64,000 nucleotides of DNA from Siniperca chuatsi (lineage: Eukaryota > Chordata > Actinopteri > Centrarchiformes > Sinipercidae), in NCBI RefSeq assembly GCF_020085105.1, contig NC_058058.1, forward strand, positions 7,961,175 through 8,025,174, read 5' to 3'. Shown here piece by piece: positions 1 through 64,000 of the stretch. The notes under the pieces were generated by a model. It ran no database searches, was not told the DNA's origin, and was given only the letters and a program-made list of their open reading frames with translations. Position numbers and translations under genes: made by a program. The number at the start of each line of letters is the position of its first letter. The first letter of the stretch is position 1.

Positions 1-375
1 ATTGATTAATCGTTTCAGTCATTTTTAAAGCAAAAATAGTGGAAAAAATGCCCCAAATTCTCTGTTCCCTGCCTCTCAAATGTGAGGATTTTTGCTGAAA
101 ATGAAAGAAACAAAGAGACAAATGAAGTAAAATCTGAATAAACTTTTAAAATATTTAACTTCAGCAATTTCCCAGAGCTGAAGGTTACGTCTTCAAATTG
201 TTTTTTGTCTGACCAACAGTCAAAAATGCAAAAAGATATTCATGGCTAAAACTCAGCAGCAAATCCTACCATTTCTGAAACATTGTTTAGCTTGAAAAAT
301 GATTCAAATGATTTATCGATGATTAAAATAGGTGCCAATAACGAATAATCGATTAATGGACGAATTGTTGCGGCT
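1..375 (-). repeat. AT-rich interspersed repeat, CGATTAATCGA family, copy 1
   Basis: Read on the minus strand it opens GATTTACAGCCGCAACAATT, has a body with a GACTGTTGGTCAGACAAAA-like stretch and ends AAACGATTAATCAAT. At least nine more copies occur below. The family name is unknown to me; the terminal GCTGCAACTAA...CGATTAAT pattern suggests a non-autonomous DNA element. Confidence 0.7.
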
Positions 376-1610
376 GTAAATCACAACAAATGGTAGAAGT
401 CAATAACAAACATTTAACTGGATCAGGTCACAAAGAACTAAGGTAAAATAAAACGTAGTAAAGTTAAATAAAATCTGAATAAACTCTCTGAAAAGTCTTT
501 TTTTTTTTTTAAGAAGAAATTTAAAGGATACTGAATTAGACAGCCTTATTTCCTCAGACATATTGTTCAAGAGCTTGAACCCTGACAAAAAAACCTGTGT
601 ATGAAGCAATACCCACGCTCATATGGGCCTAAAAGGTCAGAAATATAAAGAGCAAAGCCATTAAAAGACCTTAAAGAGTCTTGAGATAAGATCTTGTTTT
701 TACCATCTGTCTCCACCTCTGCCACCCTGTGTTATTTCATTAAGATTTGAGGTCAGGACCAGAAACTCTTCATATTTACATGGCAGTGCCTCGCTGACTT
801 ATAACAGATAACTTCCTGGAAGCTCGCACTCATCTGTGGGTGAAGCAGAAGGGGCCCTCCCTGCCTGCCTGACAAATGGCAAACACATGTGTTTATAGGA
901 GGATCAATGACAAGTGGTGTAGTCACTGTGTTGTGACTAACCAATGTTTATGCCAGAGATGTGACGCCCGCTTTAATAGTCAGTTTCACCTGCTCCGATG
1001 ACAGTGGTGCAGCGGACTGAAGCAAACAAAAACACGACAACAGAAGCTGAGTCTTCCCCCTCTGCATCACTTCAAAAGGATCTGCATGGAGCTGTTAGCC
1101 ATTATAGCTAACAGCTTGTTTGTTCAATATGATTAGGGGTGATCTTTTGTGTTTCACATCAGTCATTGTGTTTGAAGTCTACTCTGGCTCATCTATGACT
1201 CGCTCTTTATTGGTGGAGGGGCTATTAAAGTAATCATTTATATTGTCTATGTTTACCTGCCCACCAGCTCTGCCCCAATAAAACTAAACCGCAGTGAGAA
1301 CGAGGGTTAAGTGTGAGAAAATGTGTCCAACAGTTCCCTTTTGGGATCCTTGTGGTCTCCAGACTCTCCACCACAGATGATTCTGTATGTGTTCATGTTT
1401 ATTTTTTCCACAAACTCAGACTGATGTCTGAAAAAGTTCAGATCCAGAGTAGTTTGCTCATGATTACAGTGGTTTCGTGGTCAGTGATTACAGCTTGAGC
1501 TTTTTATCAAGGTGTTAGTAATCCTAATCGACCTTTTAAGGTATAATGATTATAGCATTTAGCGCCTAATATTAACCCGTGTGTTTTGTTGACATTGGCT
1601 TTACTTCCTC
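376..1610. other. No recognised feature
   Basis: AT-rich upstream or intronic sequence. A short echo of the preceding repeat (AAATAAAATCTGAATAAACT) lies at 464-485. No coding sequence, RNA gene or clear repeat was recognised in the rest. Confidence 0.5.
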
Positions 1611-1618
1611 ATTGTTTC

Positions 1619-1860
1619 AAGTATCAAGTCAAGTATCTTTATTGTCATTGTAGAAAACAGCGAAGCATCACCCTAAGCCACGTAGTGCAAAATATAGTAT
1701 AGAATAGAGAAATAGAAAGAGGTAGTTGCTAAGAATAAATAGATATTAAATAGATAGTCAGTACTTATTTACACATTAAAATAGAATGCGAAAACACAGT
1801 TATCAATAATAGTTCCTAGTGCAAAAGTAATAATCACATTTGCAAAAGCATCCAATTTTA
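1619..1860 (-). repeat. Retroposon-like 3' end fragment
   Basis: The segment starts AGTATCAAGTCAAGTATCTT and runs through a run of A/T-rich near-repeats (AATAGATATTAAATAGATAG). The TCAAGTATCTTTATTGTCAT motif resembles the reversed tail of teleost LINE/SINE families. This is assigned from memory of such tails only. Confidence 0.4.
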
Positions 1861-2883
1861 TGCTTCAAATATATTTTTCTTTCATCTGACCTTATTAAAA
1901 CCAAATATGTAGAAAAGTATTGAAGTGGTAACTTTTAACGTGGCCACAAACTGGACTTGCACATGTGATGAAGGTGACAAAATACAAAAATGACCATAAA
2001 GCATTGTTATTACACCGAACTTCTAAACAGACTCAACGCGCTGCAACTTAAAAAACATGCAAATAGTGTAATTTTAGTTTGAGTGCAGCACATTTGTTGT
2101 CAAATGTCTGAAGATGTTTTCATCATTTGTGTTTTGTGTCTAAATGTTTTCTTAAGCTGCAGTGTGCTGAGCTTCCACAGCTAGCATACATTTGGGATTT
2201 GTGAGTGCTGCATTAAAACACCAATCACAGATATAGAACATGTGGTTTTACAGCTGCGGAAGTAATCCCAAACAGAAGTAATGTAATTTTTCTTCATTTC
2301 AAAATCATGTTTATAATCAATTCTCATAAAATTAGGAAAAGTCATAAAGTATCAACGTGATAAAACAATATTAAGTATTTATTTTTTTGAGCTGTTAAAG
2401 AAGGCCCAGGACCCAAAACAAAACAAGTCCTAAGATTAGTAACAAATCTGCACTGAGGCTTCATGGACGTGTGAATACTGTATGTTTGAGTGATTGTGTT
2501 GCTGAGCTGTTGACACCTGTGAGGTATTTAGCAGAAACTCAGTGTGGTTTAGAGGACAGATGCTAGGTCTCAGTTTCTCTTCCACCTTTTCCTCCACCAG
2601 CTTATATTGTATCTCTACAAAGCGTATAGCAGGACTGAAATTGCCAGGTCTGATCAAATGAAGGTGGCTTTCAGTACCTTTTTTTTATGTGTGTGTATAA
2701 GTGCACACCTCGGTTTGTCATTGGGTGGTTGGTGAAACTGGCATTCTTGATTTGGCAGCTGGTTACAGCGATCACTGTACTTAGCAGAGACAAAGGAACA
2801 TGATACATGCTGTTCCTGTGTCTGAGATGATTTAATTTCTCCTCTGAGCATCAAACACAAAGCAGTTAACTACAGAAGGACAC

Positions 2884-3808
2884 TGGGCCTCTTGCAAGAA
2901 CCACTCGTACGAACAGATCTGTTCTTAAGTGGCACGTACGAAGGATTTTTGTTGCATTCACCACTTTTCTCGTACGTAGAATTTTCTCTTAGGTACGAAC
3001 TTAATTTACAAGTGATCCAGACCTGTCGTACGAGTCATGAACAGATAATCAGTATAATTTGTCGTCTGAATATTTTGTTTACTGAGAGGTAAATGATGTT
3101 ATGATCTTATTGGCATATTTCGGCACAGCAGCTTCTACATTTCGGTCGTTTTTTGGAAAATTCTCTCAATCCAACAGCTGCCTCAGAGTTTTTCTGCAGG
3201 TTTGCTGTCCAGTATCATCCTCTGTTGCACCCGGCAGTGTAACATCACCTACTGTAGGATATAATATTCTCTCATCTAATATCTCAGAGACTGTCTCGTC
3301 CCCTTGACGGCCTTTCTTATTAGTCATGGGCCGCTTTTTAGTGTTTAACTTCATGTCAGACCATTACTCTTTATTCTGTCATCGTACAGCACTGCTCTGA
3401 GCTTTAATATTAATATTTTCTATTGTTTCAGGTCCCCTAACATCACTACTGACACTGCTAAACCTGTTATCTTTTCGTTTGCAGGAGTTGAAGCTCCGTA
3501 GTGTGAAATAATTTTTTTTTGTTGTTGTTTTTGTTTTTTTACTCCTTGGTAACATTTTTGTGAATGAAACTTTCCCACAAATGCAGCAGAACAGGTCACC
3601 TTTATATGGGAATTTTATGGGCGTTGATTATGCCAATGATCAAATCTCACAAACACGCACACCTCCTCTTGAACAGGTGGCATTCATGAGGCTAAAACAA
3701 GCGATTTTACAACAAATTTGTGCAGTTAAGAGAGTTTGGTGAATCTGACGTGGAAGACTCGTACGAGCAAAAGTTTAAGAATACAAAAATGTTCTTGCAT
3801 GAGGCTCA
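2884..3808. mobile_element. Non-autonomous DNA transposon, about 925 bp, with imperfect terminal inverted repeats
   Basis: The left end TGGGCCTCTTGCAAGAAC pairs with the reverse complement of the right end, TGAGCCTCATGCAAGAAC. Just inside both ends lie CGTACGA motifs (2907, 2936, 2973, 3029, 3762). No transposase frame is visible. The G/C-rich short ends could fit a PIF/Harbinger-type element, but the superfamily is not established. Confidence 0.6.
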
Positions 3809-5288
3809 ATGTCTCTTTAAACTTGTCCCTCATTTCTCAGAACAAATATATTCAAACTGTAATTGGAGCTGCAGTTGTAGTCACAGTAATCAGCATTTTG
3901 TTTCCTCATGGATGCCTCTGCCAGCCTTGATCAAATTATTGAAATGAGCAGACATCCAGGTCCGCTTCCCATTGGGCGACGTTGACCTCTGGGGATCACA
4001 ATCGAACTTGTTGCAGCTAGCTGGTGGCAGGGGGTGATTGTGAGGTTGTAATTGTGCGACAGACGTTGCTGGCTAATGGCCCTGACAGTGTACTTAGTAC
4101 AATAACCCGGCCCGCAGTAAGAGATAACAATGTTTCTAGCAGAGTTTCACATGGGAACTGACTGAATCAGGCCGGGTAGGAAAGAGGAAGGCCAAAGAAG
4201 GTTCAAGAAAGCCTCAAACCAGCAGCATTCACAAAGTGCGCTTCCTGATTCTCACACTGAGCTACTGAAGGGTGAGGTGTTAATAACATGTGCCCCAAAG
4301 AAAAGGTACTAGAAAGACAAGTGAAACTGACACTTGTCCTTTTAGAAGCTGTATTTGGAGGTTTAAACAGTTGAAGTCACTGTTTTTTTGTTTTCTCATA
4401 ATCCTCACTCTGTAGAAATATTTCTTTTTGATCCAAATGTTCATGTAGCTTTTAGTCGATTTAGGAATCCAATTTTATCCTCCATTCGGCTCATTTCATC
4501 TGATGTCAGTGGATTTAATCCAGTTCACTATGCTGCAAGATTTAAAGTCAGCAGCGGTGTGTTTTCAATCCTGCTGTTCCTCCCCAGTGTCGTCTTCATC
4601 ATAAGACTTTTTTTTGCCATTTAATTGCTGAAGTAGAGGCAATAACTGTGAACAAACAAGAGATGTATTATTTGTTTCAAAAATAAATGAAGTGGGGTTG
4701 GTCGCATGAAACACAGACGAGCTCGGAAAACTGAACACTCTCCTCTGCCTCAGTATCTAACGTTAAGTTGCCCTTGAGCAAGGCCCTTAATCCGTAATTG
4801 TATTTATGGAGCTTACATAGCTTAAAGTTCAGGACTGTTGTTGTGCCGGGCAGCTCTCAGGAGTTAAAGTTTGTTATTATGTGAAATATGAAGCAGCTGA
4901 AAAGGAGTATTCATGCTCAGTTAACTCCTTCCCTGGATGAATAAAGGCTAAAGGAAAAAGATTGACGCATTTACTGAGGCAATTAGTCTCAAATGCCTCT
5001 CTCAGACACAGAAGTGGCACACTCTGGGGCTTTTCCTATCTCCAAAATCTGTGGTTTTGTGTCATTATCCCTCAGCCCTCACTGGCCCCTTAGATAACTG
5101 TGCCCTGGAGCACGGCGCAAGCTGAGAAAATCCCATCAAGTTCATATTGGTTTGAAAGACATCTGGTGTGGAGCTGGGGGCTAATGCAATCCTGCATGGT
5201 AATTTGAGGTTCAGAAAGAAGTTCACCAGCATGTCATTCACCAAAGTCTCTTAAAACTGCCATAGAAGTATTGTAAATAATAGTAAAC
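3809..5288. other. No recognised gene
   Basis: Unique-looking AT-rich sequence. A short TTGCCCTTGAGCAAGGCCCT string (4769-4788) resembles a fragment common in fish interspersed repeats. Nothing else was identified. Confidence 0.4.
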
Positions 5289-5805
5289 ACTAGTGTTTTT
5301 TATTTTAGGAAATACGCTTCTTCGCTTTATTGTGGAGAGTCAGATGAGGACATCGATGCCACTCTCATGTCTGTACGATAAATAAGAAGCTGCAGCTGCT
5401 TAGCTTAGCAACAAGACTGGAAACAGGAGGAAACAGCTAGCCTGGCTCTGTCCTGGACCACTGATGAACACGTTATATCTCGTTTGTTTAATCCGTACAA
5501 AAACCCACCTTTAAAAACAACTAGTGGGGGTTATGTGCCGAACCATTTCTTGCCCGGCAGCAGCGACTTCCTGAAGTCTTGTCGTCACCCTGAGGTTGCC
5601 AGACAACCAGCAGAGACTCCAGGACCCCCTATAAAATTGTTTTTACACTTTTTTGTACTCTTTGTTTTTGTAGAGATTAAACAAACACGGCATAATGTGT
5701 TAATTAGTGAGCTTTAGAGGTGCTGGACAGAGTAAGGCTAGCTGTCTGTTTCCCCCGTTTCCACTCTGTGCTAAGCTAAGCTAACCAGCTGCTTCCTGTA
5801 GCTTC

Positions 5806-6232
5806 AGATTCAGATTGTATTTACTCTAGACCACACATCGTGGTACGGAGTGTAAACATAAAACAAAACAGCACTACAAAGGTAAACAACCAGAATAGAT
5901 CTTTAGCACAAAGTAATTTAAAGAGAGGCAGAACATTACTCAAGAAAGCACCTAGTTTAGATGCTATCCTTGGTTTATCTGTCTGCAGTTATAAGTTTAA
6001 ACATATAGACGGATGTTTTACAAAGTCTTTTGGCAGGTACTTCTTTCTATTCTCAACAATATTTGTATTTTTACATTCAAACAAAACATAATATTCAACC
6101 CCCAGGCAGTTTCCATTACATTGATTACAAAAGCTTTATTCCTTTCCAGGCCTTTGTATCTTCTTGTTATTATGAAAATTATAAATAGCCTAGGCATACC
6201 TCCTGTTTTCACAAAGTAGATTCTTTTCAAAT
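5806..6232 (-). mobile_element. Retroposon 3' fragment inserted in the element above
   Basis: On the minus strand this segment ends in TCTGAATCTGAA, a short tandem tail like those of CR1/L2-type LINEs. A 70-codon frame (6230-6018) has no match that I recognise. It occupies the gap in the split element. Confidence 0.4.
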
Positions 6233-6233
6233 T

Positions 6234-6555
6234 TAAAGGAACAGCATGTAGGATTTAGTGACATCTAGCGGTGAAAATGCAGATTGTAACCATTTGAACA
6301 CCGCTCGCCTCAGCCCTCCCCTTCCAAGCGTGTAGGAGAAACTACGGTGGCATGTAGAAACATGGCGGTGCAACATGGTGACCTCTGTAGAAGGGGACCC
6401 GCTCCCTCTGTAGATAAACGGTTCATTCTAAGGTAATGAAAACCCAGCAATTCTTATTTTCAGGTGATTATACACTAATGAAAACATACTTCTAAATATT
6501 ATATTTAATTTCTGCCAATAGCTCCTCCTAAATGTTACATACTGGACCTTAAAGT
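6234..6555. mobile_element. MITE-like element with terminal inverted repeats
   Basis: The left end TTTAAAGGAACAGCATGTAG pairs with the right end CATACTGGACCTTAAAG. Inside are ACATCTAGCGGTGAAAATG, GCGTGTAGGAGAAACTACGG and GTGATTATACACTAATGAAA, the hallmarks of an abundant teleost non-autonomous element. Assignment is by memory of that family. Confidence 0.65.
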
Positions 6556-6861
6556 CCTCTTTAAATTCACAATATAAGTCACATGATGACATACTCTGGA
6601 GCTCATAGTGCCACTTCTGCAGGAACTGAGCTTTTCTCTACTCATACTTAAAGTAAAGAAATGAGAGTGGTATCGGTCTTCTCATCTAACTCTCAGCAAA
6701 AAAGCAAATAATCAGATTTCCAAAAATGTCAAACTATTCATTTTAGTTTTAATAGGATTTACTCAAACCTGACAGTATGTGACAGAAGGTAAAAGCTGTT
6801 GTTGCTACCTGTTAAACTGTTAAACCAAATATTTGTCTAAAGAATGTCTTTCTTTCTGCAG

Positions 6862-7281
6862 AACCTGATGGCCAAAGCGTTGTATGACAACATGCCGGAG
6901 TCCCCTGAGGAGCTGGCCTTCCGTAAAGGGGACATCCTGACGGTCATTGAGCAGAACACGGGAGGCCTTGAGGGCTGGTGGCTCTGCTCCCTGCACGGCC
7001 GCCAAGGCATCGCCCCTGGCAACCGTCTGAAGCTGCTGATTGGACCCATGTTCGAGGCCCAGTCGCCAGCAGCAGCAGCCGCCGCCGCCGCCGCCGCTGG
7101 CCAGTCCTCTCCTCAGAGCTCGGCCTATCAGCAGAAGGCTGGCTCGGGGGCTCAGGGGATCTACCAAGTGCCACCGTCCCTCCAGAGTCCACAGCAGAAC
7201 ATCTACCAGGTTCCTCCTGGACAAGACATCTACCAAGTCCCACCAAGGAGTACTCTAGCTGCTGATAACACTCCGAGCAAG
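6862..7281 (+). CDS. nedd9: nedd9 SH3 exon (first exon in the window)
   Basis: The acceptor is TTCTTTCTGCAG before AAC CTG ATG GCC and the donor is AAG|GTGAGG. The exon has 420 bp (140 codons) in phase 0. It encodes the whole SH3 domain, then a run of ten alanines (about 7069-7098, GCA x3, GCC x6, GCT), then three IYQVPP motifs, which are candidate Crk-SH2 docking sites once phosphorylated. The ATG at 6844 lies in the polypyrimidine tract upstream of the acceptor and is not the start; family members begin in a separate short exon. Confidence 0.95.
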
Positions 7282-10200
7282 GTGAGGCAGAAAGAAAGGA
7301 GACTTTAGTTTACATTTCCCTAGGGCTGCAACTAATGACTATTTTCATTATCAGTGAATCTGTCAATTAGTTTTTTGATTAATCATTTAATACAATCATA
7401 CACCATGGAGAGCCAATAAGGCTGGACCAGCTGATTTCACTGATTAGCGTTCCTTCAAGTAGAGGGGAGGAACTCATCAGTGAAACCACCTGCCGAGGTG
7501 ATTGGTTGGAAGAACACCTGTGGACTATTGGATCTCTATGGCAAATTATTCGTCAATAAAATGTAAAAAAAAAAAAAAAAAGAACTGAAAAATTCCCATT
7601 ACATGTCGCCACAGCCCATTGTGACATCTTACAATTGCTTGTTTTGTCAGCCAAGCAACAGCCCAAGAACAAAAATATTCAATTTACAATGAAATAAAAC
7701 AGAAAAAAAGCAGCAAATCCTCACACTTGAAAGGCTGGAACCAGAGCATGTTTGGCATTTTCACTTGATTTCTCCAAAGGGTTTTGGCTTTCATCCTTAA
7801 TCTGATTAGATATTCAGACATTCTCTTGCATTGTGTTTTAAACATAGTCATAAAGTAGTGGGTTACAGACTTTAAAAAAACTCAGTATTCAATATTTATC
7901 TTAGGGGGATGAAAGCATAGATAAATAGAAAATGAGTGGGTTTAGAGAAAATGGAGACTGGTCTGTTCGCTGACCTCTAGAGACAGTTCTTTGGGATCAG
8001 AGCGGATTTAAAACATAACATAAACTCTGGTGGGTGTGGCCTTTGCTGGCGAGTGTGGGTATTAGATGTGATAGGACATGGCATTTACACCATGACCTGT
8101 TATCCTGCCAGTCTGCCACGACTCTCATCGGTGTGATTGCACACGCAGAAAGATTGTGGGTCTGCGATGTGAAATGTGGGCAGGGTGTGCCGGGCCTGGC
8201 GCTTACCACAGAGCAGGGTAGTGTTTTTGTGCAGTGCTCCCATTTGGCTTTTCTTGTACATTGGCACACTGTGTGTACTAGAGCCAGTCTAAGCCACAGA
8301 AGGGCAGTGAATATGGGAAAAACTTGTGGAAAAGCAAACAGCACAGAGCTGTTTTTTTGGATTTTGGTGGAGCCCAGCTGCCTGAAAGTAGTTTTTTCTG
8401 TATTTAAATGCTGTACACAGGGTCGCTGGCAAACCCATTACACCTGGCATGGTCCTTCACAGTATAGCTATATATATAATATAATATAATATAATATAAT
8501 TCTCCAAGCGGTGTGTCCATTATATGTTATTTTATTGGTTGGATGGTATATCATTTAAAGCATGTATCTAAGGCTGTCCTAGAAATAACAGCCTGTTGTT
8601 GCACACAGAAACAACCAGATTCCTGGTGAGTCTCACATTTGTTCTGATACATATGCAGATGAATTGGACAAATAATATTCTTGTATGTTTATTCGGTTAC
8701 AACACAGAGGAATAACAAGGATAAATGGGGCAAATAGAGAAGATTTCTAAGGGACATAGAGACATATAAAGACTTACCAGTAGAAATATAGAAAGCATCA
8801 GATGTCTGAAGAAATAAGTACAATTTAGAAATATAAAAATAGACAAAAGAAAATTAAAACATGAAACATTTAAAAAAGAGAATATTGATACATTGCTACA
8901 TAGGAATATGTCAGTAGCTACTGCACAACAGCAGATCCAACATTTGTCAAAAAATGTACAATCCATAAAATTGTCTAAAAATCAAACTGCTCATTGTGTG
9001 CGAACCAGATTGGATATTGCTGATTTTAGCTGGTTTAAAGCGAAACTACATTACTTTTGACAGAATAATTAACAGGATTTCACTTTAACAAACAAACAGT
9101 TTAATTCATAAGCAATAAAACACGTCCTTAATCTGTGTGTAACGACCAGTCACTTATGGCAGGTAATGTTAGCTGATGTTAGCTAACATTGGCTACCATA
9201 AGGGACTGGATGTTGGCTATTATTAGCTACCAGCTAACATTAGCTACTGTAAGCAACTGGTTATTCCATTTTACTACGGCAGGTAAGGTTAGCTAACATA
9301 AGCTACCATAAGTAACTTGATGTTGCCTAATGTTAGCAAACATTAGCTAACTTCCAGCTAACATTAGCTACCATAAACAACAGGTCATTCCGTTATCTAC
9401 CGTAAGCACCTGGATGTTACTTGCTAACATCAGCTAACATTAGCTACCATAAGTAACTAGGTAATTCCAGTCACGTATGGTAGCTGAAAAGCTCAAAATT
9501 AAACTAGATATTGCTTTATAACTGACATTACTGAGCTAGTTTGTTGACATGGACTCTTCTCAACTTTGTTACACTACATTTTATCATCTCCTTTTATCCA
9601 ATAATTGTCATTTATGGCAACTGTAGCCATTTTTCAGCAAACAAGGGTGAAGCAGAGTGATCCTTCATTACAAATGGAAGTCAGTGGCAGGTGTGTGCTT
9701 AAACAGGAAGGAAGAATATTCCTGTTTATTCAACCGTTTAACTAGTTCTAGCACCTCAGACCAGCTCATCCCTCCAGGAGACGAATAGTAATTACATGCT
9801 GGATGAGCTTTTGATATCCTAAGGGTGTTTTTTTTGTAGTTTTTTTTTTTTTTTAAATAAATCAGCTCCAGCCATCATAGAAATGAGCTAAGGTGTGCAT
9901 TTTAGTAGGTAAATAGGCAGCAGGCGCCGAAGGCTTAGAGGACTTTGTGTGATTCACTGTTTGATAAAGTCAGTCAGAGCTAGGGGGCTGAGAGGAAAGA
10001 CCTGTCAATCAACCTGCAGCAGTCCTGTCAACCAACACCTCTCTTTTCCACTACCAGGCTTCAAGGCTTAACTGAGGAATGGTATTAAAAAAGGCTTTGG
10101 TGATAACATGGAAAATTAAATGTGCTTCTAATGAGAGTACGTTTTGTGCTGTAATCATGTTATTGGAGAGATTAAATTAAATCTTGGACTGTTAACTTTC

Positions 10201-11377
10201 CCTCCAATCTGTGGTTATCAAAGTGGTGCAATTTTCGGCGGTTGTTCCTGTCTATTAAATAGAAAGATTTTGACTGTGTGTTATACTTACGTCCATGTGT
10301 GTCAGTGTATTGCAGGAGTCCAGACAAGGCTCTGTTGTTTTCCAGTGACGTCTGACTGTTGGACAGAAGCGCCATCAGTCTCTGCGGCCACAGTCGGCCC
10401 TGTTAAAGCCAAACAGCCATATCTGTAGTGAAAACTGCAAAGAACGATTTCAGGGAAAGTGTTGTTGGCTCAGAGTGGAAGTTGAAGGAGTTATTTTGGA
10501 CATCCAGGGTTCAAAAAGTCCCCTTCATTTTTTGCACAGACATTAATTTAGCTCTTTGGTAAAAAGTCCCAAAAACACAAGGAAACATCCAAACTGATTT
10601 AAAATTCACCGTTAACAGTGAGCAGAAGCTAACAATTATGTTTTGTAGAAAACTGATAATACTTTAACCAGTTTTAGTCCGTTCACTTTCAAATTCTGAG
10701 TCAATTAACTATTTCTTTCTTTGAGAACGACGAGTTTGAGCTTAAATACAAGTTAATCAACGTTAAATATGACGCACAACTCCTCTCCAACATACTATGC
10801 TTTAATATATTATTGTTAATCTTAACTCAGGAGTGGGGTTGACTCTCCATTTTTCAACACAAAATGTACACATCACCAAAATTAAATACGTGTGGTGTTT
10901 TGTTCCAAATTGCAATGACAAAGCGTTTGCAGTTTTGTTTATTGTAGCTTCTTCTCTATAGAAACAGTGGCTAAGTATTTAGAGCATTTGACCAAACCAG
11001 TGGACAAAATAAGACTGTAAAGCTAAAATAATTCAGACTGACAGCCATAATATAAACCTATAGTACAGAATTACCCAAGAGACTTTAAAGTGGGAACAGA
11101 ACCAGCAGCACCTTCCACTTTGAAACTCTATAAGCACAGTACACTGCGTCGTAGTATTTGTGGAGATAATTTTTGCTGACATGAAATCCAAACCTTGACC
11201 TTTGCTCTTCAAAACACCAAACTCAGTCTTGTTTACTACTGCGTGTCTCTGTGGAGCAGTATTGATGACAGGCTGCGAGCGCTGACTCATGCTGCATGCG
11301 GTGGGATGTGCTAAGAGCCGATGGAGCTGAAGGGAAAACAGCCATTTTCTTGTTGTCAAGTGCAAACGCGCATGTGA

Positions 11378-11408
<31 letters not shown>

Positions 11409-14400
11409 GATACACGCTCGCTTCCCAAATGATTATGGAGGCTGATGCAGGCTTCCTAGACTGAAATCCCATCTCAGATTACTCTAAAGCCTCCCGCAGA
11501 GAAAGGTTCCTGCATGTCCTTCACCATGTGTGTGTAGAGTCATGTCTCGTCTGCACATATCCTCCAGAATGCGTCCTCGGGTTTGCATGCCAACTCCGCA
11601 GTGCAAATCCAGATTGGCGACTGGTTATTTTCTCTTCATGTGGTGTGGGGCTCTGGTATATAAAGGCACACTGAGGTTTGGCGCTCTCTGCCTCTCTGGC
11701 TGTTTGGTTTGATGCTGTGGCCTTGTCCTTGGGTGACCCTCCTGGGAGGGTGAGCTGCACAGCTGCCCCCCAACCCCCACCCCCTTCAAGACCTCCGAGC
11801 TGGGACCTTGTGGGACAGATGCCTGGAGCTCTCGGCCACACAAAGAGGCTCCTCACATGGAGGCCAGGAGAAGAAGCCTTGCACCGCCTGCTCTCAGAAG
11901 CCCATCTTTCATCTCAGTCTGCTGCTCTTGATTTCCTCTTTTCTTCTTCAGCTCTGAAAGGTGTGTCTGTTTCACTCCGTCAGTTTCTCCTCAGTGTTCA
12001 GAGTGCGCTTCCGCTTCCCCCTCTGACTCAGGCGCTGAGGTCACGGTGTTCAAAGATGGGTTGGGTTCAGAGTTCAAAGATCTCCGCCGAGCTTCTTATC
12101 TACTCCTACCAGACGGCCTTTTCATTCCTCACTTCCTGACTCATGAGGTCTGCTCCTTGTATGGGCATTTCCTCCATTCACTGTGTCATACCCATAGATC
12201 CAGTCTGCTCACTGGTGCCATAAAGAGGTAGGGGTGCAACAAAAGGATTAATAAACTCCCACACAACTCAAGGAAGTGCTCTGATAATTGTTTATGGGCT
12301 ACGAGGGTGTGCCATCTACCTTAATCAAAGTCCCCTTTTGGAAGTAACCAGGTTATGTGAAATGAATGGCTTGTTTGTTTACTTCGGCCATATTTTCTCT
12401 GCCTAATCATGCGCACGACAATCTCAGCACCAGATTAGTGAGTTATTTTTTCCTGGAGCAAGCCAGCTCCTTCAGACGCCTGTCTGCTTGCCATTGTCGC
12501 AGTTGTGATGAATCGCTGGCCCATGAGGTTTGACCGAAGGGGCAAGGTCATAAATCAGTTGTACTGTGTGCATACTGAGAGGACTTTCTCCCCTTGAAAG
12601 TTTTTAAAGCAGAGAATGTGATAAAGTAGCAGAAGTAGGAGGAGAGAAGACAGGAAATGCTTTGCTGAAAGTTAACATTTTTAGGCATGGCTGTAGAGAT
12701 GGCAATTACCAAAACCCAAGTTGACCTTCACATTGCCTTTTTTTAATCCAACCAACTGTCCAAAAGAGATTCAGTGTCATGTAATAGAAGACAAAGAAAA
12801 CCAGGAAATGTTCACATTTAAAAGCCGAAGCAAGTGACTGATTTTGGCATTTTTAACCACACTAGCAGCTCTATGGATGATAATGTCGGCCAGTTACTTG
12901 GTCTGTCCGCCACTTTGGTCCAGACTGAAATATCTCAACAACTACTGGATGGATTGCCATGACATTTTGTTGACATTCATGGTGCCTAGAGGATGAAGCC
13001 TACTGACTTTGGTGAACCTCTGACAGCCATGAGGTTCACATTATTGCTTTTCAGTGAAATGACTCCACACCTATTGGATGGATTGCCATGAAATTTGGTT
13101 CAGACATATATGTTTCCATCAGGATGAGTTGTAACAACTTTGGTGATCCCCTGACTTTTCATCAAGCGGCATCATCAGGTCAAAATTTCAGTTTTGTTCA
13201 ATACTTTGGTTTAAGACCAAATTCCTGCAAAACTAATGACATTCCCATCAGCCTCAGCTGTACTTTGTGTTGGTAAACATTATACGTGCTAAACATCAGC
13301 ATGTTAGCATGCTAGCATTAGCATTTAGCTCAAAGTACAGCCTCAAAGAGCTGCTAGCATGGCTGTAGATTCTTAGTCTTGTTCCCTATTAAGATTAATG
13401 CTTAGGGGTCTGTAATGGCAAGAACAAATAGACTCTCTGATATAACATATACATATGACTCTTTTGTGTACCAGGCATATAATTGTTTGCCGTCAATACT
13501 TGATCTGTGTATTATTGTTTGGACTGCGTGATGAGAACAGTTCATTGATAATGATAATACGGAACTATAAAACACGCCATTGACTGTTATGTCCAGGCTT
13601 CAGGGACACTCTTCTCCCCAGTCTGAGGAGCCTGACCCTGAAGACTGGATAAATAACTGATGCTCCTTTCCCTCTGTACTCATTCAAAGCAGATTATACT
13701 GATGTATGTTTTTGCTGCTGTGAGTCCGTCTGCAGACGCATGAAGTAAACCTACAGAAAGACAAGTGGTTGCCTTGAGTGTTTCTTTAATCCGCAGAATT
13801 GCCACTACAGGTCATTCATTTCTGATTTCACATTATCCTCTTATTTTCTTAGAGGATTGTCTCATGATATTGTTTTCTTAGAAAGTAAACTCTGAATGTC
13901 AGACACATCTTTTAACATTACTTCTCTTCAGATAATCATGCCACCGGATTAAGAAGCAGCTTTGATCAGAGAGGATGAAAGATGATCCTTATTAGTGCTA
14001 AAATCAGTGTGTTCTCTTTTAATGCTCCTCATTAAGCCCGCTGTCTGTTTAGGTTTAGCCACTTGGACGTGTTATGGAGGCGTCTGACAGCCTCAAAGGA
14101 TTCACAAGTTAATTACCTGCATTAATTAGTTTGGCACTTTAATAGGCTGGTGCAGCTCCGAGTGGCTGAGGGGAACATTATCGAGCAGTTCTATGGGGCG
14201 AGGAAAATAATGGCCCGCAACACTGCAAGAGACGTCTTTGTACTGTGATTCAGCAAAGCAGAAAAGAGCATGTTTCTTAGCAGAAACACACCCTACATTT
14301 AGGAGATGCAGTCACATATGACAAATAGCATGGTTCGATTGGCGCAGCTGGTGGTTCAGTTTTTGTTTTCCTTGCGCCCTTGGCTGACACCCATTAAAAG

Positions 14401-17400
14401 GTGAACCTACATGCACTGTGCTGACAGAGCTAAAGGTAGAAACCGGGGAAAGCTCGACGTCAGTGTCATTGTGACTGTCTTTTATAAGCCGACCTTTGTT
14501 GAAAAGCCTCATTAGGGTTGTTGATTTGTGTCACCAGGCTATTAGTGTGTGTGTATGTGTGTGTGTGTCTGTGGGGGGGTGTATGTTACCAATGAAAAGG
14601 TGTGAAATGATGATTTCCTGTGAAATCTTGCCACACGCAGCTGCCATTTCTCACCCACAGGCAATTGTGCAGAAATGAACCATACAAGGGCTGGGCGATA
14701 TGGTGGAAAACATTATAAGGATATTTACAGATTTACAGATTACAGTCTTCCAAAAGATATTCCCTCATTTAGTGTTTTGATGATGGTGGTGTTCAATTGG
14801 ATTCACATCATTTTCATACTCAAACCTTTCAGTGACAGGTGGAAGCATCTGTTATTGTTACTGTATGTTTCCCCACTTATTTATCCAGTTTTTTTCTCAA
14901 ATTTGTCATCCAATTTTATATTTGATATTTTTTATTATTTCAATATGGCAGATGCATGTCAAAGCTATGAACTGTATCCACTGCTCTGCATTGCATGAAA
15001 TCAAAGTCTTCATATTTGTAAAACAAAAACTTAAGTAGCCAGCTTAGATTTTAATTACAATTGCACAGAATCATTCATTCGATATTTGTAAGTCAAGTTG
15101 TATTTGTATTGCACCTTTCAACAAGTGCTTTACATACGACATAAAAAGGCAAGATGTAAAAGAAGCACAAGGTGATTTAAAAAGAGTAAAATAAAAAATA
15201 AGCTAAAACTGAATGAAACTGATTTGACAGGTAATTAAAAGTTACAGTGCAGTGCAAGATATGAATGAGTAGTCCCAAATTTAATTCAGTAAAATGCAGT
15301 TGCAAACAGAAATGTTTTACGCCTTGATTTAAAAGACGTGAGAGTTGGAGCAGACCTCAAGTTTTCTGGAAGTCTATGTGGTGCATAAAAACTTAATGCT
15401 GCCTCTTCATGTTTAGTTTTGACTTTGGGGACAGTAAGCAGACCGGTCCAAGATGAAAGGTCTGGACGGTTCTTCAGGTAGCAGCAGATCAGAAATGTTT
15501 GACTTTTTTTTATTTATTTAAAACCAATAGAAGTATTTTAAAATCTATTATTTGTCACACAGGAAGCCAACGCAAATCGATCTAATGTTGTGTTCTTTTT
15601 GTAAAGCGATAATAGTCATATGATCACAATATGATTGTGCTGAAAGTTGCTAAACAATAATTTATTATCTACTGCACAAACAAGCTCAGGAGGTAGTTGC
15701 TGACGTTATGACGACACCTCTTAAATGATTCTGAAGTAAAGCTGGGAAGTCCTACCTGCCAAAACCTGAGCCTGCCAGGATGCTAAGTAAACACAATACT
15801 GCTGAAAGAGCTGTGAGTCACTCACCATAACGCGTAGGAGCGTTAACAAGGCATCTATTTGGGTCCTCTGGGCACTAGTTTAAACCTGATCCCTCTTTAG
15901 TCACTCCATTTGCTCTGCCTCCTCCATGAAGGAATCCTAAGAGCCTATCACCTAAGTGGGAGCAAATGTTTGCTCTGTCGCCCCAGCTCGTCATGATGTC
16001 ATCGCTCTCTGAAAGGGCTGCCACCGCCGCCGCCATGCAAGCGCCAACCTCATTGGACGCGGTAAATATTTACCCACTAGCAATTACAGCAGCGCCGAGC
16101 GGCCTTGGAGCAACAGCCTGCTGGGTAAACAGAGGGTGGAGATGGGAAATAAATGAGCAGTGTGCATCTGGCAGTGGCTGAGAGGAGACACTGATGAGAG
16201 GAGCCACTGATGGGGAGTGCTACTCAAAGCAACGAGATGTACCTGTGGAAAAGGTCACTGAGGTCTTTGACAGACACCACGCTGCCATCTGCATGTGACA
16301 GCTGAGTCCAGACCCCCCCCCTTTATCGTCAACACACAGGCTCAAACCGCAGGGACGGCAGCCGGGCTAAAGTGACCTTTTACCAAGCATCCCTTTGTAG
16401 TTACTTAGTGAAAAGCTATCTCCCTACTTGCTGTGTGCTCTGCCTTTTTTAATTATTTTTTTAATTTTATTTTATAAACAATGAAAATAAAATATTTAAA
16501 AGTTAGAAATGCAGCTCTCAAGCCTTGCGAATAAAACTAAAGCAACTTAAGGTACTTAAGTAAACAATTATTAAAATTAGGCCCGATATCCGAAATTTGC
16601 GTCAACATTCGCACTCCTTCTCGGAGTCATAACTCAGTCAAATCTGAACACACAGACATGATGCACATAATTTTAGGTTCAGTGTGACTCACACCTCGCA
16701 AGGATTATCTCTGATGTCCATTGCGAATAAACATCCATAAATCCGCTTAGAAATCATAGAAAAAAGACGCTCCCTATAAGTCCAGAACTTTCCTGAGAAT
16801 CATCACATTTTCAAGTTTTCTTCAGTCTCAAAGTAATCCAGTAATAGTTTGTCTGTACATCTATGGGTACGTTGCAAACAGGAACTGCTAACAGCTTTTA
16901 ATGGTGACAATTTACCAAAATTTAAACAAATATAGGCTCAGTGGGGTTCAAGTTGTAGTCCCCAGCTGTAATTAACCAATTCATATGAACCAATTACCCA
17001 TAGTACATACAGTATAGAGTACAGTAAACCAATTGTACAGTAAACAGTCAGATGGTACATCCATGAACAAATGAAAGTAACATGGTTTCCATGACTGTAC
17101 TGTGTATACTATAAAGTAGATATAGCATCCTTTTTTTTTGGCAGTTTTAACAGCCTGAAGTGTGCGAGCAACAGAGCGTGACAAGAACCAAAAGCAGCAA
17201 GGCTATTTATTCCTCAGCTGGTTTATTTCAGAGCCCGGTCTGATGCGTTTAAAGCTCACAGTGTATGTTTCAGCTCTGACCCCACAGTCCCTGTTGGGAA
17301 TGATGTATACAGGGACAGGAATGCCAGCAATGAACACCTTAAATCACCATGGGCTTGTTCAGATTGGACTTATGAGAACCATATGGACTACTGTTAGTCA

Positions 17401-20400
17401 GACTCTGGCTCAGATGAATGGCATTCCTTTCCATACTAGGCGACGTGCTCTCATTTTCCGTTCCTCTCACTTTCCCCCTCTGTTACCTTTTTTCATAAAT
17501 CTCTTTTACAACCCCCCCCCCCTCCTCTTCATCTCTGCTGCTTCCTCAGAAACATTAATCCCATTCTGAGTTGGCCTAGGTTACAGCTCCTACTGCTCAC
17601 GCTCCGATAAATGTCTCCACAGTACGAAAGATGGTATAAGAATATTAACTCTGCTATATGGCGACTCATGAGTGGATATTGGGACTAAAGTCTTATACCT
17701 CCCTGGAGACTTTCCCCTCTGCCAGAAAGCCATGAGTATGGTTCCTATTTTCTAGGCCTATTAATGAACCCTGCTCACTCCAGAGTGGCGATAGTGGTGC
17801 GTGGGGGCAGGAGAGGAGTACTGGGCTCAGGGAAGGACATTCCCAGCATTCCTCTGTCTGTCTGATGCAGCAAGGAGGTCTGCAGCTCTGCTTTTAGAGG
17901 GCCGACTGGCGGGGGACACTGGGATTAGGAGGTGTGGAGGGACTGATTAGCACTAACAGGAAAAGAGGAGGGAAAATGTGATTAAAAAATGTCACGGGCG
18001 TATGTGAAAAAAGCAGTACGTGTTTTGTTTTTTCCAAGCGGTAATCACACCATTATTCTGTAGCCTGTCTGCACCACAGCGTAAAATATTTTAAAGGTGT
18101 ATTAAATCCTACAGCGCAGAATTCCTGGGTTTATAACAGGGTTGTTCATCAATACCAATGACCCAATGATTACTTCACCAGGTTCTGAGATTTCTGGATT
18201 TAAAAAGACACACTCCAGCCAGTACTACGATAAAACTTCTCCAATACCCTTTTAATCATAAAACATCTTCCATTCAGATGGAGTAAAAAGCTTGGATTTA
18301 AGTGCTGCTGAAGTTTTACTTTTGCTCATTTTATTGCTCAACTGAACCACATTAGTTTTATGTTTTATTTAGTCTTTATTAGTTGAACTGCAGAATTGTG
18401 ATATTCTGTCTGTTTTCCAGTAGAGCCCTTGGTTGAAATATTAACCCATCAGTCTTTAGTTCTGTATTCATTTTTCTCTTGCTCTCAATATTTCAGCTTT
18501 TAGGCTAAAAACACAATCTTCTATACAGCCTTACTTTATCTGGTACTGTATGACCATTAGCTAATGTGGTCTAATGTTAGCTAGCTTAACTTGCACTTCT
18601 TTCTCTTGCTCTTAATGTTTAAGTTTTTTGAAAAATTATTATTTTAAAGTAAAGAGCTCAAACGATTATTTGATAAATCAATTAGTCGACTGACAGAAAA
18701 TCAATCAGCATTAACAATACAATTTTCTTGTTTCAGCCTCTCCTCCAGTGTCAGGACTTGCTGCTTTACTCTGTTTTTCTATCACTGTAAATTGAATGTG
18801 GCTGAATGTGGAAAATGGCTTTTGGGCTTTTGGTCAGACAAAACAAGACATTTAAAGATTTCACCCTGGGCTCTGAGAAATAGTGATGGGCATATTTTGT
18901 TATTTTTTGACATTTTATTGACAAAACAAGTAACCAGTTAATTGGAAAAATAACCGATAATGAAAGTAATTGTTAGTTACAGCCCTGATTTTATTTATTT
19001 TTTGTTGGTATTTTTGCCTTTATTAGATATTATCCAGTATCGAGCTGACAGGAAATGGTCCCAGGTCAGACTCTTTGCTCTGCAGCTCCAGGTCTCTGTT
19101 TATCTCTTGGTTTCCTGGGTTCTTTACAAATAGCCTGAAACAGGGAGGATGTTGGTCCGTCTCTGTTGCCAGAACATATTTGCCTCAACTGTAATCACTC
19201 ATTGTCCCCGGGTCACTCGAGGACTGGGAATGAAAACAGGCAAAAACAATGGAGAACGAGGACAGATGTACAGAGGTCTGAGAGCTGGGTGGCATGGAGT
19301 GTGTTTGTAATTTGTATTTGTCTGGGCCACTGCTGTTTCCCAGGTGTCGTTTTTTAGACAGCAGCTCTGATTGTTTGTCTCTCCCACCCTGCTGTGATCG
19401 GACAGGTGGTGACCCCGACCAGAGTGGGACAGTCCTACACCTACAGCCCAGGCCAGCACAACCAGCAGGACCTCTATGATGTCCCACCCAGTAGATCACA
19501 GGGGGTAGGTGTCTCGTGTTCCCACTGTGTACAGTTTACCAGTATGACCTTCTGTCTACTTAAAAATCTAATAGTAAAGTCTAATGTAAATCTAATAATG
19601 TGAATAACCACCAGTGAACATTGTGATTGATTTCAAGGGGATTTAATTGACATTTTGGCTGAAATGTACTATTACATATAACATAAACAAAAAGAAAAGA
19701 AAAATGATCAAATAAAAACAAGTCAAAAGTAAAATGTCTGAGCAAAAGTTTTCATGAAAAATGCCAAACGGGCCATAAAAGCATTTTTTTCTGTAATATC
19801 AGTTTTCTTAATTTTAGTGTTTTTGCATATTTTAGCACATTTACTACAAATCTCACATACTTCACATTACAGCTATGTTTTAACCATTTGAATGCATGTT
19901 TCCTACCTTTTCAGGCATCCACGTTTCCATTAATATCCGTATATTAAAAAAACTCAGTCAGCAGGTTCTTGAAACTACCTTGAGTCGTAAAATCCATCAC
20001 AGTGTACATTTAGTCTGCGTTAATTTTTGTCAAAGTTGCATTATAGAGAAAAAATAATGCAGACTTGAGGTTCACTGTGGTGGATTACACAACTCGAACA
20101 TGTTTCAAGAGTTTCAAAAGTAACCTATTCCTACCAAACAGAAAAATACATCCAAAAAAATGGCAAGAAGTGTAAAGCATGCAACTAGTATGGGTCTTTA
20201 TTTGTTAAAGCTTAAATGGGTTCTGTGTTGTGTTTTTGATCAAATCAGAATCAATCAGTTCTGGTGATTTAAAAAAAAAAAAAGGCAACTGTCCCGTATG
20301 CACCTTTTGCTCTGATCCACCACAGTTAAACATTAAGAAATAAATCAATCAGTCATTCAAACAAACAAATCATCTGTAGTCAACACAGCAAGAATAGTTT

Positions 20401-23400
20401 GAGGCAAATACAGTAGGAGGTCTGCATTTGTCAGAACGAGAAAACTGTTTCTTTGATCTTCTGCATGTTATGTGCCACATATCCTGTTCTCTGCAGTCAC
20501 ATTATTTTCTCAGAAAGGATCCTTGACAGTTTTGTCCTGTCATCTTAAGCTGATAAACCCTTCAGTACTGTTGTGATGTTAGTTTTGAATAAAGCTAGAT
20601 TTATGGTATATATATGCATTATTTAAAGCAAAACAAATGGATCTTCTACCAAATAAAGGGCTGCAATTTAACATTTTTAAAAGAACAACCTAGTTCTTGG
20701 TGATCATAACTGATACTAAGTTTTATGTGAGGTTTTACCCTTATTTGGTGTTTATCTTATGTTTCTTTCATGTTTCAGGTGTACGATATTCCACCTGGTC
20801 AGATGTATCCCGGTGCCAGAAATCAAGGCGTCTATGATGTTCCTCCGTCTCAAATGGACCCCAGGACACAAGGCGTTTATGACATACCTCCCTCTTCACA
20901 AGGGGTAAGAGAACATTTCAACAACAAGTTAATCTTCCACCACAATGAAAGGGCACATCAGTCAGACAAAGTTGAATTAAGGAAGTGGTAGCTGCTTATG
21001 ACCAGAAAATGTTATTTTATGTTTGTTGATACAGTTCCTGGTATTTCTCTTAATTGTAATAAATGAATAATATGTCAGACGTCATATTTATGACATACTT
21101 GAGGCAGCGCTAAATTAAAGCTTTGCCTGCCAGTTGAGTTTAACCAAAACTCCATGAGTATGGTTCTGTGTCTGAACTCTCCAGCAGGGGAAAAAAAAAA
21201 GTCAAGGACATAACTCTTCTCTTTCCAGACCCTCTAAGATTTCACCAGACTTCCAGACCCGACCAGGCAGAGCGCCATCAGTTTGTTTGTAATAACCTGA
21301 AATATGCTGGGACCTGTTATTTGCGTCGTTCCTGATTACAGTTTGGGCAGGCCTGTCTAGCTGTAAAGAGTGCATTTCAAGGCTGATGGAAATCACTTAC
21401 AGGCCACCATTTTATTCACCCCACTGCGCTCCCATCATGCTCTGTGCCATGAACGTCAGACTCTGCTCTGTAAAGTTGGTGGGAGGTTAAATCTTTGTTG
21501 TAACTCTGACTCTGCATTAGAGGAAGTAATCAAAGGCAGAAATTTTTAGGTTTTAAATATAGTATCTACACAAGACAGAAGATCTTTCACTTCCTCTATT
21601 TCTAACTGCAGTTCTGCTGTACAAACTTTGAAAACCCACTGACATTCACTGCGTTTACATGCACTCAGCGGGTTACAGTCGACTTCTTCCAGTAAGCTGA
21701 TTTTTTTTAAATGTCATGTAAACATTAAAAATGGTTTCACACCTGGAGAACGCAGATTTATTGTGCATGACAAAAGACTGCAGACAGGGAAAGTAACGGC
21801 AGAGAGACTGGACGAAAGAAGAGATCAGTACACAGAGTGATGCGTCCTTGTATTTAAAATAATTCAATTCAAAATCCAGCTAAAACTGTTGCCTCTAAAC
21901 TAAAAAGTAGCCTCTAAAAGCATAAATACGTTGGTTGCCACTGCAGAACATTTGACTATTTGTCAAATTCATACACGTCACGCTGTGAGGAAATGCTGCT
22001 CTGTCAGTCTGTGGTTTCTGTCTCTTCTACTGTTAAAATAAGAAAGCCGTGGTTCCAAAATAATGTCGGGGAGAAATCTGATTACTGACCTTCTGCATGT
22101 ATACACGGATTTGCAGTAATCAGGTTATTACAGAGTATGTAAATGTGTACTCTGATTACTTACTGACCTGATTTCTCTGATTAACCTGGTTATTTAAGTA
22201 CTTCATGTTCCTGATTTGCAAGGAAAGATGGTGTGTTGTTTTGGTACAAACCTAACCATGTTCAGGTGCCGTTTGCTACAGAAACAGGCAGGTTTATTGG
22301 CGTCCCTGAAGAGAAGAAACTTTGTTTGTTATATGATTTAGGTGAGATTGAAGATAAAGACCATTTTATATTTTATTGCTCGTTATATGATGATTTAAGG
22401 GCTACTCTTTTTAGTAAAATGTCCTTCATTTCTGATGAGTTTTTCTGGATGAATGATTATAAACTTGAGTTGTGTTTTAGAAATGGAACCTTTTGTGTGG
22501 CTGATTTTATTTGTAGAGTCTGGGACAGAAGACAAAGTTCTTTGATTGCAATGTGATGTAAGAAGTTATGTCCATGTCTGACAGATGTTTCACCATTGCA
22601 CACTGATTGTGCTGCATGGTTGTGAATTTGCACTGAATGTAAACCTAATGATTCTCTTCACCTGCAGGTCTACTCGGTGCCTCCCTGCAGGACCAACCCC
22701 GCCCTCCAGGAGGGAAACTACGACTTCCCACAGCCTCTCAAACACAAACAGGAAGGCATCTACGACGTACCGCCACCTGTCCTCACCAAGCCCACACAGA
22801 GCCCCCAGTCGCATTATGATTTCCCCCCCAGTGTGGAGCCTCCTGCACATCACAAACACCCAAATACCAACGGAAACGAAGGCATTTACGACGTACCTCC
22901 ACCCGCCCTTCATCCAGGGGTGGGGTCTCAGAGGGACATATACGACATCCCCCGGGGCATGCAGCCCCCCCAGCACAGAACTTCGCCCGCTGACAGAGAC
23001 GGAAGCAAAGGCATCTACGACATCCCCGCTCAGGATGCTCGTGCAGTAGCAGACGTGACGGACGGTGTGAACCGTCTGTCAATCTCCAGCACCGGCAGCA
23101 CGCGCAGCAGCATGTCCACCTCCTCGTCCTCCACAGGCTCCAACTCCGAGGGCCGCCTCGCTCTGGATGTGGATGCTGCCGTCCAGAGGTTGTACCGCCT
23201 GCAGCAGGCCTTGGAGGCCTCAGTCGGGGGTTTACATTCAATGGCAGCTTCCCCTCACTGGAGGACTTTTCCCTTCATGGAGCGCCACACTAACGACGTC
23301 CGCACAGTGCTAGACAGGGTCCGGGCTGCTCTCGGGGACTTTGTTGTGTTTGGCAGAGGGGCTGCAGCAAACGCCACAGCTCTATCAGACTCCAGCCTGC

Positions 23401-26016
23401 ACACTAAGCTGAAAAGGCAGCTGGGACGCCTGGAGGATTCGCAGCAGATCCTCCTGCAGATCTACCAAGGCCTGGAGAACTGCAGCTGGGCTCTGAACAC
23501 CCTAGCGTCGTCTGGCAAGCACCACAACAAGAGCGACGACCTGGATCGCTTCGTCATGGTCTCCAGGACTGTTCCCGATGATGCCAAGCAGCTGGCCTCC
23601 ACGATAGGCAGCAATGCTGAGCTGCTGTTTAGGCGGACGCACATGGACGGGTCTTTCTCTATCGGGAGCACACCTGATGAGAACATGATCCACCCGCTCA
23701 CCTCCCCCTCCTCTGATAACGACAACTACGGAGGCCAGACCAAGCCCTTCCCCGTGCCCTCCAGCCAAGACAAAGACAACATGAACAACAGCGAGAAGTG
23801 TGTGAAAAGCTGGATGGAGGACTACGATTATGTGCATCTCCAGGTAAATCCTCAGAGTGAGAAAAGCCTGGGCTAAAAAGATGTAACTCGGATCATTACG
23901 TTAAAGTATGTGTAGAATTGTAATGGGATCAGTGCAGCTATCCTGATGACACAAGTTTTTTTTGCGAAAATTCGTTAGTCTAAGTGTTGCTTTTAGCCCA
24001 GGGTCCGGTCCGTTTGGGGCATTTGTGTCAACCAGAAAGTATTTTTAATGCTACAATTAGATGTCACCAAAGTCAAAAGGGGCTTTAATACATGATCTGT
24101 CTTGTTTCTGTGAGAAAACCTTAGATTCTTACATAAATAGTTTTTTATGATGACACAGTATTTCATCCTAAATCAGTGTGTTATGTTAGCAACAGCTGTC
24201 AAGTTAAGTCAAGTCAATTTGATATACAGTATATAGACAATATATAGCCACTAAATTGAAGATTTCAATCTTCAATCCTTCTGGGGCTTTTTTAGGATTT
24301 GAAGGGTCATAGCCTACACTCATTCCTTTATTTGCTTTATTCCCACAGACTTTATACTACAGAGAGTGTGTCTAATTCATGTAGGATGCATCAAAGGTCA
24401 AACCTGGGCGTTTCTCACCTACTTGTCTTCCTCCACAGGGCAAAGATGACTTTGAACGTCAGCAGAAGGAGCTGTTGGACAAAGAAAACATTATCAAGCA
24501 GAGTCAAGTCCAGCTGGGCCAGGAACAGGTGAGGCTTTCACTTTCTACATGATTCTCTATTATCAGTCATAAATATTTATATATTCATACCTTACCATCA
24601 GATACACACAGCTGTTGACCTTTTGGGTCTCATGGGTGCAGAGACTTTGTGAGACAAAAGTCAGGCCAGAGGGAGTCGAACATTTGGAGCCTTTTTTTGC
24701 AGCCAGATGGCCCCTCATAGCCTTACACATAGAAAATAACTAAACTGAGAGATTAGATGCCCTGAAAACATGTTTTCTCAAACAGCTTCCTACTATGAGT
24801 GTTGCCGTTCGACATGAACACACAGTTTTCTGCCGAAGTTGGAACATTTTGGGGTGTTTCATGAGAGAAATCTGTCAGTGCTCTCCTCATTGGTTTGAAG
24901 TGCAGCATTTATGCACATTTAAATCAAAATGTAATGACAATTGTTGGGTTGTTTGCTTACGTTTCCCGACTGCTGTCAATCAAATCTGAAACCACAACAA
25001 CACAGTTCTGATCTAAACTCTTAATAAATAACTAAGGATGTTGTTTTTTGAACCTTAACTTTGATTGTTGCTTACTTAGTCATTCATATTTAATGTTATA
25101 GACAAATACAAAACCAAAAAATATTTCATTCACCATCATATATGATAAAAACAAGCGGCAAATCCTCATGTTTGAGAAGCAGGAAAAGAGCAAATAATTT
25201 GGCATTTTTGCTTGAAAAAAGACTGAAACGATTAATCGATTGTCAAAATAGTTGATACATTTTCTTTTGATGGACTAATCGATTGCGGCCCTGGTTGGAA
25301 GCAGATTTCTCTTTTTGTCTGTCCTATAGCAAGGGGGCAGAATTTTAATCTTAGATGCATTTTCACAGAGTTTGACCTCAAATGATTATCTCAGTAAAAT
25401 CAGAAGGATGTGATAAATGTTAACAAGCAAGCTCGGAAAATAATAAAAATCTCGTCACCCTTCACAGATCAATCAGTTCAAGAAGCTAGAGCAGGAAGTG
25501 ATCAAACCCGTGGAGAACGACATCACACAGTGGATCTCACACCAACACTCGGGCAAAACCTCTGCCTCCCCCTTGGACTCGTCCTCGTCCCTGTCCCCCT
25601 CCACCCACGTTTGTGCTCGGGACCGCCAGCTGCTCAGCTTCTACTCCGAGCAGTGTGAGCAGCACTTCGTCACGCTCCTCAGCGCCGTGGACGCCTTCTT
25701 CAGCTGCGTCAGCACCGGGCAGCCTCCTCGCATCTTCGTGGCGCACAGCAAGTTCGTCATCCTCAGCGCCCACAAACTGGTCTTCATCGGAGACACCCTG
25801 TCCAGGCAGGCCTCAGCTCCCGAGGTGGCCAACAGGGTGATGAACTCCAGCAACGTGTTGTGTGACTTGTTAAAGACGGTGGTGGCTGCGACCAAAACGG
25901 CCGCCCTGAACTACCCGAACACAGCTGCCATCCAGGAGATGGTGGACAGAGTCACTGATCTCTCGCACCACGCACAGCAGTTCAAAGAACAGTTGCTGCA
26001 ATTGGCCAATTTGTGA
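6862..26016 (+). CDS. nedd9: Cas-family scaffold protein NEDD9 (HEF1/CasL), 5' exon missing
   Basis: Joined coding exons 6862-7281, 19406-19504, 20779-20904, 22668-23843, 24439-24528 and 25468-26016 give 819 residues plus a missing N-terminal exon; human NEDD9 is about 834. Family role: a non-enzymatic docking protein at focal adhesions that couples FAK and Src-family kinases to Crk/C3G signalling. Visible in order: SH3 domain (ALYDN, ELAFRKGDILTVIEQN, GGLEGWW), a substrate domain with 14 YxxP motifs, a Ser-rich four-helix region with STGSTRSSMSTSS, the Src-binding YDYVHLQ, and the FAT-like Cas C-terminal domain (PPRIFVAHSKFVILSAHKLV). The exon-2 text VVTPTRVGQSYTYSP resembles HEF1 more than p130Cas, and smim13 downstream in convergent orientation matches the NEDD9 locus of vertebrates. 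Every internal exon is a multiple of three. I found no credible first exon in bases 1-6861. Confidence 0.95.
7323..7800 (+). repeat. CGATTAATCGA-family repeat, copy 2, interrupted
   Basis: It opens GGGCTGCAACTAATGACTAT. The match breaks near 7390 and resumes after 7582 with text shared by other copies (TTGCTTGTTTTGTCAGCC, CAGCAAATCCTCACACTTG). The intervening stretch is listed separately. Confidence 0.65.
7391..7581 (+). mobile_element. Hairpin-bearing insert ending in AATAAA and a poly(A) run
   Basis: The insert holds an imperfect inverted repeat (7428-7455 against 7467-7492, both around CTGATTTCACTGATTAG) and ends CAATAAAATGT followed by about 17 A. It sits inside the copy-2 repeat. The A-tail suggests retroposition, the hairpin a MITE; I cannot decide between them. 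Confidence 0.5.
8464..8501. repeat. (ATAAT)n microsatellite
   Basis: TATATATATAATATAATATA and continuing ATAAT units. A simple repeat in nedd9 intron sequence. Confidence 0.85.
9155..9475. repeat. Degenerate minisatellite of AGCTAACATTAGCTACCATAAG units
   Basis: The motif TAGCTAACATTAGCTACC and variants recur at irregular 50-80 bp spacing, together with CTGGATGTTGGCTA and AGTAACT. AGCTAACATTAGCT is itself near-palindromic. It lies inside the largest nedd9 intron. Confidence 0.7.
9480..11380. other. nedd9 intron, no recognised feature
   Basis: AT-rich sequence with T-runs (9829-9855). Open frames are short and show no family match. Confidence 0.45.
11387..11408. repeat. (CA)n microsatellite
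   Basis: About eleven uninterrupted CA dinucleotides, flanked by CG-containing sequence. Confidence 0.9.
11653..11662 (+). promoter_or_regulatory. TATA-box-like motif inside the nedd9 intron
   Basis: GGTATATAAAGGC is a near-consensus TATA box on the nedd9 strand, followed by a GC-rich stretch (11690-11870). It could mark an internal or alternative promoter. No downstream exon or start codon with a donor was recognised, so this is only a motif. Confidence 0.25.
12920..13375 (+). repeat. GCTAGCATGCTAAC-rich interspersed repeat, copy 1
   Basis: The body has GGATTGCCATGA, ACTTTGGTGATCCCCTGACT, GACATTCCCATCAGCCTCAG and CATGTTAGCATGCTAGCATT. Related copies: 47060-47545 (inverted) and 52850-53165. 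Confidence 0.75.
13380..14530. other. nedd9 intron, no recognised feature
   Basis: No coding sequence, RNA gene or repeat was recognised. Confidence 0.4.
14545..14578. repeat. (GT)n and G-run
   Basis: GTGTGTGTATGTGTGTGTGT followed by CTGTGGGGGGG. A simple repeat. Confidence 0.85.
14686..15090 (+). mobile_element. MITE-like element starting GGGCTGGGCGATATGG
   Basis: GGGCTGGGCGATATGGTGGA is the left end of a family very common in teleosts. The matching right end may be at 15600-15630 (GATAATAGTCATATGATCAC), after the retroposon listed next, which would make this another nested pair. Confidence 0.45.
15092..15595 (+). mobile_element. Retroposon-like interspersed repeat
   Basis: It begins GTATTTGTATTGCACCTTTC and AAGTGCTTTACATACGACAT. 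It continues with GAGAGTTGGAGCAGACCTCA, GACTTTGGGGACAGTAAGCA, AGCAGCAGATCAGAAATGTT and CACACAGGAAGCCAACGCAA. I recognise this order from an abundant teleost family; the LINE clade is not certain. Confidence 0.55.
15660..18640. other. nedd9 intron, no recognised gene
   Basis: Contains C-runs (16312-16320 and 17511-17522) and AT-rich tracts (16445-16500). No family-matching frame was found, although this sequence lies within the large second visible intron. Confidence 0.4.
18648..18985 (-). repeat. CGATTAATCGA-family repeat, copy 3
   Basis: Inverted copy, from AAACGATTATTTGATAAATC to AATTGTTAGTTACAGCCCTG, including GTCAGACAAAACAAGACATT. Confidence 0.75.
19406..19504 (+). CDS. nedd9: nedd9 coding exon, VVTPTRVGQ / LYDVPP
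   Basis: The exon has 99 bp in phase 0. The acceptor is GATCGGACAG before GTG GTG ACC CCG and the donor is CAGGGG|GTAGGT. It carries one YxxP motif (LYDVPP). Its TP-x-RVG opening corresponds to the ITPVRTG region of mammalian HEF1. A 12.1-kb intron full of repeats precedes it. Confidence 0.92.
19967..20116. repeat. Imperfect inverted repeat with arms of about 60 bp
   Basis: The left arm CTTGAAACTACCTTGAGTCG and onward pairs with the right arm, whose reverse complement begins CTTGAAACATGTTCGAGTTG. Both continue through ATCCA-C-CACAGTG and AGTCTGC-TTA. The loop is about 25 bp. It lies in the nedd9 intron between 19504 and 20779. Confidence 0.65.
20779..20904 (+). CDS. nedd9: nedd9 coding exon with three YDxPP motifs
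   Basis: The exon has 126 bp in phase 0. The acceptor is TGTTTCAG before GTG TAC GAT ATT and the donor is CAAGGG|GTAAGA. It encodes VYDIPP, VYDVPP and VYDIPP spaced about 16 residues apart, part of the substrate domain. Confidence 0.93.
21650..22200. mobile_element. Degenerate MITE-like sequence with GTTTACATGCAC start
   Basis: TGCGTTTACATGCACTCAGC at the left, with repeated AATCAGGTTATTACAG / TCTGATTACTTACTGACC text at 22115-22190 that is self-complementary to the left part in pieces. This resembles a teleost element family, but the ends are worn. Confidence 0.4.
22233..22556 (+). pseudogene. LINE-1-like ORF2 C-terminal fragment
   Basis: An open frame of 107 codons reads ETGRFIGVPEEKKLCLLYDL, GEIEDKDHFIFYCSLYDDLR and on to a stop. 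The G-R-x-x-x-VP-x-E-x-xLC-x-x-C/Y-x-x-x-x-x-EDxxHFxxxCxxY pattern is that of the C-terminal zinc-knuckle-like region of L1-type LINE reverse transcriptases. One expected cysteine is replaced (LCLLYDL). It is a 5'-truncated dead copy, 112 bp upstream of a nedd9 exon and in the same orientation. Confidence 0.7.
22668..23843 (+). CDS. nedd9: nedd9 large exon: substrate domain end, serine-rich bundle, Src-binding site
   Basis: The exon has 1,176 bp (392 codons) in phase 0. The acceptor is CACCTGCAG before GTC TAC TCG and the donor is CTCCAG|GTAAAT. Seven further YxxP motifs come first (VYSVP, NYDFP, IYDVP, HYDFP, IYDVP, IYDIP, IYDIP). The Ser-rich region and the helical segment with DDLDRFVMVSRTVPDDAKQL follow, and the exon ends in EDYDYVHLQ, the Src SH2/SH3 docking site of Cas proteins. 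It is much more GC-rich than the surrounding introns. Confidence 0.95.
24439..24528 (+). CDS. nedd9: nedd9 short coding exon
   Basis: The exon has 90 bp in phase 0, from TTCCTCCACAG|GGC AAA GAT GAC to GAA CAG|GTGAGG. It encodes GKDDFERQQKELLDKENIIK and a further ten residues. This charged, helix-prone linker lies between the Src-binding site and the C-terminal domain and has the same position and length as in mammalian HEF1. Confidence 0.93.
25070..25295 (-). repeat. CGATTAATCGA-family repeat, copy 4
   Basis: Ends GACTAATCGATTGCGGCCCT. Includes ACTGAAACGATTAATCGATT. It lies in the nedd9 intron before the last exon. Confidence 0.7.
25468..26016 (+). CDS. nedd9: nedd9 last coding exon, Cas C-terminal domain
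   Basis: The exon has 549 bp including the TGA at 26014-26016. The acceptor is CCCTTCACAG before ATC AAT CAG. It encodes the Cas-family C-terminal FAT-like domain, which binds partners such as SH2D3/BCAR3 proteins. Nearly invariant text includes DRQLLSFYSEQCE, PPRIFVAHSKFVILSAHKL and FIGDTLSRQ. The end LLQLANL fits the family's usual end. Confidence 0.95.
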   Translation: MNQFKKLEQEVIKPVENDITQWISHQHSGKTSASPLDSSSSLSPSTHVCARDRQLLSFYSEQCEQHFVTLLSAVDAFFSCVSTGQPPRIFVAHSKFVILSAHKLVFIGDTLSRQASAPEVANRVMNSSNVLCDLLKTVVAATKTAALNYPNTAAIQEMVDRVTDLSHHAQQFKEQLLQLANL

Positions 26017-26460
26017 TTTTCAATGTTGCTCCAGTACATTTCACCACAGACTCCATGTGTACATTAATCTAGCATAAATATATATATTTACAGTATATGT
26101 ATATATATGTATTGCTCTTCATCTTTAAGCTTGTTTTGGATGTTGTAAATAGTCTGTTCTGTAAATATTTGCTCTATTTTTGTGTAGATTGTTTTATATT
26201 ATGGTATGAATATATATGTAGCTGCAGTATTGGTGTCTCTGTAGGATTGTGTAGACATTTTTCACAACATTCCTGCCGCATATTATGAAGCACCTTATGA
26301 GATGTCCTGTTTTTTGTTATTTTTTCATTTTTACCTGTAGAATGTCGTTGTTGTGTCTTACTGCTGGGTGTGACAGTAAATCTCCTTGTAAATCACATTA
26401 ATGTCGATTTAGGTGTGTGGAGCTCTCCACAAAGTAAAGGATTGTTTTTAACCATGTGAC
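26017..26460 (+). other. nedd9: Probable nedd9 3' untranslated region
   Basis: AT-rich sequence follows the nedd9 stop, with ATATAT tracts near 26075-26110 and 26208-26220. I see no perfect AATAAA, only variants such as CATAAA and AATATA, so the poly(A) site is not fixed. The right limit is a guess. Confidence 0.45.
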
Positions 26461-26784
26461 TGTGTCGTTTCATTTCTGTGACATATCAGATTTGTTATAG
26501 TAAAAGAGACATTCCCAAGAGAGGAGGAAGAGCGCAAAATAAGTCAGAGGAAGGTGTTATTTGAGTTATAGTTTGAATTTAGTAAACACATTTTTAAATG
26601 TAGCTTGGATGTTAGGAAAGGTCACAAGGCAATACTAATTAATTTCTATAAATATTGATAATTTTCATGCCAAAATGTTATATTCTCTCTCAGAAATGTA
26701 TTTGTCACACTTTTATAAACTCCATATAGGCAATTATGGGACACCGAAACTCTAAATAATATAAAGCTGACTAGCCTTTTCTGC

Positions 26785-27600
26785 CAGAGCTTGATGAAGA
26801 CCATAAGATGCAGTTTGAAAGCTCTGGAAAAACAAATTGCACAAGATTTATATTTGAGCATGGGTGGAGACAGTAGTTTGACAAAGAAAATCATAATTCT
26901 CTCAAGGTCTGTGTACGAGCTTTTTTACGGAGTTAGGTACTACTTTCAAATCAAGTATGAACTTTAACACTGAAATATGACTCTTGTATGTAGTTTTTCT
27001 GGAGCTTTCAACCACATCTCATGGTCTTCATCAGCAGACGGTGTTAGCTCAGTTTTCATGTGAAGCTCTGTGGGGGGAAAAAAGCTAGTAAGTGGACCTT
27101 GAGTTGAGATTTCTTTTTGTCAAACTACTATTTCCAAAGTCAAAAATGACTCACGCCCACATATAAAGCTTTCATTTTTCAAGGGCTTTCAACTGCATCT
27201 CATGGTCTTCATCAGCTATTGGAGTTTACTAAGTCATGTCAGCTTCTGGCAAAAAGAGCTAACAAGTGGACCTTGAGTTAGGATTTTTTTTTTACTTTTA
27301 ATTGTATCTCATGGTCTTCATCCACATATAGTGTTTGCTTAGTATCATGTCAAGCTCCAGCAAAAAAACACAAAACATATAGTAAGTGGACCTTGAGATT
27401 TCTTTTAGATAAGATTTCTTTTTTGTCAAACTACTATTTCCAAGGTCAAGAATGAACTTTAATGCTGAAATATAAATTGAATGTAAATATTAGTAATGTA
27501 ATAATAGTAATGTAAATTGTTTAAAAATAGTTTTTCTGGAGCTTTTAACTCCATCTCAGGGTCTTCATCCAAGAATGAACACTGACACTGAAATATGAAT
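26785..27600. repeat. Local array of about 180-bp direct repeats plus one inverted unit
   Basis: The motif CATCTCATGGTCTTCATC recurs at about 27016, 27198, 27307 and 27554 (CATCTCAGGGTCTTCATC), each with AAGTGGACCTTGAG or CAAACTACTATTTCCAA nearby. At 26795-26815 the reverse form GATGAAGACCATAAGATG occurs. The array lies just downstream of nedd9. Confidence 0.7.
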
Positions 27601-27619
27601 CTTGTATGTTTAATATCTC

Positions 27620-28740
27620 TTTAAGTTTGGGGGACGTCACTATTTCAGTGGTAAGAAACAGAATTTACATGAAGAGTTAATTTATCCAAAAGCTTTTAGT
27701 TAATAAACAGTCACCTTTGCAAATAAAATATCATTGCAGGTTTTTTGTTTTTTTTAATGCAACTATGGTAACCAAACGTCTTGTCAAACTCAATAACATC
27801 CTCGTGGACCCCTGCGGGGTATTTCTGATTTCAAGTCATATCTGATCAGAGTCATTTGTACCCCCTAATCTTAAAAAGGGGTCAGTTAAAGATGGGGGCT
27901 GAAAGCAGGACAGGGCTGCTGGATCAGGTGCCTGTGCCAAGCATTTCTTCACTTTGCTTGCAGAACATTAGATATGACACACAGAGAGATTAATGAGGGG
28001 CAAGTACAGGACGAGACATATGTTCTCTGGACCGTGAGAAACGTCTTTTTCAGACCGACCCTATCAGCTGCACCACATTATCTGTGGTTCAAAGTGTAGT
28101 GAATTGATAAAATGTATAGAGTGACGGAGCGTCTTCTTGGGAACATAAAGTCGGAGGTTTGGGTGTGTACAACTACAGTAACTAACTGTAGGATACAACA
28201 AAAAACAGCCTTAGTGTTTTTCTCATTTTCACCTGCCCCTCTTTCATTATAATCTGAGTGAAATATAGTCTCTCCCTGTGGAGAAGCTGCTTTATAGAAA
28301 ATCTCATTAAAAATCCTTCAAGCTCACACAGACTGGCACTTACGAGCAATCTAACTGTTTTTATTATTCATTGCATTCCTCTCTGTGCTCTCCAGAGAGA
28401 TGAGAAAGAAAGGAATTTGCAATGACTTTAAAAATGGTTCCCATTTAACACAAACTGCAGACAGACATGGTAAATCAGGAGACGTCAGGTCCATATTACA
28501 AGTCTGTCTTCTCTGCTAATCTGCCCTGCAAAGAGAGCAGAGAGCAGAAACTACAGAAGCAGTAAAGTTGTGAAAAAAGTTTTCAGGCTGGCTGGTAAAC
28601 TGAGTAACAGATAGAAAAGTGTAATGCCTCCATTTTAGGCCTTTTTAGGCGGATTATTTTATCCAAAAAATTATTTCCATATAACCTACATAATACCTAA
28701 CAAGACTAAGACTATGCTATGCTAACAAACATGCTCACAT
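27620..28740. other. Intergenic, no recognised feature
   Basis: No coding or repeat signal was recognised between nedd9 and smim13 here. Confidence 0.4.
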
Positions 28741-28965
28741 TTAATCAGAATCAGCTTTATTAGCCAAGCATGTGAACACATTTGACTCTGAGATGACAGT
28801 TACTGCTACTTAGCTAGCTAGTTAACTTTAGCAGGAGATTAGCTGGGTTTGTTTCTCCGTCATGATCGGATTTTCCTACTGCCTCATTCAGTTTTGTTGA
28901 ATGACTATCTGCGTGTTGGTTCATCAAAATTGATATTTTTCAATTACAGATAAGAGCTAGGGAAA

Positions 28966-29445
28966 AATCAATAAGTAAATTTACTTTTAGCAAAGGCTAG
29001 CCATGGCTATCGCATCAGCTAGCTTTCACTTGATATACAGTAGCTCTCTTTATTTAGCTGTTGTTTTGCTTTTGTCACACATCATCTGAGAATTGGATAA
29101 TTGATAATATACATGAGGACAATATCCCCAATCATGTAGTTACTGGGTAGTGTTACCAGTAATTACATGTCACCCACTGCCATCAAAGAGTTTATGGCGC
29201 AATTGTGCCTCCTGATGTTGTCATTGCCATTTAGCTACTCAAGTAATGTGCTTAAGTACAATTTTGAGGTACTTGTACTTTACTTGAGTATGTCCATTTT
29301 TTGCTACTGCATACTTCTACTCCACTACATTTATTTGATATCTTCAGTTACTAGTTAACTTTAGCTAAGGCTAGCCGTGGCTATCTCACCAGCTAGCTTT
29401 CACTTGATATAGCTCTCGTTGTTTAGCTGTTGTTTTGCCTTTGTG
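28966..29445. repeat. Pair of direct repeats flanking a fragment of the CAGTGGTGG element
   Basis: About 110 bp (AAGGCTAGCCATGGCTATCG ... GCTGTTGTTTTGC) at 28991-29075 recurs at 29365-29442. Between them, 29245-29350 matches the ends of the CAGTGGTGG family (GAGGTACTTGTACTTTACTT). Confidence 0.55.
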
Positions 29446-30382
29446 TGGCAGTAATCTCAAGACATCTTGTGGCTCTAAACAAGTGCGGAAAATAGCTTTT
29501 GTCTGATTAATGCTTGAGACCTGGGGAGAGCTTGGTGAATCAATGAGTTATTTTAGTCCTGGCAGCTCTAATACATCCACTCAGGCCAGAACACAAAGTC
29601 CTGGACTCAACAGCAGCAGCAGCTTCTGTGTGTGTGTCACCAGGGGTAGCGTGCCAAACATCTCATAAATGTCTTTGGTTTACCACAATTGCACAACCAC
29701 GCAAGGTGCTGCAGAGACAGAGAGCTGAAGCTGCATTTTGCTCAATCCCCTGAAGCAGTTGTCTCCACGCTCCCCGATGAGATACCGTCTAGTCGAGCAG
29801 AGAAACAGCAAACAGGTGTTGGACTGCTGAGATGGAAATTTGCAGTGATATACAAGAGCAGCAGCAATCAAGAAGTCAGCTGTTCACCTGTCTGTTGAGT
29901 GAACAAACAGTGAAAGGTCATCAGAGAGGTAAATGTGCAGTACCTACAGCCAACAACAGGAGCAGAGAGCTAAGCTTGCTCTTGCTGTATATCTATAGTT
30001 AGAGGAGCAATGGAGAGTCTATGTCATTTCCTTGGCTTACCACAATAATTTCCTGTAAAGTATTTGCAGGCTCTGAAATTACAGCTTCGTAGCTCAGCAG
30101 GGCCTCCGTTTCTTGAAAAAAAAAAAAGAAGCCCCAGCTGCAGGCAGAAACACACTCAGCCAGATCTGAGGGAGAGGTGGCATCATTAGTATGAATAAAA
30201 CTACGAGTGAAGGTTTGCCTCAAAGTCAATTTACTGTAAGGGTGGTTTGTTAATTTTATGCATCTGTTTTCCAGTAGATGGTGGATGCAGGATATTCTGG
30301 ACGAGTGGATTCTCAACATTTGAGTCATACCACAGTGAAATGTAGCAATTACTGTACTCAGATCTTTCACTTATGTTCTTGC

Positions 30383-30815
30383 AGTGGTGGAAGAAGTACT
30401 CAGATCTTTCACTTAAGTAAAAGCAGCAATACCACAGTGTAGAAATACTGCAAGTAAAAATCCTGCATTCAAATCTTTACTCTAGTAAAAGTACAGAAGC
30501 ACATACTTAGAGTACCCAGATTTGAAGTACTCATTATGCAGAATGCCCCGTTTCAGAAGTAATTATTTTCGATGCATTTACTTTAATGTTGCAGCTAGTA
30601 AATGTATATACTGCTGGGTTTTTAATAATACATCAAAATGTATTTGTTAATCATATTTTGTTTTAATAATCTTAATCTGTAAAGTAACTACAGCTTTCAC
30701 ATACATGTAAGAGCAAAAAGTACAATATTTCCCTCTGAATTGTAGTGGAGTAGAAGTATAAAGTAGCACAAAATGGAAACACTGAAGTACAGTACTTGAG
30801 TAAACGCATTTAGTT
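30383..30815. mobile_element. CAGTGGTGG-family short DNA element, copy 1
   Basis: Begins GCAGTGGTGGAAGAAGTACT and ends with AGTACAGTACTTGAGTAAAC. Internal text ACTGCTGGGTTTTTAATAAT and AATTGTAGTGGAGTAGAAGT is shared by all copies. The terminal repeats and short length fit a non-autonomous hAT-like element; I did not find a clean 8-bp target duplication. Confidence 0.6.
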
Positions 30816-30844
30816 ATTTTTAATCACTGTGTCCTTGGTGTTTT

Positions 30845-32020
30845 TTATGCCTCTGCGTCGGTGAATGGTTTTGGCCGGAGGCATCATGTTTTCGGGTTGT
30901 CTGCCCGTCCCATTCTCGTGAACGCAATATCTCAGGCCTTGAGGGAATTTCTTCAAATTTGGCACAAAGGTCAGTCATCTGGACTCAAAAACCGTGTTTT
31001 TTTTTTGGCCATAACTCAAGAATTGATGACACTTTTGACTCAAAGGTCAAGGTCACTATGACCTCAAAATGACCTTTGAGATGTTTTTTGGCCATAACTC
31101 AAGAATTTTTTCCCCCCCAGTTTATTTGTGCATATTAATAAACAGTACTGTTAATAAACATTACTTACTGCCAGAGTTAGCCAGAAGGCTAATTTTCATC
31201 CGTAGTACCTGGCCAGGTGTGAAGTTGGCAGCTTAAAGTCAATCTAAAGTCAAGAAACAGCGCAATTGATGTGGTAATTATGACAGATTTTCATACAGAT
31301 GTTTAATGGGATACAACGATGAAGTGATGACTTTTTTTTACCAAAAAGGTCAAAGGTCAACTTCACTGTGACATCATAATGTCCTGGAAAAACACTTTTT
31401 TGGCCATTATTCAACACCATAACTCAGGAACAGAAGGGGAGATTGTTCATTGAACATGCTCATGTTTTTGGTGAACAGTGAACTGAACGTATCCCTTTGC
31501 AACTAATGAACGTGACCGCGAGAGTTAACGACGTTCACACACTGTGTTTTAGGGCACCCAGCATGCCGGTGTTTTGGGTCAAAGAATCTGATGGGTCACA
31601 GATTTTTGAAACGACACAGGGAGCTGAAGCATCCGACCAGTCTTGGGAAATATCTGCGAGTGAATGATGATCACAAGAAATCATTAAAGGGTAAGATGAG
31701 CCGCAAAGTTCCTCCACCCAAGTCAAACTCACAGCATTTTGTAAAGGAAAAATAAAGGAAGAAATGTACGTGAACTGGTTCATTTTAATCTGTGTGAACT
31801 GAACTTTGAGCTAGCTCTTGTGAAGTGTGAACTTGCACAACACTGGTGACCTTATTTCATTGGTCAGACACTGAATAGGTGACACTTTTGGGTCAAAGGT
31901 CATTGCGACCTCTAAATAGGTTTTTAGCCATAATTTAAGAATGAGTTGGGCGATTCCAGATTTCACACACATGTTGACTGGGACGACACAATGAGTAAAC
32001 AATAACTAGCACAGTACGGG
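30845..32020. repeat. Long interspersed repeat with AGGTCAAGGTCACTATGACCTC motifs, interrupted
   Basis: Begins CGTCGGTGAATGGTTTTGGC, then ATATCTCAGGCCTTGAGGGA, TTCTTCAAATTTGGCACAAA and several TTTTGGCCATAACTCAAGAA copies. The ATAACTCAAGAATT / AAAGGTCA unit is iterated. The interval 31440-31850 is a separate insert. Confidence 0.6.
31440..31850. mobile_element. MITE-like insert rich in GTGAACTGAAC
   Basis: Left: GAACAGTGAACTGAACGTAT. Right: GAACTGGTTCATTTTAATCT and GTGTGAACTTGCACAACACT. Nested in the repeat above. I recall this as a common teleost hAT-type MITE. Confidence 0.5.
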
Positions 32021-33605
32021 CTTTCCTCCGTCTCGTCCATTCTGCCTTTCACTTCCTGCCTCATTCTGAATTTTGAGCGTCATCTGAATCACATGACTGC
32101 AAACAATATACTGAATGCCAGGAGAAAACAAAAACACCACATTTTGTGTAGCTATACTCTATAAGAATCCATCTTTACATAGAAATCAAGTACCTGTTTA
32201 TCCAATACATCTATGATAATCCTTCATTAATCAGTTCAACAATGTATATTCACTGAACTCGTACATATGTATCATCAATATAGTGATAACTTCCATTTAG
32301 CCAAAAATACACTTTTACCTTTTTATTCAGTTCCTTCCAAGTACTCACTGCATATATTATGAGTCTGGACAAACATGGATGTAAACTACAACTTGACTGG
32401 CTGGCGGAGGCATACAACCGCGGGGGCGGTAATTCTAGTTTGGTTCTCAAACTGCAAATATGAAAATGTAACTGCAGATGCAGTTGTGAGTGAAATGATC
32501 ATTTGAGTTTCAAAAGAACTGACTGACACAGAAAAGGGTCTAAAAAACCACAAGCTCTGAGGAAATTCAATACATTTCAACGTAGTAGTATATGTAACGT
32601 ACTGCTTTACCCTTTTGTTTCTCAAACTTTCCAATTTGAGAAATAGATCTGTATTAAAACTCAATTTTATCCTTTAGATGTCGCTGTGCTACATGTTTGC
32701 AGTCACAATCATTGCATCCTTGCATTGTATTAAGTACGAGCAGTTTAGGAATAAGCTAATGACCCTTGAAGATGAAATGGATTAAGCCTTGTCAAAGACT
32801 AAAATGGCCTTTTAAAGCCAGACATACTCACATAGATCAGATTATACATACAGTAGATTCATTCACTGCATTGAGTTCTGGGACATTAATTCACAGCAGC
32901 AATTTGAAATCAGCCAGCAGAGCTAAAAGGGTGCAGAGAGACGGGTTAGCAGAGGACTTCACTGGAGTCAGGACATGTGTTTTTGTGTTAGTATTTGTTT
33001 TATTGTTTGTGTTTTATTTTTGTTTGTTTTAGCATCTGTTTTTGTGAATTCCTCTCAAAAACAAACCAGCTGCACTGTTTGTCCCAGAGTATTAGAGAAA
33101 CTTCATGAACCCTTCACAGATGAAAACTATGCAAATAAACTATTATTACTGTATTAATATTTCTATTGATTAGAACATTTTCCTTTTTTGTCTTCACATT
33201 TGATGATCCAGTTTTAAGTTGAAACACATCTTCAAACAAAAAGATCCATGTGAAAGGATTTTATTCTTTATCTACATGGATTCATAATCACAAATACTGA
33301 ATAGACCAAAGTGATAAAACAGCTACAACAACTAAAGTGTTTTCCTTGAAGCTTTTTGTTATGGTGCTGTTTTCTACCACTGCGATACTGCCACCTTGTG
33401 TTCAAACTCTAGGATGTCAGGGAAACATCACGGTTCACGGATTTCACCAAGCTACGAGACTTTGAAAGTGTATAAGAAGTTTCTTTGGTTCACAAGAAAG
33501 TGACACAAACCAGCAGGGCTGTCAGCTTTTTATCTGTAGGTACCAAAGACACCAACGTTGTGCACAAAGTCTGCCTGGAGAAACATCAAGTTATGTCATT
33601 ACCAG
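32021..33605. other. Intergenic, no recognised gene
   Basis: AT-rich sequence; short frames at 32766-33157 have T-rich, low-complexity translations and no family match. Confidence 0.4.
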
Positions 33606-33610
33606 TTCCC

Positions 33611-34068
33611 AGTGGTGGAAGAAATATTCATATGTTTTACTTAAGTGAGAATAGCAATACCACAGAGCAGAAATACTCTGTCACAAGATTTTAAGTATTA
33701 ATGTCAAAATATACTTAAAGTACCAAAAGTGCTTCTTATGCAGAATGGCCAGAAATTAATGTGTACATTACTTTAATGTTGCATATGGTGGAGGTGGAGC
33801 TAATTTTAATTACTTTATATACTGCTGGGTAGCTTGTGAATTTATTTAAGTTTTACCTTGACCTAATAATTCATCATAACTTGTTTGCTGATTATATTTT
33901 GTATTAATAATCTGAATCTGGAAAGTAACTAGTAACTAAAGTTAGTAAATAAATGTAGTGAATATTTGCGTGGAGTAGAAGTATAAAGTAGCAGAAACTG
34001 AAAATAATAAAGTATCTCAAAATTGTACAGTACTTGAGTAAATGTACCTAGTTACTTTCCACCACTGA
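33611..34068. mobile_element. CAGTGGTGG-family element, copy 2
   Basis: From CAGTGGTGGAAGAAATATTC to GTTACTTTCCACCACTG: both terminal inverted repeats are present in this copy, which best defines the element (about 460 bp). Confidence 0.7.
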
Positions 34069-34149
34069 GGTTAGCACATTGACTCTTTGGGGCAAATAAA
34101 CACAAACGGTCCAGCGGTCAAATTCATGCAAATGGCGCTAGGCGAAAAT

Positions 34150-34465
34150 TATAAAACAATTATCATCTTTAATCGGTTCTGATTATTTCTCGATTAATCG
34201 TTTGATCTATATAAGATCACAAAACACTTAAAAATGCCCATCACAACTTCCTAGAGCCCAAAGTCATCAGATGTCTTGGTTTGTCTGACTAACTGTCCAA
34301 AACCCAAAGATATTCAATTTACTGCAGTCAAGGTGAGGAAAAGCTGCCAAATCTCACGTTTGAGAAGCTTAAACAAAAGAATGCTTGAATTTTTCAAAAT
34401 AACAATCGATTATCAAAGTAGTAGCCGATTAATTCACCCGTCGATCGACTAATCACTTCATCTCT
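34150..34465 (+). repeat. CGATTAATCGA-family repeat, copy 5
   Basis: Contains TTTCTCGATTAATCGTTTGA and GAGCCCAAAGTCATCAGATG, and closes with GCCGATTAATTCACCCGTCG. Confidence 0.7.
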
Positions 34466-34469
34466 AATG

Positions 34470-35884
34470 AAAATGAATTTCCAAATGGTTAATGCATGGT
34501 TATTTCCACGTGTGTGTATATAGAATGAGGCAGTTTATGAAGTATTTTGTATGTTTAATACACAGACAATTTATAGCGAATATAAAATAATACTTTGAAC
34601 CATCAATCACATTTCCTCCAAAGTTAGTTTTCCTAAAAAAAACTTTTCCACTTAAGAGGCAAACAGGTCAGGGCTCAACATATTTATGGCATTATTTATT
34701 TGAAGCTACTGCTCCACTGAAGAAGAAGAAAAAAGGTGCAAGAGTTACACGAGTTGTACCTGGAGGGAGAATATTACATAAGTATCGACTTGGCTCTGAT
34801 TTGCACTGTAATGGAAATGAAGCTACTGTCGTCTATACAAAAGGAAGCCATGTAACAAACAGTGGATGCCATCTAAACAGGCACTGGTACAGACGGAGGC
34901 ACAGGGGAGGGGAGAGGGTTCAGACACCACTCAGGCCGCAGGGAGCCTCGTTTCAGTGCTCCCAGAGATCAGCTAACAATGTGGAGAGCTGCTTCTTAAC
35001 ACCAACCGTCCTTGAAACTTTCCCCTGACTCTTCAAGTATAAATCTATAAAAAAAGGACAAGGTGAAGGAGAAGTTGCAGGAAAAAGGTCACATTTTACA
35101 CAACTGGAATGAAGCCGTGTCATTTGGCATCTTCCTTGGAGGTTTTTGGGCCATTATCTACTGGATGGTAGTCCATAATAATATGTATACTGTGCAAGAA
35201 ACAATCAAATGACAGCATAAACATTCCTTTCATTGCACTTTGTTACGCTTTTAAAAAAAATGAAATTATCCATGGTACAAATCACTTTCAGTTTTGAGTT
35301 GATCTTCAGTTGTTAAAATGATGTAGACGAGACTTTTTAACAGTTATCTTCCTACTTTGTTCAAAGAAAGACTTACTTCTGTTAAAAACAGACTTACTTC
35401 TGTTAAAAACACAAGATTAAAACATGTACATAAAGAGAATTCACATCTCTCTTTGTGTGATGGAGCATCTTTATACTCCACAGAGGTGGCAGGAAGCAGC
35501 GTGGCCGCTCATGAAAGCTGGCCATCACTATTGCAGGATAACAGGAGGAGCATGAGTGGAGCCCCACACTCCAGTACATATACGACTGTACATAATTAAA
35601 CATATGAACAGATGACAAAGAAATGGACAGTAATGTACGTAAATGGCTTTTCCCTTTTGAAACCAGCATATCTGCCTGGTCAGTTAAAAGTGTCCTGTTT
35701 AAGAGGAGGGCTGAGTGTCGACTACTAAGTGTCCACAAGGTCCTTGTGTAGTGTAGAGTGCAGGGTCAGTGGGAAACATCTGTGATGGTCACACACACGA
35801 CGTTTGTATAGGGCTGACGAGCAGTCATGGTAAGAGAGGTTTCATGAGTAGTTGTGAAGGATACACAGTGGCCGTCTGGGTCGT
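34470..35884 (-). other. Probable smim13 3' UTR and intergenic DNA
   Basis: Downstream of the smim13 stop. TTTATT (AATAAA on the minus strand) at 34695 is one candidate poly(A) signal; mammalian SMIM13 has a long 3' UTR. A 19-bp tandem duplication (ACTTACTTCTGTTAAAAAC) lies at 35371-35410. Confidence 0.35.
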
Positions 35885-36075
35885 CTATGAAGTGCTTTCT
35901 GGAGAGGTGACTCTTTGGCGTGCGGTCCTGGGCCGATTTCGTGTTGGGGCGTTAGCTGTGCGTTCACTCTTGGTTTCGGACGGCTGCGTTTCGGCCTGTG
36001 GGGTGCCAGCGTCCCCGACAAGTTCACGCAGGAACTTGAACTTGGACAGGAAGAGCTGCCAGACTACATACCAAC
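35885..36075 (-). CDS. smim13: smim13 exon 2 (cytosolic tail and stop)
   Basis: The acceptor CCCTCAG lies at 36076 and above on the minus strand and precedes GT TGG TAT GTA. The stop is TAG (35887-35885). The exon encodes WYVVWQLFLSKFKFLRELVG and the polar C-terminus. Confidence 0.93.
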
Positions 36076-37702
36076 CTGAGGGGTAAAGAAGGGAAAATAG
36101 ATATTTACAGGCATAATAAAGAAACTCTTAAAACCAGAGGGGCTCCTTGTAAGAAAGTTGCCCTTTGTGCCTCTCATGTATTAACAAAACATTTGAGACA
36201 CAGAGGTTAACATGTTTTTCTGAAAAATAAAATGCTCACTAATCTCTGAACGGTTGTTTAACAAAACGTACCACTGTTTTGAAGTTATTTCACGAATGCT
36301 CAAATACTCTTTTAACCACCTGAGTGAAAACATATTCTGGCAGCTGCACGATAAAGAAGACTTTTAACCTTTTTCCCAAATTGCGACTGTTGGCAGCCAC
36401 AAATGACACTTCCTTACTCAATTTGTACACCATTAACCAAAACTGAAAAGTATTATATGCAATATTTGTCTATATTGATGTTATTTTATAAACACACTAT
36501 TTTGTATGAAAATATATCTTTCTTCTGTTATAAAAATGAACAAGGACATATAGAATTTATGGCTACCTGGATAGGAAATAGAGTTATAACTCGAAAAATG
36601 GGTTAAAAATAAAAAACATTGTGCAGTGGACGGAATATGTTTTCATCTGGATGGACAAAAGAGCAGTGGTGAAATGTGAATACGTACATTTACTCAAGCA
36701 CCGTACTTACGTACGGTTTTGAGGTACTTTACTTGAGTATTTCCATACTTCTACTGCACTACAGAGGGAAATATTGTTCTTTTACTGCACTACATTTATG
36801 GAACACCTATAGTTACTAGTCACTTTTCAGATTAATATTTTAAATACAAAACAAGTTATCAGCTTATGAAATATGATGCATTGATATAGATTAAACAACC
36901 CAATGATATAATAATATGACAGGGGACATTCTGCATAACGAGTACTTTTACGTTGATACGTATTAAGTATATTTTGCTGATAACACATTTGCACTTGTAC
37001 TCAAGTAGCATTTTGGATGCAGGACATTTGACTTATAATGGAGTACTGCTACTTTTACTTTAGTAAATTATTTGAATACTTCCTCCACCACTGTAAAAAA
37101 AAAAAAAGTCTTTACATTTATTTTCCGTCTTTCCCTGCTCTACCTACACCTGTGCAGCTGGCTCAGGTGTGTCCAGTTAAAAGCGTATCATGAGGTGGAG
37201 GCAGAGGAGGGAGAGATGGGCAAAAACACAGTGTGGGACTGAGTCAACATGCACCTGCAGACTTGAGCGGCCATGTTTATGTTCTGACATCTGCCAGGCT
37301 CCTCCTGTGCGCCTGATATAAATAGAAACTCCTTACTGTAATCGAAACTTGTCGGTCAAAGACATTTAATACACTCTGACCTGCCATACAAGCCAATTTT
37401 AAAGGAATAGTTGGATATTTGGAGGCAAAGTGATTAACTATTCCTGAGAATCAACGATAACCGATACACCGAATCATTCAGCCAATTTATCAGCTATTGT
37501 AGCCTCTTATTAGCTAGCAGATTTGCGTCCTAACTAAATCAATCCGATGACGACAGTTGAAGCATTGACTAAATTGCTTAGCGAGTTTTGTAAGTAACTC
37601 ATGAAGGTTATCTTATTTAAACTCACCAAACAGCATGAAGAGCAGCGCACAGACAAGTGTGGCCACAATGACCAGCAGTGTGAGCCCGACACTTTGCCAC
37701 AT
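35885..37702 (-). CDS. smim13: Small integral membrane protein 13
   Basis: Two exons, 37627-37702 (76 bp) and 35885-36075 (191 bp), join in phase to give 88 residues; human SMIM13 is 91. The product starts MWQSVGLTLLVIVATLVCAL and has one membrane segment (about residues 5-32), continuing into FGWYVVWQLFLSKFKFLREL, the signature of this family. A polar tail rich in Thr, Arg and Pro (RPRTARQRVTSPESTS) follows. No molecular function is established for the family. The convergent orientation to nedd9 agrees with mammals. The product is too short and too split for ORF scans: exon 1 codes only 25 residues. Confidence 0.93.
36664..37098. mobile_element. CAGTGGTGG-family element, copy 3, in the smim13 intron
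   Basis: Left GCAGTGGTGAAATGTGAATA, right GAATACTTCCTCCACCACTG. Both ends are present. Confidence 0.65.
37627..37702 (-). CDS. smim13: smim13 exon 1 (start and membrane segment)
   Basis: ATG at 37702-37700 opens MWQSVGL. The splice donor reads G|GTGAGT, on the + strand ACTCACC at 37621-37627. The exon ends one base into the glycine codon of the FGW motif. Confidence 0.93.
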
Positions 37703-38215
37703 CTTAGCTGGACACTTGCATAAAGAAATGGATGCGGTGTATTTTGCTGCTTCTCGCCACACCAAAAAAATGTAGCTAGGTCAGGTTAGCCGCCCGGCAG
37801 CTGAGTTAGAGAGCTAGCCGAGACGAGAGAGAGAAAACAAACAGCAGCACATCGCAAACTCACACCAGCTTGTTTGCTAGCGTGTAGCTAGCTAGCTTAT
37901 TAGCTAGCTGGTTGACAAACGCAGCCGCAGTAGTTTAACAAGCCGAGGGAAGACTGTAACATTAGCTAACGGTAGCTGGTCTCAGCGGGGTAAAGTCCTT
38001 ATTCTATGTGCTACATAACTGCAACATGTATTTGCTAGTTCTCACAGAGGAGTAGCTACAGTAACTGGGTTAAGACAACAAAATCAGCGTCATGAAACCG
38101 ACTCAAACTGCGACTGCGCAAACTGCATTTGACTTCCGGGTAGTGTAGCTCATTGAGTCGGGTATCTCTGCAGACCGGAGACTTTGAGTGGGCGGGGTAA
38201 CTGTCAATCATTCAT
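37703..38215 (-). promoter_or_regulatory. smim13: smim13 5' UTR and likely TATA-less promoter
   Basis: Directly upstream of the smim13 ATG. It holds an ETS-like CTTCCGGG (about 38131), a GC-box-like GGGCGGGG (about 38190-38197) and several CpGs, and I see no TATA box. That fits a housekeeping-type promoter. GCTAGCTAGCTTA-like tracts lie at 37875-37915. The transcription start itself is not determined. Confidence 0.5.
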
Positions 38216-38697
38216 GTGTCAATCAAAAACTGATTTCACCAATAAGCAGCCTGGATCAGTTTTTAATTCGGCTAATCATCTTTCTCGTTGGGAGAAAGGG
38301 GGAGGTTCTACACGTGTTGCCTCGTTTCTCAATGTTTAGAACCGACGTTTTCCGCTATAGTCAAAGGATCAAAGTATCAACAGACAGCAACGTTTTTAAT
38401 CAACATTTTAAAGTGGAAGTTTTAATCATAACAAAATATAGTAACTTTCACCACTGCTCAATCACAGACAGCTGTAGGATAATAATGTGATTTAAACTGT
38501 AAAAAAGCACAGTTGAGCAGTCTAAACATACAGTATTAGTATAAAAGTGAAATTCAGCCTGCTCAAAACATGAAAATACATGAAAAATATCATTTTAATT
38601 TCAATAAGGAAGGAGCCTACTGTTATTAGTTACTTCTATACTTGATTACTGGCATTGTTGCATTATCAATGTTACACCAGGGTCACATTACATGTTA
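38216..38697. other. Intergenic, no recognised feature
   Basis: Upstream of the smim13 promoter region. A 100-codon frame on the + strand (38188-38490) has no match and overlaps the promoter. Confidence 0.35.
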
Positions 38698-39140
38698 ATA
38701 ACTTTTTTTCTTTAAACTTTATTGAACAATGCAGATAAAAATCTGCGTACACAAAAATAAATGAAAAACAGTCAATGAAATATCACAATTTTACAATGGC
38801 TTCCAGAAGAGTGGTAGGTGTTCGTGCTTCTCCATTGCAGAAGTTGTTTCGGGAGGCATAAAAGCATTTCACATCAACTGAGAAAAAGTCTGAAGTTGGA
38901 TCACTGTTCGTTATATATGATGTATCCCTAGCAGAGAAAGAAGTTTGGGGAGAGTCATCAACTTTTCTGGTGTTAATATGAGCAGAAAAAAACAAAACCA
39001 TGTGTTCAAAAAAATTAATTAGTTTACTAAAGCAACCGGAAACTAACAAAGCACGTTTTTGCCCCAAAATGGAGTAACAGCAGTTAAAAACGTGTAATAA
39101 TGATTCAGATTACAAAATATGCATAAAGGAGGAATATCTT
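38698..39140 (-). pseudogene. Retroposed 3' end with AATAAA and A-tail, source unknown
   Basis: On the minus strand a 94-codon frame (39067-38783) ends, and about 55-60 bases later come TTCAATAAAGTTTAAAGAAA and a run of A. An AATAAA directly before an A-tail in genomic DNA is the mark of a reverse-transcribed RNA. The frame (GQKRALLVSGCFSKLINFFE...) is not recognised; it may be the end of a LINE. Confidence 0.4.
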
Positions 39141-39731
39141 TATATTTAGTTATGAAATGTTAATAACTCTGTCTTCCTTCTTTACTGTAACTGAATCAGT
39201 GCATGAAAGCACTATTGTATTTATTCACAAGTCCAGCAGGAGGAGTCATTGTCAAACGTCTGTAACCTGGTGAATCGTTTTCAGGAAGCAAATCCCATTT
39301 CTAGGAAAGCTGTCTTGTGGGTGTAGCTGATGTTTTCCTGTATTTTGACGCTGCACAGCTAATGAGCAACTAGAGCCTTTCTGCAAACGTTCTCGCTATC
39401 AGATCAGGTCCTTTTTTAACTGGACTGTGTGAGTTGCACGGGAAGCTGCATTTAAACAGTATTAAAAGAGGCTGTGAAGCAGGTAAAGTAGCTGATGTCA
39501 AGAAGTGTCTCATCTGGAGATACATGTGTTTCAGTGGTAGAGCAGGAAGAAATGTGCCGCTGTGTCCTCTTTACACTTTATACCTTCACAAGTTAACAAC
39601 ACTGCTGAGGAATTACAGGACGTGAGGAGACATTTAATAAATTCAAGAGTATATTTTACATAAAGTATCAGAAAATGTAAATACAATGTGTACACGTCCA
39701 TGTCATTCACTCTCATTCTGTGTGAAATGAA

Positions 39732-40224
39732 AAGCGGTGGAAATTAACTAAGTACTGTACTCAAGTACAGCTCTGAGGCACTTGTACTTTATTACCATTT
39801 TACGCTACTTTATACTTCCACTGCATCACATTTTGGAAGCCAATATTGTACTTTTTACTCCACTACATTTATTTGACAACATTAGTTACTAGTTACTTTG
39901 CAGATTCAGATTATTAATGCAAAATAGGAATCAACTAATAAATTATGATGTATTATTAGAGATTAAGCTACTCAGCAGTATATAAAGTAATTAAAATGAG
40001 CTCCACCTTTACCAGCTTCAACACTGAAGCGATGAACACATTAATGCATCACTAATTATAATACAATAATATAATGAACTTTATTCTGAAATGGGTCGTT
40101 CTGCATAATAAGTACTTTACTTTTGATACTATAAGTACATTTTGATGCTAATACTTTTGTACTTTCACTTGTAACAGGGTATTTCTTAACTGTGATATCG
40201 CTACTTCTTCCACCACCGCTGAAA
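39732..40224. mobile_element. CAGTGGTGG-family element, copy 4
   Basis: Left AGCGGTGGAAATTAACTAAG, right CTTCTTCCACCACCGCT. Confidence 0.65.
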
Positions 40225-40499
40225 TCTAGGAACAGCAAGTCATGTCTTGACTTGCAAGTGTATCCTTTCATGTACACCTGCCTAAGTATTTGCATATTAT
40301 GTTAAGACGCAAACAAAACATGAGTCATACTTCAAGATGGCATTCGTCCAAAAGTCGTCCAGCCCAAGTATGTGAGTCTAGCTCACGTACCTGAAAGCCC
40401 TTAGGACTCTTCTCTCTGTATCGTATGAGGTGTTTCACCTGCAGGATTATTATTCTCAGGTTTTTGATTATTATTTTATAAGTCTAAAGCGGTTATAAC

Positions 40500-41040
40500 T
40501 GATATGTTTATAATGACAATGTATCAAATGAAAATGTGAAAACAATGTGACGGTGTGAAAGGTGTCACTCGTAGTGATGAACCTTCGTTGTTTAGATGTC
40601 CGGACCGCAAATATACTGTTTTGGTTCACTCTCACTGCTCTCATAGCGTCGTTTTCGGCCGCAGCAGGCAGCTGTTTGTCCCCGAAAAAGCTCCAAAGTA
40701 CCTGCTCAGCACCAAACAGCAGACAGACATACTTAGCGACTAGCTGGTGAACATAGTGGAGCATTTAGTAGCTAAAGAGCCAGATATTTCTCTCAGGAGT
40801 TGGTGGAGACCAAAACAAAGCTAAAAGAAAAATTAATATTGGACTTATATCCTCCAAATGGCCAGAAACATGACTCCAAATTAATTATAATGTTGCTCCG
40901 TAACTGTCGGATGTGTAAATAAACAACTGTTTGCTAAAGAGTTCACCACATCACCTTTTAAGGTGATGATATGCTAATGTTGTGATTGCAACTTTCTGTT
41001 GCCCACAAGTGGCCAAAAAAATCAGTTATCGCAGGTTTAA
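40500..41040 (+). repeat. Interspersed repeat R-B, intact copy
   Basis: From TGATATGTTTATAATGACAA through GTGTCACTCGTAGTGATGAA, TGGTTCACTCTCACTGCTCT, GTGAACATAGTGGAGCATTT and CACAAGTGGCCAAAAAAATC. An inverted copy lies, in two pieces, at 49380-49780 and 48078-48262 in zc3h12a intron sequence. Confidence 0.6.
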
Positions 41041-41679
41041 GAACAGAGAGAGACGACTTGTTTTCACATCTGATTAAAAAGTTGCTAAAGATCTCAAAGT
41101 TCAGCAGACCCTCAATCAAATAAACACATGTTGTTTGGTGAAAGTTCTCTTATATTGGTTTCTCTTCCCAGGAATCTCACCTTTTCCAATGAAAGTAGGA
41201 TGTTTGACTTTCACAGTGTTGACTTGTGGTCTCAACATGTATGGATGCCAGATAAGTTTTGTTTCTTTTTTTAAGAAGTTAAGTTGTTTTGTTTGACAAA
41301 ACCTGTGGATGGAAAGACTTAGTATTGGTATCTGTGGGGACACTTTGTAACTGATAGCGATTCGTATTATCAGTAGGGAGAGATGACTTGTAAGAAGTAG
41401 GCGATTTGTAAATTTGTAACGGGGACCCCCCGCTGTAGGGCAAGGAGGGCTTCCTTGTGCCTTTTTTTCAGAAGCTAGCCTATTTTTTGCCCCTTGAACT
41501 GATTTTTAGGGGCATTTACTACACTCTGAAATAAATGCTCATTTTGCGGCACAAACTGTTTTAAACCGTTACAACACTGTGGTTTAGATTTGGTTATGTT
41601 TCGGTATACAAATGACTTGGTTAGGTTAAGGGAAAGATCTCTTCTTTAATCATGAACCTGACATTATTTATTACAAAAT

Positions 41680-41910
41680 CCTCCTACCAGCTTTAGAGGT
41701 GCTGGTAGGTGGACTTTGTTACCTTTGGACAGAGCCAGGCTAGCTGTTTCCCCATGTTTCTCCATGTCTTTGAGCTAAGCTAAGCTAACTGTCTGTAGCT
41801 TCATTTTTACTTAGTCGTGAGAGTTGTATCGACCTTCTCATGTGGCTCTTAACAACAAAGCAAATAGGCATATTTCCCAAAATGTCAAGCAATTTCACAC
41901 TGCTACAAGC
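41680..41910 (+). mobile_element. Right half of the GCTAAGCTAAGCTAAC element
   Basis: CTTTAGAGGTGCTGGTAGGT, GACAGAGCCAGGCTAGCTGT, GAGCTAAGCTAAGCTAACTG and a tail up to CCAAAATGTCAAGCAATTTC. This is the uninterrupted reference for the split copy at 5289-6762. Confidence 0.6.
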
Positions 41911-43195
41911 TGTTGTTTGGTTAAATTATGAGTTCATATGAGGGTTTTATATGTTTCTTAGCTACTCCAGGACTCTCACACAGCGTTGTCAACACTCAGA
42001 GTGATGCAAATCACAAACAGGCCACAGTTCATCTGACTCTGTGAATGCAGATGAACATTATATTGTGTTATTTTATATAGAGTGCATACAGTCTTTACCT
42101 CTCAATGTGAACACAAGCGTGTTGGTACACATCTTAAACTGGAAATACTAAGTACAAGTTCCTCAAAATTGTACTTAAGTGCAATACTTGAGTAAATGTA
42201 CTTTGTCCATAACCTCCAGAAGTGCTAGTTTTTGTACATTGCATCATTACATGGGCCTATATCCATTCATAAATGTTTTCAACATCTTAAAAATGCATGT
42301 TTTACTATAATTTCAATTAATAATCATTTTTTCTTTCCTGTGTAACTGTAGCTTTAGTGGCCTAATTTCACACAACGATCAGTGAAGTTTTATTTTATCT
42401 CACAGTATCTACAGTCTACTGAAATTAGACATTTCCTTGTTCCACATCCTCACTCAGGTACATTTGTGTGCCTGTAATTTTCAAGTGCGTTTGACTGTGT
42501 TAATATGTATTGAGTCAGTGTCAAATTGCACCGTAAGCAGGGAAAGTACAGTAAGAGCACATCAATGGAAAACTGTTTCCGTGAATGACTCATAAATCTT
42601 TGGACCCAATGTTAGAGTTGGTTTTTTCCCCCGCCAGCAGCTTGTTGTCTTGCTAAGCGTCCCATGACTAAACGTGCGGACTGTTTAACAATATATGAAG
42701 CAATCACTGACCACGCTGCTCATTATATTCAACACTTGCCTCATGCAAACACAGTACAGTACAGTATAATGGACGCTTAAGTGTTTTTTTCATGTTTAAA
42801 GAAATCTTCTCGACTGATCTGATTTCAAATGAAACTTTCTCCACAATCCGCACATTCTGTGTTATCTGACACCAACAAAATGGATCATCATTTGATCCTC
42901 CTGCAAACACATTTGAACAACCTGCTTCTTTGGCTTCTCAGAAATGTTCCTTTTTGTCTCTGTGTAGATGACAGAAATTATACTAAACTGCAGTTTAGCT
43001 TTGGTTGTATGTTGGAGAACAAGTTTTGACAGCTCGTTTGTTTTAACCTGATGACCTGCTGACTGTATGTGTTCAGACGGCACAAGAGATGTTTTACAGA
43101 ACATTCAGTACATAGGCATCAGTGCTATGGAAAGACAAACATGTTTTGCACAACTACTGTAGTACATGTATATACGCCTCAACTTGTTTGCATAT
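41911..43195. other. Intergenic, only a CAGTGGTGG-family fragment seen
   Basis: 42140-42205 matches the family end (CTTAAGTGCAATACTTGAGT). Nothing else was recognised. Confidence 0.4.
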
Positions 43196-43199
43196 AGTC

Positions 43200-43690
43200 A
43201 GTTGTGGAATAACTAAGTACATTGACTCACTGTACTTAACTACAAATCTAAGGTACTTGTAGTTTACTTGAGTATTTCCATTTTATGCCACTTTAAACTT
43301 TTACTCCACTACATTTCAGAAGCAAATATTGTACTTTTTACTACATTTGTCTGAGAGCTTAAGATTAAGATTTTTCATACAAAAGACAACTACCCAACAA
43401 AGTATAACATAGTTAAAATTAGCTCCACCTTGACTGAGTACAACAGTAAAATGCTACTTACACATTAATGCATCAGTAGTAATAATCCCTAACACTCACT
43501 GGGGCAATTTCTGCCTTATTTTTTATACTTTATATATATTTTCTAACAATACTACTTTTACTTAAAGGTTAATTTCCAGTGAAGGAATTTGACTTGTAAT
43601 GTAGTATTTTTATTATTGCAGTATTGTTACTTTTAAAGTAAGTTTTAAGTAAAGGATCTGAATGCTTCCCCGACCAGTAAATGTATTTAC
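43200..43690. mobile_element. CAGTGGTGG-family element, copy 5, worn ends
   Basis: Left CAGTTGTGGAATAACTAAGT, right AGGATCTGAATGCTTCCCCG. The right end is duplicated at 44140-44215. Confidence 0.55.
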
Positions 43691-43839
43691 GTTTCAAACA
43701 GTATTTGAAATCATTGATACACCTATGCAGACATGTCAGTTTGTCTTTCATATGTGACAAAGTTGTATAAAACCTTTTGAGGCTCCAGAAGGAGCAGTGC
43801 GAAGTCTGGTAAATTACCTCAAGTGATGTCACTTGAGTC

Positions 43840-44140
43840 AGCGTCGGTTGCGGCTGAAGACTACAAGGCAGAAAATGGAAAAAATCTGGGGGTGTGAAGT
43901 TAGAAAGAAGTGAGCTTACCAGACCCCTATAGCCCGCTCCTCATCTCTGCTGCAAGCCATTACTAGTTTAACACACCTGAATCTCAAACACAACTGTTAT
44001 CGGTCGAATTGCATTGTGGGTAATGTAGGCACCATGTTTTGACAAGGAAGAAGAATGTGTGGAATAAAAAAGACGATATCTCTGGTTCTGCAACATCGAT
44101 TTTTATACTTTTTAAAAACTGTCCATTAGTCCAACAATGT
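43840..44140. repeat. Interspersed repeat between direct duplications
   Basis: GTCAGCGTCGGTTGCGGCTG, GAAGACTACAAGGCAGAAAA and GAATTGCATTGTGGGTAATG suggest a dispersed element. It is bracketed by similar about 130-bp sequences (43608-43745 and 44148-44260). Confidence 0.4.
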
Positions 44141-44357
44141 TATAGGAGTATTTATATTGCAGTATTGCTACTTTTACAATAGGATCTGAATACTTGCTAC
44201 TCTTCATACGGTATATGAAATAACTCATACACTTATGCAAACAAACTTGTTGGACAAAATTAAATTACCAAAATATTTCCATCAATAAACTGTTGACCTG
44301 AATGGGTGTGAACAGAATTTACTTGTGCAGACAAGATTCAAGTCAAGGACTGCACAG

Positions 44358-44397
<40 letters not shown>

Positions 44398-44398
44398 T
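44358..44398. repeat. (CA)n microsatellite
   Basis: About 16 CA units followed by GCACACATACG. Confidence 0.9.
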
Positions 44399-45108
44399 AC
44401 GTAAGTCAATCAAAGGAGCTTTTTGATAGGGGTGTGTGAATGTGTTTTGCACCATATTCACTGCAGCAACTGTAGCAAAACTGTGAGCATATGAGTTTCT
44501 AAATTTGTGATTCGTAGAATAGGATTTGTGCACCTGCAATGAAGAATTGGAGAAGGTGTAACTGTTGTGTTGTGTTTGTGGGAGAGAAAAAATCTTCTAC
44601 AAGTTGACAACTCCTAAAGCATTTTTCTCTTTCTACTGATACACGTGACTATTTTCTGCAACTAAAGATTCCACTGTCACAAGTGCTCAGTTGTTTCGCT
44701 CCAATAACACCTTCATAATATTCAGCTAGTCTTAACTTTAAGTTGACTCAGAGTATTTTTTATTTTGTAACAATGACATTCATAACTGTTACACAACATT
44801 GAAAGAAAAACATCCAGCTTTGTCATGCTCAATCGACCATAGTAATAGTATGAATGTGACTATAAATTACACACTGACAAACATTTTTGTTAAACTGTCT
44901 CTACTAATGCTCTACTGACAGCCGTATTTTCATCTTGGGTCTGATCCCGAAAAGCAAAACAGTTACAGAACATCAAATTTATCATATTCTCATCTCAATA
45001 TGGACAAAGTATCACAATAACAAATGCAAAAACACATTAAAAAAACAAAACTGGGAATACAGAGCATTATAAAGCCAGTTTTAAGTTTCAAATCTCATTT
45101 TCTGTGAG

Positions 45109-45414
45109 ATTAAAGGTGGGGTATGCCATTCTAATCCAATACGTCTTTTTGTCAAATTCACCAAATATCTCCTCATGGTCTGCTAGCTGTCCGTGTGCGC
45201 TGAAAAAAACCCACACAGCACTGTTCCAGCCATGATTTGTGTGTCAGGTAACGTTAAATGACTTGCTCACGGACATTCATTTCTGTAGGGACAGTTGGCT
45301 AACCCACAACCCAGCTAACGTTAGTTACATTACTTGCTGTGTTGTTGTTCACTCTATATCATGGTATTTGTCATGTTATTGGATTTCTCCAGAATCGCAT
45401 ACCCCACCTTTAAT
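45109..45414. mobile_element. 306-bp MITE with good terminal inverted repeats
   Basis: The left end ATTAAAGGTGGGGTATGCCA pairs with the right end, whose reverse complement is ATTAAAGGTGGGGTATGCGA. The match continues with ATCCAATA further in. No coding capacity. It lies 0.6 kb downstream of the zc3h12a stop. Confidence 0.8.
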
Positions 45415-46014
45415 TATTATTTACAGTAAGCGTTGGTTTTATTAGTTGTGCACCACAATAACGCAACATTATCATTTCATCATGACACTTTTACTGAAGG
45501 ATTGGTACAAATTCATTATTGTTCAACCCTATTTAATAGTTGACTGTGAAAGCGGTGCACAGTGCCAATATGACACAAACACATTTTTATATGTGAGTTT
45601 CAAATCTCATCCATGCAAAATGTAAAATTAACACCTCTGTGACAGCATCAGTAGGCATAATAAAAGTAGATTTTATGGCAGAACAGTTGTACTGGATTGC
45701 ATTAAATTGTACCTAATAAAGTGGACACTGAGTGCATTTTATGAGTAACAGGGTGTTTGCCCTTTTAATCCCATTAAGTGGCATTAAAATCCACTTTTTC
45801 CTTTTACATTTTTAAATAAAGATACAATTTGTATCAACTGCATACTGGCTCTTATTTTATCCAGTTCACTGAGGCTACTTACAATGTAACATAGTTCCAA
45901 AGCATTCAAATACAGTTTATAGCAAGGTGGATACCACAATACAAAAATACACAAACTCATGTTTATCTTTTCAGTCTTTCCACTGAAAGACGTGGGTTCA
46001 GACTGGAACTGGAC

Positions 46015-54599
<8,585 letters not shown>

Positions 54600-54699
54600 C
54601 TCTCGCTGCGGCCGATCATGTTCCTGTACCTGTTTGGAAAAAACACAATATACTGTAGCTGTCGCTGTGACCAGTCCGTGATCCTTAAAGACAAACATG

Positions 54700-55235
54700 C
54701 TCTGTTTTCAGCATCTCACATGTGAGAATTTGCTGCTTTTCTTTGTCATATATGAAATTAAACTGAAATATCTTTTGGTTTTGGACTGTTGGTCGGATAA
54801 AACAAGGAATGTGAACACTCCACTTTCAACTTTGCCAAATAATAACAGTAATTTTCCACTATTAGTCATTTTATAGACAAAGCTATGAATCAATTAATTG
54901 AGAAAATAATTGGCAGATAAATTGAGGTAACACTTTATCTGGATAGTCCGTCTACAGATCGTTTATAGAGTATTTGTAACATTTCAACAGCTTATTAGTT
55001 GAGTTCAACAATTCAACTGTTTCACAAATAAAACCCTTTTCTGGGTTTGGTTAGGTTTAGGCACAAAAAACATCTTGGTCATGAATTGTCACATATACTC
55101 TATTGATAATATGTTAAACATCTACAGACAAAGCGAAACAGTTAAAAAGTTACAAATACTCTATAAACTATCTGCAGGGGGACTATCCAAATAAAGTGTC
55201 ACCTAAATAGTGAAAATCATTAGTTGCAGCCCTAG
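54700..55235 (-). repeat. CGATTAATCGA-family repeat, copy 9, split by a MITE
   Basis: 54700-54924 and 55205-55235 (AAAATCATTAGTTGCAGCCC) together make one copy; the 280 bp between is the MITE listed next. Confidence 0.75.
54925..55204. mobile_element. 280-bp MITE with long terminal inverted repeats
   Basis: The left end AGGTAACACTTTATCTGGAT pairs with the right end, which in reverse complement reads AGGTGACACTTTATTTGGAT. Pairing continues to GTTTATAGAGTATTTGTAAC, about 57 bp per arm. Centre: GGTTTGGTTAGGTTTAGGCA. Confidence 0.85.
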
Positions 55236-55379
55236 TTTAACAATTTTTCTTTTGTAAGCATAAATAATAATGTTTCTTTCTCTGAAACTTACTTTGCGGC
55301 TTTATGTATAACTTCACTTTATTCTTCTTTCTATCTCATACACCTTTTATTTTGTTCTAAATCAGATTATTACTTATTT

Positions 55380-55640
55380 CTTATGATTATTTTCATTATT
55401 GATTAATCTGCAGATTTTTTGATTTATGAGTCATGTTTTGTCTATAAAATGGCAGAAAGTAATAAAAAATTGCACATCACATGCGGTTTACCAGAGCTCA
55501 AGGTGACGGACTTCAAATGTCTTGTTTTGTCCAAAATCCAGAAAGATTCGCATCACAATAACATAAAATAGAGTAAAGCAGCAAGTCCTCACTTTGAATT
55601 TGACATCTAATTGTTTCAGTGCTTACCACTATATCTTTGC
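55380..55640 (+). repeat. CGATTAATCGA-family repeat, copy 10
   Basis: TTTCATTATTGATTAATCTG, GAGCTCAAGGTGACGGACTT and TCAAATGTCTTGTTTTGTCC. Confidence 0.7.
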
Positions 55641-55905
55641 CTCTCTGTAAACTTACCGTCCTCATACCATCTGACAAAAGTTGAATGTGATACAAAAGGA
55701 GAAGAGAGAGGGGAAATAAACGATCATAACAGAGATTCTTGTGTCATTCTCTCACTATCTAAATGAATGAAATAAACTCCTCCGTTTCTCATTTTGCGGT
55801 GTAAACACAGAGCAGCAGTCTAATTGTGGCTAACTGAGTTTAAAAAGTCGCTCCTGCTATTTCCGCCTCCACTTCAACTCAACAAGACACGAGAGAGAAA
55901 CTTAC

Positions 55906-56150
55906 CTGCGAGTTGTAAGAGTCTTTAAAATCCTCAGATGAGCTGTTGACTGCGTCTTTTCGCTCAAGTGAACGAGTCTGTCACAGCTGATGAGTGCCGC
56001 GACGAGCAGCTTCTGTTTGACATTTGAGTCGATACAAGGAAGTTGGGGTTTTTCCTTTTTTTTGACATCATCAAACAACCAGCAGACGACCAACGTGGAG
56101 GTTTGGGCGAGTCACATGCTGAGGCTAAAATAAAAACTGTTAAGTGATAA
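55906..56150 (-). other. zc3h12a: Probable zc3h12a 5' untranslated exon
   Basis: A good splice donor on the minus strand (CTCGCAG|GTAAGT, + strand ACTTAC at 55900-55905) lies 1.27 kb upstream of the exon-2 acceptor, in a locally more GC-rich patch. No protein-family match starts here, so I read it as non-coding exon 1. The 5' end is unknown; 56150 is approximate. Confidence 0.5.
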
Positions 56151-56243
56151 TACACTCTGACACCCTCTGTGTTCATTCATTTCACTGCTGTCAATTACGC
56201 ACGAATAAATGAGGAAGATGAAGACAATAAATACCTGTAAAAG

Positions 56244-56685
56244 CAGAGGTGGAAGAAGTACCAGTGTAGAAATACTCTGTTATAAATAAAAGTCCTGCAT
56301 TCAAAATTTTACTTAAGTAAAACTAAAAATACAAAAAGTAAAAGTATTCATTATGAATAATATATTTTATAATATTGGATTATAATTATTGATGCATTAA
56401 TGTGTTTATACTGCTGGGTAGCTTGTAAATTTCCCCTCCAGGGATCAATAAAGTCTTATCTTAACCTGTAATAATTTATCATAATTTATTTCTTGGTTAT
56501 ATTTTGTATTAATAATCTGAATCAGCAAAGAAACTCAAGCTATGATATAGTTATGGTTATATTTCCCTCTGAACTGTAGTGGAGTAGAAGTATAAAGTAG
56601 CAGAAAATGGAAATACTCAAGTAAAGTACAAGTACCTCAAACTTGTACTTGAGCAAATTTGTTTGTTACTTCCCACCACTGTAGA
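56244..56685. mobile_element. CAGTGGTGG-family element, copy 6
   Basis: Left AGCAGAGGTGGAAGAAGTAC, right TTACTTCCCACCACTG. Contains CCCCTCCAGGGATCAATAAA, absent in the other copies, at 56436-56455. Confidence 0.65.
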
Positions 56686-56689
56686 ATTC

Positions 56690-57361
56690 ACATCCACTCA
56701 TGAAAAATACTATAAGATCTATAACACAGTAAATTTAAACCTAGCCTATTTTTCACAAACTTTTAATAATTTAGTAGTTAAACTCAGAAGATAATTATGA
56801 AATCAATTTTAAACATTTCTGTCTTTCAGTGGTCAGATTATGTTCTCTAAATATATCTATAACATTTGTTCTATGGTGTTATATCACTTTATCTCATATT
56901 TAAGTGCCCATAATTGATCTATTATTTAATATATTTCATGCTATCAGTTCCAGATTTACCCACTAGGGGGCCCCAGGGCAAAAATTAGCTGTGTGCGTTT
57001 CTGTCGCTCTCTGTGCATTGTGTATGTGTTAGTAAGTAGTTGGTATAAATGTGTGATTTGAAACATTGTTTTGAAAAAGATGGTTGTTTTTAATCTCTTT
57101 GCCGTCTCTAGTGAGGATTTATTTGTCACTAAATTTCTCTTTAAATACCATTATGTGGTTTTTACGAAGACCCATTCCCAATACATGCATTATTGTTTCT
57201 AGTAGTTAATAAATTAGATGACAAAAAAATATAAAAAAAAGAAATACTCAGTCTTTTCTTCCAATTTATTTACGTTTTCAGGACAAAACACCATTCCACA
57301 GTTATCTTTTCCAGAACTTTAGAAAATATCATTTATTTTAGTCATAAATTTATTATTCGAT
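56690..57361. other. Intergenic or 3' flank of the repeat-protein gene
   Basis: AT-rich. TTTATT (AATAAA on the minus strand) at about 57347 and 57331 lies within 35 bases of the stop codon of the giant frame, so a poly(A) site could follow immediately. No other feature was recognised. Confidence 0.35.
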
Positions 57362-60300
57362 TTATCCTCTAAAACAATTACGCCTTCTCCACTGTGGTTC
57401 TAGCTTGTGCACCATTTTAAGAGGGATGTTAGGGAGCACAGCGGGATATGACTCAGGTACTGCTGCAGGCATAGTGGCTGGTGGATTTATCAGTTGTGGT
57501 CTGTGTTCTGCTGACTTAGGTCCATGTGAGTGTTCATCTTTAATTGTGGTGTGTGACTCAGGTGTAACTTTCAAGTCATGCTCAGATGTTGTTGATTCCA
57601 CCTCAGGTCCTGCTGCATGTGTGGTGTGTAACTCAGGTGGTGGCCCAAATGTTGGTGATTCGGCCGCAGGTGATGGTTCAGGTGTTGGTTCTGAGTCCTG
57701 ACCAGATGTTGGTGATTCTGATGCAGGCACTGCTTCAGGTGTTGCTCCTGAAACTTGCTCAGATGTTGGTGTTTCTGATGCAGGCACTGCTTCAGGTGTT
57801 GGTCCTGAAATTTGCTCAGATGTTGGTAACTCTGGAGCAGGTGCTGGTTCACGTGTTGGTTCAGATGTTGGTTCTAAATCTTGCCCAGACGTTGGTGATT
57901 CTGGTGCAGGTGCTGGTTCAGAGGAGGGTTCAGAATCCTGCACAGATGTTGGTGACTCTGGAGCAGGTGATGGTTCAGGTGTTGGTTCTGAGTCCTGACC
58001 AGATGTTGGTGATTCTGGTGCAGGTGATGGTTCAGGTGTTGGTTCTGAGTCCTGACCAGATGTTGGTGACTCTGGCACAGGCCCTGGTTCAGGTGTTGCT
58101 CCTGAAACTTGCTCAGATGTTGGTGATTCTGGCGCAGGCCCTGGTTCAGGTGTTGGTTCTGAGTCCAGACCAGATGTTGGTGACTCTGGCGCAGGTGATG
58201 GTTCAGGTGTTGGTTCTGAGTCCTGCCCAGATGTTGGTGATTCTGAAGCAGGTGATGGTTCAGGTGTTGGTTCTGAGTCCTGATCAGATGTTGGTGATTG
58301 TGGCGCATGTGATGGTTCAGGTGTTGGATCTGAGTCCTGACCAGACGTTGGTGATTGTGGCGCAGGTGATGGTTCAGGTGTTGGTTCTGAGTCCTGCCCA
58401 GATGTTGGTGATTCTGAAGCAGGTGATGGTTCAGGTGTTGGTTCTGAGTCCTGACCAGATGTTAGTGACTCTGGTGCAGGTGATGGATCAGATGTTGGTT
58501 CTAAGTCCTGACCAGATGTTGGTGATTGTGGCACAGGTGATGGTTCAGGTGTTGGTTCTGAGTCCTGATCAGATGTTGGTGATTGTGGCGCAGGTGATGG
58601 TTCAGGTGTTGGATCTGAGTCCTGACCAGATGTTGGTGATTCTGGTGCAGGTGTTGGTTCAGAGGAGGGTTCAGAATCCTGACCAGATGTTGGTGATTCC
58701 GGTGCAGGTGATGGTTCTGGTGTTGGTTCTGAGTCCTGACCAGATGTTTGTGATTCGGCCGCAGGTGATGGTTCAGGTGTTGGTTCTGAGTCCTGACCAG
58801 ATGTTGGTGATTCTGACATAGGCACTGGTTCAGGTGTTGCTCCTGAAACTTGCTCAGATGTTGGTGATTCTGTCGCAGGTGATGGTTCAGGTGTTGGTTC
58901 TGAATCCTGACCAAACATTGGTGATTCTGGCGGAGGTGATGGTTCAGGTGTTGGTTCTGAGTCCTGATCAGATGTTGGTGATTGTGGCGCATGTGATGGT
59001 TCAGGTGTTGGATCTGAGTCCTGACCAGACGTTGGTGATTGTGGCGCAGGTGATGGTTCAGGTGTTGGTTCTGAGTCCTGACCAGATGTTGGTGATTCTG
59101 GAGCAGGTGATGGTTCAGGTGTTGGTTCTGAGTCCTGACCAGATGTTGATGATTCTGGTGCAGGTGATGGTTCAGGTGTTGGTTCTGAGTCCTGACCAGA
59201 TGTTGGTGATTCTGGTGCAGGTGTTGGTTCAGAGGAGGGTTCAGAATCCTGCCCAGATGTTGGTGATTCCGGTGCAGGTGATGGTTCAGGTGTTGGTTCT
59301 GAGTCCTGACCAGATGTTTGTGATTCGGCCGCAGGTGATGGTTCAGGTGTTGGTTCTGAGTCCTGACCAGATGTTGGTGATTCTGGCACAGGTGATGGTT
59401 CAGGAGTTGGTTCTGACTCCTGACCAGATGTTGGTATTTCTGGCGCAGGTGATGGTTCAGGTGTTGGTTCTGAGTCCTGACCAGACATTGGTGATTCTGG
59501 CGCAGGTGATGGTTCAGGTGTTGGTTCTGAGTCCTGACCAGATGTTGGTGATTCCGGTGCAGGTGATGGTTCAGGTTCTGAGTCCTGACCAGATGTTGGT
59601 GACTGTGGCACAGGTGATGGTTCAGGTGTTGGTTCTGAGTCCTGATCAGATGTTGGTGATTGTGGCGCAGGTGATGGTTCAGGTGTTGGTTCTGAGTCCT
59701 GACCAGATGTTGGTGATTCTGGCGCAGGTGATGGTTCAGGTGTTGGTTCTGAGTCCTGACCAGATGTTGATGATTCTGCTGCAGGTGATGGTTCAGGTGT
59801 TGGTTCTGAGTCCTGACCAGATGTTGGTGACTCTGGTGCAGGTGATGGTTCAGGTGTTGGATCTGAGTCCTGACCAGATGTTGGTGATTCTGGTGCAGGT
59901 GTTGGTTCAGAGGAGGGTTCAGAATCCTGACCAGATGTTGGTGATTCCGGTGCAGGTGATGGTTCTGGTGTTGGTTCTGAGTCCTGACCAGATGTTTGTG
60001 ATTCGGCCGCAGGTGATGGTTCAGGTGTTGGTTCTGAGTCCTGACCAGATGTTGGTGATTCTGACATAGGCACTGGTTCAGGTGTTGCTCCTGAAACTTG
60101 CTCAGATGTTGGTGATTCTGTTGCAGGTGATGGTTCAGGTGTTGGTTCTGAATCCTGACCAAACATTGGTGATTCTGGCAGAGGTGATGGTTCAGGTGTT
60201 GGTTCTGAGTCCTGACCAGATGTTGGTGATTCTGGAGCAGGTGATGGTTCAGGTGTTGGTTCTGAGTCCTGATCAGATGTTGGTGATTGTGGCGCATGTG

Positions 60301-63300
60301 ATGGTTCAGGTGTTGGATCTGAATCCTGACCAGATGTTGGTGATTCCGGTGCAGGTGATGGTTCAGGTTCTGAGTCCTGACCAGATGTTGGTGACTGTGG
60401 CACAGGTGATGGTTCAGGTGTTGGTTCTGAGTCCTGATCAGATGTTGGTGATTGTGGCGCAGGTGATGGTTCAGGTGTTGGTTCTGAGTCCTGACCAGAT
60501 GTTGGTGATTCTGGAGCAGGTGATGGTTCAGGTGTTGGTTCTGAGTCCTGACCAGATGTTGATGATTCTGCTGCAGGTGATGGTTCAGGTGTTGGTTCTG
60601 AGTCCTGACCAGATGTTGGTGATTCTGGTGCAGGTGTTGGTTCAGAGGAGGGTTCAGAATCCTGCCCAGATGTTGGTGATTCCGGTGCAGGTGATGGTTC
60701 TGGTGTTGGTTCTGAGTCCTGACCAGATGTTTGTGATTCGGCTGCAGGTGATGGTTCAGGTGTTGGTTCTGAGTCCTGACCAGATGTTGGTGATTCTGAC
60801 ATAGGCACTGGTTCAGGTGTTGCTCTTGAAACTTGCTCAGATGTTGGTGATTCTGTCGCAGGTGATGGTTCAGGTGTTGGTTCTGAGTCCTGACCAAACA
60901 TTGGTGATTCTGGCGGAGGTGATGGTTCAGGTGTTGGTTCTGAGTCCTGACCAGATGTTGGTGATTCTGGAGCAGGTGATGGTTCAGGTGTTGGTTCTGA
61001 GTCCTGATCAGATGTTGGTGATTGTGGTGCATGTGATGGTTCAGGTGTTGGATCTGAGTCCTGACCAGACGTTGGTGATTGTGGCGCAGGTGATGGTTCA
61101 GGTAATGGTTCTGAGTCCTGACCAGATGTTGGTGATTCTGGAGCAGGTGATGGTTCAGGTGTTGGTTCTGAGTCCTGACCAGATGTTGATGATTCTGGTG
61201 CAGGTGATGGTTCAGGTGTTGGTTCTGAGTCCTGACCAGATGTTGGTGATTCTGGTGCAGGTGTTGGTTCAGAGGAGGGTTCAGAATCCTGCCCAGATGT
61301 TGGTGATTCCGGTGCAGGTGATGGTTCAGGTGTTGGTTCTGAGTCCTGACCAGATGTTGGTGATTCCGGTGCAGGTGATGGTTCAGGTTCTGAGTCCTGA
61401 CCAGATGTTGGTGACTGTGGCACAGGTGATGGTTCAGGTGTTGGTTCTGAGTCCTGATCAGATGTTGGTGATTGTGGCGCAGGTGATGGTTCAGGTGTTG
61501 GTTCTGAGTCCTGACCAGATGTTGGTGATTGTGGCGTAGGTGATGGTTCAGGTGTTGGTTCTGAGTCCTGACCAGATGTTGATGATTCTGCTGCAGGTGA
61601 TGGTTCAGAGGAGGGTTCAGAATCCTGCCCAGATGTTGGTGATTCCGGTGCAGGTGATGGTTCTGGTGTTGGTTCTGAGTCCTGACCAGATGTTGATGAT
61701 TCTGGTGCAGGTGATGGTTCAGGTGTTGGTTCTGAGTCCTGACCAGATGTTGGTGATTCTGGTGCAGGTGATGGTTCAGGAGTTGGTTCTGACTCCTGAC
61801 CAGATGTTGGTGATTCTGGCGCAGGTGATGGTTCAGGTGTTGGTTCTGAGTCCTGACCAGACATTGGTGATTCTGGCGCAGGTGATGGTTCAGGTGTTGG
61901 TTCTGAGTCCTGACCAGATGTTGGTGATTCCGGTGCAGGTGATGGTTCAGGTTCTGAGTCCTGACCAGATGTTGGTGACTGTGGCACAGGTGATGGTTCA
62001 GGTGTTGGTTCTGAGTCCTGATCAGATGTTGGTGATTGTGGCGCAGGTGATGGTTCAGCTGTTGGTTCTGAGTCCTGACCAGATGTTGGTGATTCTGGAG
62101 CAGGTGATGGTTCAGGTGTTGGTTCTGAGTCCTGACCAGATGTTGATGATTCTGCTGCAGGTGATGGTTCAGGTGTTGGTTCTGAGTCCTGACCAGATGT
62201 TGGTGATTCTGGTGCAGGTGTTGGTTCAGAGGAGGGTTCAGAATCCTGCCCAGATGTTGGTGATTCCGGTGCAGGTGATGGTTCTGGTGTTGGTTCTGAG
62301 TCCTGACCAGATGTTTGTGATTCGGCCGCAGGTGATGGTTCAGGTGTTGGTTCTGAGTCCTGACCAGATGTTGGTGATTCTGACATAGGCACTGGTTCAG
62401 TGGAGGGTTCAGAATCCTGCACAGATGTTGGTGATTCTGGCGCAGGTTCTGGTTCAGTGGAGGGTTCAGAATCTTGTACAGATGTTGGTGACTCTAGAGC
62501 AGGGGGTGGTTCAGGTGTTGGTTCTGAGTCCTGACCAGATATTGGTGATTCTGGTGCAGTTGATGTTTCAGGTGTTGATTCTGAGTCCTGTACAGACGTT
62601 GGTGATTCTGGCGCAGGTGATGTTTCAGGTGTTGGTTCTGAGTTCTTACCAGATGTTGGTGATTCTGGTGCAGGTGATGGTTCAGGTTCTGAGTCCTGAC
62701 CAGATGTTGGTGATTCTGGCGCGGGTGATGGTTCAGGTGTTGGTTCTGAGTCCTGACCAGATGTTGGTGATTCTGGCGCGGGTGATGGTTCAGGTGTTGG
62801 ATCTGAGTCCTGACCAGACGTTGGTGATTGTGGCGCAGGTGATGGTTCAGGTGTTGGTTCTGAGTCCTGACCAGATGTTGGTGATTCTGGTGCAGGTGTT
62901 GGTTCAGAGGAGGGTTCAGAATCCTGCCCAGATGTTGGTGATTCCGGTGCAGGTGATGGTTCTGGTGTTGGTTCTGAGTCCTGACCAGATGTTTGTGATT
63001 CGGCCGCAGGTGATGGTTCAGGTGTTGGTTCTGAGTCCTGACCAGATGTTGGTGATTCTGACATAGGCACTGGTTCAGGTGTTGCTCTTGAAACTTGCTC
63101 AGATGTTGGTGATTCTGTCGCAGGTGATGGTTCAGGTGTTGGTTCTGAATCCTGACCAGACATTGGTGATTCTGGTACAGGTGATGGTTCAGGTGTTGGT
63201 TCTGAGTCCTGACCAGATGTTAATGATTCTGTCACAGGTCCTGGTTCAGGTGTTGGTTCTGAGTCCTGACCAGATGTTGGTGATTCTGTTGCAGGTGATG

Positions 63301-64000
63301 GTTCAGAGGAGGGTTCAGAATCCTGCCCAGATGTTGGTGATTCTGGTGCAGGTGATGGTTCAGGTGTTGGTTCTGAGTCCTGACCAGATGTTGGTGATTC
63401 GGCCACAGTTGATGGTTCAGGTGTTGGATCTGAGTCCTGACCAGACGTTGGTGATTCTGGCATAGGTGATGGTTCTGAGTCCTGACCAGATGTTGGTGAT
63501 TCTGGCGCAGGTGATGGTTCAGGTGTTGGTTCTGAGTCCTGACCAGATGTTGGTGATTCTGGCGCGGGTGATGGTTTAGGTGTTGGATCTGAGTCCTGAC
63601 CAGACGTTGGTGATTGTGGCGTAGGTGATGGTTCAGGTATTGGTTCTGAGTCCTGACCAGATGTTGGTGATTCTGGAGCAGGTGATGGTTCAGGTGTTGG
63701 TTCTGAGTCCTGACCAGATGTTGATGATTCTGGCACGGGTGATGGTTCAGGTGTTGGTTCTGAGTCCTGACCAGATGTTGGTGATTCTGGTGCGGGTGAT
63801 GGTTCAGGTGTTGGATCTGAGTCCTGACCAGACGTTGGTGATTGTGGCGCAGGTGATGGTTCAGGTGTTGGTTCTGAGTCCTGACCAGATGCTGGTGATT
63901 GGGGCGCAGATGATGGTTCAGGTGTTGGATCTGAGTCCTGACCAGACGTTGGTGATTCTGGAGCAGGTGATGGTTCTGAGTCCTGACCAGATGTTTGTGA
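57362..64000 (-). CDS. Giant Pro/Ser/Glu-rich tandem-repeat protein, 5' end beyond the window
   Basis: One frame stays open from base 64000 to the TAA at 57364-57362 (2,212 codons plus stop). It has no ATG start inside, so the gene enters from beyond the right edge. From about 57650 upward it consists of roughly 110 units of a 19-residue repeat with core ESPTSGQDSEPTPEPSPAP. Unit variants include SSEPTPAPES, EQVSGATPEP and shortened SEPEPSPAPES. All length changes are multiples of three. The last 95 or so residues leave the repeat, with decayed units first (EVESTTSEHDLKVTPES), then a non-repeat tail ending QWRRRNCFRG. The composition suggests a disordered, acidic, mucin-like or extracellular stalk domain with many SP/TP sites. 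No signal peptide, membrane segment or folded domain is visible. Family not recognised; whether it is expressed is unproven. Confidence 0.6.
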   Translation of the reverse strand, partial: SQTSGQDSEPSPAPESPTSGQDSDPTPEPSSAPQSPASGQDSEPTPEPSPAPQSPTSGQDSDPTPEPSPAPESPTSGQDSEPTPEPSPVPESSTSGQDSEPTPEPSPAPESPTSGQDSEPIPEPSPTPQSPTSGQDSDPTPKPSPAPESPTSGQDSEPTPEPSPAPESPTSGQDSEPSPMPESPTSGQDSDPTPEPSTVAESPTSGQDSEPTPEPSPAPESPTSGQDSEPSSEPSPATESPTSGQDSEPTPEPGPVTESLTSGQDSEPTPEPSPVPESPMSGQDSEPTPEPSPATESPTSEQVSRATPEPVPMSESPTSGQDSEPTPEPSPAAESQTSGQDSEPTPEPSPAPESPTSGQDSEPSSEPTPAPESPTSGQDSEPTPEPSPAPQSPTSGQDSDPTPEPSPAPESPTSGQDSEPTPEPSPAPESPTSGQDSEPEPSPAPESPTSGKNSEPTPETSPAPESPTSVQDSESTPETSTAPESPISGQDSEPTPEPPPALESPTSVQDSEPSTEPEPAPESPTSVQDSEPSTEPVPMSESPTSGQDSEPTPEPSPAAESQTSGQDSEPTPEPSPAPESPTSGQDSEPSSEPTPAPESPTSGQDSEPTPEPSPAAESSTSGQDSEPTPEPSPAPESPTSGQDSEPTAEPSPAPQSPTSDQDSEPTPEPSPVPQSPTSGQDSEPEPSPAPESPTSGQDSEPTPEPSPAPESPMSGQDSEPTPEPSPAPESPTSGQESEPTPEPSPAPESPTSGQDSEPTPEPSPAPESSTSGQDSEPTPEPSPAPESPTSGQDSEPSSEPSPAAESSTSGQDSEPTPEPSPTPQSPTSGQDSEPTPEPSPAPQSPTSDQDSEPTPEPSPVPQSPTSGQDSEPEPSPAPESPTSGQDSEPTPEPSPAPESPTSGQDSEPSSEPTPAPESPTSGQDSEPTPEPSPAPESSTSGQDSEPTPEPSPAPESPTSGQDSEPLPEPSPAPQSPTSGQDSDPTPEPSHAPQSPTSDQDSEPTPEPSPAPESPTSGQDSEPTPEPSPPPESPMFGQDSEPTPEPSPATESPTSEQVSRATPEPVPMSESPTSGQDSEPTPEPSPAAESQTSGQDSEPTPEPSPAPESPTSGQDSEPSSEPTPAPESPTSGQDSEPTPEPSPAAESSTSGQDSEPTPEPSPAPESPTSGQDSEPTPEPSPAPQSPTSDQDSEPTPEPSPVPQSPTSGQDSEPEPSPAPESPTSGQDSDPTPEPSHAPQSPTSDQDSEPTPEPSPAPESPTSGQDSEPTPEPSPLPESPMFGQDSEPTPEPSPATESPTSEQVSGATPEPVPMSESPTSGQDSEPTPEPSPAAESQTSGQDSEPTPEPSPAPESPTSGQDSEPSSEPTPAPESPTSGQDSDPTPEPSPAPESPTSGQDSEPTPEPSPAAESSTSGQDSEPTPEPSPAPESPTSGQDSEPTPEPSPAPQSPTSDQDSEPTPEPSPVPQSPTSGQDSEPEPSPAPESPTSGQDSEPTPEPSPAPESPMSGQDSEPTPEPSPAPEIPTSGQESEPTPEPSPVPESPTSGQDSEPTPEPSPAAESQTSGQDSEPTPEPSPAPESPTSGQDSEPSSEPTPAPESPTSGQDSEPTPEPSPAPESSTSGQDSEPTPEPSPAPESPTSGQDSEPTPEPSPAPQSPTSGQDSDPTPEPSHAPQSPTSDQDSEPTPEPSPPPESPMFGQDSEPTPEPSPATESPTSEQVSGATPEPVPMSESPTSGQDSEPTPEPSPAAESQTSGQDSEPTPEPSPAPESPTSGQDSEPSSEPTPAPESPTSGQDSDPTPEPSPAPQSPTSDQDSEPTPEPSPVPQSPTSGQDLEPTSDPSPAPESLTSGQDSEPTPEPSPASESPTSGQDSEPTPEPSPAPQSPTSGQDSDPTPEPSHAPQSPTSDQDSEPTPEPSPASESPTSGQDSEPTPEPSPAPESPTSGLDSEPTPEPGPAPESPTSEQVSGATPEPGPVPESPTSGQDSEPTPEPSPAPESPTSGQDSEPTPEPSPAPESPTSVQDSEPSSEPAPAPESPTSGQDLEPTSEPTREPAPAPELPTSEQISGPTPEAVPASETPTSEQVSGATPEAVPASESPTSGQDSEPTPEPSPAAESPTFGPPPELHTTHAAGPEVESTTSEHDLKVTPESHTTIKDEHSHGPKSAEHRPQLINPPATMPAAVPESYPAVLPNIPLKMVHKLEPQWRRRNCFRG
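57650..64000. repeat. 57-bp coding minisatellite, about 110 units, with higher-order structure
   Basis: The 57-bp unit reads on the + strand GGTGATTCTGGTGCAGGTGA, then TGGTTCAGGTGTTGGTTCTG, then AGTCCTGACCAGATGTT. Units are 85-100 percent alike by eye. A rare variant beginning GACATAGGCACTGGTTCAG recurs at 58815, 60063, 60798, 62382 and 63060 with largely the same neighbouring variants, so blocks of units were duplicated together. The array is most degenerate at its left edge (57550-57850) and continues past 64000. Confidence 0.95.

Follow-up and report, generated by a model that had tools for sequence, protein, structure and literature searches.

The giant open frame that ends at position 57362 of the window is very probably a real gene, with a recognisable family and an unusual build. 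The window is the whole stretch of 64,000 nucleotides that was analysed (C17:7961175-8025174, in a genome of 718.8 Mb), and positions past its edge are given here as extended coordinates, i.e., the C17 position minus 7961174. The explanation we favour, with moderate confidence, is a two-exon gene (gene A) whose product, of 3,313 aa, would be secreted and would join a head that recognises phosphatidylinositol (PI) or GPI, and cuts it little or not at all, to a mucin-like stalk. From the N-terminus, the prediction has a signal peptide, then a PI-PLC-X domain of the bacterial type, about 154 copies of an acidic 19-mer of Pro/Ser/Thr/Glu type, and a short tail whose end is basic.

The repeat frame and its surroundings

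The minus-strand frame at 57362..64000 has 2,212 open codons in the ORF list and is still open at the window edge, which confirms an earlier sequence-only reading in which a frame of this length crossed the tandem units without a stop. Using TRF on the window, a repeat of period 57 was found with 111.6 copies at 57645-63976. The features of this region are as follows.

57362..57364, minus strand: TAA stop codon of gene A (sequence, ORF list and gene model)
57349..57354, minus strand: AATAAA hexamer just 3' of the stop, a putative polyadenylation signal (sequence read directly)
57332-57337 and 57265-57270, minus strand: further AATAAA hexamers of the same putative function (sequence read directly)
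57365..57661, minus strand: unique C-terminal tail of 99 aa, ending in HKLEPQWRRRNCFRG (gene model and comparison of A with B)
57662..64000, minus strand: window part of the array of 19-aa (57-bp) units, consensus PESPTSGQDSEPTPEPSPA (TRF and unit alignment)
57662 to extended 66433, minus strand: entire array of gene A, about 154 units, short non-repeat linker included
57362..64000, minus strand: window part of the predicted exon 2 of gene A (exon ends predicted from sequence)

When the following 59 kb were taken, the repeat frame was found to stay open for another 3,303 bases, as had been anticipated, and the whole frame of gene A comprises 3,313 codons, up to extended coordinate 67303. The idea that splicing takes place close to the window edge was rejected, the exon running about 3.3 kb further with array and domain in one exon. 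At the other end, the final repeat units are irregular and pass into the 99-residue tail and the TAA stop, which supports the earlier view that decayed units lead into a tail resembling a real C-terminus. No Rfam family was found in the window at the gathering threshold.

The window also holds two genes with recognisable domains.

6841-26013, plus strand: CAS-family adaptor gene (SH3 8.7e-13, serine-rich domain 6.7e-59, CAS_C 4.6e-68)
46018-54707, minus strand: Regnase/ZC3H12-type RNase gene (UBA_6 2.2e-21, Regnase_1_C 5e-13)

Beyond the window, frames with LSM (L007 249-713, 4.4e-14), FAM176 (L008 423-896, 4.8e-51) and THRAP3_BCLAF1 (L009 4507-5532, 4.1e-8) domains were observed. Judged by these gene families, the surroundings are those of a vertebrate, presumably a fish.

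Predicted gene structure and a tandem paralogue

The earlier reading had proposed to look for a signal peptide in an exon further upstream, and a candidate is predicted: gene A would consist of a signal-peptide-like exon 1, with 35 coding bases, a 261-bp intron and one exon that carries the PI-PLC-X domain, the array and the tail. A tandem paralogue, gene B, lies 11 kb away, with an open frame of 1,107 codons at extended 68545-71865.

C17:8018536-8028442, extended 57362-67268, minus strand: predicted whole exon 2 of gene A (exon ends predicted from sequence)
Extended 66434-67201, minus strand: PI-PLC-X-like domain of gene A, outside the window
Extended 67269-67529, minus strand: predicted phase-2 intron of gene A, 261 bp (from sequence)
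Extended 67530-67564, minus strand: predicted coding part of exon 1 of gene A, 35 bases, MGIHQYLWLLSI (from sequence)
C17:8029716-8033299, extended 68542-72125, minus strand: tandem paralogue gene B, 1,107 aa, about 38 units (ORF and gene model)

The short first exon of gene A is a deduction from sequence motifs. Upstream of both frames stands ATGGGGATCCATCAGTACCTCTGGCTTCTCTCTAT, followed by GTAAGT and an intron ending in CCTCCAG, read as a predicted GT-AG intron of 261 bp in total for A and 260 bp for B. Joining the exons in phase 2 gives, for both genes, a protein beginning MGIHQYLWLLSIITSCSGSG and onward, with A at -3 and G at +4 of the predicted start codon. The N-terminus is hydrophobic in the predicted A and B proteins, and by the Kyte-Doolittle measure alone it is hydrophobic in A and in a paralogue on C9. 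In the latter, the sequence reads as a predicted structure of like order, where the first exon is short and hydrophobic and GTAAGT and a phase-2 junction precede the entire domain. The C9 paralogue is the independent support for this gene plan, because A and B are too alike to count separately.

The chief difference between A and B is the length of the array, with 153.6 units in A in comparison to 37.5 in B, and both arrays are open to the same tail. Using the 289-base tail as a query, two full and two partial matches were found in the genome. The partial copies of the tail start lie inside the gene B array (C17:8030317-8030409 and 8030779-8030871, 90% identical), and these extra internal copies point to in-frame growth by unequal exchange. 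The longest exact recurring block of repeat units in the array is six units, which occurs twice. Array length may be free to change in whole codons through unequal exchange, where the VNTR-like variation in unit number is that between paralogues A and B and not between individuals. With a three-unit repeat query, at least 102 matches were listed in the genome, all within the A and B frames, and dispersal of the repeat elsewhere in the genome was rejected on the basis of these matches.

Constraint on the frame

Openness alone is weak evidence for coding, because the array has another long frame on the minus strand, open for 1,330 codons (58501-62493), where a frameshift would not be stopped early; frame-specific tests were therefore run. 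From the A and B arrays, 3,377 of 3,642 codons were kept after array ends, codons near indels and non-intact triplets (265 codons) were dropped, and with this filter, which was chosen after the first, unfiltered result was known, the number of stops was 0, where the null gives 4.4 distinct stop variants on average (P ~0.0002, about one in 5,000 randomisations giving zero stops). In the null, each distinct single-step variant was randomised among positions of the same base, leaving aside 32 multi-step variant codons. The unfiltered test gave 4 distinct stop-like variants in comparison to 6.3 expected (P 0.08), and these four were read as alignment artefacts of array ends and indels, because the frame itself is stop-free. 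The frame behaves as coding, as had been proposed earlier.

The number of synonymous changes, weighted by instances, was 279 in comparison to 149 in the null for the filtered codons, and for the unfiltered codons it was 424 in comparison to 262 in the true frame, 152 in comparison to 269 and 189 in comparison to 226 in the other frames. Counted as distinct variants, the excess was not significant, with 23 in comparison to 19.1 (P 0.08) after filtering and 28 in comparison to 25.0 (P 0.14) before it. The synonymous excess is seen by instances and is weak by distinct variants, and the signal is therefore carried by amplified variants.

The claim that visible indels preserve the frame stood for the greater part: the net length was a multiple of 3 in 11 of 13 clusters for A and 4 of 5 for B, i.e., 15 of 18 together. 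The three exceptions, on which the claim did not hold, are +1 calls at the linker at the array start (A and B) and at the last bases (A). In addition, when a 94-codon stretch of the tail was shuffled 5,000 times by dinucleotides, it was open in 0.86% of the shuffles.

To set a neutral scale, A and B were compared over their flanks and intron, with 30 of 1,236 sites different and three gap runs, two of which are not multiples of 3. Taking these rates as neutral, gene B would stay open with a probability of ~0.011 and gene A with one of ~1e-6, an estimate that rests on few indels, takes mutation in the array to be like that in the flanks and leaves amplification history out of account; the non-array parts alone would stay open under neutrality with P ~0.21 each. 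Between the first 290 codons of A and B there are 15 differences, 11 amino-acid-changing and 4 synonymous (dN 0.016, dS 0.023, dN/dS ~0.7), and by itself this divergence is no demonstration that the head has been under purifying selection after the duplication. The last 98 codons of the tail have one difference, which changes an amino acid, in a comparison that is not independent, gene B being a recent duplicate.

Some of these results would suit a decaying pseudogene pair, or a neutral minisatellite open by chance: the dN/dS of the heads, the second long open frame of the array and the weakness of the unfiltered stop test. Such a history would have to produce two arrays without a single stop among the filtered codons, to keep both frames open against the neutral expectation given above, and to leave a complete predicted gene structure in A as well as in B, and we regard it as very improbable. 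That the giant repeat frame is a real coding gene is, in our judgement, close to secure.

The PI-PLC-X head and its family

The sequence-only reading had assigned the frame to no known family, a statement that did not survive analysis of the residues beyond the window. The 256 residues preceding the array, in the same exon, match PF00388 (PI-PLC-X) with an E value of 5.4e-10 and 39.5 bits in comparison to a gathering cut-off of 23.1. Among structures, the head matches PDB 2plc with an E value of 4.9e-17, 2plc and 1aod both being at ~5e-17 over query residues 3-248. On this sequence evidence, the family of the giant frame is recognisable as the bacterial-type phosphatidylinositol-specific phospholipases C.

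The Pfam search of the genome placed A and B each above the PF00388 cut-off. Two protein searches of the genome, which score the best candidates only, gave the same four places, namely A, B, C9:6896927 and C17:11612082. In the family search there were 61 PF00388 matches; they include the four places just named, and many of the remaining 57 resemble lone exons from other PLC genes. Neither of the two further family members carries the repeat in frame. In the fourth gene (L016 3647-5197, minus strand, C17:11.6M), the domain is apparently split by an intron. The third is as follows.

C9:6896927-6897688 (extent of the match): C9 paralogue, predicted 299 aa, PI-PLC-X head with 36% identity, PF00388 1.5e-8

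The C9 paralogue is like gene A in having a PI-PLC-X head, a tiny hydrophobic first exon and a predicted phase-2 intron; it is unlike gene A in that it has no repeat or tail, the frame stopping after the domain. The tail gave an RWD match below its cut-off (E 0.051, 14.2 bits in comparison to 22.8), which was treated as chance, and one 533-residue stretch of the repeat gave no Pfam match.

Catalytic positions

The catalytic residues of PI-PLC are His32, Asp33, Arg69, His82 and Asp274 according to a figure legend in PMC9572076, and Asp67 is named as an additional catalytic residue in the text cited from PMC3733634. In the numbering of Bacillus PI-PLC, the following residues were found, where the column for Asp274 was taken from the 2plc alignment, since the Bacillus alignments end short of it, and its equivalence to Asp274 is presumed.

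Genes A and B: His at His32, Glu at Asp33, His at Arg69, His at His82, Asn at Asp274 (presumed column), Asp at Asp67
C9 paralogue: His at His32, Asp at Asp33, Lys at Arg69, His at His82, Asp at Asp274 (presumed column), Asp at Asp67
C17:11.6M gene: His at His32, Asn at Asp33, Arg at Arg69, His at His82, Asp at Asp274 (presumed column), Asp at Asp67

Three of six catalytic positions (His32, Asp67 and His82) are thus kept in A and B, where the match at His82 hinges on placing a two-residue insertion before the second His. The C9 paralogue differs from gene A in keeping Asp33 and the presumed Asp274, and has Lys at Arg69. Since Arg69 and Asp274 are both lost, the head of gene A is likely, and not certain, to be a pseudoenzyme; from these positions we put loss of catalysis as the probable outcome. 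Asp67 and the two catalytic His remain in place, and some activity is therefore possible.

These kept residues would speak for another possibility, a secreted phospholipase that is active and is protected by its mucin-like tail. Such an enzyme would cleave PI or free GPI-anchored proteins, and the tail would stabilise it and aid its secretion, like that of carboxyl ester lipase (CEL), whose tail is O-glycosylated and dispensable for catalysis in the account of PMC6180059. Both repeat-less paralogues vary at Asp33 or Arg69 as well, and the family may tolerate change there. The replacement of Arg69 by His, of Asp33 by Glu and, in the presumed column, of Asp274 by Asn in both A and B argues against activity, as does the dependence of the second His on the alignment, and we consider an active enzyme unlikely. 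For the head that recognises and does not cut, the points on the opposite side include the divergence of the A and B heads, in which constraint is not clear, the retention of His, His and Asp67, and the Lys in place of Arg69 in the C9 paralogue also.

Composition of the stalk and tail

The stalk of gene A has 2,924 residues, including about 22 of non-repeat linker, with 27% P, 32% S+T, 20% D+E and 0.6% K+R, and 372 of its 930 S/T residues directly precede P. There is no N-glycosylation sequon in the predicted A or B protein and no Cys in the array. The tail of gene A is short, and its end is basic. For gene A with the signal peptide included, the computed pI is 4.05 and the charge at pH 7 is about -546. 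The earlier suggestion of a disordered or modified stalk is supported by this composition, which fits a disordered and perhaps O-glycosylated stalk.

The same charge and scarcity of K+R could be expected of a structural matrix protein binding mineral or ions, whose function would reside in the polyanionic stalk, with the head as a mere relic, and the fact that A and B differ mainly in array length would agree with it. A relic head is at odds with the finding that the heads are open and 96% identical in both copies, and this alternative seems to us improbable.

Comparison with known systems

Bacterial PI-PLC enzymes are secreted single-domain proteins, and the PI-PLC chains among the structure matches listed have 274-310 residues. 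Gene A is like the bacterial-type enzyme (1-phosphatidylinositol phosphodiesterase, PF00388) in its head, which matches over 246 residues, and unlike it in the changed Asp33, Arg69 and presumed Asp274 and in its stalk of about 2,900 residues.

The likeness to secreted mucins is in the long Pro/Thr/Ser tandem repeat, the missing N-glycosylation sequon and the Cys-free array. Typical mucin repeats are less acidic than the repeat of gene A, and unlike mucins, gene A has no mucin-type domain by Pfam in the parts scanned (the 256-aa head, 533 aa of repeat and 94 aa of tail).

CEL has a head of the type-B carboxylesterase/lipase kind, behind which the last exon encodes an O-glycosylated, PEST-like VNTR, which is not needed for catalysis and in which single-base deletions cause disease, as described in the portions of PMC6180059 drawn on here. 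Gene A is similar in having a lipid-enzyme head, a PST-rich VNTR and tail in the predicted last exon, and a short unique end. The heads are unrelated, the head of gene A giving only PF00388 in Pfam at E values up to 0.1 and no type-B carboxylesterase/lipase domain, and the likeness is thus one of working and not of membership. The CEL VNTR is also far shorter, with about 16 units of 11 residues. In gene A, where a second frame of the array on the same strand is long and open, a single-base deletion would yield a long foreign protein.

Among the matches listed in the PMC literature, as judged by titles and abstract openings, no description of a PI-PLC-X protein with a repeat tail was found, which is no proof of absence. 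A '1-phosphatidylinositol phosphodiesterase-like' transcript appears in a table on seabream larvae (PMC11252595) and 'PI-PLC X' in a table on sea-bass liver (PMC5333887), entries that do not imply orthology with A or B.

Implications

Under the two-exon explanation favoured here, the head would still recognise phosphatidylinositol or GPI-anchor headgroups on cell or microbial surfaces and would cleave PI/GPI poorly or not at all. The protein would be secreted, and the long polyanionic stalk, if glycosylated, would retain water and make a coat, like mucin-like tails. This coat role is a guess, which we put forward tentatively. A phospholipase-headed mucin, in which a secreted vertebrate PI-PLC would bind inositol lipids or GPI anchors without cleaving them and so tether a polyanionic mucin-like polymer of ~300 kDa to the surface of cells or microbes, is a proposal that we hold to be less likely than not.

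Giant repeat frames are easily written off as minisatellites, and here such a frame resolves into a gene with a known head and an unusual tail. With about 154 units in A beside about 38 in B, the pair may offer a natural test of the effect of stalk length, and of PI-PLC heads as binding modules in vertebrates.
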